Virus record (IMG/VR): IMGVR_UViG_3300020171_000068
Span: 1-41,192 of that record
Source of the DNA: a virus
DNA length: 41,192 nt
Reading direction: 5' to 3' (one strand)
The position numbers and the translations under genes are program-made. A model generated the notes under the pieces. The model saw only the letters and a program-made list of their open reading frames with translations, did no database searches and was not told the DNA's origin. Positions within the stretch are counted from its first letter, which is position 1, and each line of letters starts with the position of its first letter. Below are positions 1 to 41,192 of this stretch, in pieces.

Positions 1-127
1 TGGCGCTTGATGTCAGAGGCAATGGAGTAATTTTTATTGGTAATGTCGGCGGAAACGCGCAAATGTCCATTGGCGCGAATATAATTTCATCTCCCGCTTA
101 TGGGTCGGTTAGGTTTACGTCAAGAAT
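1..127. repeat. Left copy of terminal direct repeat
   Basis: Bases 2-127 are identical to 41067-41192 (126 bp); base 1 differs (T here, C at 41066). This is either true terminal redundancy of a permuted phage genome or the overlap left when a circular assembly is opened. It shows that the two window ends join and that the genome is about 41,066 bp. Confidence 0.95.
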
Positions 128-1178
128 TGATGCGGAAAATAGTATTTTATTAAGCGCGACAAAAACATTGACTTGGACAACGGGGAAAATAGATTCCAGC
201 GGCAATGTCGGCATTGGGACGGCGACACCCACAGCCAACCTTCAAGTTGCGCAACCCACAGCAGGAGTAGGAACAGTAACCATAACCACAAACACCACCT
301 GCACTGGAACAGGCACTCAATTTCTTAATACTTTCAAAGTCGGGGATAACATCATCATAACAGCAACCGCGGAAACTCGTGCTATTTCAGTGATAACTTC
401 TAATACGGTTATGACGATTGCTTCGGCGACTAATACGGCAGGTTCGGCTTATACTTTAGTGGGCGGGACAAGATTTAGCGTCTATGGAAATGGGAATGTA
501 AATATTCCGACATTAACCGCTTCGGAAATACTTATAACAGACGCAAGTAAAAATATTGTCTCTGCTCCAGTTGCCACCTATCCCTCGCTTGCGGAATTGG
601 TTTATGTTAAAGGTGTTACGAGTGCCATACAGACGCAATTAGGAACTAAAGCTCCCCTCGCCGACCCTACTTTTACGGGAACAGTTGGAGCAGCGGCAAT
701 AACCGCGACTGCCGACATAAAAGCTAATACAAATAATTTTGTTGTGGAAGGAAGCACGGCAAGAAGTGTTTTAAGGTCAGTTTTCTTAAATATAACGCCA
801 GGGGCTACGCCAAATACTAATATAAATTGCTCTGCTTTTACTACCGTTGCTTATGGTTCTTATAATTCTCCCACTTCTACCAATGCGACCAATCTTGCCA
901 AAAGCGGGACAAGTGGCTCTTGGTCTTTAGACGCGAGCGGAACGGTACTTTCTTTGAATTTTACCGAAAGTGTTATCGGAATTATGGGGTTAAGTTTTGA
1001 ATGGGCAAAGTGGAATACAGCAGAAGCCGTCCCATATTATATCCAGGCCGTGATTGCTACGGGAAATATAGATTTTTATATCACGAAGGTTGGCTCTACC
1101 ACCGCCTTAGACTGGACTGCGGTTATGGACGCAAACGATAATATGGCGTTTTTATTTTCTTGTATAACTTCAACTTAG
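1..1178 (+). CDS. Tail fibre, C-terminal part (5' end is at 39109)
   Basis: This is the 3' part of the fibre gene that starts at 39109. Joined through the terminal repeat the reading frame is continuous and gives about 1,044 aa. The first complete codon here is at position 3. The part begins with an Ala-Leu-Asp-Val-Arg stretch, has a second NVGIGTATP motif near 207-233, and a module around 583-690 with GVTSAIQTQLG followed by PLADPTFTGTV. The same module occurs near the N-terminus of the protein, so it is an internal duplication typical of phage fibres and host-binding adhesins. The last 150 residues are beta-rich with little charge and may be the receptor-binding tip. No chaperone or peptidase S74 domain is recognisable. 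Fibre role is inferred from repeats and position. Confidence 0.85.
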   Translation, partial: ALDVRGNGVIFIGNVGGNAQMSIGANIISSPAYGSVRFTSRIDAENSILLSATKTLTWTTGKIDSSGNVGIGTATPTANLQVAQPTAGVGTVTITTNTTCTGTGTQFLNTFKVGDNIIITATAETRAISVITSNTVMTIASATNTAGSAYTLVGGTRFSVYGNGNVNIPTLTASEILITDASKNIVSAPVATYPSLAELVYVKGVTSAIQTQLGTKAPLADPTFTGTVGAAAITATADIKANTNNFVVEGSTARSVLRSVFLNITPGATPNTNINCSAFTTVAYGSYNSPTSTNATNLAKSGTSGSWSLDASGTVLSLNFTESVIGIMGLSFEWAKWNTAEAVPYYIQAVIATGNIDFYITKVGSTTALDWTAVMDANDNMAFLFSCITST

Positions 1179-1231
1179 AATTATGTTTAAAAAAGTAATA
1201 ACTTCTTTAACGATAAATAAAATAGCATAAT

Positions 1232-1450
1232 ATGGACTGGCAATTCATCGCACAATTAGGTTCAACCGCTTTCGTGGCGATATTCGCCATCAGTTGTTTT
1301 TATAAACTGGCGACTAATCATTCTCAACACGAACTATCGGCAAGACAAGAAGAAACGAAAGTATTACAGGAATTGGTAGGCGAGGTGAGAGAATTAAGAA
1401 GTGATATAAAAAACACGATTTCTAATATTTGTGAAATAATAAAAAAATAA
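1232..1450 (+). CDS. Holin-like / BhlA-like small membrane protein
   Basis: A 72-aa protein with one N-terminal transmembrane helix (about residues 7-27, ending in a Phe-Tyr-Lys boundary) and then a charged helix likely to form a coiled coil (residues 35-72). This architecture resembles the BhlA/UviB group of holin-like peptides, but no diagnostic residue is seen. It follows the tail fibre and precedes the adaptor gene by 4 bases. The start is chosen because the ATG is preceded by the AT-rich leader common in this phage. It could instead be a small virion membrane peptide. Confidence 0.55.
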   Translation: MDWQFIAQLGSTAFVAIFAISCFYKLATNHSQHELSARQEETKVLQELVGEVRELRSDIKNTISNICEIIKK

Positions 1451-1454
1451 TCTT

Positions 1455-2204
1455 ATGATGTTTAATGACGCTTCAACTTTAACCGGAATAGTCAATGATA
1501 TAGACTTTTTATTAAATACGGATTCTACTTCTTTTCCTTTAACGCATAAAGCAAGACTGACTAATCATTGGTACGATAGGGTGGTTAGTTTGATTATGCA
1601 ATCGGATCGTCGTTGGGAGTGGAGTGATAGCAACAATACGACTTTGGATATCGCCACGACTTCACTTGTCGCCAACCAACAGGACTATGGAATAGACGCT
1701 TCTGTCCATTATAGGATATTAAGAATAGAAGCACTTGATAATTCCGGCAATGGAATACAACTCAAGCCCCTTAGCCAAGAAGATAAACGGGGAACCGCTA
1801 TGACGGAATTCTTGAAAACCGCCTCAACTCCGGAATATTACGACTTAATGGGAAACTCCGTATTTCTATATCCTAAACCGAGCTATGGGAAAGCACTTGG
1901 ATTAAAGATTTATTTTCAACGAGGCGCTTCTTATTTCGTTTCAACCGACACAACCAAGACTCCAGGATTCAATCCGATGTTCCACAGGATATTAAGTTAT
2001 GGCGCTTCTTATGACTTCTGCCTTGCTAATGGATTGATGAACAAGATTGCTCTATTTAAAACTGAGATTGCTGAATTAGAAAATTCATTAGTAACTTTTT
2101 ATTCTATGCGACACAGAGACGAAAAACTAACGATGCGACTTCAAGTGGAAGATTATGGAAGCGAGAGTTCGTTTGATGATTCGGCTAATTTTCCTAATTC
2201 TTAA
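1455..2204 (+). CDS. Putative head-tail adaptor / neck protein
   Basis: A 249-aa soluble protein lying just before the hub-like gene. The N-terminal half is helical with a Trp-rich segment (DRRWEW near residue 55). The middle has short beta-strands with a VHYRILRIEAL strand near residue 84, a pattern seen in phage adaptor proteins that close the portal and start the tail. The C-terminal third is helical. Family assignment rests on length, the N-terminal helix pattern and position before a large beta-rich tail protein, similar to the gp4-gp10 order in P22-like phages. Alternative start: the second ATG at 1458. Confidence 0.5.
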   Translation: MMFNDASTLTGIVNDIDFLLNTDSTSFPLTHKARLTNHWYDRVVSLIMQSDRRWEWSDSNNTTLDIATTSLVANQQDYGIDASVHYRILRIEALDNSGNGIQLKPLSQEDKRGTAMTEFLKTASTPEYYDLMGNSVFLYPKPSYGKALGLKIYFQRGASYFVSTDTTKTPGFNPMFHRILSYGASYDFCLANGLMNKIALFKTEIAELENSLVTFYSMRHRDEKLTMRLQVEDYGSESSFDDSANFPNS

Positions 2205-2206
2205 AG

Positions 2207-3667
2207 ATGAAGGACAATACATTCACAATTAAACTGGATAAGTTTTATCAGGGGTTTTCGCCAACTGCCCATCTGTCTTCTTTGACGCAAATGGGTAATT
2301 CCGGAAGTGCTTCTGTTATGACAAATTGTGATATTATATCCGACCCGAATGTCCTTACGCAGGGTCCGGCTTTAACCAATTTGACCAATGGAACACAAAC
2401 AAATCCTGGTGTAGTTACCGAGTTAATCCATTTTATAATGGATAAAGCGGTTTCTGATGGCGTGACTTATGGCATAGGTGCTACTAAACTTTTTAAAATA
2501 ACTCCTTCTACTGTAACAAGCGACGCTACTTGGCCACGCGTAGTTTCTAATTGTTTAGACGGGGAAGGTATTATAGACTTAAAAGGTTCGCTTTATTATT
2601 TTTACAACAGGTCTGGAACTATCGGGGAGATAGGAAAATATAATTTAGACGCGACGTTCACGGATGCGTGGGGCAGCACAATTCCTACGGGAAAAGCCGC
2701 ACTACAATCCGCCTTACACCCCGTGGCCGCCAAAGAAGACATAATGGCTTTCGGCAATGGAAGATATATGGGAACTTATGTCGTTGCCACCGACACTCTT
2801 GCCCCCACTAAACTTGATTTTGGCAACGGATATGAGGTGGCAGATGTTATTTTCCACGCCAATCAATGGTGGATAGCCGTTAATTCAGGAACAACGGGAA
2901 ATAACAGAAATACGGGTCAGATTTATTTATACGATGGTGCGGCTATCAACTCTGTCCTTTCTGATGAAACTGGCATAGGGTATCAAAGAATAGGATTTTT
3001 ATATGTTATGAATGGTATGGTTTATGTTTGTTATCAAGACCTTTCTTCGGCCGGCGGATATAAAATAGGATATATCTCAGGACGGCAAATAAAACCACTC
3101 GCCAACTTTACCGGCTCTTTACCGACTTATGCCCAGAAAACACTTTATAAAGACACGATATTATTCTTATCCAGCGGTTCAGTTTATTCGTTCGGGGCGG
3201 TTACCGATGTTTTGCCTTTACAAATCAGTCAGATTGTAGACGGGGGATATGCTACTTGTGGGGCAATGGCAGCGCCTTTCGGAGTTCCAATGATTGCTTC
3301 AACTGATGGTTCAACTAATTTTCGTTTAGCCAAGTTCAGCGGATATGATACTTCTTGCACTTGGAAGAGTATTATAATCCCGACTACGAGTGGAAGAATG
3401 AAAGGGTATATTGATTCTATAACCGTATTAACTAATACTCTTGCGAGTGGGGCAAGGGCAGATTTAACTGTCGAGATAAACCAAACCGAAACTACCAGCA
3501 CAGTTCAACAGATAACAACTACGGGAAAACGAAGACATATTTTTAATAATTTCGGATTAGTTAATTTAGAAGATTTCCGTATAGCACTTTCTTGGGCAAA
3601 TGGAAACGCAACAAACAATGTGGCTATCAGGGAAATTCAAGTAAATGGTCATTTTTTAGAATCTTAA
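2207..3667 (+). CDS. Putative tail hub / beta-propeller structural protein
   Basis: A 486-aa, beta-rich, low-cysteine protein with repeated blade-like segments in which aromatic strands alternate with Gly/Asn turns. Examples are a DGVTYGIGATKLFKIT stretch and a later GGYKIGYISGR stretch. It begins with a strand-forming segment (FTIKLDKFYQGFSP) seen at the start of many hub-like tail proteins. Position after the adaptor and before fibres fits a short-tail hub of P22 gp10 type. It starts 2 bases after the previous stop, so the genes are probably translationally coupled. Function is inferred from position and strand pattern. Confidence 0.45.
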   Translation: MKDNTFTIKLDKFYQGFSPTAHLSSLTQMGNSGSASVMTNCDIISDPNVLTQGPALTNLTNGTQTNPGVVTELIHFIMDKAVSDGVTYGIGATKLFKITPSTVTSDATWPRVVSNCLDGEGIIDLKGSLYYFYNRSGTIGEIGKYNLDATFTDAWGSTIPTGKAALQSALHPVAAKEDIMAFGNGRYMGTYVVATDTLAPTKLDFGNGYEVADVIFHANQWWIAVNSGTTGNNRNTGQIYLYDGAAINSVLSDETGIGYQRIGFLYVMNGMVYVCYQDLSSAGGYKIGYISGRQIKPLANFTGSLPTYAQKTLYKDTILFLSSGSVYSFGAVTDVLPLQISQIVDGGYATCGAMAAPFGVPMIASTDGSTNFRLAKFSGYDTSCTWKSIIIPTTSGRMKGYIDSITVLTNTLASGARADLTVEINQTETTSTVQQITTTGKRRHIFNNFGLVNLEDFRIALSWANGNATNNVAIREIQVNGHFLES

Positions 3668-3670
3668 TTT

Positions 3671-5806
3671 ATGTCAATCGACCTTACACCTTCATCTTTT
3701 GAAATTATCTCCGCCAGAGAGAAATTACTTCTCCCAGACGATACCGTTAATATGGGACAAAGGTTGGGTGGCATTACAGTCAATCCTAATTCTATCGTCA
3801 GTGGGAGTGGAAACAATCTCTACACCCTTGACGCGAACGGTATGTATATGGGTTCCGCTCTCTGGTCAACCGCTCCTTTTAAGGTTGATTATTCTGGAAA
3901 CTTGACGGCTACCTCCGTAACCATAACGGGCGGGATTTTAAAACACGGCAAAACTTCTTTCGCAGATACCGTTAATGCTGGTTATTATATCAGTTCAGAC
4001 GGAGTTTATGCGGGAGCGGCAAATGATACTACTAAACTAAAATATACTATTGGCACAGGTGCGTTTGACTTTATCGGAACTATAAGTGGACGAGCAACCT
4101 CAACTATCGCTGGAGCAATAGATACCGCAGGGCATTTTATTGACGATGTTCTTAATACTTCCACAAGATACCTTTTAAAAGATTTTGTTTTTAGTCCTTC
4201 TGATTATTCTGGGGCTTTTAAGTCTGGCGATATTGCTTGGAATACAACCACAGGGGCAATAACTGGCGGAAGTGGTATTTTAATGTTTAAAAAAGGAATT
4301 ATTGGGGCTAATGCTGGCGTTACTACTTTTTCAATAGACGGAACTACTGGCAACGCCACTTTCGCAGGCACTTTATCGGCAGTATCGGGGACACTCGGTT
4401 CTTTAACTTTGATAACTGGCGGAAATATTAAACTTGGACAAACTGCTTATGCCACGGGAACAGGTTTTTGGATGGGTGATGACGCCGGCACTACTAAACT
4501 TTCAATCGGAAGTGCGACTAATTACATAAAATTTGACGGCACGGACATAATTATGAGTGGCGCGGTTAACACAGACACGGGAATATCCGGTGCGGCAGCA
4601 AATCTTAATACTCCCCTTACTATGGGAACAGACGCCACATTTGACATACAACCTATCGCGGGAATTCAAGATACTTATATTGACGAATATCAACCAGATT
4701 TTATTTATGGATCAGCAACGACTTTAAAATTAGGGAATGTACTTGTTGGCGGAGTTTATTACAAATATCACATTTTAATAAAATTTGCTTTGACTGATGT
4801 TCCTGAAGTGATGAGTGCGTTGGATTTAATGATGAAGGTTGCAACCGCGAATGCTGGGGTTGTAGCAGCTATTTATCGCATTACATCTTCTTGGAATGCG
4901 GCAGACGTTACTTGGACTACAAAACCAACTTGGGATACTACTATGAATTGGGGAAGTTTTGACGCTACCACGACTGGATGGAAAACTATGTCTACCCCAT
5001 TTAAAGAATTATTTATGCTTTGGAAACTCTTTCCTGGAACATATCCTAATCACGGAATTATAATCGCTTTTTCAGGGGCGGCAGACCTTAATTTATTTTC
5101 TACTGTTTATGCCGATAATATTGGCGACGCGGATAGACCAAAACTCAATTGCACAGGTATGCAAAATCCTACCAAAGCTTATCCTGCTGATATTTATGAA
5201 AGTCCTTATTCTGCCACGAGATTTATCGGGTTCGGGAAAAATACGGTAGGCGGGGCAGATCAAAACTTACTCGTTCAATCAAATGGAATCGTGAGCGGAA
5301 TGTCGGGACTTAAACCTGGCGCTGATTATTATTTGGACGAAAGTGGACAAATAGCTACTTTTATAGATGATATTGACGGACTTCATCACGATAAATTAGT
5401 AATGAAAATAGGAACTGCCATATCCGCAACTAAACTTTTAATAAAACAACCCACACTTTCTTACACTACGACCTTCACTGCAACTTATCTCACGGCAAAT
5501 CCCGTGAATAAAATCTTTGTTCCTATTCCTTTTGCGGCTTCTAAATTAGATATTGTTGCCGCAGATACAACATATCCATTGGAAGGTTCGGTAGGTGTGG
5601 CAACTGCTCCATATTATGAATATCATAGAATTATGAATACAGGGGTATTTGTTGATAATAAATGCGCGAATTGTAGGGTTGGAGATGGTGGTAGCGATGA
5701 GAGAATAGACTTAACGGTATTGGCTTGGACACAAACAGGAATTCTTTTTGCGACGGGTGGAAATATAGCAGGAAGTATAACTGTTAAATTAACAGCAGCG
5801 GGATAG
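3671..5806 (+). CDS. Tail fibre / spike with DNRLRE (CBM96-like) domain
   Basis: A 711-aa beta-rich virion protein. The N-terminal 300 residues contain successive GTISG/GTLSA/GGNIKLGQ segments like those of phage fibre shafts. About residues 325-495 resemble the DNRLRE/CBM96 carbohydrate-binding fold: an IQDTYIDEYQPD entry, a YGSATTLKLG strand, a Trp-rich stretch with SSWNAADVTWTTKP, and an ADRPKL ending. The C-terminal part has GLKPGADYYLDESGQI and an ISATKLLI strand, common in phage fibre tips. Together these suggest a surface glycan-binding fibre. The start 4 bases after the hub gene has only an AT-rich leader. Confidence 0.65.
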   Translation: MSIDLTPSSFEIISAREKLLLPDDTVNMGQRLGGITVNPNSIVSGSGNNLYTLDANGMYMGSALWSTAPFKVDYSGNLTATSVTITGGILKHGKTSFADTVNAGYYISSDGVYAGAANDTTKLKYTIGTGAFDFIGTISGRATSTIAGAIDTAGHFIDDVLNTSTRYLLKDFVFSPSDYSGAFKSGDIAWNTTTGAITGGSGILMFKKGIIGANAGVTTFSIDGTTGNATFAGTLSAVSGTLGSLTLITGGNIKLGQTAYATGTGFWMGDDAGTTKLSIGSATNYIKFDGTDIIMSGAVNTDTGISGAAANLNTPLTMGTDATFDIQPIAGIQDTYIDEYQPDFIYGSATTLKLGNVLVGGVYYKYHILIKFALTDVPEVMSALDLMMKVATANAGVVAAIYRITSSWNAADVTWTTKPTWDTTMNWGSFDATTTGWKTMSTPFKELFMLWKLFPGTYPNHGIIIAFSGAADLNLFSTVYADNIGDADRPKLNCTGMQNPTKAYPADIYESPYSATRFIGFGKNTVGGADQNLLVQSNGIVSGMSGLKPGADYYLDESGQIATFIDDIDGLHHDKLVMKIGTAISATKLLIKQPTLSYTTTFTATYLTANPVNKIFVPIPFAASKLDIVAADTTYPLEGSVGVATAPYYEYHRIMNTGVFVDNKCANCRVGDGGSDERIDLTVLAWTQTGILFATGGNIAGSITVKLTAAG

Positions 5807-5828
5807 TTTTAATAAATAATATATAAAT

Positions 5829-8273
5829 ATGCAACTTTACGCAGAATTTCTTGGCGACCAGAATATCGCAAGGCGAAAGATATTCGGTTCTACCCAAGAA
5901 GACATAAGACAACAAGCAACTCAACAGGGAATAAATCCTGTTAATCTTCAAAATTGGTCAACATTTTCTAATAATGTTTGGAGTCCTTATAATCAAACTC
6001 AACCTACACAACCCGCTCAACCTACACAACCCTTACCTCAAACACAAACTCAACCAACTTCAACCCCATCCGGCGCAAGCACACTCAAAGCATACGACCA
6101 AAGCGGAAATGTTGTTTATGTGGAACGGGGTAAATATTATCCTGGTATTTCTTTAACTCCGACCGTAAAACAACAGGAGAATATATCTCCCGAACCATCT
6201 ACTTCCGACTTATCGACAGGCGTTCAACCTCAACTTCCGCCAGAATCTACCGCTTTATCTACTTATATGAACTCCCTTACTCAGCAACTAAAAGATTCAC
6301 AAGCGGCATTAGACCAAGAAAGAAATCGTCAACTTGCCCAGATACAGACCGATAAAGCCGCCGCCAAAGCCGAATATGACACATTACGAGCCGAACAGGC
6401 ACAACAGATGACCGAATATGGAGCCACAACTATCAAAGAAAAGGAAGCGAAACTTGCTGAATATGCCGAATACGAAAAGAGATGGACTGAAAACTATAAT
6501 ACGGTTCAAGGTTTGACTGATGAATTAAGAACGATGCTAACTAATGGCAACGAACTTATCAAGCAACAGAAGGCGGTTACGGGGTTAGGGTCTATAAGAG
6601 AACCAAGAATAAACCAGACCATTGCGGATATTACCGCCCAATCGGGAGTTATACAAGCGGCCATATCTTCTTATAACGGCCAGATGAACCAAGCGACCAC
6701 GCATATCAACACGGCTATCAACGCCATTACAAGTGCTTATTCTGATGAGATAGATTATTACAAGGCAGTTTATAATATGTATGAGAGCCGAAGTTCCGAC
6801 ACTAATCAAAGACTTCTGAACCTTACTTCCGATGAAAGGAAATATCTTGAAAGCAAGATAAACTCACTTGAAAATGACAAGGCATTAGTTCAACAGAACG
6901 CTCAAGACCTTATCAAGGCTATGACCGACCCAGATACTGCTTTATTATACGCCAAAGCAGGAGTGTCTATAAACGATACCGTAGAGCAGAGATCGCAAAA
7001 GATTGCCAATCAGGTTGCCATCCAAGACAGGACTAAAATCAAAAATGATATGGTAAAAAGCGGCTATCAATATATCGCCACACAACAACAACTCATAGGC
7101 AAGACGGAAGACCAATTATTTACAATGACAGATAGTCAGGGAAATGAGATGATATTTTATAAAGTAGAGACAGAAGGAAAGAAATTATTATCTCCAACCG
7201 AAGCAGCAAGTCTTGGCGTTCCTTATGGAACCACAAAAGCACAGGCAGAAATTATGGGCATAATTCCTAAAACAGAATTAACAGGAGAACAAAAAATAAA
7301 TCTTGAAGTTAAGTTGGCAGGTAATTTTGAAACTTATGCCAAAGAAAGTAGACAAGCACAGAAACAGATAAATATTATGAAAACTGGATATAATGCCGCT
7401 ATTAGTGCAGGATTTAAAGGAGAAAGTAATAATGCTCCTTCTCAAGCCGTTTTGGTTACCTTTCAAAAGATGCTTGACCCAACTTCTGTCGTGAGGGAAA
7501 GCGAATATGCAAGAAGTGGAAATGGACAATCAATTATGGAAAATATTAAGGGTACGATTGATAAATTACTGAGAGGTGGTGCTGGAGTTACTCAAAAAGA
7601 ATTAAAATCTTTTTATGATTTATCTCAAGAATTATTGAAAGGGTATCAGAATGAACAATTAAATTTTGCTCAAAGAATACAAACTCAAGCGAAAAATTAT
7701 GGATTAAATATAGAAAATATATTAACGCCAGATGTTCTTGATATATTAAAAACATCGCCATCTCTGAAAAATATTGGCCAAAAATATAACACACTGGATG
7801 ATTTTATAAGAATAAACCCCAACGAATTAAGCAACATTGAGAATATAATAAAAGAAAACCCGAATCTATCAGATGAAGATATATTACAAATTTATTCACC
7901 CGATTTTAACCAGCCCCTGAGTATGGGCGAAAAAGGCTCAGTGTCTTTTAGAATGAATAACCCGTTAAATATAAAATATGGAGAATTCGCTAAAGGATAT
8001 GGAGCTTCGCCTGGACAATCAGCTCTTGATGGTGGAAAATTTGCTATGTTCCCAGATGTTAATACTGGGATAAAGGCCGCTAAAGATTTATTGACTGGTT
8101 CGTCTTATAAGAATTTATCTCTTGAACAAGCAATGAGAAGATGGAGTGGCGGTGGATATGGTGCAGACGTTGCACCAGAATTAAAAGGAAAAACTATATC
8201 TCAAATGTCGGATAGTGAACTAAATAATTTAATAAATAAAATGAAAACCCGTGAGGGTTGGGTAATTGTTTAA
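5829..8273 (+). CDS. Virion coiled-coil protein with C-terminal muralytic domain
   Basis: An 814-aa protein. Residues 55-80 are a Pro/Gln/Thr repeat linker (PTQPAQPTQP type). Residues 140-400 are long charged helices with coiled-coil character. The last 110 residues (from about 705) look like a lysozyme-like peptidoglycan-cleaving domain: FRMNNPLNIKYG, then GGKFAMFPDVNTGIKAAKDL, then AMRRWSGGGYGAD. Related NNPLNI domains occur in phage virion-associated hydrolases. With no tape measure gene present, it is a good candidate for an injected internal protein that opens the cell wall. It overlaps the next reading frame if that uses its TTG codon, or is 7 bases from it if the ATG is used. Confidence 0.6.
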   Translation: MQLYAEFLGDQNIARRKIFGSTQEDIRQQATQQGINPVNLQNWSTFSNNVWSPYNQTQPTQPAQPTQPLPQTQTQPTSTPSGASTLKAYDQSGNVVYVERGKYYPGISLTPTVKQQENISPEPSTSDLSTGVQPQLPPESTALSTYMNSLTQQLKDSQAALDQERNRQLAQIQTDKAAAKAEYDTLRAEQAQQMTEYGATTIKEKEAKLAEYAEYEKRWTENYNTVQGLTDELRTMLTNGNELIKQQKAVTGLGSIREPRINQTIADITAQSGVIQAAISSYNGQMNQATTHINTAINAITSAYSDEIDYYKAVYNMYESRSSDTNQRLLNLTSDERKYLESKINSLENDKALVQQNAQDLIKAMTDPDTALLYAKAGVSINDTVEQRSQKIANQVAIQDRTKIKNDMVKSGYQYIATQQQLIGKTEDQLFTMTDSQGNEMIFYKVETEGKKLLSPTEAASLGVPYGTTKAQAEIMGIIPKTELTGEQKINLEVKLAGNFETYAKESRQAQKQINIMKTGYNAAISAGFKGESNNAPSQAVLVTFQKMLDPTSVVRESEYARSGNGQSIMENIKGTIDKLLRGGAGVTQKELKSFYDLSQELLKGYQNEQLNFAQRIQTQAKNYGLNIENILTPDVLDILKTSPSLKNIGQKYNTLDDFIRINPNELSNIENIIKENPNLSDEDILQIYSPDFNQPLSMGEKGSVSFRMNNPLNIKYGEFAKGYGASPGQSALDGGKFAMFPDVNTGIKAAKDLLTGSSYKNLSLEQAMRRWSGGGYGADVAPELKGKTISQMSDSELNNLINKMKTREGWVIV

Positions 8274-8280
8274 AAAATAT

Positions 8281-9975
8281 ATGCTTACACCAGAACAAAT
8301 TAATGAGTATAGAAAAAAATATGGGATTGGTCAAAATAAACCTACCCAATCAATACTTTCAGCCGATGAAAGAATAAATAGATTAAGAGGATTAATTTCG
8401 CAACCATCAGAGATGCCTTCAATATCTACGACACAACAACCAACAACTTTTCAGAATGTATCTATACTTCCAGAAAAAAGAATTGAAACTCTTAAAGGAA
8501 TAACTATGGAAACTCCAACCATTGAAACTCCAACCACTAAAGAGCCAGGATTTGTCCAAAGTATGATCCAATCAATAACAAGACCATTCGCAAAAGCAAC
8601 GATTACTGGAACAAAAGCAGTTAAGGGAACATTTCAATTAGCAGAACTTTTAGGAGTATGGGCGGGTGGTGATGAAAAACGAACAGTTGAAGTTGCTAAA
8701 AATCTTGCGAAAACTGCATCCAACGAGGCTATAGATTTAGGATATTTAGGTAATGTCAAAGATTTAGTTTCTGATAAAAACCAATTAAAAAATTGGCTTG
8801 ATATTATTGGTACTGGAATTGAAATTGGGGCTTGGGTTGGAGGAAAACCTATTACTGGATTAACTAAAGAAGGGATTAAAATAGGAGCAAAAGAATTAGT
8901 TAAAATGCCTTTTAAAGAAGCAATGATAATTGGGGCTAAAACTGGTGCTAAACAAACAGCAGTATTTGGAGGAGTAACTGCTCTGGGAAGATCAATACAG
9001 GATGAGGTAAAATCTAAAACTAAACCTTTACTTGAAAGTCTTGTTAATATAGGTATACAAACTTCCATTGGAACTGGTATGGGAAGTGTAGTGGGTGCAA
9101 TAACCGGAGCAATTAGTGGTGCTATTACAAAAGTAATTGCGGGTAAAACCGAAAAAATTGCTACTAATATTTATAATAAAGAATTACAACCAAAATTAGC
9201 AGATATTACTGCTGATATTAGAAAGAATGCCGCAACGATTGGTCAAAAAATTAAAGAAGAAGTTGATAATAAAGGAATTCCTATTTATACAGGAACTTAT
9301 GAACAATTAAAATCTAGAGCAGAAGGACAAGTAATGTCAAAACTTCCTACATTAGCTTCTAAGTTAAAACAATATGATCCAACTACTAAAATAACAAGAA
9401 GTGAAGTTACGAGCAAAGTTTTACAACAAATAAAAGATGAATACATATCTGTTCCACCAGAAATGTTAAAAATTTCTCAGATTCTTGCCAAACAATTAAA
9501 ACCTGAAATGAATATGACGGAGGCACAAGCATCAAAAAGATTTCTTGATAAATTTATTTCAAATACCGCATGGGAAAAAGTATTTAGAGGAACAGATATT
9601 AACTTAAATAATGCTACTGTGCTTAGAATTGCATTCAGGACTGTCATTAGAAATTTAATAAATGAAAAAACTGCTGATCCTGTTATTCAAACATTAAACA
9701 AGAGTATAGGATTGGCAATAGATGTGAACGATCTTGTTTCACAACAAATAGCATTAAGGGCTTTATGGAAAATATCTGGTCAAGGTGGTTTCGCATATAA
9801 AATAATAGGTAAGTTTATAGATGATGTCTTGCTTAATCCATCAATCACAACTCGTTTTGCTCAGTTTTTAGATAAAAGTGCAGGAAAAGGAATAGAAAAA
9901 TCTGCTTATTCAGCTACTCGTATATTAGAAAGATTGCCAAGTATATTTCGTAGAACACAAAATAAAGAATATTAA
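8281..9975 (+). CDS. Putative internal virion / ejection protein
   Basis: A 564-aa protein when started at this ATG; an in-frame TTG at 8266 would add five residues and overlap the previous gene. The N-terminus (TPEQINEYRKKYG) is followed by low-complexity Thr/Pro/Gln segments. About residues 175-290 are rich in Gly, Ala and Ile, with a glycine-zipper hydrophobic stretch (GTGMGSVVGAITGAISGAI) that could insert in membranes. The rest is helical. Length, membrane-active character and position after the muralytic protein fit podovirus ejection proteins, but no family motif is decisive. Codon use is more AT-rich than in the fibre genes. Confidence 0.45.
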   Translation: MLTPEQINEYRKKYGIGQNKPTQSILSADERINRLRGLISQPSEMPSISTTQQPTTFQNVSILPEKRIETLKGITMETPTIETPTTKEPGFVQSMIQSITRPFAKATITGTKAVKGTFQLAELLGVWAGGDEKRTVEVAKNLAKTASNEAIDLGYLGNVKDLVSDKNQLKNWLDIIGTGIEIGAWVGGKPITGLTKEGIKIGAKELVKMPFKEAMIIGAKTGAKQTAVFGGVTALGRSIQDEVKSKTKPLLESLVNIGIQTSIGTGMGSVVGAITGAISGAITKVIAGKTEKIATNIYNKELQPKLADITADIRKNAATIGQKIKEEVDNKGIPIYTGTYEQLKSRAEGQVMSKLPTLASKLKQYDPTTKITRSEVTSKVLQQIKDEYISVPPEMLKISQILAKQLKPEMNMTEAQASKRFLDKFISNTAWEKVFRGTDINLNNATVLRIAFRTVIRNLINEKTADPVIQTLNKSIGLAIDVNDLVSQQIALRALWKISGQGGFAYKIIGKFIDDVLLNPSITTRFAQFLDKSAGKGIEKSAYSATRILERLPSIFRRTQNKEY

Positions 9976-10112
9976 AAAATAAACTTTATTAATATATAAA
10001 TAGTCCCACAGACAACTATCAATGGGAAAATATACAAGAATATTGCACATATTGTCCCTAAAATTGACAATAAAATACTACCCAGAACTCTTAATCCCAT
10101 TTCTATAAACAT
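9972..10112 (-). CDS. Two-helix membrane microprotein on the opposite strand
   Basis: A 46-aa reading frame on the minus strand, almost wholly hydrophobic, with two probable transmembrane helices (about residues 6-30 and 28-44). Its ATG follows a GTAAAATAAATTAT leader very like the start context of the early minus-strand genes. A good sigma70-type promoter (10142-10169) lies just upstream in the same direction. Its stop overlaps the stop of the convergent 564-aa gene. Function unknown; it could act in lysis or superinfection exclusion. Confidence 0.5.
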   Translation of the reverse strand: MFIEMGLRVLGSILLSILGTICAIFLYIFPLIVVCGTIYILIKFIF

Positions 10113-10141
10113 ATAATTTATTTTACTTGCTTAATATCTTA

Positions 10142-10169
10142 ATTTTACCCTATCTATTGAATTAGTCAA
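10142..10169 (-). promoter_or_regulatory. Sigma70-type promoter, minus strand
   Basis: Read on the minus strand: TTGACT (10169-10164), 16-base spacer, TAAAAT (10147-10142). Both boxes match consensus at five of six positions. It points towards the 46-aa membrane microprotein, leaving a leader of about 22 bases. It stands alone inside the plus-strand late region. Confidence 0.6.
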
Positions 10170-10184
10170 CATACTTATCCACTT

Positions 10185-10304
10185 ATGAAACATCTACTTG
10201 AATCTTTAATCGCTTGGATAATATTAATCTTTTTTTTCTTTCTGCTTTGGCTCTTTATAATTTGCCAAGTAATAAATAATTGTAGTATAACAATTAAATT
10301 ATGA
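10185..10304 (+). CDS. Single-pass membrane microprotein
   Basis: A 39-aa frame with a strongly hydrophobic helix (about residues 7-29, many Phe, Leu and Ile) and a short polar tail. Its TGA stop overlaps the ATG of the phosphoesterase (ATGA), the same coupling seen at other real junctions here. No signal-peptidase site is evident. It could be a holin or antiholin part or a membrane-targeting peptide. The downstream promoter at 10262-10291 lies inside it, so it may also be only a leader. Confidence 0.4.
   Translation: MKHLLESLIAWIILIFFFFLLWLFIICQVINNCSITIKL
10262..10291 (+). promoter_or_regulatory. Sigma70-type promoter giving a near-leaderless mRNA
   Basis: TTGCCA at 10262-10267, 18-base spacer, TATAAC at 10286-10291; five of six matches in each box. 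The expected start site is only about three bases before the phosphoesterase ATG at 10301. Confidence 0.45.
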
Positions 10305-11113
10305 TTTATCATAATATCTGGATAGAAGAAAAAGAAGCGTTTATCGTTCCTTTGGGCGACCTCCACATTGGCGATAAAGGATTCACTAAAAAATCACGAG
10401 CCAAACTTCAAGAGAAAATTGACTTCGTAAAATCTCATAAGAATGCTTATGTAATTGGAATGGGAGATTGGATAAACTGCGCTACGAGGTCAAGCAAGTC
10501 AAGTCCGTTCGAGCAGGATATGAATTTAGAAGAGCAAATCGCCAACGCCACTGCAATCTTTGAACCCATTAAGGACAAGATAATCGGATTGATGAACGGA
10601 AATCACGAAAATAGATTTGTAGATTTTACTGGATATTCACCGACAATTTCTATGTGTGATAGGCTGGGAGTTAAGTATCTGGGCGATAGTGCGGTTATAC
10701 AAGTTGGAGTTGGAGTTCATAAACTTGGCGCGAAAAGAGAAGAGCCAGCACTGACATATGTCATTTATGCTCATCACACAACAGGCGGTGGTTCTACGCT
10801 CGGTGGAAAGATTAACAGGACAGAAAAACTTTCAAATATAGTTGTTAATACTGATATGGTTTTTGGCGGACATAGTCATAATATCGGAGTCAACTTAGAA
10901 GATTACTTTATCGTTGACACCAACAGCAAAACCATAAGCCAAGAAACAAGATATATAATTGATTGCGGTGGCTATCTTGAATATCGCGGATATGTAGAAC
11001 GAGGACAGATGCAACCTCTTCCTATTGGTTCGCCTATTGTCTGGCTCAAAGGAACTCGGAGTGGAGAATACACGCAAGCAGAAAATAAGCAAATTAAGGT
11101 TGATGTAAATTAG
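10301..11113 (+). CDS. Calcineurin-like metallophosphoesterase
   Basis: A 270-aa protein with the full metal-binding signature of the calcineurin-like phosphoesterase family: D20 and H22 in GDLHIGD, D56 in GMGDW, N101-H102 in MNGNHEN, H158/H159 in YAHHTTGGG, and H191/H193 in GGHSH. Such enzymes hydrolyse phosphodiesters or phosphomonoesters with two metal ions; phage members may act on nucleotides or nucleic acids, and the substrate cannot be deduced here. It sits between membrane microproteins and a papain-like peptidase at the end of the late region. The start overlaps the stop of the 39-aa peptide. Confidence 0.88.
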   Translation: MIYHNIWIEEKEAFIVPLGDLHIGDKGFTKKSRAKLQEKIDFVKSHKNAYVIGMGDWINCATRSSKSSPFEQDMNLEEQIANATAIFEPIKDKIIGLMNGNHENRFVDFTGYSPTISMCDRLGVKYLGDSAVIQVGVGVHKLGAKREEPALTYVIYAHHTTGGGSTLGGKINRTEKLSNIVVNTDMVFGGHSHNIGVNLEDYFIVDTNSKTISQETRYIIDCGGYLEYRGYVERGQMQPLPIGSPIVWLKGTRSGEYTQAENKQIKVDVN

Positions 11114-11121
11114 TCGTCATT

Positions 11122-12084
11122 ATGAATAAATTTAAAATACAAAATCACGGTCTACTTCAAGATCAACGCCGACCGAAAGAAAGGATAACCGACTATGTAT
11201 TCGGGGCTTCTCCTGTATTGGCTGACATATTGCGACCGGACGGACAATGGGCCGACTATCTTCCCAACAAAGAATACCAGAGGCAATATAACTTCGACAC
11301 GATGGGTTGTGTGAGCTTCAGCGCCCTCAACTGCATTGAAACATTATTAAAAGCCAAATATAATTTATCAATTAACTTTAGCGACAGGGCGTTGGCAAAG
11401 GCGAGCGGAACTACCATTTATGGCAATACTCTCTGGCAGGTTGCCGACACCATACGAAGTTGGGGGCTTTTGAAAGAAGAAGATTGGTCTTGGTTGCCGG
11501 ACATAGATACTTGGGAAGAATACTATGCGTTTATTCCGTCGGATATACAAGAAAAAAGATTATGGTTTATTTCAAACTTTAATATCAATTATGAGTTCTT
11601 GTTGGCAAACGAAGAAGATATGGTTAAAGAGGCGTTAAAATACACCCCGCTTCAAGTTACCGTAGGCTTTAATTCAGTAGATGACAATGGATATTACTAC
11701 CGAGAAGGAAACCCGATTTATAATCACGCCATTACTTTGTTTGGATATTCGGATAAAACATACTGGCTGGTGTTTGACCAATATGACCAAGTCATTAAAA
11801 AGGTTCGCTGGGATTATAAGTTCGGAACTTTACTAAAATATAATATAATAAAATTAAACAATATGCTTGATATTGAATTTGTGAAACTAAAGACATCTCC
11901 CGCCATTTATCTAAGAATAGACAAGACGATTTCTCCCGTAGGAAGTGGAGATACATATAAAGAACTTACTGGCAGAAACGATTTCGTGTTTAGGGAAATA
12001 GAGCCGATAGAGTTCGCAACATATTCTGTTGTTTCAAAGATTTGGACAAGTGCGTCTCTTAATAAATTTATTTCTAATCTATAA
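11122..12084 (+). CDS. Papain-like (C1-type) cysteine peptidase
   Basis: A 320-aa protein with the C1 papain-fold pattern: C63 in MGCVSFSALNCIE (compare the CWAF helix of papain), H202 in YNHAITLFGYS (compare NHAV..GYG), and D219 in YWLVFDQYD where papain has Asn. A Gln/Asn-rich stretch before C63 could supply the oxyanion residue. The N-terminus lacks a signal peptide, and the last 70 residues form an extra domain. It precedes a two-helix holin candidate by 4 bases, so it may be a lysis endopeptidase, or a virion maturation or host-targeting peptidase. The catalytic triad is seen; the role is inferred. Confidence 0.7.
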   Translation: MNKFKIQNHGLLQDQRRPKERITDYVFGASPVLADILRPDGQWADYLPNKEYQRQYNFDTMGCVSFSALNCIETLLKAKYNLSINFSDRALAKASGTTIYGNTLWQVADTIRSWGLLKEEDWSWLPDIDTWEEYYAFIPSDIQEKRLWFISNFNINYEFLLANEEDMVKEALKYTPLQVTVGFNSVDDNGYYYREGNPIYNHAITLFGYSDKTYWLVFDQYDQVIKKVRWDYKFGTLLKYNIIKLNNMLDIEFVKLKTSPAIYLRIDKTISPVGSGDTYKELTGRNDFVFREIEPIEFATYSVVSKIWTSASLNKFISNL

Positions 12085-12088
12085 TTTT

Positions 12089-12274
12089 ATGACAAAAGAA
12101 TTTTGGATAAAGATTGGCAAAGGAGCTATTGTCGCCGTTGGCGGAGCTTTGCTAACCTACATCGTCCAGTTAATACCTGGATTAGAACTCGGTTCATATA
12201 CGCCCATCGTTGTAGCTGTTTTATCTGTCTTGGTGAATATGGGCAGAAAATTCTTGGAAGGACTATCCAGATAG
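12089..12274 (+). CDS. Putative holin (two transmembrane helices)
   Basis: A 61-aa protein with two hydrophobic segments (about 11-29 and 37-52), a Gly-Leu-Glu-Leu-Gly turn between them, and a basic tail (GRKFLEGLSR). Size and topology suit a small class II holin. The ATG at 12089 is chosen over an upstream in-frame ATG at 12029 because the latter lies within the peptidase gene and the former has the AATTTT-ATG context common to late genes. It is the last gene of the plus-strand late block. Confidence 0.55.
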   Translation: MTKEFWIKIGKGAIVAVGGALLTYIVQLIPGLELGSYTPIVVAVLSVLVNMGRKFLEGLSR

Positions 12275-12476
12275 GCAAATTTCGCGCCAGGATGTATCAG
12301 GGGAAATAACGCACTACAATCGTTTTTAAGGGGATTGGACGCTTTAATGGGTAAAAACGCAGGGCGGGCAACTGTGTTAACTTGGGGGCATTGTGGCAGT
12401 TACCGCTTCCTCCCAAAAACAACTAAAACGCTATAAACAAAAAGACCCTCAAATCGGGGGCCTTCTTGTTAAACAC
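12275..12476. other. Non-coding stretch between converging operons
   Basis: About 200 bases, more GC-rich than the flanks, between the last late gene and the last early gene. It contains short inverted repeats (AACTG near 12369 with CAGTT near 12395) and the terminator hairpin below. A 29-codon plus-strand frame starting near 12347 has no support. Possibly a 3' UTR or small RNA. Confidence 0.4.
12433..12464 (-). terminator. Bidirectional hairpin terminator between converging operons
   Basis: The arms AAG-A-CCCTC (12442-12450) and GGGGG-C-CTT (12456-12464) form a hairpin with one mismatch and one G-T pair. On the minus strand it is followed by CTTTTTGTTT, so it is best placed to end the leftward early transcript. 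It lies exactly where the plus-strand late and minus-strand early operons meet. Confidence 0.7.
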
Positions 12477-12602
12477 TTAAATAACTTCTTCAACTTCTTC
12501 CCCCGTGTCTTCCTTAATCTCCTCATCTACTTCAACCCCTGCCTTAACTGCTTCTTCGGGAGTTTCTATAACTTCCTCGGTGTCTTCAATTTGGTTTTCC
12601 AT
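12477..12602 (-). CDS. Very acidic 41-aa microprotein
   Basis: The last gene of the early minus-strand operon: 41 aa with Glu/Asp at close to half of all positions and only two Lys. It has no Cys, no Trp and no hydrophobic segment. It is preceded by a TAAAATAAAACT leader like its neighbours and ends just before the terminator. A DNA-mimic or RNA-polymerase-binding role is conceivable but unsupported. Confidence 0.6.
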   Translation of the reverse strand: MENQIEDTEEVIETPEEAVKAGVEVDEEIKEDTGEEVEEVI

Positions 12603-12615
12603 AGTTTTATTTTAC

Positions 12616-12999
12616 TTAATAAATTATCTTGATTTGTGTTTTCCCGACTTTCTTTTCGTCTTGCCCCATAAACTTGATATGAATGTCGCTGATTACAGTA
12701 TAGTTATCATCTAACAATATACCATTGTCCACTAAAAGGTCAGCTATGCTTTCAAACTTATTGCTTAAATCCCACTTTCTTTTATCCTTGGACCAGAACT
12801 CCACGATCATTTCTTCCACCTTTTCTATCGGCTTGGCAATTTCCTTTAATTGACCTATCAACTGTATATTCGCATAATTGTGCCACTCTGTATATGCCTT
12901 GCTGGGGATATTCAACATACGACCATTGCGGACAAAACACTGCCGACTATTTTTTTTTGAAGGGACTGAACCCGACAACTTAATATTTAATTCGCTCAT
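12616..12999 (-). CDS. rusA: RusA-like Holliday junction resolvase
   Basis: A 127-aa protein with RusA-family features: a VPSKKNSRQ strand-turn at residues 12-20, the acidic core KWDLSNKFESIADLL (D77) and LVDNGILLDD (D91, D97, D98). RusA enzymes are dimers that cut four-way junctions symmetrically during recombination or before packaging. In this copy the second Asp of the usual DxDN motif is Ser79, a variation that may be tolerated. It ends the recombination part of the early operon; its start overlaps a TAA-T-ATG junction with the gene upstream. Confidence 0.85.
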   Translation of the reverse strand: MSELNIKLSGSVPSKKNSRQCFVRNGRMLNIPSKAYTEWHNYANIQLIGQLKEIAKPIEKVEEMIVEFWSKDKRKWDLSNKFESIADLLVDNGILLDDNYTVISDIHIKFMGQDEKKVGKTQIKIIY

Positions 13000-13000
13000 A

Positions 13001-13162
13001 TTATTTCTTTAAACTCTTTAAACTTTTGATATATGCTTTCATTATAAAATCTAATTTATCATCTTCTAAGTAAAATATGTCCTCACCCAACCACGCAAGG
13101 AAGTTAAAAATGAATTGTCCCTTACGCCACCCCCTTGGAACACCCCGAATTGTTAATATCAT
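13001..13162 (-). CDS. Conserved-looking phage microprotein
   Basis: A 53-aa frame with an IRGVPRGWRKGQFIFNFLAWL segment at the N-terminus, resembling small phage proteins of unknown function that begin with a basic GxxRKGQ-IFNFL motif. The C-terminus is rich in Lys. It starts one base after the upstream stop (TAA-T-ATG) and ends one base before the RusA start, so it is clearly packed into the operon. Confidence 0.6.
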   Translation of the reverse strand: MILTIRGVPRGWRKGQFIFNFLAWLGEDIFYLEDDKLDFIMKAYIKSLKSLKK

Positions 13163-13163
13163 A

Positions 13164-13337
13164 TTATTTAATTAATTTATAAAATTGTTTTGCCTGCTTG
13201 TGTGTCTTGAACAGGTTTATACTCTGCCCATAACCGTCTTCAATCACAATTGCGAACATAAAACGAACTGGCTCGTGTAAAATAGGTTCTGGTTCATTTT
13301 CTCTTAAATCTTTGACAATCTTTTTAATGGTTTTCAT
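13164..13337 (-). CDS. Hypothetical basic microprotein
   Basis: A 57-aa protein; basic N- and C-termini flank a central FMFAIVIEDGYGQS beta-like segment. No motif recognised. Start and stop fit the operon junctions: ATGA overlap with the gene upstream and TAA-T-ATG with the gene downstream. Confidence 0.6.
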   Translation of the reverse strand: MKTIKKIVKDLRENEPEPILHEPVRFMFAIVIEDGYGQSINLFKTHKQAKQFYKLIK

Positions 13338-13582
13338 AGTTTCTTTGTTATTTTATTCAATACTTTAATTATATTGTTTATTGCCTCTTGAAACATATAC
13401 AAGTCGCTGACAACACTTGCTGTATCAAAGTCAAAGTTAAGGGGTTCTAAATACAAATCATTTTTAGGGTCAATTCCTTTAGTTATGAGAGTAGCTCCTA
13501 ATTCTGGGCATCCCGAATAATGAGCAATGTCGCTTTTACATCCGCATTTCATACACCCTGTTGATTTTACTTCTTCGTTCAT
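13334..13582 (-). CDS. Hypothetical protein with Cys-rich (zinc-binding?) N-terminus
   Basis: An 82-aa protein with four Cys in the first 25 residues (GCMKCGC and YSGCPELG), which could bind zinc, followed by a helical C-terminal half ending in Lys-rich residues. It overlaps the next gene by ATGA. Function unknown. Confidence 0.6.
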   Translation of the reverse strand: MNEEVKSTGCMKCGCKSDIAHYSGCPELGATLITKGIDPKNDLYLEPLNFDFDTASVVSDLYMFQEAINNIIKVLNKITKKL

Positions 13583-13583
13583 A

Positions 13584-13730
13584 TTATTTAATTAGTTTAT
13601 TAATTTCTTCCGCCAAAAGGTCTACAAACACCTTCAATAATTCTGGTTTTTTGTTGATAAGTTTTTCTTTTACACCATACATATTTAGAAGTATTAATCC
13701 GTGAGTTTCTATTATTTCTTTTAGTATCAT
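13584..13730 (-). CDS. Hypothetical helical microprotein
   Basis: A 48-aa frame, predicted amphipathic helices rich in Leu, Ile, Lys and Glu, without Cys. Coupled to its neighbours by TAA-T-ATG. It may be a small regulator; nothing specific is visible. Confidence 0.55.
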   Translation of the reverse strand: MILKEIIETHGLILLNMYGVKEKLINKKPELLKVFVDLLAEEINKLIK

Positions 13731-13739
13731 ATTATTTCT

Positions 13740-13805
13740 TTAATAAAAATAAATCATCATTATTAATAGTGCGAGGATTATAATTGAAATATTTTTTATT
13801 CCCAT
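13740..13805 (-). CDS. 21-aa single-helix membrane peptide
   Basis: A very short frame (21 aa) that is nearly all Ile, Leu and Met after MGIKN, forming one membrane-spanning helix. It has its own AT-rich leader (TATATATGG context) and fills the gap between two other small genes. One of several membrane microproteins in this operon. Confidence 0.4.
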   Translation of the reverse strand: MGIKNISIIILALLIMMIYFY

Positions 13806-13810
13806 ATATA

Positions 13811-13966
13811 TTATTTTATTTTAGATAATCTTTTTACCAATCTGACAAATTCTTCTATTGATACTTTATTGGTATATTCCCAACCCGATAATTCATCTAT
13901 CAATATGCGTCCTATTTCCCACTCATAAGTATTAAGTTTTGGCATTTTATTCTTAATTTTTTTCAT
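13811..13966 (-). CDS. Hypothetical 51-aa protein
   Basis: A basic N-terminus followed by a mixed helix with Trp residues (YEWEIGRIL, SGWEYTN). The start overlaps the upstream stop as ATGA. No family recognised. Confidence 0.55.
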   Translation of the reverse strand: MKKIKNKMPKLNTYEWEIGRILIDELSGWEYTNKVSIEEFVRLVKRLSKIK

Positions 13967-14259
13967 ATTATTTGTTCATTAAACTTACTAATTATCTTTT
14001 TTAACTTTTTAAGTCCCCACCAAGATAAATTTTTAAATTCGTATTTATCTCTTATCTTGTAAAATGCCTCGGTGTCTTTGGTCAGAAATCTGTATTCGTT
14101 TATGTCGAATCTACTCCATTGCGTAAAAATTTCCACTCGTCCTCCGATATAATCTTTGTAATTCTCGTTTCTTATTCCTTCTTCCACAAAGGAAATGAAA
14201 TATGGTTTTATCCAGTAATACAGATTGCAATACCATTTAATGAATTCTTTAATTGGCAT
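13963..14259 (-). CDS. Hypothetical protein rich in aromatic residues
   Basis: A 98-aa protein with many Tyr, Trp and Phe (KWYCNLYYWIKPYF near residues 8-21) and a Lys-rich C-terminus. Probably globular alpha-helical. The position in the early operon suggests a host-interaction role, but no motif is seen. Confidence 0.55.
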   Translation of the reverse strand: MPIKEFIKWYCNLYYWIKPYFISFVEEGIRNENYKDYIGGRVEIFTQWSRFDINEYRFLTKDTEAFYKIRDKYEFKNLSWWGLKKLKKIISKFNEQII

Positions 14260-14260
14260 A

Positions 14261-14407
14261 TTATTTTATCTTCTTAATTAAATCATCAAACTTTGATTCT
14301 TCTCTGCCAATCTTGCCAAATCCTCTCATAAAACTATAAGTTGCTTTCATTGCTTCGAGGGCGATAATTATTAATGCTTTTTCTTCTTTGGTTATTTCAA
14401 TTTTCAT
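14261..14407 (-). CDS. Hypothetical 48-aa helical protein
   Basis: A short frame beginning ITKEEKALIIIALEAMKA, with a helix followed by a charged tail. Starts of this type occur in small phage proteins with an N-terminal T/S-x-EE helix. It ends one base before the 98-aa gene. Confidence 0.55.
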   Translation of the reverse strand: MKIEITKEEKALIIIALEAMKATYSFMRGFGKIGREESKFDDLIKKIK

Positions 14408-14413
14408 TTTATT

Positions 14414-14893
14414 TTATAATTCAATTTTAATATCACTCTCAACCTCATTGCCCCAAACATTTTTCCCATAAGTATCCGTTGTCCTGTGGCATTTAGCACA
14501 AAGAGTTCTGCCATTGTCTATTGCAAAGCGTAGTTCTGGAAATAGTGAAAATGGCTTTATGTGGTCTGCTTGAATTGTTTTATCTTTAGTCCCACACCAA
14601 ATACAAGTGAAATTATCTCGCTGAAAGACTGCTGTTCTCCAAAGTTTATATTCTGGCGATTTTCTGATAAGTTCATTGATTGGACTAACCCCACCTTTCC
14701 ACCACCTGTGATTTTCTCCACGGCACAATTTTTCTCTTGGCGGTCTTGGCGGTTTAATCCCTTTCTTTTTAAGGGCTTGACTAATTCGTTTTCTGTTTTC
14801 AACACTTCTAACCTTACCCTTGTTGTTTGGGATAAACTTTGGCATTTTTCCTTTCATTGCCTCGCTTATTTTTTTCTTATGTTCTGGTGTCAT
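14414..14893 (-). CDS. HNH homing-type endonuclease with NUMOD3 repeats
   Basis: A 159-aa protein. The first 50 residues carry NUMOD3-like DNA-binding repeats (HKKKISEAMKGK and ENRKRISQALKKKG). The C-terminal domain is HNH: FTCIWCG zinc ligands, ADHIKPF with the catalytic His, NGRTLCAKCH with the second half. Such free-standing enzymes cut intron-less or HEG-free alleles and spread by repair. It sits between the methyltransferase and a small gene, with its own leader, and is probably a mobile insertion. Confidence 0.85.
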   Translation of the reverse strand: MTPEHKKKISEAMKGKMPKFIPNNKGKVRSVENRKRISQALKKKGIKPPRPPREKLCRGENHRWWKGGVSPINELIRKSPEYKLWRTAVFQRDNFTCIWCGTKDKTIQADHIKPFSLFPELRFAIDNGRTLCAKCHRTTDTYGKNVWGNEVESDIKIEL

Positions 14894-14899
14894 ATATGC

Positions 14900-15471
14900 T
14901 TATTTTACCATATTTTCAAGGGTTTCCCTAATATCTTGACCATCAATCCCATTCCCTATTGTATCCCAACCTTCTGTTTTTTGGCGGGCAAATAATTCTA
15001 TACGAGGAAGATCTCCCATAAGTTCTAAAATTTTATCTCTTGCTTCTTGCGGTTTTTCGCTATGTCTTGTTAATGGTTGTTGAATTAACTGAAAAACACT
15101 TGCCGAGATTCTTTTAGGTTTTCCTTTCGTTGCCAATAAACAACACTCTGTATTTCCCCTTGTCCATCTGCCAAGTCCGTAAAAAGGTTTTCCATTGTTT
15201 TTATTTAGTTTGATCCACTGAAAGGCAATCGTTTTATATTTGAATCCCCACGCCTCGATAACTTCTAATGCTTCTCTTAACATTGGATAAGTCGCCCAAA
15301 GAAATAATACGCAATTATCTGCCAATACCCCCCCAATGGAAGTTTTTTAATATCTTCTAACTTCATTCCTTGATAATGATTAGCCATTGTCCCTTGGCAA
15401 CCTTGGTCGGCATAACTCCACGGAGGGTCAGCATAAATTATTTGATACTTTTTATTTAGTTCCATACTCAC
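14900..15471 (-). CDS. MT-A70-like adenine methyltransferase, frameshifted at a G7 run
   Basis: Two overlapping frames together make one MT-A70 N6-adenine methyltransferase of about 190 aa. The upstream frame (15471-15277; GTG at 15471 or ATG at 15465) has YADPPWSY, the catalytic DPPW motif, then HYQGMKLEDIKKLP. The downstream frame (ending at 14900) continues with ADNCVLFLWATYP, then EALEVIEAWGFKYKTIAFQWIK, as in full-length family members. The switch falls at seven G on the minus strand (15334-15328): one extra G, or a -1 slip on G_GGG_GGG, restores the protein. It may be programmed frameshifting, phase variation, decay or a sequencing error. It would modify phage DNA against restriction. 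Confidence 0.8.
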
Positions 15472-15949
15472 ATAAGATTTTATTAAGTTTTATCGCATAG
15501 TCTTTATCTTCCGCATATACGATTGCCAAGTCTTCTAAAAGTCCTGTGAGTTGGAATGAGTAGTAGCGTTTGTCTGTTGTGATAAGTTTAGCAGTATAGA
15601 CAGCGCTATCTCCGGCATCCTCAAAATCTATGTATCCCTTATTGCCGTTCTTTAAATTATACCAGTTATTCTTACCAACTGTCAATCTGCCCATCTGAGT
15701 TTCCAATCTTGCCATACTAACGAGCAGGTTCTCATCTAATCCGAAATCAACCGCTATGGCTCTTAAAATAACCTCTGCTTTATCTTGCGAAACATAAACA
15801 ATTTTATAATCAGCCTGTATAGGTTCTGGTTCGTTTTTAAGGATATTGCCTTTATCTTTTACGTTCGTTATAGAACTTGTCAATAAACTAATTACCACAA
15901 GGAATACAATAATAAATATTAACCAGATATAGAGTTGTTTATTATTCAT
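15452..15949 (-). CDS. Membrane-anchored lysozyme-like (glucosaminidase/transglycosylase-type) protein
   Basis: A 165-aa protein with an N-terminal signal-anchor helix (about residues 7-26) and no clear cleavage site. Residues 70-160 resemble lysozyme-fold peptidoglycan hydrolases: NLLVSMARLETQMGR with a probable catalytic Glu, then NNWYNLKNG, as in GH73 or transglycosylase-like enzymes, and a YYSFQL segment. It could be a SAR-type endolysin or an enzyme that locally remodels the wall. Its early-operon location is unusual for a lysis gene. It overlaps the methyltransferase start by 20 bases. Confidence 0.6.
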   Translation of the reverse strand: MNNKQLYIWLIFIIVFLVVISLLTSSITNVKDKGNILKNEPEPIQADYKIVYVSQDKAEVILRAIAVDFGLDENLLVSMARLETQMGRLTVGKNNWYNLKNGNKGYIDFEDAGDSAVYTAKLITTDKRYYSFQLTGLLEDLAIVYAEDKDYAIKLNKILCEYGTK

Positions 15950-15956
15950 ATATTAT

Positions 15957-16148
15957 TTATTTTAATAGATTAGCCTGATTATAAAATTCCGCCAACACTT
16001 CTATACAAGCAATTTCCACTCTTAACTCACAACCAGTTCTTCCCCAATAATCAGCAATTTTTTTATTAACTGCAATAGAAAAAGTGTCGCCACCACGTAG
16101 TTTATCGTAATGGTCTGAATAATCCCTCGGTATAATTTCAATTTCCAT
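15957..16148 (-). CDS. Hypothetical 63-aa protein
   Basis: Started at the ATG at 16148; the frame stays open upstream to a TTG at 16172 (71 aa) that would overlap the membrane peptide gene. A beta-alpha pattern (EIEIIPRDYSD, then GGDTFSIAVNKKIADYWG) is visible but not recognisable as a family. Confidence 0.55.
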   Translation of the reverse strand: MEIEIIPRDYSDHYDKLRGGDTFSIAVNKKIADYWGRTGCELRVEIACIEVLAEFYNQANLLK

Positions 16149-16159
16149 AGTTTCAGTTA

Positions 16160-16291
16160 TTAATTGAACCAAGCCAGCAAACTAATAATCATAACCCCCC
16201 CCACTATCCAGCAGATAAGCTTGATTGCGGTTCGTTGGCGAGGGGTAAATTTCTCTATCGCCAATTTATAAAGTTTTTGAGATAGGTTCAT
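16160..16291 (-). CDS. Single-pass membrane microprotein
   Basis: A 43-aa protein: amphipathic, basic N-terminus (MNLSQKLYKL, then TPRQR) and a C-terminal hydrophobic helix containing a run of eight G bases (Val-Gly-Gly-Val) at 16195-16202. The N-terminus is similar to that of the next gene upstream (MTLNKKLYKI), suggesting duplication. Junction TAA-T-ATG with its upstream neighbour. Confidence 0.55.
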   Translation of the reverse strand: MNLSQKLYKLAIEKFTPRQRTAIKLICWIVGGVMIISLLAWFN

Positions 16292-16292
16292 A

Positions 16293-16430
16293 TTATTTAT
16301 CCTTTTTATTAAATTCTTGCCATAATTCACGAGAAGAATTAAAATAAAATTTTAATCCGCCCCAGATTACATCCGATATTAGAAACCAACTAAACCGAAA
16401 TATTTTATAAAGTTTTTTATTTAGGGTCAT
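16293..16430 (-). CDS. Hypothetical 45-aa protein with hydrophobic centre
   Basis: N-terminus MTLNKKLYKIF followed by a hydrophobic, Trp-containing segment (residues 12-32) and a charged tail. The first 24 bases of the gene and its leader are almost repeated at 17149-17172, where only an 8-codon remnant is left. Probably membrane-associated. Confidence 0.55.
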   Translation of the reverse strand: MTLNKKLYKIFRFSWFLISDVIWGGLKFYFNSSRELWQEFNKKDK

Positions 16431-16435
16431 TTTGT

Positions 16436-16891
16436 TTATGTATAACTTTTATGTTCTTCTTCTACTGATTCCATTCCATCATAATCTTCGATTGTCCATT
16501 TGATATTAAACGGGATTTTAACTATTTTTAGTTCAGATAAAGAATTATAAGATTCTTCTTTTAATTTTTTAACAACTTTAATAAGATTTAAGTCATCTCT
16601 TTCTATATCGTCATCACCAAACCAACTATTATTATCATAACTTCCATCTTTGTTTAAAGGTTTTTTTGTATAAAATATTAAGTCGTAAGGATTATCTTTA
16701 CTTAATTCATTAACATAAGGTCTATATTTATCAGTCGTTGGACTCCATTTTTTACCTTCTTTCTCTCTTATTTCAACGAAAGGATATAGTTTAAATCCTG
16801 ATAATTTGGCATATAACATTATCGCTTCATGACTTAAATTAAATCTACCCCAACATCTATTAATTACAATTTCTTTCATCTTTTTATTCAT
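16436..16891 (-). CDS. Conserved phage protein of unknown function
   Basis: A 151-aa protein of a pattern I recall from many phages: NRCWGRFNLSHEAIMLYAKL at the start, an ERDDLNLIKVVKKL stretch at about 98-110, and a C-terminal ELKIVKIPFNIKWTIEDYDG. The conserved ends suggest one globular domain. Its biochemical role is not known to me. Start preceded by an AT-rich leader. Confidence 0.65.
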   Translation of the reverse strand: MNKKMKEIVINRCWGRFNLSHEAIMLYAKLSGFKLYPFVEIREKEGKKWSPTTDKYRPYVNELSKDNPYDLIFYTKKPLNKDGSYDNNSWFGDDDIERDDLNLIKVVKKLKEESYNSLSELKIVKIPFNIKWTIEDYDGMESVEEEHKSYT

Positions 16892-16912
16892 AATAATATA
16901 ATCGTTAATTAT

Positions 16913-17137
16913 TTAATCCTCTAAGTCAAAATCAACCGATTCTCCTATTCTATACAATTTTTCATCGGATTTTTCGTTTCTATATTTAATCAAAAATTTT
17001 CTTGCTTTTTCATTCGCCTCACTATCATTTTCCGCTTCAAATATATGTTCCTTGTTGAAAGAATCAACAATTTTATTGTCTTCATCGTTTTCTTCATCGC
17101 AAGGTGTGTCTTTATAATTTAATTGGTATAAATTCAT
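16913..17137 (-). CDS. Hypothetical acidic 74-aa protein
   Basis: Rich in Asp, Glu and Asn (EENDEDNK and ENDSEANEKARKF) with an N-terminal beta segment (NLYQLNYKDT). No recognised fold; the beta start and later EANEKARKF helix resemble small phage proteins with an alpha-beta pattern. Leader TAAAATAAATATT before the ATG. Confidence 0.6.
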   Translation of the reverse strand: MNLYQLNYKDTPCDEENDEDNKIVDSFNKEHIFEAENDSEANEKARKFLIKYRNEKSDEKLYRIGESVDFDLED

Positions 17138-17142
17138 AATAT

Positions 17143-17169
17143 TTATTTTACTTTTTTATTTATGGTCAT
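17143..17169 (-). pseudogene. Eight-codon remnant of a duplicated gene start
   Basis: An ATG followed by eight codons (MTINKKVK) and a stop. Bases around its start (ATGACC-TAAATAAAAAA) match the start of the gene at 16430 with one or two differences. It looks like the leftover 5' end of a tandem copy, now possibly only a translational relay to the 74-aa gene. Confidence 0.4.
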
Positions 17170-17170
17170 T

Positions 17171-17287
17171 TTATTTCTTTATTATTACAAATATTAAAAA
17201 CATTGTTCCTATCATTGTCGCCATAAAATAGTCTTTATTTCCCATTACGATAAACCAGATTATAAAATACATTTGCCATTGTTTCAT
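17171..17287 (-). CDS. Membrane microprotein (38 aa)
   Basis: Two short hydrophobic segments (about residues 6-17 and 23-36) with MGNKD between them and a basic C-terminus; possible helical hairpin. Packed between neighbours with a TAA-T-ATG type junction. Confidence 0.5.
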   Translation of the reverse strand: MKQWQMYFIIWFIVMGNKDYFMATMIGTMFLIFVIIKK

Positions 17288-17288
17288 A

Positions 17289-17381
17289 TTATTTATCTAT
17301 AAGTTTTTTAATTAAGTAAATAAAAAGTAAAATTGGTGGAAGGAAAATAAACGTTAGAGTCATTATTATGTATAATGTCAT
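17289..17381 (-). CDS. Membrane microprotein (30 aa)
   Basis: One hydrophobic helix with a central Pro-Pro and a basic tail (LIKKLIDK), indicating an N-out or N-in single span with cytoplasmic C-terminus. Stop and next start are one base apart. Confidence 0.45.
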   Translation of the reverse strand: MTLYIIMTLTFIFLPPILLFIYLIKKLIDK

Positions 17382-17400
17382 AATATAATCGTTAATTTAT

Positions 17401-17550
17401 TTAATCTTTAAAATTTGTCATTATTATCTCCACAAATATAAGGGTAAGGATATATAAAATAGCTTTTTCAAATCCTTCTCCAAAATATATGAAACAAACT
17501 GCGAAGAATGAAACGAAATAGAGTGATATTCTTATTATAAATTTTAACAT
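17401..17550 (-). CDS. Membrane microprotein (49 aa)
   Basis: Two hydrophobic segments (about residues 4-22 and 29-45) separated by FGEGFEKA, forming a probable hairpin in the membrane. It is the fourth membrane peptide in this stretch. Function unknown. Confidence 0.5.
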   Translation of the reverse strand: MLKFIIRISLYFVSFFAVCFIYFGEGFEKAILYILTLIFVEIIMTNFKD

Positions 17551-17563
17551 CTTATTTTTATTA

Positions 17564-17854
17564 TTACTTTTTTAATATCTCTAAAACTCTATAAATAATT
17601 TTTCTTTCATTGGATAAACCTAATCCTTGGTCGTGAGCAGGATAATAATGGTCTAATTTCTCAATCTCCTCTGTCTTTTCCTCTAAATTTTCCTTAATCA
17701 CTTTGTCAATCGTGGAGAAGATAAAATCTTTGATAGCTGTGTTCTTTAATTCCATATCACAACTACCAGCTTCAATAGGATTGCCTTTCACAATCCAATC
17801 ACCATATTCTCTATCAAAATGTTTGATAATCTCTTTTTTTTGTTGCTCGGTCAT
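17564..17854 (-). CDS. Hypothetical 96-aa protein
   Basis: A mainly helical protein with alternating charge. The stretch ending FIFSTIDKVIKENLEEKTEEIEKL resembles a FLFSTINAFIEAEIARLEGM segment in the 123-aa protein at 18530-18901, so the two may be distant paralogues. Both types are found in many CPR and metagenomic phages as far as I can recall, but this is not certain. Role unknown. Confidence 0.55.
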   Translation of the reverse strand: MTEQQKKEIIKHFDREYGDWIVKGNPIEAGSCDMELKNTAIKDFIFSTIDKVIKENLEEKTEEIEKLDHYYPAHDQGLGLSNERKIIYRVLEILKK

Positions 17855-17860
17855 AAAAGT

Positions 17861-18520
17861 TTAGTTATTAGCTTTAAAAAATGCTTTTGCGAATCCTTGG
17901 GGAGTTATGCTTCTTTTAATCGCAGTTAAAGTCATATTTTTATCTCGTTTATATTCCTTTGGTATTACTGGAAGTTTTCTTGTATTCTTATCGGTGCTTG
18001 GGTATCTGGTGTATTTTTTGAAAGTTTTAATCGGTTTAAAATAGCCCCATAGGTCAGTTGCCTTGTTGTAATCTTCTCCAAATTCAGAGGCATCAAATGA
18101 AAGCGCTGGTTTGCCTAAAAATTGTCTTAAATATCCCATCGGATTTTCCAAAGCCCAAAAGTTTAATTTTTTTGTTTCCCTACAAGACCATATAATATCA
18201 AGGCAAGCTCTGACACATTCCATACCCACTTTTAAATCTCTTGGCTTTATGGCTTTTGTGCGAGCCAAACTAAACATTGTGCAAGGTGGAGCAGCGAGAA
18301 TACCCGCAATATCTTTAACTGGGATAGATAATATTTCTTCTTCTCCATTCCTTGTAAAAAATATAAGGTTTTTTTGTCCAAAATAATATTCAAAAGAATG
18401 ATTGGTAATGTCCCATTTGGGTAATGTAATTACAATAACTTTATATCCAGCGTATTCATATGGCTTACTCCAACTTCCAGTTCCTCCGCATAAATCCAGT
18501 ATGATTTTGTTTAACTCCAT
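17861..18520 (-). CDS. C5-cytosine DNA methyltransferase-like protein
   Basis: A 219-aa protein. Motif I is LDLCGGTGSWSKPYEYAGY (SAM binding). Motif IV is AAPPCTMFSLA with C80 in the catalytic PPC position. Motif VI is ENP in WALENPMGYL instead of the usual ENV. The C-terminal TPQGFAKAFF matches the end of this family. It is shorter than bacterial Dcm-like enzymes, with a reduced target-recognition region. No partner restriction enzyme is present, so it probably protects phage DNA or alters host marks. Leader TAAAATAAATATATG follows the previous gene. Confidence 0.75.
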   Translation of the reverse strand: MELNKIILDLCGGTGSWSKPYEYAGYKVIVITLPKWDITNHSFEYYFGQKNLIFFTRNGEEEILSIPVKDIAGILAAPPCTMFSLARTKAIKPRDLKVGMECVRACLDIIWSCRETKKLNFWALENPMGYLRQFLGKPALSFDASEFGEDYNKATDLWGYFKPIKTFKKYTRYPSTDKNTRKLPVIPKEYKRDKNMTLTAIKRSITPQGFAKAFFKANN

Positions 18521-18529
18521 ATATTTATT

Positions 18530-18901
18530 TTACTTTTTTATTAGTTCTTTAAGGTGTGCGATTTGGTCGTTGAGGGCTTGGTTGTAAGCAATCAAGGGTT
18601 CTTTATTCATTACGGTCGCTTTACATCGTGGAGAATGTAAATCTATTGTGCTTCCACAATCACAATCAGGATTTTGTTCTTTCTTCATCCCCTCCAACCT
18701 CGCTATCTCCGCCTCTATGAATGCATTGATGGTGGAGAAGAGAAAAGACTCTATATCTTTTATTATACTTTCAGATGTTGTTTTCAATATTTCATTATCA
18801 ATCTTGTCAGATGAAATACTATAATCAGCCATAGTAAATAAATGATGACACATAATTTGTCTAAACTCCTCGCTAATCTCTTTTTTCATTTCATTTGTCA
18901 T
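18530..18901 (-). CDS. Hypothetical protein with possible Cys/His metal site
   Basis: A 123-aa helical protein with a central NPDCDCGSTIDLHSPRC segment (two Cys, one His, one Cys) that could bind zinc, and a C-terminal coiled-coil-like tail ending KELIKK. The segment FLFSTINAFIEAEIARLEG is shared in type with the 96-aa protein at 17564. Confidence 0.55.
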   Translation of the reverse strand: MTNEMKKEISEEFRQIMCHHLFTMADYSISSDKIDNEILKTTSESIIKDIESFLFSTINAFIEAEIARLEGMKKEQNPDCDCGSTIDLHSPRCKATVMNKEPLIAYNQALNDQIAHLKELIKK

Positions 18902-18906
18902 AGTGG

Positions 18907-19305
18907 TTAGTTATTTAATAAATCTTTATTTTCATAGATGTTGCCGATGATTTCAAAATAATTATTTATACTTGCCATTCCAAAGTTTTCATAACTTGGT
19001 TTTAATTCAAAGCTACCACATTCAAATTCAACTACATCAAATTGATATTTTCCACTTCCACCTTCTTGTCCACAAAATGTTTTTACGATATCCCCTTCGT
19101 AAATTTCTTTGCCATTCTTGTCTTTTAAGTTAGTGAATTGCATAAGTTCAAATTGACTTTCATCTCCAACATTTTCAGCATTTTCTCCAGCTCTTACAAT
19201 AAATCCTCCTAAATTAAGAAACTCAATAGTCATTCCTTCTGTGTATTCATCAAACATTATTTTTCTATTTTTATCCCAAGCTCTAAATTTTATTTCTCTG
19301 TTCAT
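18907..19305 (-). CDS. yopX: YopX family protein
   Basis: A 132-aa protein with the YopX-family signature: the N-terminal REIKFRAWDKNRKIMF, a central LMQFTNLKDKNGKEIYEGDIVK, and a C-terminal FEIIGNIYEN. The family is widespread in phages; the function is not known, although an OB- or SH3-like nucleic-acid-associated fold has been described for it. It lies in the middle of the early operon. Confidence 0.9.
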   Translation of the reverse strand: MNREIKFRAWDKNRKIMFDEYTEGMTIEFLNLGGFIVRAGENAENVGDESQFELMQFTNLKDKNGKEIYEGDIVKTFCGQEGGSGKYQFDVVEFECGSFELKPSYENFGMASINNYFEIIGNIYENKDLLNN

Positions 19306-19310
19306 ATTCT

Positions 19311-19583
19311 TTATGTTACTTTTTTAACTTCATCTTTAACCCATCTATTTCCAAAACATAAATACTGCATTAATCTCCAAAACCAATTAGGAACTTTATT
19401 CTTTGGGGGTCGCCACGATAATCCTTCCCCTCCATTAAATAAACGACATTGCCAATCTGAACATTCTGGAATACTTATTATCCCATATCTACTATTTTTA
19501 TCTGTTCCTTCTACCGTCTTCCCAAACTTCTTCTCAAACTCCTCCTGTGCTTGGTCTAATATTTGTTGTCCAGTTTTGTTCAT
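19311..19583 (-). CDS. Hypothetical 90-aa protein
   Basis: An N-terminal helix (GQQILDQAQEEFEKKFG) is followed by a Trp/Cys-rich part (CSDWQCRLF and PNWFWRLMQYLCFGNRWV). The latter may be membrane-interacting but is not a clean transmembrane span. No family recognised. Confidence 0.55.
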   Translation of the reverse strand: MNKTGQQILDQAQEEFEKKFGKTVEGTDKNSRYGIISIPECSDWQCRLFNGGEGLSWRPPKNKVPNWFWRLMQYLCFGNRWVKDEVKKVT

Positions 19584-19584
19584 A

Positions 19585-20010
19585 TTATTTTAATTCTATA
19601 TTAAGTTTCTCTTTGGCTTTATCTAAAATTTCTTGGCGACAATTATTATGTCCCTCAATCCAACCTAATTCTTGTCCTGCTTCAAAATGATTACTATCAC
19701 TTTTCTGCCATTTATGTTCTTTCGGCAAAACTGCCTCAATTGTTTCCTTGCGACATTTTTTTAATCTTTCGTTAAACCCAGCAATATCATATTCGCAAGC
19801 ACAACAATAACCATCTTCTGTGTCGTGAGTTTCAGAGATAGTGGTGCGGATTACTTCCATAAACTCTGGTAATGTAAAGACATCTTCCGAGCTACCCCGA
19901 TTCGTTTCCCACATTTCTTTTATTTGCTTTTCCCAGTTTTCTTTACAAATGTGTTCGCCGTTTGCGGTTATTGTTTTTCCACATTCATTACAAAAGTATT
20001 CTTGTTTCAT
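19585..20010 (-). CDS. Hypothetical protein with N-terminal zinc finger
   Basis: A 141-aa protein with an N-terminal FCNECGKTITANGEHIC (C-x2-C ... H-x-C) zinc-finger-like segment and a second Cys cluster (YCCACEYD) near residues 68-75. The C-terminal half has a GWIEGHNNCRQEILDKAKEKL helix often seen in phage early proteins. Could bind nucleic acid or a host protein. Confidence 0.6.
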   Translation of the reverse strand: MKQEYFCNECGKTITANGEHICKENWEKQIKEMWETNRGSSEDVFTLPEFMEVIRTTISETHDTEDGYCCACEYDIAGFNERLKKCRKETIEAVLPKEHKWQKSDSNHFEAGQELGWIEGHNNCRQEILDKAKEKLNIELK

Positions 20011-20014
20011 ATTG

Positions 20015-20374
20015 TTATTTTATTGTTTTTAATGAATATATTTTACTTTCGGTTATATCCAAAATCCAATCTTTCGGATAATAATCAACAATGAAATCAC
20101 GATCTTTGTCTGTTAATTTATAACCCGTCTTTATCAAATATCTGAATGTCTTTAATAAATACTCTTCTTCTTTCTTTGGAGTGTGTATCTTGCCGGACGA
20201 ATGGCATTTATTACATAAAGGAATTCCATTAAGAACTGAATTTGAAACTCGTTTACAAATGTGGTGAAGATCTGCCCCCTTGTCGCTTCTACTACACTCC
20301 CAGCAATGAATATATCCGTCAGTTAAGAATAGTTGTCGTGTCTTATTGCTGAATGGATGTTTAAGTCCCGACAT
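20015..20374 (-). CDS. HNH-type endonuclease-like protein
   Basis: A 119-aa protein with a compact HNH/zinc centre: HCWECSRSD, then ADLHHICKR (HH in the first strand), then NGIPLCNKCHSSG. The C-terminal 55 residues are charged. It lacks NUMOD repeats and its start overlaps the gene upstream by 14 bases, so it is likely to be a stable phage gene (recombination or junction processing) and not a recent insertion. Confidence 0.7.
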   Translation of the reverse strand: MSGLKHPFSNKTRQLFLTDGYIHCWECSRSDKGADLHHICKRVSNSVLNGIPLCNKCHSSGKIHTPKKEEEYLLKTFRYLIKTGYKLTDKDRDFIVDYYPKDWILDITESKIYSLKTIK

Positions 20375-20735
20375 CTTCTTTTTCTATCTTGTCTAAATAA
20401 GTTTTGCCTATCTTGTCTAATGTCTTGATATACCATTCATTAAAACCCTCTTCTGTGTTTTTCGTTTCCTTGTAATAGACGAACATTCTTGACCTCAATC
20501 GTTGCGAAGGGCTTTTATCTTCTTTAAATTCTGGTGTGATGTCGGGTATATTTACCAAGTCGGATTCTTCTATAGGTGTTTCTTTGAACAGAAGCCAACC
20601 TTGCTTGCGGTTTAATTTCAATACTGCCTGCCCTTGTTCGTTTGTTAGTTCTTGAGTCCCGAATACAATCTTCCAAGTTCCGTCCACCCTACTGCTTATG
20701 CCTTCAATGCTTGATGATATTTGTAATAAGTTCAT
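20361..20735 (-). CDS. Conserved phage protein near SSB
   Basis: A 124-aa protein with SRVDGTWKIVFGTQELT at residues 15-31 and a KQGWLLFKE strand, a pattern I associate with phage recombination cassettes next to SSB and RecB-like nucleases. A C-terminal helix (EEGFNEWYIKTLDKIG) follows. No catalytic motif. It is coupled to the SSB-like gene through the TAAAATAAATATATG junction. Confidence 0.6.
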   Translation of the reverse strand: MNLLQISSSIEGISSRVDGTWKIVFGTQELTNEQGQAVLKLNRKQGWLLFKETPIEESDLVNIPDITPEFKEDKSPSQRLRSRMFVYYKETKNTEEGFNEWYIKTLDKIGKTYLDKIEKEDVGT

Positions 20736-20744
20736 ATATTTATT

Positions 20745-21152
20745 TTAGAAGGGAATTTCTGACATATCAATGTCATCGCCAGAGATTTCCCCTTTATTAA
20801 CTTCCTTTATGTGAGCCTCAAATTCCGACTCGTTCATTCCCGGCACAACTTTTCCCTCTAACGCCTTAACCTTTGCTTCCAATACTTCAACTCTCTGCGT
20901 CAAAATGTCTGTATCTTTCGGGATAAAGATATTTTTGGCTATACCCTTGCCACCATCTTTTTTGATGTATTCTTTTTCTTCATATTCAAACTCTATGAAA
21001 TCGCCTTCTTTAAGTTTAGACATAAACTCCTCATTAAAAGTTGAATAATATCGTCCATCATCCAATTTTAATGACCAGTTTTTCCACTTGCGACCATTTT
21101 TTTCACCTTCTCTAACACTAATCTGTTTGATTGTTCCTTTTGCTTTCATCAT
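20745..21152 (-). CDS. Single-stranded DNA-binding (SSB-like) protein
   Basis: A 135-aa protein. Residues 1-75 have the strand pattern of an OB fold (KGTIKQISVREGEKNGRKWK, then SLKLDDGRYYSTF, then EGDFIEFEYEEKEY). It ends in a flexible acidic tail with the tip DDIDMSEIPF, like the DDDIPF tip by which bacterial SSB recruits partners. It sits between a RecB-like nuclease and recombination-type genes. It probably coats ssDNA during replication and recombination. An alternative start is the second ATG at 21149. Confidence 0.75.
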   Translation of the reverse strand: MMKAKGTIKQISVREGEKNGRKWKNWSLKLDDGRYYSTFNEEFMSKLKEGDFIEFEYEEKEYIKKDGGKGIAKNIFIPKDTDILTQRVEVLEAKVKALEGKVVPGMNESEFEAHIKEVNKGEISGDDIDMSEIPF

Positions 21153-21162
21153 ACATTTTATT

Positions 21163-22050
21163 TTATTTGTTTAATTTTTTATGCGATTCCATTAAATTTA
21201 TCCAACTCTTAACAGGCAAGCAATGAAAAAAAGTATCTCTATCTAATTCATAACTTGTCGGAACGATTAATACTTCTATATTATTTTCAACCATTTTATA
21301 TTTATGCGTTGTCTGGTCATATTCTTCCCGTTCTAATGTTTTAGGAAGCCTGATGATTATTCTCTTATCAATCTTAATGCCGTAGGGTTCAAATGTGGCG
21401 GCGTAACCAGCGGTCTGGAGGTAATAATCTTCTGATATATGAGAGGCGAATTTGAAATCAACAACAGCCAGCGACTCATCCTTCATAATAGCCATAGCGT
21501 CCATCGTTCCCGCATAACATTTTTCTGGATAAGCAACTCGTGCTTCTGATAATACCCATTGTTTGATATTTTCTTCTTCCCAGTCTTTGAACTGTGTTAT
21601 TGGTCGTTCAAGCGTTCCGATAGGCACTTCTGGCAATGCGGTGTCTCTAATTCTCGCTTTGATATAATCTTCCAACCATTCGTGGCCCGCTTTTCCGTCA
21701 ACTAACGCCGTCTTGCTCTTCCGTCCACTCGCTCCTTTGGCTTCTTTTAACATTGCGATAAACTCTTCGGGTGTTTTTAAGGCAATAATCTTTTCCATAG
21801 TTTCTTTGGCTAAAGCAGTGTCGCCATCATAGTCGGAATATCCTAATGCCTTAACCGCTTCCTTAGCCCCCCAAGCGCTCAACCAATCTTTGGGGATAAT
21901 TGACGATACAGTTGATACGCCTTGTAGTTTTATTCCTGTTTTTATTTCTTCGTAATAATGCTTTCTTTTGTCATTGTCAATAAACTTAACCTTGTCCATC
22001 ATATCAAGGATTGCTTCTTGTATTTTCTTTATTGTTTCTTCTCTAGTCAT
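21163..22050 (-). CDS. RecB-family PD-(D/E)XK nuclease
   Basis: A 295-aa protein. The PD-(D/E)XK centre is visible: H123 in GKAGHEWLEDYI, D184 in AGTMDAMAI, D198 and K200 in AVVDFKFA, then Q212 and Y216 in YLQTAGYAATF. This order is that of RecB/Cas4/AddB-like exonucleases of phages. Metal-dependent DNA cleavage in recombination or host DNA breakdown is expected. It neighbours the SSB-like gene, typical of phage recombination cassettes. Confidence 0.8.
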   Translation of the reverse strand: MTREETIKKIQEAILDMMDKVKFIDNDKRKHYYEEIKTGIKLQGVSTVSSIIPKDWLSAWGAKEAVKALGYSDYDGDTALAKETMEKIIALKTPEEFIAMLKEAKGASGRKSKTALVDGKAGHEWLEDYIKARIRDTALPEVPIGTLERPITQFKDWEEENIKQWVLSEARVAYPEKCYAGTMDAMAIMKDESLAVVDFKFASHISEDYYLQTAGYAATFEPYGIKIDKRIIIRLPKTLEREEYDQTTHKYKMVENNIEVLIVPTSYELDRDTFFHCLPVKSWINLMESHKKLNK

Positions 22051-22053
22051 AAT

Positions 22054-22461
22054 TTAGAATTTAATTATTTTAGTATGTTTTTTACAATTACAACTTCGAC
22101 ATAATGGTTGAATATTCTCAATATTATCACTACCGCCTTTATTTAATGGAATAATATGATCCTCTGTTAAAGTTTTACATTTTTGATTTTCAAATAGCTC
22201 TTTTAACCCACAGCACGGACAAGTCCAGTTGTATTGTGCTTTCAAGGTTTCCCATTCTTCAAGAGTATGGAAACTATTACTTCCTTTCTTTAAAGCCCTT
22301 CTCCTTGCTTCGGAAAAACATTTTCTTCTCTTTTCTGTTTTCTTGCCACCCTTCCAATTATAATTTTTTCCTATTTTTGTTTTACTAATTTTTTCTCGCC
22401 ATTCCTTTGAAAATGGTGGTCTTTTATATCCTTTTTTATGTTGATAAACCCCTTTTGGCAT
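22054..22461 (-). CDS. HNH homing-type endonuclease
   Basis: A 135-aa protein with a basic N-terminus including KEWREKISKTKIGKNYNWKGG (NUMOD-like) and a C-terminal HNH domain: WTCPCCGLKE zinc ligands, [13 protein letters not shown] with catalytic His, then [13 protein letters not shown]. The HNH part is closely similar to the plus-strand enzyme at 35632-36300, so both are copies of one mobile family. It sits between two early genes that would otherwise be adjacent. Confidence 0.85.
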   Translation of the reverse strand: MPKGVYQHKKGYKRPPFSKEWREKISKTKIGKNYNWKGGKKTEKRRKCFSEARRRALKKGSNSFHTLEEWETLKAQYNWTCPCCGLKELFENQKCKTLTEDHIIPLNKGGSDNIENIQPLCRSCNCKKHTKIIKF

Positions 22462-22463
22462 AA

Positions 22464-22706
22464 TTATTCTTCATTATCTTCGTTAATTAACTCGCTTCTT
22501 AAGTGGTCTTCCGTCATCTCCTCGCTCACAGGGATTTGTTTTGCCCTGTCCTGTCCGTAAAAATAATCTTTTAATAATCCACTAACTTCTTCCATTCGCA
22601 TTTTAACATCTGTTAATGTTCTTATACTTTCTGCCGTTTCCTGAATTGCTACATCTAATTTCGTAAAGTCAATTCCCTCTTTGTGTTCCTCATTTTGTTG
22701 GTTCAT
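22464..22706 (-). CDS. Hypothetical acidic 80-aa protein
   Basis: Helical and acidic, with Gln/Glu-rich termini and a central LDVAIQETAESIRTLTDVK helix. No motif. It starts with the usual leader, preceded by a 42-aa gene. Confidence 0.55.
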   Translation of the reverse strand: MNQQNEEHKEGIDFTKLDVAIQETAESIRTLTDVKMRMEEVSGLLKDYFYGQDRAKQIPVSEEMTEDHLRSELINEDNEE

Positions 22707-22716
22707 ATTTTTTATT

Positions 22717-22845
22717 TTACTTATTTATTTGTTCTAAAATTTTAATTATTGGTTTTAATTTTTCTTTAATAATAATTAATCGGTTTCTGTCCCGTCTTTT
22801 TAATTCCTCTAACACCCTTATTGTTCTTTCCTTTTTATTTCTCAT
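22717..22845 (-). CDS. Basic 42-aa microprotein, probably leaderless
   Basis: A 42-aa highly charged helix with many Lys, Arg, Ile and Leu residues (RVLEELKRRDRNR). The promoter just upstream (22852-22879) places transcription start at or very near its ATG, so the mRNA would be leaderless. Possibly a nucleic-acid-binding peptide. Confidence 0.55.
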   Translation of the reverse strand: MRNKKERTIRVLEELKRRDRNRLIIIKEKLKPIIKILEQINK

Positions 22846-22851
22846 ATTATT

Positions 22852-22879
22852 ATATTAACATATCCAACAACCTTGTCAA
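22852..22879 (-). promoter_or_regulatory. Sigma70-type promoter, minus strand
   Basis: TTGACA (22879-22874, perfect) and TAATAT (22857-22852) with a 16-base spacer on the minus strand; TATAAT (22854-22849) at 19 bases is an alternative. Only about six bases separate the -10 from the ATG at 22845. It gives a second entry point for the HNH, RecB, SSB and methyltransferase part of the early operon. Confidence 0.6.
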
Positions 22880-22894
22880 ACACTTTTTAATGAC

Positions 22895-22903
22895 TTATAC
22901 ACA
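22895..22903 (+). other. DnaA-box-like nonamer
   Basis: TTATACACA matches the relaxed DnaA box TTWTNCACA. It lies in the 77-base gap that also holds the promoter. One isolated copy is weak evidence for a role in replication. Confidence 0.2.
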
Positions 22904-22922
22904 GCCTTGTTTCTTCGCTAAA

Positions 22923-23132
22923 TTAAGCCATCTTTAGCCCTTCCGTGTTATTTAAAAGATTTTGCCAATAAAAACATTCCGATTCTGCCATACTCATATC
23001 CCCTCCCGTCCAAACCATATAATCAACTTTTTTCTTGGCTTCTTTGATTTTGTTTTCTATAAAAGATTTATCGTAAAAAATTATAACTCCTGTTGCCGAA
23101 TTTATGTTGCCGATGATTTTGATTTTTTTCAT
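22923..23132 (-). CDS. Hypothetical 69-aa protein
   Basis: An N-terminal beta segment (KKIKIIGNINSATGVIIF) and then a helix of 30 residues. The GGDMSMAESECFYW stretch has no known match. It overlaps the gp37/gp68-like gene by ATGA and ends the first transcription unit before the promoter at 22.87 kb. Confidence 0.55.
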   Translation of the reverse strand: MKKIKIIGNINSATGVIIFYDKSFIENKIKEAKKKVDYMVWTGGDMSMAESECFYWQNLLNNTEGLKMA

Positions 23133-23761
23133 ATATTTAATTTAATATATTCTTTAATATTATTTTTATAAAATATGTTTCTATGTTTTATACTTTTTAT
23201 CCATTCCTGTTTTGGTTTTATTGCCCCTGTTCCTGACATAGCCCCGACTATTACTAAATTAAATTCTGGTAAACATTTTATAACACCTTTATCTATTTCG
23301 CCAAGCAAAGGTTCAAAAGATATAAATTTATAATTATCACCGGACATTTTTAGATAACGAGATTTATTCCACTGTTCGGTTTTTGATTCTGTCCCATCTA
23401 TCGTTATACCCAACCAACAATTTTTAGGGAAAATAAATTCTAAATATCTTTTCGGATTTTTGGTTAGAAATTGAAAGGTGTGTTGCGGATTTTGTCCGAC
23501 AACGATTAAAATATTTTCAATAATACTTTTTTCCACCCAATCGCCGAATAAATCAGCCATAGAACAAACAAATATCTTGCTCGGTTTTTTGGGCATTTTA
23601 TCATTCAACCTGTCGTAATAGAATTTTGGCTTTGTCCAATCGGGTATCCATTTAAATCGGTCATTTAATCTTTTGGCATAACAATAAGAGCAATTATTTT
23701 TACATCCGACAATCGGATTCCAAGTGTAATTTGTCCACTCAATTTTAGTTTTGTTTATCAT
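23129..23761 (-). CDS. DUF5131 (phage Gp37/Gp68-like) radical-SAM-type protein
   Basis: A 210-aa protein with the family's N-terminal IEWTNYTWNPIVGC and Cys motif C20-x3-C24-x2-C27 (CKNNCSYCYA), the layout of a radical-SAM [4Fe-4S] site. Further family segments are KIFVCSMADLFGDWV, HTFQFLTKNPKRY, and ISFEPLLGEI. The reaction is unknown; family members occur in many phages and may modify nucleic acid or a small molecule. It overlaps both neighbours by four bases. Confidence 0.85.
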   Translation of the reverse strand: MINKTKIEWTNYTWNPIVGCKNNCSYCYAKRLNDRFKWIPDWTKPKFYYDRLNDKMPKKPSKIFVCSMADLFGDWVEKSIIENILIVVGQNPQHTFQFLTKNPKRYLEFIFPKNCWLGITIDGTESKTEQWNKSRYLKMSGDNYKFISFEPLLGEIDKGVIKCLPEFNLVIVGAMSGTGAIKPKQEWIKSIKHRNIFYKNNIKEYIKLNI

Positions 23762-25152
23762 ATTTCTTGCTCAAATTTTTTAATCTCGTCTTCGTTAAAC
23801 CTTTTGACTCCTTCTGGAATGTCGCCAAATTTTGAATATACCCCGCTATACCGATAAAAGAAATATCCCTCTGCCGTGGCCGTTGGGCCGTGTCTATTTT
23901 TCTCAACCCTGATTTCAATAGGCGAAACTGGTTTATTCTCGTCATATAATCCCACTTGATTTTTAACCTTTTTAATTTTAATAGTTATGCTTGATGTTGA
24001 TTCAATATTTCCCGAACCTTTTAATCCGGCTCCGGCTCCCATTCCTTTCTCGCTTTCATTGTTAATCTGCGACAAAAGAACAATCGTGATGTTCAATTCT
24101 TCGGCTAATTTGAATAAATCACCGACAGATTCATTAATCCTTTCATATTCTTTATTATATTTATCAGACCGAATATTCTGGAGATAATCAATCGCCACGA
24201 CTTTAACTCCCCTCGTCGCCACGTCTTTACGGATTAACGCTTTTATCTTCTCTATTTCAAAATGCGTAGTGTGTATTTCAAGTGGAAGATCAACCATACT
24301 GTCAATTTCTTCTTTTATTTCTTTAACCAACGCCGGATCGTCTTTAACCCACGTTTCTTTTTCAAAATCCCAATAGATGCCTTTTATAACTCTTGTAGAA
24401 GACATATTGAACCTTAACCCGACCAAGCGGGCGAATAAGTCTTCTTGGTTCATTTCAAGACTAAAGAACGAAACAGGCACATTTTGCTCCAATACTTTTT
24501 CAACCATATTCAACGCCATAAACGACTTGCCTGTGTTTGACCAACCGGCGACAATCCATAAATGACCACCCCTGAATCCGTCAATCAGATAATTAATCTT
24601 ATCAAAACCGCAATCATATCCGAGCAAGTATTGTCCTTTGGCGTATTTCTCTTTGTATTCTTCCTGTATCTTGTTTATCTTGCCAATAATCCCTCTTGGC
24701 GAGTCGTCTTGTGTTTTGAATGTGTTTATCGCAAATATGCTATTCTGGGCTTTAGAGATGACATCGTTTATATCAATCTTCTCATCATAGGCGGTCTTTT
24801 CACTTTCTCTTAGAGCGTCGAGCATTTGCCGTCTCAATGAGCAATCTTTGACTATCTTGGCGTATTCCTCGATATGAAGCGCAGAAGGAACACAGTTGAT
24901 TAGACTGACCAGATAAGAGTTGGACACGCCTTTCAATTCGTTTTTAATCGTGATAAGGTCAATCGGCGAGCGAGCATTATGCAATTTTAGCATAGTTGAG
25001 TAGATGTGCTGGTGTTCGGCATTGTAGAAGTCTTTGGGGTCTATGGTATCGGCTATTTTGAGCAGGGAGTCGGAGTCAATTAGAATAGAGCCGAGTAATG
25101 ACTTTTCGACTTCTATGTTTTGCGGCAGGAGTTTTTCTATTAAATTTTCCAT
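23758..25152 (-). CDS. dnaB: Replicative DNA helicase, DnaB family
   Basis: A 464-aa hexameric-helicase protein. The N-terminal domain (residues 10-110) includes EKSLLGSILID and FYNAEHQHIY, typical of DnaB. The RecA-like domain has Walker A GWSNTGKS (203-210), SFFSLEM (H1a), Walker B AIDYLQNI (320-327), LLSQINNESEKG (H4) and an arginine-finger region EIRVEKNRHG (413-422). It unwinds the phage fork 5'-3' and probably is loaded by the organiser protein encoded just upstream. No phage polymerase or primase is seen, so host enzymes are presumably recruited. Confidence 0.95.
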   Translation of the reverse strand: MENLIEKLLPQNIEVEKSLLGSILIDSDSLLKIADTIDPKDFYNAEHQHIYSTMLKLHNARSPIDLITIKNELKGVSNSYLVSLINCVPSALHIEEYAKIVKDCSLRRQMLDALRESEKTAYDEKIDINDVISKAQNSIFAINTFKTQDDSPRGIIGKINKIQEEYKEKYAKGQYLLGYDCGFDKINYLIDGFRGGHLWIVAGWSNTGKSFMALNMVEKVLEQNVPVSFFSLEMNQEDLFARLVGLRFNMSSTRVIKGIYWDFEKETWVKDDPALVKEIKEEIDSMVDLPLEIHTTHFEIEKIKALIRKDVATRGVKVVAIDYLQNIRSDKYNKEYERINESVGDLFKLAEELNITIVLLSQINNESEKGMGAGAGLKGSGNIESTSSITIKIKKVKNQVGLYDENKPVSPIEIRVEKNRHGPTATAEGYFFYRYSGVYSKFGDIPEGVKRFNEDEIKKFEQEI

Positions 25153-25162
25153 AAGATTTTTA

Positions 25163-25894
25163 TTATATTCTCTTTTCGTTAGTATTAGGTTTAGATTGAA
25201 CAGGTTTATTATTATTCTCCCAAGTTCTCACGCTCGCACGCCACGACTTCATTTTGTTCCGCCCGATCATCCACCCCTTAGATTCGTAGAAGTCTATAAA
25301 TCGCTGGGCATCCACATCGTTTTTCCGCTCGTGGCAATAGGCACTAACCTCGTTGAGCGTGGGCGGGATAGATTTCGCCCCCCGTAGTTCTTCTTTTTCG
25401 GAAGATTCTTTTAAGGGAGGAAGCGAACTTGTTTCGCTCTTCTTCTCATTATTATCCTTCTTATCATTCTTGTATGTGGTTAGTGGTTGGTTAGTGGTTG
25501 TTTGGTGGTTGTTTAGATTGCTGGTTAGTTTGCTGGTTAGTTTAGGTGCGTCTTTTTGATATTCTTCCCAATTTAATACTATTATAATAGAAAACTTGTT
25601 GGTTGGTTTGATGTCTATTCTGTTGGTTGATTTTAGGTATGCTATCGCAGTTTTCCAGTTTTGTGCGGATATAGGCAATTCTTTTATGGCTTTATTTCTA
25701 CCCGTAATGAATTGACCTGATTTTATTTCAAGATCATTGCCATTAAAGGGGAAATTAGTATCTTCGTGGTTGGCTTTTAATAAACACCAAGACCAAACCA
25801 TCCATATAATAGGGTTTTTCCAAACTGAACTATCTATTGATTTCCGATAAAATCTAACCCAACCTTGTTTTCGCAAGTCGTTCATATAATTCAT
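25163..25894 (-). CDS. Replisome-organiser / replication initiation protein
   Basis: A 243-aa protein in the position just upstream of dnaB in the operon. The N-terminal 110 residues (RKQGWVRFYRKSIDSSVWKN, then SGQFITGRNKAIKELPIS) match the winged-helix start of phage replication proteins that bind origin DNA. A Thr/Asn/Gln-rich linker follows (residues 118-140). The C-terminus has DAQRFIDFYESKGWMIGRNK and WRASVRTWE, common in DnaD-like or gp-O-like proteins. The linker is encoded by TGGTT repeats that may themselves be the origin. Start at 25894; a later ATG at 25885 is possible. Confidence 0.8.
   Translation of the reverse strand: MNYMNDLRKQGWVRFYRKSIDSSVWKNPIIWMVWSWCLLKANHEDTNFPFNGNDLEIKSGQFITGRNKAIKELPISAQNWKTAIAYLKSTNRIDIKPTNKFSIIIVLNWEEYQKDAPKLTSKLTSNLNNHQTTTNQPLTTYKNDKKDNNEKKSETSSLPPLKESSEKEELRGAKSIPPTLNEVSAYCHERKNDVDAQRFIDFYESKGWMIGRNKMKSWRASVRTWENNNKPVQSKPNTNEKRI
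25477..25538 (-). repeat. Iteron-like TGGTT repeats inside the replication gene
   Basis: Read on the plus strand, seven TGGTT copies occur in 62 bases (starting 25477, 25484, 25488, 25495, 25506, 25522, 25534), several as TGGTTAG or TGGTTG. They lie in the linker-coding part of the replisome-organiser gene, where lambda-like and many Gram-positive phages keep their origin. Candidate replication origin. Confidence 0.45.
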
Positions 25895-26045
25895 TTAAGT
25901 TTAATTCTAAATAAGAGGGGTGCGTTATTTTTGTTTCTAAAAGTTCTATTATATAAGCAATTTCTTCTAAGCTTAGATCAAAATTGCCGCGACCGTAGAT
26001 ACTGAAATGTTGCGTTAAAATTTCTGCTCTTTCTTTGTATGTCAT
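25854..26045 (-). CDS. Hypothetical 63-aa protein
   Basis: Started at the ATG at 26045, which has the AATAAAT leader; the frame is open to 26081 but that would overlap the gene upstream. Helical, with TYKERAEILTQHF and LSLEEIAYIIELLE. It overlaps the replisome-organiser start by 41 bases. Possibly a small regulator. Confidence 0.55.
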   Translation of the reverse strand: MTYKERAEILTQHFSIYGRGNFDLSLEEIAYIIELLETKITHPSYLELNLNELYERLAKTRLG

Positions 26046-26064
26046 ATTTATTTTTATTATTATA

Positions 26065-26262
26065 TTAAATTCTGTTGCCATTAATACACTTTGCTAAATT
26101 AAGAAATGCTTTATTTATACAGATTTCTTTTTGTTTGATTTCTTCTTCTGTGGCCTCTCTTTTAAATTCTGAACATCTTGGACACCACCATTCATTATAA
26201 CCATTCATACTCCAATGTTCACCGCACAAACATTTATTTTTTTTGGTTTGAATATATGTCAT
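26065..26262 (-). CDS. Zinc-ribbon microprotein
   Basis: A 65-aa protein with CLCGEH and WWCPRCSEF, four Cys suited to one zinc ribbon, and a helical C-terminus (EEEIKQKEICINKAF). It is the first gene after the structured leader below. Possible DNA- or RNA-polymerase-binding role by analogy only. Confidence 0.6.
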   Translation of the reverse strand: MTYIQTKKNKCLCGEHWSMNGYNEWWCPRCSEFKREATEEEIKQKEICINKAFLNLAKCINGNRI

Positions 26263-26315
26263 AAGATTCTTAACTTAAAAAAGAAGACCAAGTAAAAGCA
26301 ACGGCAAAGATGCAA
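26259..26315 (-). CDS. Possible 18-aa leader peptide with the only clear SD
   Basis: On the minus strand AAAGGAG (26330-26324) is followed after 8 bases by a TTG codon (26315). The frame codes for 18 residues, rich in Phe, Leu and Cys, and its TGA overlaps the ATG of the zinc-ribbon gene (ATGA). A leader peptide or a chance frame; no other gene here has such an SD. Confidence 0.25.
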   Translation of the reverse strand: MHLCRCFYLVFFFKLRIL

Positions 26316-26367
26316 AACTTGATCTCCTTTTGTAAATTAATAATTTTAAATTGTTCGCCGTTGCTTT
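26295..26367 (-). promoter_or_regulatory. Structured 5' leader (11-bp inverted repeat)
   Basis: AAAGCAACGGC (26295-26305) and its exact complement GCCGTTGCTTT (26357-26367) frame a 51-base loop that holds the AAAGGAGAT motif and AT-rich inverted repeats. It lies within the first 110 bases of the transcript from the promoter at 26381-26408. A regulatory leader or an RNA-stability element is likely. Confidence 0.5.
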
Positions 26368-26380
26368 ATACATATATTTT

Positions 26381-26408
26381 ATTCTAAACCTTATATTTTA
26401 ATTGTCAA
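26381..26408 (-). promoter_or_regulatory. Strong sigma70-type promoter for the leftward early operon
   Basis: TTGACA (26408-26403, perfect), 16-base spacer, TAGAAT (26386-26381, five of six). The expected start near 26374 leaves a leader of about 112 bases before the zinc-ribbon gene. The -10 surroundings (TTTAGAATAA) are shared with the promoter at 26933. Confidence 0.65.
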
Positions 26409-26428
26409 TTAATTAGAGGTGGACAACT

Positions 26429-26506
26429 TTATTTATCACAACCAATGGCATACCCCACGATCCCGCCGCCGACAATCATTAAACCGATTGCAATAAATTC
26501 TAACAT
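26429..26506 (-). CDS. 25-aa single-helix membrane peptide
   Basis: A short frame with one glycine-rich hydrophobic helix (IAIGLMIVGGGIVGYAIG). Its ATG is four bases after the stop of the 63-aa gene, with an ATTT spacer, fitting the operon. It ends before the downstream promoter. Confidence 0.4.
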   Translation of the reverse strand: MLEFIAIGLMIVGGGIVGYAIGCDK

Positions 26507-26510
26507 AAAT

Positions 26511-26702
26511 TTAAATTATTATTTTAATCTTAACAATTTTGGTTTTAAACTTGTTTGCCTTTTTTATTTTAATCGCTTCTTCTCTGCTTTCAACAATCGC
26601 CCACAAAGAAAAACTAATATCGTTTTTTTGGATATCATTAACACAAGCGATTGGTATATCAAATTTTTCCACCGCTACAAGGGCAAATGCTTTTAATTCC
26701 AT
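26511..26702 (-). CDS. Hypothetical 63-aa early protein
   Basis: Alpha-beta pattern (MELKAFALVAVEKFDIPIACV) with a basic C-terminus (KFKTKIVKIKIII). Overlaps the sigma-region-4-like gene by 10 bases. The plus-strand frame over the same DNA (26539-26826) lacks a start context and is dismissed. Confidence 0.5.
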   Translation of the reverse strand: MELKAFALVAVEKFDIPIACVNDIQKNDISFSLWAIVESREEAIKIKKANKFKTKIVKIKIII

Positions 26703-26878
26703 AAATTTATTTCTTTTATTTTGTTTAACGGTATATTTAATTCGGTTGTTATATTTTCATCGCTCATCATTATATCATCCATTAATCCCCATTTCATTTC
26801 CAAAACTTTCCTTTCTAAATCACTAACGCGGTTGTGGTTAAGGTAGTTTATAATTTTAATTTGCTCCGGTGTTTTCAT
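26693..26878 (-). CDS. Sigma70 region-4-like helix-turn-helix protein
   Basis: A 61-aa protein aligning with sigma70 region 4.2: LERKVLEMKWGLMDD corresponds to the family's REREVL-LRFGL, and ENITTELNIPLNKIKEIN to EEIA-LGIS-ERVRQIE, i.e. the -35-recognising helix-turn-helix. It is the first gene of the leftward early arm and lies opposite the plus-strand operon that ends with a sigma region-2-like protein. It may bind promoter DNA or the RNA polymerase flap, as a phage regulator or as half of a split sigma factor. Confidence 0.55.
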   Translation of the reverse strand: MKTPEQIKIINYLNHNRVSDLERKVLEMKWGLMDDIMMSDENITTELNIPLNKIKEINLWN

Positions 26879-26932
26879 ATTTTTATTTTACTTTTTTAAT
26901 CTCCTCATTGAGCACTCTTGGTTGGTAAAATT

Positions 26933-26960
26933 ATTCTAAAACATCTAAAAAAGAATACAA
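26933..26960 (-). promoter_or_regulatory. Probable promoter for the first leftward early gene
   Basis: TTGTAT (26960-26955, weak) and TAGAAT (26938-26933) with a 16-base spacer. The -10 context TTTAGAATAA is the same as in the promoter at 26381. Leader about 48 bases, including AGGAGAT at 26905-26899 and a 6-codon frame. Confidence 0.4.
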
Positions 26961-26993
26961 GGGGGGGCTGTGGAAAAAATGGGGATAACTTAT

Positions 26994-27022
26994 TTGCTTG
27001 TTTATTTATTAAGTGGTATAAT
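26994..27022 (+). promoter_or_regulatory. Sigma70-type promoter for the rightward early operon
   Basis: TTGCTT (26994-26999), 17-base spacer, TATAAT (27017-27022, perfect). Seven bases separate the -10 from the ATG at 27030, so the transcript should begin at or next to the start codon (leaderless). Confidence 0.65.
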
Positions 27023-27029
27023 AATTATT

Positions 27030-27365
27030 ATGAAAAAACAAACAAAGCCTTATATTACATTGAGGGATAGAGATTGGAAAGGTAAAGATTGGTTCACAAG
27101 TTATCGCAGTTATAAAAATATTCGGCGATTAACAGACGAAGAAGCAAAACCATTTTTAGAAGATGGAACTATTGAAGAAGTAAAATTAAAAAAAGAACCA
27201 ACGATTGGAGTGGTTGGTAATAAAAACGGCACAATGGTTTGTCTTAAATGTGGAAGTCAAAGAGGGTTTTTCGTTTACAAGATGCATAGGGGAAAACAAA
27301 GCGGTTGGTATAATTTATATACTTGCGCCGATTGTGGAGAAAGAGAAAAGATGTTTCTTTATTAA
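27030..27365 (+). CDS. Zinc-ribbon protein, early rightward gene
   Basis: A 111-aa protein when started at this ATG; an earlier in-frame ATG at 26970 lies upstream of the promoter -10 and is rejected. N-terminal basic and aromatic stretch (RDRDWKGKDWFTSYRSYKN), then a C-terminal zinc ribbon: MVCLKCGSQRG and YTCADCGERE (two CxxC pairs). It could bind DNA or RNA polymerase. First gene of the rightward early arm. Confidence 0.65.
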   Translation: MKKQTKPYITLRDRDWKGKDWFTSYRSYKNIRRLTDEEAKPFLEDGTIEEVKLKKEPTIGVVGNKNGTMVCLKCGSQRGFFVYKMHRGKQSGWYNLYTCADCGEREKMFLY

Positions 27366-27378
27366 ATAAATAAAATAT

Positions 27379-27615
27379 ATGAAAAAACAATTTCGTGGGT
27401 TATCAAAAAAAGAAATAGACAAGCAACAGAGTTTACCGCGCGAATTCATTATTGAAAACTGGAAACCCACCGAATTGAAAGCAGTAATTAAATCTCTTAA
27501 TAAGCAGATTTTAGTTTTGATGAAAAAAGATGCGGAAGAGGTTAAGCAAGGAGAAATTAATTTGCTTATTATGGAAAAATCTTTTTATCAGGCGGAAATG
27601 AAGAAACGAAAATAA
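27379..27615 (+). CDS. Hypothetical 78-aa helical protein
   Basis: A basic helical protein (KPTELKAVIKSLNKQILVLMKK) with no Cys or membrane segment. Small gap of AT-rich leader before and 2 bases after. No family recognised. Confidence 0.55.
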   Translation: MKKQFRGLSKKEIDKQQSLPREFIIENWKPTELKAVIKSLNKQILVLMKKDAEEVKQGEINLLIMEKSFYQAEMKKRK

Positions 27616-27617
27616 TT

Positions 27618-27803
27618 ATGGAAGAAGTTATAATAAAAGAAAGAGATTTTGGCGGTGACGGAGTATTGCGGTTCGTGTGCCGGCACTGCGAAAAAACTTT
27701 TAAATACAAAAGAGGACGGATTAAAAATCCTTCGCCAAGAGATATTGACAAATGGATGGCAGTTGCCGTTTGCCCGTATTGCCACAAGAAGATTAGAGAT
27801 TAG
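27618..27803 (+). CDS. Zinc-finger microprotein
   Basis: A 61-aa protein with two CxxC pairs (FVCRHCEKTF and AVCPYCHKK) that should form one zinc ribbon or rubredoxin-like knuckle. Surface basic residues suggest nucleic-acid contact. It overlaps no other gene and follows the 78-aa gene by 2 bases. Confidence 0.65.
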   Translation: MEEVIIKERDFGGDGVLRFVCRHCEKTFKYKRGRIKNPSPRDIDKWMAVAVCPYCHKKIRD

Positions 27804-27851
27804 ATTATTCATTAAAAGATTTTTTATGTAATAATGTTAAAAAAATAACAC

Positions 27852-27910
27852 GGAATTGCGAGCTTCTGCCACCTATCGTGGCAATTCCAAAATCAAACAA
27901 TAGGTGTGGC
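27852..27910 (+). promoter_or_regulatory. Three competing hairpins over the sigma-like start codon
   Basis: GGAATTGC (27852-27859) pairs with GCAATTCC (27881-27888). TGCCAC (27867-27872) pairs with GTGGCA (27878-27883), which contains the GTG start. CACCTAT (27870-27876) pairs with ATAGGTG (27900-27906). They cannot all form together, so translation of the sigma-like gene may be controlled by RNA switching. Confidence 0.4.
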
Positions 27911-28291
27911 GACAAAAAGGACGATAAGGTCCTCAATTTAGAAGTAGAATTAAAAAAACTTGAAAAAGACATTTGGCAACAATCACGGCATTATAATATA
28001 AATGGATTTGACGCAGACGATCTTTATCAAGAATTTCAAATTTCTATATGGAAAGCACTTCCAAAATATAGAGGCGATAATGGAGCAACTATAAGGGGTT
28101 TTGCGTACGAAGTAATAAGGATAAGGGTTCTTGAATTGGCAAGAACGACATATACTAAAAAAAGAAGAGCGAACAATGGGACGATTAGGTTAGACGAATT
28201 GGAAGATAACGATATTGATATAGAAGATAAACAATGGCCGGAACGATTTGGTGAGAATTTCTCAAAAGATTTTAAGGATAATTGGTTATAA
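27878..28291 (+). CDS. Sigma70-like factor (region 2 only)
   Basis: A 137-aa protein with sigma region 2 at residues 43-92: GFDADDLYQEFQISIWKALP, then GATIRGFAYEVIRIRVLELAR, where the Tyr-rich helix would bind core polymerase and the -10. Region 4 is absent; the C-terminus is short and acidic (ELEDNDIDIEDK). No other Met occurs in the frame, so the GTG at 27878 is the likely start. Possible late-transcription sigma, perhaps together with the region-4-like protein at 26693. Followed by a terminator. Confidence 0.7.
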   Translation: MAIPKSNNRCGDKKDDKVLNLEVELKKLEKDIWQQSRHYNINGFDADDLYQEFQISIWKALPKYRGDNGATIRGFAYEVIRIRVLELARTTYTKKRRANNGTIRLDELEDNDIDIEDKQWPERFGENFSKDFKDNWL

Positions 28292-28314
28292 AAGTATGCC
28301 CGCAATTAGGCTAT

Positions 28315-28339
28315 AAATGGCGATAATAAGCCATTTTTT
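28315..28339 (+). terminator. Rho-independent terminator after the sigma-like gene
   Basis: AAATGGC (28315-28321), an 8-base loop, GCCATTT (28330-28336) and further T residues to 28339. It ends the rightward early operon 24 bases after the sigma-like stop codon. Confidence 0.7.
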
Positions 28340-28610
28340 GTGTTTAGGGAAAGTTTTGGCATCATCTATAGTAAGCGGATTAAGGTTTGATCGACCTTTC
28401 CGCATCATCGCCCACGACTATGCTTCGGCTCGTCTGGGTATCAAAATAGGTGGTCAATCTTAAATGATGACCCCAAAAAGCAGCAGAGAATAGACCGCCT
28501 TTAATTTCAACTAATGGCGACCGTAATGCGCACAATAAACTTGTTTAAGTTTTTGAAATAGGCGAAACAAAAATTCGTCTATTTTCTGCGTTTAACAACA
28601 GAATAAAATA
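28340..28610 (+). ncRNA. Highly structured non-coding region before a homing endonuclease
   Basis: No reading frame of note. Nested stem GCGGA-AAGGT/ACCTT-TCCGC (28375-28403, 7-base loop); ACGA/TCGT with a GC-TTCG-GC tetraloop (28414-28433) closed by CCC/GGG; an 11-bp stem with one mismatch at 28556-28584 right before the endonuclease ATG. The octamer GCATCATC occurs on both sides of the first stem. This could be a self-splicing intron piece, a small RNA or a packaging site; group I core boxes are not evident. Confidence 0.4.
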
Positions 28611-29123
28611 ATGAATAAATATCGACCCAACGGGAAATACAGTTACAGTACTGTTAATTATGATCTTTTTCGTGCATTTGATGATGGGAATATAAAACAC
28701 TGTAGTAATGTTTCTGATAGAACAAGGGAAAAAATGAGTATGGCAATGATGGGAAAAGGTAAGGGAATATCAAAATCAAACGAATCAAAGAAAAAGAATA
28801 GTGAATGGCACATCAATCATCCCAACAGAAAATTCAAGGATACTTCAATCGAATTAAAAGTAGAAGAAGAATTAAAAAGGCGAGGGATTAACTATCAAAA
28901 GCAAATTCCTTTATGTAATATAGCGGTTGTTGATTTCTACTTGCCCGAATATAGAATTGTAATACAAGCAGATGGAGATTATTGGCATAATTTACTTGGT
29001 GCCAAAGAAAGAGATGAAAAACAGGACAGAGTTTTAATGTTTAATGGCTTTAATGTATATCGTTTTTGGGAGCACGAAATAAACGAATCAATCGAAAAGT
29101 GTATAGATAAATTAAATATTTGA
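28611..29123 (+). CDS. Vsr-like (EDxHD) homing endonuclease
   Basis: A 170-aa protein. The N-terminal half is basic with a NUMOD-like repeat (DRTREKMSMAMMGKG). The C-terminal nuclease has E81 in TSIELKVEEEL, D108 in AVVDFYLPEYR, and DGDYWHN (D121, D123, H126), then FWEHEI, the EDxHD arrangement of the Vsr/DUF559-related homing enzymes found in phage introns and as free-standing genes. It is surrounded on both sides by structured non-coding DNA, just upstream of the terminase. Stop is TGA. Confidence 0.8.
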   Translation: MNKYRPNGKYSYSTVNYDLFRAFDDGNIKHCSNVSDRTREKMSMAMMGKGKGISKSNESKKKNSEWHINHPNRKFKDTSIELKVEEELKRRGINYQKQIPLCNIAVVDFYLPEYRIVIQADGDYWHNLLGAKERDEKQDRVLMFNGFNVYRFWEHEINESIEKCIDKLNI

Positions 29124-29439
29124 AACAATAAGACATTTCAGAAAACATACAAAATAATCAAATAAGTGAAAAGAGTTATTTTAAAACTACCTTGCCGATT
29201 GATTCAAGGGCGAGATTTAATAACTTCTCCGGTAGTTATTATAAGATGCGATAAATCGCAATAATCGCAGATACGAATACTTAGTATTCACGGGCAACCG
29301 AATTGGGGGTGGCAAGTTCTATTCCAAACGCATTGAGTTTCGGCTCAAAGAATCAACTTGCGGGGACTTGCCGCATAATATAAACAAGCAGAGAAATATA
29401 GGAGTTGTCGCTCTCCATAATAAAAGCGACACCAATTTT
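29124..29439 (+). other. Structured non-coding region upstream of terminase
   Basis: 316 bases without a convincing gene. Inverted repeats: AACTACC/GGTAGTT (29185-29191 with 29231-29237), GCGAT-AA-ATCGC (29248-29259), GAATAC-TTA-GTATTC (29275-29289), TGCGG/CCGCA (29359-29375), GTCGCT/AGCGAC (29407-29430). The density of hairpins next to terminase suggests a packaging site (cos or pac), or the 3' part of an intron-like element shared with 28340-28610. Confidence 0.4.
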
Positions 29440-29850
29440 ATGAATGATATAAAAGAACAAAAAGTTGATTGGATACAAGAAATGATTATAAGGGAGGCTA
29501 CTCCCAAATCTTTACGGGGCGGGAGTATAGCCGAATTTTGTGTTAAATATGGCATAGGAGAAAGCACTTATTATTATCAATCCTCCAAGCCCGAAAATCA
29601 AAAGGAAATACTTAAAACTTGCCTAAACTCTGTGAAGAAATCAGCGCCGGAAGTATTAGAGAAATTAAAAGAAAAGGCTATAGCAGGCAATGATAAATCA
29701 ATAGAGATGTTCCTTGATTATGTTCTTGAATTAAGTAAGAACCTTGACATAAAGACTGATGGAGATAAGTTGGGATTAAGTTTAGTAAGTATGGAACAGA
29801 TTGATGAACTACTCAAACGAAGAATTAAAACAGATATCCCAAGCGGGTAA
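29440..29850 (+). CDS. terS: Terminase small subunit
   Basis: A 136-aa protein started at the ATG at 29440 in the common ATTTT-ATG context; an earlier TTG at 29368 would cross hairpins. The N-terminal half has a helix-turn-helix (GSIAEFCVKYGIGESTYYYQ) for packaging-site DNA; the C-terminal half is coiled coil ending in MEQIDELLKRRI, for oligomerisation and contact with the large subunit. It overlaps the large subunit gene by 47 bases. Confidence 0.75.
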   Translation: MNDIKEQKVDWIQEMIIREATPKSLRGGSIAEFCVKYGIGESTYYYQSSKPENQKEILKTCLNSVKKSAPEVLEKLKEKAIAGNDKSIEMFLDYVLELSKNLDIKTDGDKLGLSLVSMEQIDELLKRRIKTDIPSG

Positions 29851-31240
29851 ACATAGCTTGATAGACTTTTCAATACTCACTAATCCTAAGTATAAACCTA
29901 ATTGGCATCACGAGGTAACAGCGAAAGAACTTGAAAAAGCGGAAAAAGGCACAGCAGACTGGAAGATATTATTGCTTATGTGTCCGCCACGATCAGGAAA
30001 GTCCGAAGAAGTAAGTATTAACTTCCCTGCGTGGTCTTTAGGAAGAAGTCAGGACAAAGAGATAATCACGGCTTCTTATTCATCTGAACTGGCGTTAGAC
30101 TTCGGAAGTAAAACAAGGGATTTAATATCAAGCGAAGAATATAAATTGATATTCGGAGATGTTTCTTTGAAAAGCGACGAACAATCAAAGGCTAAATGGA
30201 AAACCAACAAAGGAGGAAGTTATATTTCTGTTGGTATAGGTGGGGCGATAACAGGAAGGGGGGCGGATTTACTCGTTATTGATGACCCGATAAAAAATAG
30301 AGAAGAAGCGAACAGCAAGTTAATCAGAGACAAACACTGGAACTGGTTTACTTCGACGGCATATACAAGGCTTCAACCAAACGGAAAGGTGGTTATCGTT
30401 CTTACAAGGTGGCATTTAGATGATTTAGCCGGACGAATAATGAAGAACCCAGAATTTGCATCAATGTTAAAGATTATAAAGTTCCCTGCTATAGCCATAG
30501 AAGATGAACAATATCGCAAAAAAGGAGAAGTTTTATGGCCGACCAGGTATAGTTTAGAAGAGGTTGAAAGTATAAAACGAGGAATAGGCGTATATGATTT
30601 TTCAAGTTTATATCAACAATCTCCCATATTGTCAGAAAATCAGGAATTCAAACAATCGTGGTTTAGATACAGGGATTATGAGGAAGTTTCAAGATTAAAC
30701 ACAAGGAATTTTTTAACAATAGACACGGCGGTTTCAGAGAAAGACTCTGCGGATTACACGGGTATAGTTTCTAATTTTGTTGATATTCAGAATAAGTGGA
30801 ACATTAAGATTAAAAGGGTGAGGATAAACCCTAAAGAATTGATAGATTTGTTGTTTGCAATGAATGATACCGACAACTACGAGAAGATAGGGATCGAGGA
30901 GACAGTATATCTTCAAGCCATTAAGCCGTTTCTTGATGATGAGATGAGAAAAAGGAATAAGTTTTTAACCATAATTCCATTAAAACATCATCAGACAGCA
31001 AAGGAGATAAGGATAAGAGGACTTGTGCCAAGATATGAAACTCATTCAATATTTCATATCAATGGCGAATGCGATGAACTTGAAGAAGAAGAATTGTGTT
31101 TTCCTTCTGGTTCTCACGACGATGTATTAGATAGTTTAGCTTATCAATTACAGATAGCCGAAGCGCCTATGGGAGAAGATGAAATGGTCAGGCTTATTGA
31201 AAACAGGCAAAGAAATCTAATTAATGAATTCGGCGTATGA
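29804..31240 (+). CDS. terL: Terminase large subunit
   Basis: A 478-aa packaging motor. The ATPase domain has Walker A CPPRSGKSE (about residues 60-68), Walker B DLLVIDDP (155-162) and the coupling motif VLTRWHLDD. The RNase H-like nuclease has LTIDTAVSEKDSADYTG (first Asp), GIEETVY (second acidic) and PSGSHDDVLDSLAY (third Asp cluster). Starts at the ATG directly after TTG in the 3' end of terS, so they are translationally coupled. Its TGA overlaps the next ATG. Confidence 0.95.
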   Translation: MNYSNEELKQISQAGKHSLIDFSILTNPKYKPNWHHEVTAKELEKAEKGTADWKILLLMCPPRSGKSEEVSINFPAWSLGRSQDKEIITASYSSELALDFGSKTRDLISSEEYKLIFGDVSLKSDEQSKAKWKTNKGGSYISVGIGGAITGRGADLLVIDDPIKNREEANSKLIRDKHWNWFTSTAYTRLQPNGKVVIVLTRWHLDDLAGRIMKNPEFASMLKIIKFPAIAIEDEQYRKKGEVLWPTRYSLEEVESIKRGIGVYDFSSLYQQSPILSENQEFKQSWFRYRDYEEVSRLNTRNFLTIDTAVSEKDSADYTGIVSNFVDIQNKWNIKIKRVRINPKELIDLLFAMNDTDNYEKIGIEETVYLQAIKPFLDDEMRKRNKFLTIIPLKHHQTAKEIRIRGLVPRYETHSIFHINGECDELEEEELCFPSGSHDDVLDSLAYQLQIAEAPMGEDEMVRLIENRQRNLINEFGV

Positions 31241-31389
31241 ACACAAAAGAGCAACTGCTAAATGAAATGAGCAAGGACTTCGGCAGAATACTTGATGATT
31301 ACCGAAGTCCTCACGAGATAGAAAAGAAACGATTAAAAGAGTTAAGGGAAAATAAAATAAAAGAAATTAAGAATCAACTAACAATATGA
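31237..31389 (+). CDS. Small helical protein between terminase and portal
   Basis: A 50-aa frame coupled by ATGA at both ends (with terL and with the portal). It is almost all charged helix (ELREN, KRLKELRE, KIKEIKNQL) and could be a coiled coil. A small gene at this place is common in phages; no function is visible. Confidence 0.65.
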   Translation: MNTKEQLLNEMSKDFGRILDDYRSPHEIEKKRLKELRENKIKEIKNQLTI

Positions 31390-33110
31390 GAGTATTTGAT
31401 ATATTCGAGGATGAGATAGATTCGTATCTAAACGACAGCGTGGAGATTTCTTCAGGTTATTGGTATAACCAAGCGAAACTTATTAAGAGGATTTATTTAT
31501 ACGCTAATTGTATTTATCCCAATGGCAAACTTGATTCGCAGGGAAGATACAGGTATTTTTTTGATATTGCTTCTCCTCGCATAGACAGCGAAGTTAAGAA
31601 TGTGGATTTTGACACTAAAAATGTTGTTTTGGCAACTGACTCCAACAAAGATTATAAACCTCTATTTATCGCCAATAACTTCTTACGGGACTATATGAGA
31701 GAAAGTGGCCAATCCACCAAAATTGATGAGATAGTTGAGGAAGGAAGCGGTTGGGGTAATGTCGTTTTAAAGAAAATCAAGGGTGGTTATGAGAGGGTGG
31801 ATTTAAAGAATTTCTATGTCATCAACCAAACAGCCGAGAGTTTGGACGAAAGCCCCGTTATTGAGAGACACATCTTAACTCAATCGAATTTAAGAGCCAA
31901 GCAAGGTATTTGGAATAATGTCGAGAAAGTCATCAAGGAATGCGGTAATAAGGAATTCTCTGTTACTGCCAAATCAAACAAAGAAGACAAGACTACGCCT
32001 TATTATGAGATATACGAACGCAACGGGGAAATCAGCCAGCAAGACCTATATGAAGCGCAAGATAAGAAAGGCGGGGATAAGGATACTTATGTCTTGGCCA
32101 AGATTATCTGCGCCGGACTTGCCAAGAACTCCAAAGACGCCAAGTATATTTTATTCGCTGAAGAATTAAAAGACGATATGTCTTCCGTGTACAAAGAATA
32201 TCACAGGGGAAGATATAATGGCCGATGGTGGAGGGTTGGTATTCACGAAATGTTATTTGATATTACCACTCGTTCGAATGAAATCGGCAATCAAATAGCC
32301 AGAGGGCTTGAATGGGCATCTAAAACTATATTCCGAAGTGCCGATAAACTCTTAACGAGTAATGTCCTTACCGACCTTAACAACGGAGATATAATCAAAA
32401 GCACGGACATCTCGCAGGTTGAGATAAGGATGCAGGGCTTAGACCAGTTAATGGCGGATTGGAACAGGTTAATGACATTGGCTGACAAGCTTTGTAATTC
32501 TTACGAGGTGGTACTCGGCGAAAATATGCCGAGTGGTACATCGATGGGGCTTGGGAATATGCTTAATCAGAACGCTAACAAGTTATTCGATTTTATCAGA
32601 AAAAAATTATCTCAAATACTTCAGGACGCTTTACAAGATTGGGTTTTGCCCGACATATTAAAAAAGATTAAAGTCGCTAAGTATGTGAAGATTACAGGTG
32701 ATTCTAATCTTGGTGAATATCATAAAATGCTGGTTGATGGGTGGTATTTAAAAAATTTAATCGCTTTCGGCCCGCATACGGAAGATGTGGCAAACCTGTT
32801 AAAAGAAAAGAAACTTAAAGAGTTATCGGATATTGAGTTTATTAAGATAGAAAAAGACTTCTGGGAAGACTTTGAACCGAGAGTTGTTGTGGTTATCAGT
32901 GGCGAGAATGTAAATAAGACGAAAGAACTGACTGACTTATCGACTTTTATACAACTCGAGAGCGACCCCGTGAGAAGGTCTGCCCTAGTCGAAATGGCAA
33001 TGGCTAAGCAGGGCATCGATATTTCTTCTTTACCAAAGACCGAACAACCACCTATACAACCTTCTATGCCTACTAAAGGTCAACCTATAACTAATCAATT
33101 AACGCAATAA
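31386..33110 (+). CDS. Portal protein
   Basis: A 574-aa protein in the portal position directly after terL. It has the helical wing and stem pattern of podovirus-type portals: GYWYNQAKLIKRIYLYAN, then DIASPRIDSEVKNVDFDT, and a long C-terminal helical part with a Pro/Gln-rich tail (QPPIQPSMPTKG). The dodecameric ring would sit at one capsid vertex and thread DNA. Assignment rests on order and length as well as the pattern; no single diagnostic motif. Confidence 0.8.
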   Translation: MRVFDIFEDEIDSYLNDSVEISSGYWYNQAKLIKRIYLYANCIYPNGKLDSQGRYRYFFDIASPRIDSEVKNVDFDTKNVVLATDSNKDYKPLFIANNFLRDYMRESGQSTKIDEIVEEGSGWGNVVLKKIKGGYERVDLKNFYVINQTAESLDESPVIERHILTQSNLRAKQGIWNNVEKVIKECGNKEFSVTAKSNKEDKTTPYYEIYERNGEISQQDLYEAQDKKGGDKDTYVLAKIICAGLAKNSKDAKYILFAEELKDDMSSVYKEYHRGRYNGRWWRVGIHEMLFDITTRSNEIGNQIARGLEWASKTIFRSADKLLTSNVLTDLNNGDIIKSTDISQVEIRMQGLDQLMADWNRLMTLADKLCNSYEVVLGENMPSGTSMGLGNMLNQNANKLFDFIRKKLSQILQDALQDWVLPDILKKIKVAKYVKITGDSNLGEYHKMLVDGWYLKNLIAFGPHTEDVANLLKEKKLKELSDIEFIKIEKDFWEDFEPRVVVVISGENVNKTKELTDLSTFIQLESDPVRRSALVEMAMAKQGIDISSLPKTEQPPIQPSMPTKGQPITNQLTQ

Positions 33111-33157
33111 AATGATGGTGGAACACGGAGTCAAATTAAGAAAGTAAATTTTAATAA

Positions 33158-33412
33158 ATGTTTAACTTTAAAAAAATGAAGAAAGTAAAAATGACTCTTC
33201 AAGAATTAGAAGAGATTAAAAAAAGAAACGAGATGATTAACGAACATATCTTGGTAATTAATCTTTTACAAGGTTCGTTTGCAGGATATAGAAAAGCAAT
33301 AGAAGAGAAGTATAAATTAGACGCTACTCATAATTGGAATATTGATTTATTGACGGGTGAGTTTAAAGATGCGGGCTTAATTGAACAACCCAAAGAAGAG
33401 ATTAAGAAATAA
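33158..33412 (+). CDS. Hypothetical 84-aa protein in head module
   Basis: Charged helical protein (TLQELEEIKKRNEMINEHIL) with a C-terminal WNIDLLTGEFKD segment of the kind found after portal genes in some phages. Start at ATG 33158 with an AT-rich leader; a later Met at 33176 is possible. Confidence 0.5.
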   Translation: MFNFKKMKKVKMTLQELEEIKKRNEMINEHILVINLLQGSFAGYRKAIEEKYKLDATHNWNIDLLTGEFKDAGLIEQPKEEIKK

Positions 33413-33414
33413 CT

Positions 33415-33675
33415 ATGTTGGACTACGAGAAATTAAAAGAATCATTACAAACAGAAGCTTTTAAAGATTTGCGCAAGTTTTTGGTTTATCATCTGCTTGA
33501 GATGGAAAGCGTATATAGCGTAAAAGAATTTTCAAAAGCGGTTGATCAGGCGATTGAGATGAAAGGACAGAAGAGGGCTTGCGAGATATTAAGGTCTGTA
33601 TTGGAAAAGTTAATCGGAGAATCTGAAATTAAAGAAATCAAAGATGAAAAGACTAAAGAAGATTATGGATTGTAA
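33415..33675 (+). CDS. Hypothetical 86-aa protein in head module
   Basis: A helical protein (LKESLQTEAFKDLRKFLVYHLLEM, then AIEMKGQKRACEILRSVLEKL) resembling small proteins between portal and scaffold. Two bases separate it from the preceding gene. Could regulate assembly. Confidence 0.5.
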   Translation: MLDYEKLKESLQTEAFKDLRKFLVYHLLEMESVYSVKEFSKAVDQAIEMKGQKRACEILRSVLEKLIGESEIKEIKDEKTKEDYGL

Positions 33676-33695
33676 TTTATTTACATATTGGCTCT

Positions 33696-33717
33696 GTTGC
33701 CAGCCTTTAAAGGCAAC
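33696..33717 (+). promoter_or_regulatory. Hairpin with 12-bp palindrome between head genes
   Basis: GTTGCC (33696-33701) pairs with GGCAAC (33712-33717); within it GCCTTTAAAGGC (33703-33714) is a perfect palindrome. No T run follows, so it may be an RNA-processing or attenuation site, not a simple terminator. Confidence 0.4.
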
Positions 33718-33743
33718 CTAAATGTGAACCATAACACTACACT

Positions 33744-34313
33744 ATGGAAGAAGAACAAAATGAGACCATCGACTCTTTAAATGATGAAAATGATGGCACT
33801 ACTGCCATCGCCGAAGAAGTCTCTGACGCGGACACTATATCCGAAGAAGATGACGCTTCTGTCCTTGTAGAAAAGAATAAACGGCTTTTTATGAGGGCTA
33901 AAAAGGCTGAAGCTGACTTGAAGGCATTAAAGCAAAAGCCAGTGTTAGTCGAAAAGAAACCGTCTATATCAATCGATGAGGAAACTATCCTTAGGAAGAT
34001 TGATGAGAGATTAGAACAGAGAGATGTAGATTCCCTTTCTTTAAGCGATGAACTTAAAAAGGAAATCAAAAGTTATGCGAAATTAAATGGCGTGTCCGTC
34101 AAAGAGGCTTCTAATTCTTCTTATATCCAATTCAGACAGAAAGAAGAATCAGAGAAGGCAAGAATTGACGATGCTTCAATTAATTCTACGCATAAGACAA
34201 TGGCTAATCGCAATTTAGACGAAGTGAATCCTGATAAGGATTTTGATATGTCCACTAAAGATGGCCGAGAGGCTTATCACAAGTGGCACGAAGAGTGGAA
34301 GAAAACCCACTAA
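33744..34313 (+). CDS. Capsid scaffolding protein
   Basis: A 189-aa protein with an acidic N-terminus (residues 1-45), a central coiled coil (NKRLFMRAKKAEADLKALKQ) and a basic C-terminal end (HKWHEEWKKTH) for contact with coat. This charge layout and its place between the portal and coat genes are typical of scaffolds of tailed phages. No protease gene is nearby. Confidence 0.75.
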   Translation: MEEEQNETIDSLNDENDGTTAIAEEVSDADTISEEDDASVLVEKNKRLFMRAKKAEADLKALKQKPVLVEKKPSISIDEETILRKIDERLEQRDVDSLSLSDELKKEIKSYAKLNGVSVKEASNSSYIQFRQKEESEKARIDDASINSTHKTMANRNLDEVNPDKDFDMSTKDGREAYHKWHEEWKKTH

Positions 34314-34375
34314 TTCCAGGGTCGAGTCTATACAGCAATTAGTCATTCAAATTAATTGAAATAAATTTTAATTTT

Positions 34376-35575
34376 ATGGCTAATTCACTTACTGCTTTTA
34401 ATCCGACGCATTGGGCGCCGACAATGCAGGAGACATTCTTCAAAGAGAATGTAGCTCTTGCTATATGTAGCACTGAACTCCGCGATGTTTTAATCGACGG
34501 AACTCGTGTTTACAAACCTTATCGTAGTTCTTTAAAAGACCAAGACTATACGAAAGGAACCGCCATCACTTCATTTAATGATTTGACTGGCACCGAAGAA
34601 TATCTTGATGTTGATACTGTGCGTATTGTCCCGTTTTATGTGGATGATTTGGATAAATTACAAAATAAATGGGATGTTCTGCCTATCTTCGCTCAAGATG
34701 CTCAAAAGGTCTTAAACAACAGAATTGATCAAAAGGTATTCTCGAAATACTCTGACGCTTATTCTTACGTGTCAGCTCAAGACTTGGGTAGTACTGGCAC
34801 CGGAGCTTATGCTATCGATACCAGCAATATTGCCAACCTCTTTACTGTGGCTGGCAGACAGTTGGATAAATACAATCGTGGCTTAACTCAAAGATTTGCC
34901 ATTGTTGGTCCGAGATTGAAAGAAGTCCTTAAATTAAGCGTTGGCGCTAGAGAAACTGCTTTCGGCGACCAAGTTGAAGAGAATGGTTTAATCGGAAGAC
35001 GATATGGATTTGAAATCTATCAATCCAATAACATTCCTTTTGCCGCCGCTATAACAACTTCTTCGATTCCTGTTGCTGCCGAAACATTTACTGTTGATGG
35101 TGTTGTATTTACTTGGGTGGCTACTGGAACTAATTGTACATCCGCTGGTAAAGTTGACATCGGCGCATCTGAAGACGCGGCTTATGCTAACTTGGTACTG
35201 GCTATCAATGGTTCAACCGCTGGCACTACTTCCACTTACTATGATGTTTCCGCTGATGACAGGGAAGCGTTACACGCTGGTGGGATCGTCGCTTCTTATA
35301 CCGCCCACGCGTTAGTAATCTCAGGTTACGGCGATGTGGTTATATCTGAAACAACTACCAACTGCGCTGTTACCACCAATGTTCAATATCCTATATTCGG
35401 CGTTAAGGGTGCGATTGATTTCGTTATCCAAAAATCTCCGAATGTTGAATTTAGAGTTTGCGAGAACTTACTTGGTCGAAAAGTATACGCTTGGACAACT
35501 TATGGAGCAAAGACTTTCTTAAAAAAGAAAAAATCTCTTGTTTACGCTAAAGTTGATACAAGTTCTTGGTTGTAA
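34376..35575 (+). CDS. Major capsid protein, HK97-like, with inserted Ig-like domain
   Basis: A 399-aa protein. The N-terminal 220 residues follow the coat pattern (ENVALAICSTELRDVLIDG, then TGTEEYLDVDTVRIVPFYVDDLDK, then GPRLKEVLKL). About residues 230-331 are an extra beta domain of the ETFTVDGVVFTWVATG type that is found in coat proteins of many phages and likely projects from the capsid. The C-terminal part (GVKGAIDFVIQKSPNVEFR) completes the fold. It follows the scaffold and is expected to be the most abundant late product. Confidence 0.9.
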   Translation: MANSLTAFNPTHWAPTMQETFFKENVALAICSTELRDVLIDGTRVYKPYRSSLKDQDYTKGTAITSFNDLTGTEEYLDVDTVRIVPFYVDDLDKLQNKWDVLPIFAQDAQKVLNNRIDQKVFSKYSDAYSYVSAQDLGSTGTGAYAIDTSNIANLFTVAGRQLDKYNRGLTQRFAIVGPRLKEVLKLSVGARETAFGDQVEENGLIGRRYGFEIYQSNNIPFAAAITTSSIPVAAETFTVDGVVFTWVATGTNCTSAGKVDIGASEDAAYANLVLAINGSTAGTTSTYYDVSADDREALHAGGIVASYTAHALVISGYGDVVISETTTNCAVTTNVQYPIFGVKGAIDFVIQKSPNVEFRVCENLLGRKVYAWTTYGAKTFLKKKKSLVYAKVDTSSWL

Positions 35576-35579
35576 TCGG

Positions 35580-36306
35580 TAACTAAATAATAAGTAAATA
35601 ATTAGAATATTGCTATTACAACTCTTATAAAATGACTGAAGAAACAAAAAGAAAAATTGGAGAAGCGAATAGGGGAAAAATATTCTCTGAAGAACATAAA
35701 CAAAAAATAAAAAACGCTCTTGAAGGAAGACACTTAACTCCTCAAACAGAATTTAAGAAAGGACACAAACCATCTCAAAAAACTATTGAAAAGATAAGAC
35801 AAAAGAATCTTGGTAGAGTTCCTTGGAATAAGAATAAAAAAGGAGTTATGCCGATACCGTGGAATAAGAATAAAAAAGAAACAAGGATAGAGGTATTAGA
35901 TAGATTGAAAAAATCACACCTTGGTTATGTAATGCCACAAGAACAAAAAGAAAAGATTAAGATATCACATCTAAAAAGAGTAGAAGAAGGAAAATGTTAT
36001 CTTTATAAAGACGGAAGGTCAAAAGATATAAGATATAATTCTTTTTGTGTCTCCAGACATAGAGCGAAAAAAATAGGTAATGGTGGATCTCATAGTCTTG
36101 GTGAATGGCAGACCCTAAAGGCACAATATAACTGGACTTGTCCGAGGTGCAAGAAACAAGAACCAGAGATTAAACTAACTGAAGATCATATTATTCCTTT
36201 ATCGAAAGGCGGTTCAGACAATATCGAAAATATTCAGCCACTTTGTAAGAGTTGTAATAGCACAAAAGGAATTAAGATTATTACTTATTTGTTTAACTAA
36301 ATAATA
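35580..36306 (+). mobile_element. HNH endonuclease insertion framed by 13-bp direct repeats
   Basis: TAACTAAATAATA occurs at 35580-35592, just after the coat stop codon, and again at 36294-36306, overlapping the stop of the HNH gene. The unit between repeat starts is 714 bases and holds only the endonuclease. Recombination between the repeats would restore a simple coat-to-next-gene junction. Confidence 0.55.
35632..36300 (+). CDS. HNH homing endonuclease with NUMOD3 repeats
   Basis: A 222-aa protein. Residues 1-110 hold several NUMOD3-like DNA-binding repeats ([27 protein letters not shown], and two PWNKNKK copies). The C-terminal HNH has [23 protein letters not shown], then [13 protein letters not shown], near-identical in motif to the enzyme at 22054-22461. 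Its AT-rich, Lys-rich codon use differs from the flanking coat and fibre genes. It is the cargo of the repeat-framed insertion. Confidence 0.9.
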
Positions 36307-36353
36307 TGGTAAGTGCGTCTAAATGACGACTCTTAAAAAAATAAGACAAATTT

Positions 36354-38531
36354 ATGCCTAGAAAAATAAATGGGGCATTACAATTATCTGGAGAACCGAA
36401 ATCAATTTCGGGACTTGGATTTAAGTTGAAAGAATATGATTCTGCCGGTAAGATCGCAAGATTAGAAGGAACTACTATGCCCGTTGATGGTACTGCTGGA
36501 TATGCCGTTGGTTGTATCTTTATTGATACTACTGGTGGAGCTGGCGTTACTTTCTACGTGAATGAAGGCTCTATCACTTCCTGCGACTTTAATGTAGCGG
36601 CTGGTTCTACGGGAGATATTACTTCCGTTGTCGCTGGTGCTGGTATGACAGGTGGCGGGACTTCTGGCGATGTTACTCTCAATGTGATTAACACCGATGG
36701 CAAGATTACCGTTGGCGCTAATAGTATTGATATAGCAGCTACTTCTTTAGTGAATGCGGATATTGCCACGGGTGCCGTTATTGCTTATAGCAAGATGGCT
36801 GTGTTGACTTCAAACTATTTACTCGCTGGCGTGAGTAATGTTGCGACTGTGTGTTCAGTTGCTGGCGATGTAACGATGACTGCCGCTGGCACTGCCGCTA
36901 CATTCGCTATCGCTTCCGGAGTTATTGTAAATGACGATATTAATGCCACTGCCGGCATTACTGTTGGTAAGTTGGCTTTAACCACCGGCTCTATTATTCT
37001 TGGTGCTGCTAGTGTTGGCGCCGCCTTGGATGTTAAGGGTGATGGTAAAATTATAGTCGGTAATGGCACAACTGCTACTTCGGTTACAGTTAGTGGTGAT
37101 GCCACTCTTGCTAACGATGGAACTTTGACTGTTTCTGATGTTACTCTTGTTGGACGCGCCGCTGGTGATGTATATTATGATAACGGTTCTGCGATGGTAA
37201 GGTTGGCTAAACCAGGTTCATCTGGTTACTTCTTAGAGGGTGGCACGACTCCCGCGTGGAGTTTGCCCGCTTTAGGAGCCGCGAGTTCGATTGTAACTGG
37301 CGCGACCTTAAATGATGGTGGCATTCTTGATGCAACAATCACTTTTACTCAACAGACTGTTGCCGCCCCCTCCGTAGTTATTCCTAACTTTGCGGGAGCT
37401 GGCGCGAAGACTTTTGCCTTCCTTGAATTTGCTCAGACTTGGACAGCCAATCAAACAGTTCAATACGGTAAATTGCTTTTAGGTGATAATGACAATGCTC
37501 AAACTCTTCAAATTCTCGTAAATGAGAATATGACGGGGAATAAGACATTGACCATATTGCCTTTTGATACTAATAGACAAATTAGTATGAAAGGTAATCT
37601 AACCATCTCTGGCGATTTAATTACCGTTGGAGATGATAGCGTTACCTTAACTACTTCCGCCGCTACCGATGTTACGCTTCCTACTACTGGCACTTTAGCC
37701 ACTTTGTTAGGCACTGAAACATTGGCTGCTAAAACTCTTACTCTTCCGAAGATTGTAACCACTGGTTATATCGCGGATGGAGGTGGAGATGAATTTTTGA
37801 TGTTTGTTGAATCGGGAACTCCCGTCAACTATGTTGAGGTTCAAAATGCCGATACCTTGAATGCCGCAGTAGTTAGAGGAAATGGCAGCGATGCCGCTGT
37901 TGACCTCAAGTTTTACGGTAAAGGGGTTGGCAGAGCATATATCTGCGACAGTGCTGACCCGACAATAAAAGTCGGTTTTGACATTGACGCGGCTACAACC
38001 GGTAAGACAATGTTATTGCTCTCAACTCATACTGATGACAGGACATTAACTCTTCCTAATGCTACCGACACTTTAGTTGGTAAAGCGACTACTGATGTCT
38101 TCACGAACAAAACTCTTGATTGTGATGGCACCGGTAATGTTGTGTCCAATGTCAATATGAGCGAGTTAGACCCGATTGGAAATGCCGCTTGCGGTATTCC
38201 GTTCGTCTATCAAGCAACGGTTGCGAACATCGCCGCCGCTGGTTCTAACATTTCCGCCACCAATCCTAAAATGAAAGTCATAGGAGTGAAATTCGTTTCT
38301 TCATCCGCTGATACTGGAACTATTGCTTTACACAAGGGTCAAGTTGGCTCTGTGGGCGATGCTATTTCTCCAGCCTTTACTATTCCCGCTGATGCTGAAC
38401 AGGTTACTTTTTGTGATGAACTTGTCCAAGCTACTTGGGAAGTTGCCGAAAATGCTGGTTTAGTTGCCGTGGGTGACGCTGGTGCGAGTGTTGATGGAAC
38501 TATTTTTGTAGAGTGTTTAAGGATTAACTAA
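36354..38531 (+). CDS. Large beta-rich virion protein (fibre or head decoration)
   Basis: A 725-aa protein with low charge and many Val, Ala, Gly and Thr. It has repeated beta segments such as ITSVVAGAGMTGGGTSGDVTL, GNGTTATSVTVSG, and the module LPTTGTLATLLGTETLAAKT followed by LTLPKI, which returns later as LPNATDTLVGKATTDVFTNK. Such repeats are common in phage fibre or decoration proteins next to coat genes. Almost no Cys or Trp. It may form a trimer projecting from the head or tail. Confidence 0.65.
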   Translation: MPRKINGALQLSGEPKSISGLGFKLKEYDSAGKIARLEGTTMPVDGTAGYAVGCIFIDTTGGAGVTFYVNEGSITSCDFNVAAGSTGDITSVVAGAGMTGGGTSGDVTLNVINTDGKITVGANSIDIAATSLVNADIATGAVIAYSKMAVLTSNYLLAGVSNVATVCSVAGDVTMTAAGTAATFAIASGVIVNDDINATAGITVGKLALTTGSIILGAASVGAALDVKGDGKIIVGNGTTATSVTVSGDATLANDGTLTVSDVTLVGRAAGDVYYDNGSAMVRLAKPGSSGYFLEGGTTPAWSLPALGAASSIVTGATLNDGGILDATITFTQQTVAAPSVVIPNFAGAGAKTFAFLEFAQTWTANQTVQYGKLLLGDNDNAQTLQILVNENMTGNKTLTILPFDTNRQISMKGNLTISGDLITVGDDSVTLTTSAATDVTLPTTGTLATLLGTETLAAKTLTLPKIVTTGYIADGGGDEFLMFVESGTPVNYVEVQNADTLNAAVVRGNGSDAAVDLKFYGKGVGRAYICDSADPTIKVGFDIDAATTGKTMLLLSTHTDDRTLTLPNATDTLVGKATTDVFTNKTLDCDGTGNVVSNVNMSELDPIGNAACGIPFVYQATVANIAAAGSNISATNPKMKVIGVKFVSSSADTGTIALHKGQVGSVGDAISPAFTIPADAEQVTFCDELVQATWEVAENAGLVAVGDAGASVDGTIFVECLRIN

Positions 38532-38584
38532 AGATAATCTTTTTAGGAGGGGTGAATTTTCATCCCTCCGATAAAGGGTTATCT
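38532..38584 (+). promoter_or_regulatory. Strong two-part hairpin after the 725-aa gene
   Basis: Inner stem GGAGGGGTG (38546-38554) with CATCCCTCC (38561-38569), one G-T pair, 6-base loop; outer stem AGATAATC (38532-38539) with GGTTATCT (38577-38584). No T run follows. It probably marks a transcript 3' end or processing site; its purine arm resembles an SD but is buried. Confidence 0.5.
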
Positions 38585-38609
38585 AAATCTAAGTAAATAA
38601 ATTAAAATT

Positions 38610-38909
38610 ATGGAAAATTTGTACAATTACATTGTTGCCGCCGCTCCTACTACTACCACTATATGTAGCAAACCTTGTATTTTGGCGGGGATAACAATTA
38701 ATAAACTTGCGGCAAGTGGAGTGATAACCATCTATGATGGAATTAGCGTGGCGTTGGGAACTGTTATCGGGATTATAACCCAACCCGCGACATTATTGGC
38801 AAGTCAAGTTTCTATTGACTATCACGACATCTGTTTGAAGAAAGGACTGACGATTGTTACTTCTACCGCCGCACAGGATATTATAATCTCTTATAGGGTT
38901 AGCGCTTAG
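38610..38909 (+). CDS. Small structural protein
   Basis: A 99-aa beta-rich protein (ILAGITINKLAASGVITIYDG, then SIDYHDICLKKGLTIVTST) of a pattern that is found in phages next to fibre genes, possibly a decoration or chaperone-like protein. Start has the AAAATT-ATG context of late genes. Confidence 0.55.
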   Translation: MENLYNYIVAAAPTTTTICSKPCILAGITINKLAASGVITIYDGISVALGTVIGIITQPATLLASQVSIDYHDICLKKGLTIVTSTAAQDIIISYRVSA

Positions 38910-38927
38910 TGTTAAAAGATTAAAATT

Positions 38928-39107
38928 ATGGCGTTTGTCAACCAATCAAAAAGTTCATCTACTTTTGCTACACAATCAAAAAGCAGTGATGCTAATCAGG
39001 GTTTTGATGTAGGACGCTTTGATTTTGCCATTTTTGACTTGGCTGGGATAACTTATTCTAACCAAACAAAGAATTCAAGTAGTTTTACAAATTTAACTAA
39101 AAATTAA
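38928..39107 (+). CDS. Small repeat-bearing protein before the tail fibre
   Basis: A 59-aa protein with an internal duplication: NQSKSSSTFATQSKSS at the N-terminus and NQTKNSSSFTNLTKN at the C-terminus, joined by FDVGRFDFAIFDLAG. Such NQxKxSSxF repeats are known from metagenomic phage virion proteins as far as I recall. It ends one base before the fibre start. Confidence 0.55.
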   Translation: MAFVNQSKSSSTFATQSKSSDANQGFDVGRFDFAIFDLAGITYSNQTKNSSSFTNLTKN

Positions 39108-39108
39108 T

Positions 39109-41192
39109 ATGGCTTTTCCGACATCTTTAAATAGTTTTGTATCGGGCAATACAATTCCAAGTTCTTGGGCTAACGCACTCGAAACAAAGATTGGCATTGA
39201 TAATTCTCTTGTCATCACTTCTTTGGATTATCTGGTAAAAAATACATCCTCCTCAAATCCAGGACATAAACACACGCTTGCTAACGGGGCAACTGATGTT
39301 ACCGCTTCTGCCGCCGAATTAAATTATGTCGTTGGCGTAACCTCTGCCATTCAAACGCAACTTGGAAATAAACAACCATTAGATACTGCTCTGACTAACA
39401 TCTCGGCACTTGCTTATGTATCTGCTTCTTTTATAAAATTAACCGCTGATGACACTTATGCCGTTCGGACTATTGCCGAGACAAAATCAGACTTATCTTT
39501 GAATTTAGTTGAAAACACCGCACTATCAACTTGGATTGGCACTACGAACATAACCACTTTGGGAACGATAGGCATAGGTATTTGGAACGCTACCGCCATT
39601 GCTGATGGTAAAATCGCTTCCGCCTTAACTGGCAAAACTTATAACGCTTTAACTTTAGTTGCCGCCGCTACTGGATTTACAATCGCGGGGGGAACAACTT
39701 CAAAAACTTTAACTGTTCCATTAGACGCTTCCGTGTCAGGAACTAATACAGGAGACCAAAGTTTATCGGACTATCAAACTATACTTACTAACTCTGCGGG
39801 ATTACTTGCCGCACTTTCAGACGAAACAGGAACGGGATTGGCAGTTTTTAATACCGACCCCACTTTTGTAACTCGCATCCGACTAAATCATTCAGACGCA
39901 ACCAATGCTCTTGATATAGGCGGAGGAGCCACTGGGACAAATAGCACTTTTGTCGGCTATCGGGCTGGTTATTCTAATACCACTGGCGTTGCTAATACCG
40001 CCTTTGGATATGATACTTTGCTTTTTAATGAAACAGGGGAATGTAATACAGTTGTTGGTTGCGGGGGGCTTCGTTCTAATACTGGTTCATACAATACGGC
40101 CGTAGGTATGAATACCTTGCGATATAACATTGGAAGTTATAACACCGCTTTTGGTCATTGGGCGATGCAGGATAATGTTAAGGGAAATTGTAATATTGTT
40201 GTGGGTGGTGCGGCTTTAACATTTAATGTTGCGGCAGACAATAACAGTATTTTGGGATATCGAGCACTTTATAACGATACCACAGGGGGAGACAATACCG
40301 CTATGGGTTATAATGTTCTTTATAATCTACAACCTACCAGCAAGGCAATTACCGCCTTTGCTGATGCGGGAGGTGGACAATTAACTGTTACTTCCGCCTC
40401 TCACGGACAATCTAATGGAACAACGGTTCAAATTTTTAACACTACGAGCTACGATGGTTCGTATATAATAGCTAATGTGGCTGCTAATACCTTTGAGATT
40501 ACTAAAGCCTTTGTTGCCACAGAAACTGGTTGGTGGGGCATTTTAAGTGAAGGAATAAGAAATGTCGCGGTGGGATATAAAGCGGGATATTCCGTAATTA
40601 CAGGAAGTAGTAATGTTTTTCTGGGACATTTCGCGGGAGCGTATGAACTCGGTTCTAACGCTTTTTATGTAGATAATCAGAATAGAACAAACACGGCGGG
40701 CGATAAAGCAAAAGCTCTTTTATACGGCGTATTTAATGCCACCGCTTCATCTCAAACTCTTATAACTAATTCCGCTTTTACCGCCACTTATGGAATGAAT
40801 ATCCCAACAGGACAAACTTATAAAATAAATGGAACAACACTTGCGGTGGCGGATATTACGGGAGCCGCACCTCTCGCCTCCCCGACTTTCACGGGGACGG
40901 TTACTATTCCTACAGGAGCAGTAATCCCAAACATCACTCTTGGCGCTGATTTCACTCTTACCCAAAACTCGGTAATCCCTTTTACAAGTGTTAATGCTGG
41001 TGCGGTTGTTAATACACTTTATTTGAAAGAAGGGAATGTCGGCATCGGGACGACCAGCCCGCTTGCGGCGCTTGATGTCAGAGGCAATGGAGTAATTTTT
41101 ATTGGTAATGTCGGCGGAAACGCGCAAATGTCCATTGGCGCGAATATAATTTCATCTCCCGCTTATGGGTCGGTTAGGTTTACGTCAAGAAT
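39109..41192 (+). CDS. Tail fibre, N-terminal part (continues at position 128)
   Basis: The frame is open to the end of the window (694 codons) and continues through the repeat to the stop at 1178. The N-terminus has AAELNYVVGVTSAIQTQLG, the start of a module repeated near the C-terminus. About residues 280-420 carry YadA-head-like repeats (NTAFGYDTL, NTAVGMNTL, NTAFGHWAM, NTAMGYNVL, then NVAVGYKAG), which form left-handed beta rolls in trimeric adhesins. Then VNTLYLKEGNVGIGTTSP. The whole is a trimeric fibre that probably recognises the host surface. Start 1 base after the 59-aa gene. Confidence 0.85.
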   Translation, partial: MAFPTSLNSFVSGNTIPSSWANALETKIGIDNSLVITSLDYLVKNTSSSNPGHKHTLANGATDVTASAAELNYVVGVTSAIQTQLGNKQPLDTALTNISALAYVSASFIKLTADDTYAVRTIAETKSDLSLNLVENTALSTWIGTTNITTLGTIGIGIWNATAIADGKIASALTGKTYNALTLVAAATGFTIAGGTTSKTLTVPLDASVSGTNTGDQSLSDYQTILTNSAGLLAALSDETGTGLAVFNTDPTFVTRIRLNHSDATNALDIGGGATGTNSTFVGYRAGYSNTTGVANTAFGYDTLLFNETGECNTVVGCGGLRSNTGSYNTAVGMNTLRYNIGSYNTAFGHWAMQDNVKGNCNIVVGGAALTFNVAADNNSILGYRALYNDTTGGDNTAMGYNVLYNLQPTSKAITAFADAGGGQLTVTSASHGQSNGTTVQIFNTTSYDGSYIIANVAANTFEITKAFVATETGWWGILSEGIRNVAVGYKAGYSVITGSSNVFLGHFAGAYELGSNAFYVDNQNRTNTAGDKAKALLYGVFNATASSQTLITNSAFTATYGMNIPTGQTYKINGTTLAVADITGAAPLASPTFTGTVTIPTGAVIPNITLGADFTLTQNSVIPFTSVNAGAVVNTLYLKEGNVGIGTTSPLAALDVRGNGVIFIGNVGGNAQMSIGANIISSPAYGSVRFTSR
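41066..41192. repeat. Right copy of terminal direct repeat
   Basis: Bases 41067-41192 equal 2-127; the frame of the fibre gene is kept across the join. See the left copy. Confidence 0.95.

Follow-up and report, generated by a model that had tools for sequence, protein, structure and literature searches.

A phage-encoded sigma-70 region 2 protein without region 4 adjoining the late genes of a small phage, and a nearby early protein with weak similarity to region 4

In phage T4, the likeness of gp55 to sigma factors is limited to domain 2, and gp55 together with gp33 has been described as a "split sigma" (PMC2988020). The concept is therefore already known. The T4 gp33 subunit is without sequence similarity to sigma. 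A second system comes from SPO1, a much larger phage, in which gp33 is the partner of gp34. Late transcription of SPO1 uses the sigma-like gp34 (PMC9429907). No sequence match was found between the SPO1 gp34/gp33 pair and the proteins encoded by the DNA studied here. Outside phages, SigO and RsoA are encoded by cellular genes at one locus. A table in one report (PMC10141391) gives this B. subtilis pair as dividing the sigma-2 and sigma-4 functions between two polypeptides.

The window analysed here is the whole 41,192-nucleotide stretch of the viral record IMGVR_UViG_3300020171_000068. This DNA belongs to an uncultivated tailed phage and encodes a region 2 protein (r2) and, on the other strand, a shorter protein with weak similarity to region 4 (r4), among the following features.

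26381 to 26408, minus strand: TTGACA-16-TAGAAT, 11/12, the sigma70-like site that promoter scans rank highest for the leftward operon
26693 to 26878, minus strand: r4, 61 aa, residues 17-58 weakly similar to region 4 of RpoD/SigA (NCBIfam, profile, codon usage)
27030 to 27365, plus strand: zinc-ribbon protein, first gene of the rightward operon (ATG at 27030, frame open from a GTG at 26970)
27379 to 27615, plus strand: 78-aa protein of the r2 operon (open reading frame, codon usage)
27618 to 27803, plus strand: 61-aa zinc-finger protein immediately 5' of r2 (phrog_2834, 8e-7; zf-BED, 3e-6)
27834 to 27887, plus strand: ATG and slippery-looking A7 run with the inverted repeat GGAATTGC...GCAATTCC, overlapping the putative GTG start of r2
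27878 to 28291, plus strand: r2, 137-aa region-2-only protein of the sigma-70 family (Pfam, NCBIfam, Foldseek, codon usage)
28315 to 28336, plus strand: terminator-like hairpin right after r2, a 7-pair stem followed by a T run
28611 to 29123, plus strand: gene for an endonuclease of DUF559/Vsr type, with r2 on one side and the terminase genes on the other (PF04480, 1.4e-11)
29368 to 29850, plus strand: probable terminase small subunit (phrog_24579, 1.8e-4)
29801 to 31240, plus strand: terminase large subunit, first of the structural (late) genes (phrog_38, 6.8e-97)

Judged by its sequence, r2 is certainly a genuine sigma-70 region 2 protein. The Pfam model Sigma70_r2 (PF04542) spans residues 29-89 with an E-value of 1e-8 and 35.2 bits, against a curated (gathering) cut-off of 24; NCBIfam gives TIGR02937 at 9e-10 and a SigH-type model at 3e-7, and PHROG profiles also give a region 2 match. 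These profile searches confirm the alignment with region 2 proposed in an earlier, sequence-only reading of the locus, which was also correct in placing both open reading frames and in stating that neither protein contains the domain of the other: region 4 is absent from r2 and from all six frames of the window (PF04545 and PF08281, to E=10). The core-binding motif DLxQE is present as DLYQE at residues 48-52 and, together with parts of the region 2.3-2.4 block, shows retained identities in an alignment with two SigH-like proteins. The profile match extends into the sigma linker and ends there, the rest of the chain being an acidic/aromatic tail with the hydrophobic and acidic C-terminal residues FSKDFKDNWL. 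SigH/ECF sigma factors are the closest to r2 in region 2 and the start of the linker, but they have region 4 in the same chain, whereas r2 does not and so falls short of a complete sigma-70/ECF factor. The single-sequence AlphaFold model of r2 is poor (pLDDT 51), and a Foldseek search with this low-confidence model listed 50 matches, almost all of them sigma factors and none with E<=0.001. Codon usage is in the phage's own style for both r2 (0.23 bits/codon) and r4 (0.21 bits/codon), on a scale on which pieces of known genes have a mean of 0.22 and the 95th percentile of wrong-frame pieces is 0.03.

The leftward (minus-strand) genes run from 26878 to about 12600 and encode a DnaB-like helicase, a DnaD-like loader, an exonuclease and HNH proteins, while the rightward (plus-strand) genes run from about 27030 through the terminase, portal (named from its place after TerL, which is conserved in related contigs) and capsid genes and across the joined ends to about 12274. 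The two genes had been placed at the two ends of divergent early operons. The operons are divergent: r4 opens the leftward one, and r2 closes a short rightward one of four genes, after the zinc-ribbon, 78-aa and zinc-finger genes. The zinc-ribbon product has CxxC pairs and weak matches to TFIIB/TFIIS-type zinc ribbons (E-values of 0.0045 and 0.019, under the cut-off). The hairpin at 28315 to 28336 is the probable end of the r2 operon, in a region where terminator counts are at chance level. The probable terminase small subunit weakly resembles the products of open reading frames just 5' of TerL in related contigs. Two apparently non-coding stretches, 28292-28610 and 29124-29367, surround the endonuclease gene and are without an Rfam match; they could contain a late promoter or serve in packaging, or be a scar left by a mobile endonuclease. 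In the replication operon, a DUF5131 (radical-SAM-like) gene lies beside the helicase gene (23129-23761, minus strand).

This arrangement bears on whether r2 might be the non-functional remnant of a full phage sigma factor that lost its region 4, possibly when the endonuclease gene arrived. We consider such an origin very improbable: the endonuclease gene and the two stretches do lie directly 3' of r2, the profile match breaks off in the linker and the r2 start codon is putative, but the codon usage of r2 is normal and a trace of region 4 occurs in no frame. Loss of region 4 through an insertion 3' of r2 was rejected on this last result of the six-frame search.

The similarity of r4 to region 4 is weak, and its membership is likely but not proven. 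The five NCBIfam matches of r4 are all to sigma factors, either RpoD/SigA or SigK, and fall in the C-terminal portion that holds region 4; they are a cyanobacterial-type RpoD/SigA (2.9e-4), an RpoD C-terminal model (1.4e-3), SigK (0.016 and 0.020) and another RpoD (0.069), and reversed r4 gave zero NCBIfam matches. Control small open reading frames of the window gave spurious NCBIfam matches down to 0.0023, so the noise floor lies less than 10-fold from the r4 score. On a region 4 profile built from 26 sequences, mostly proteobacterial RpoD, r4 scored 8.4 bits, a value reached by 3 of 20,000 shuffles, and ranked fourth among 11,770 open reading frames, with three unrelated ones higher. No Pfam or PHROG model matched r4, PF04545 and PF08281 being silent even at E=10. 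In an ungapped alignment with SigA, the recognition helix VTRERIRQIE becomes IPLNKIKEIN, so that the -35-reading residues (RExxRQ) are not conserved; these positions, which we take to be R584, E585, R588 and Q589 in E. coli numbering, are L, N, K and E in r4. The chain stops three residues past the aligned helix and so lacks the C-terminal end of region 4. The structure model of r4 is poor, with two helices only. With these residues changed and region 4 cut short, r4 is not expected to read a -35 box; supposing that it is a sigma-4 relative, this capacity would have been lost. The best NCBIfam value and the shuffles speak for the earlier alignment of r4 with region 4.2, and the silence of Pfam and the rank on the profile speak against it.

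The same results can be read as a chance resemblance, r4 being a small early protein or an unrelated helix-turn-helix protein. We regard this as a serious though minority possibility. It would account for the lack of Pfam and PHROG matches, the three unrelated open reading frames scoring higher on the RpoD profile and the spurious control matches to E=0.002, but it fits poorly with five out of five NCBIfam matches being sigma factors and with the rarity of comparable shuffles. A profile search placing r4 in an unrelated helix-turn-helix family would have spoken for it; all NCBIfam matches were sigma factors, while Pfam and PHROG yielded none. Overall, we think it somewhat more probable that r4 is a relative of region 4 that binds the flap than that it is unrelated to sigma.

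The sequence-only reading had proposed that the two proteins could form a split sigma that replaces the host factor and switches on the late genes. In a true split sigma, both would sit on the same core enzyme, r2 at the beta-prime clamp and r4 at the beta flap, replacing host sigma at late promoters. The presence, within about 1 kb, of one protein resembling region 2 and another resembling region 4 favors this arrangement, as do the precedents of T4 gp55/gp33 and SigO-RsoA; the weak similarity of r4, its altered -35-reading positions and the location of the genes in divergent operons make it unlikely. Since r2 looks ECF/SigH-like and r4 of RpoD/primary type according to NCBIfam, the two are unlikely to have arisen by a simple break of one ancestral gene. 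Divergent genes of different sigma type also set the locus apart from SigO-RsoA. A mosaic split sigma, with its region 2 of ECF/SigH type and its region 4 of RpoD type encoded divergently and assembled on the host core only after both early operons have been expressed, appears less likely still. What stands of the proposal is a region-2-only sigma beside the late genes, with T4 as precedent; that r4 is the second half of r2 is no more than a possibility, given its weak similarity, changed -35 positions, short region 4.2 and divergent operon, and the lack of relatives carrying the pair.

We favor, with moderate confidence, a reading of r2 as a late-gene specificity factor that resembles T4 gp55 and has region 2 only. 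As a phage region-2-only sigma adjoining late genes, r2 is well supported by sequence and position; from there, we infer the following sequence of events: (i) the short early rightward operon would lead to synthesis of r2; (ii) r2 would use its DLxQE helix to bind host RNA polymerase at the clamp helices of beta-prime; (iii) r2 would direct the enzyme to the terminase, head and tail genes, which begin just downstream; and (iv) r4, an early protein from the leftward replication operon and possibly a much-reduced region 4, would at most cap the beta flap tip, in a gp33-like role, without reading a -35 box. Being without region 4, r2 would be expected to recognise a -10-type element alone, like T4 gp55. 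Alternatively, r2 or r4 could be a decoy, or a competitor of host sigma, whose effect is to displace host sigma and shut off host transcription and not to direct late expression. Single domains could still compete for the clamp helices or the flap, and r4 opens the early leftward operon and is without -35-reading residues. Such a role nevertheless seems improbable for the locus, as r2 retains the region 2.3-2.4 block (-10 recognition and melting) and its gene adjoins the late genes.

With r2 as a late specificity factor, the locus would resemble T4 gp55/gp33 in combining a small phage-encoded region-2-only sigma with a separate candidate flap binder, and would differ in that r4, unlike gp33, has some sequence similarity to sigma. 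Activation in T4 requires the phage sliding clamp, and none of the window proteins that were scanned was recognised as a clamp. A T4-type sliding-clamp epitope lies at the C-termini of both T4 subunits, and the r2 ending FSKDFKDNWL is suggestive of one at most. New in this case would be the small phage, without detectable relatives of either protein, and the detectable sigma similarity of r4. Should late transcription be driven by r2, phage sigmas with region 2 only would exist outside the large T4- and SPO1-like phages, in a small phage, and a single docked domain might suffice for late switching. If r4 were proven to be its partner, the pair would add a second, differently composed split sigma and help in asking how little a sigma can consist of.

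A pattern-based search, which reaches mostly close relatives, found no relatives of r2 and r4 in IMG/VR viral contigs, and the same approach found none of r2 in GTDB bacterial contigs. Two weak r2 matches in a phage collection were rejected, as they lie inside full-length SigH-like factors amid bacterial housekeeping-type genes. We gathered 80 contigs with a related terminase and scanned 50 records with Pfam models; region 2 occurred in none of these, and one region 4 exceeded the cut-off, in a 198-aa open frame. Most of the records are fragments, so the absence of region 2 is weak evidence. In one related contig (L053:1325-2545), the terminase large subunit is apparently interrupted by an intein-like insertion.

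The late genes had also been said to lack visible TTGACA/TATAAT promoters. Late-strand intergenic DNA holds 0 sigma70-like sites of at least 10/12 against 0.51 expected, in agreement with the claim, but the contrast with early (leftward) intergenic DNA, where 3 such sites stand against 0.93 expected (P=0.06), is suggestive and not significant. Consensus scans were close to expectation in both 22500-41192 (59 sites against 59.6) and 1-20000 (80 against 74.8), and only one perfect TTGACA-TATAAT pair was found, at 15685-15656 on the minus strand. The site at 26381 to 26408 lies 3' of r4, ahead of the 26262 gene. In a gap of the leftward set (22707-22922, minus strand), TTGACA-16-TAATAT with an extended TG is, by its sequence, a good candidate for an early promoter. 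No word shared in late intergenic DNA clearly beats shuffles (best P=0.05 before correction, over four word lengths). The T4 late promoter motif, TATAAATA, is not enriched, with 9 copies against 6.9 expected, which does not indicate T4-type late promoters; of its three plus-strand copies, two coincide with the start of a late gene or stand ahead of it (5822 and 9995). The Bacteroidota-type promoter TTTG-TAnnTTTG was found zero times.

The start of r2 may involve recoding. The sequence ATG TTA AAA AAA TAA is followed by 6 bases and then by the inverted repeat over the r2 start, a phase and spacing at 27834-27887 that suit -1 frameshifting into r2. The fold of the inverted repeat is not exceptional (z-score of -0.67), and the short upstream extension of r2 is without coding composition on the codon-usage measure. 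A programmed frameshift at the A7 run ahead of r2 is thus uncertain.

An exact 126-base repeat (2-127 = 41067-41192) makes it probable that the record holds an entire genome of about 41,065 bases, circular or circularly permuted; the one-base overhang at the record start may have hidden this repeat from end-repeat detection. A 1048-codon frame crosses the joined ends, from 39097-41066 to about 1178, the open reading frame 63-1178 being merely its 3' part. Rfam and tRNA scans of the window gave nothing. Across the whole window, a Shine-Dalgarno motif precedes almost no gene, and the starts are preceded by A/T-rich stretches such as TAAAATAAATATATG, a pattern pointing to a host whose translation initiation is SD-independent.
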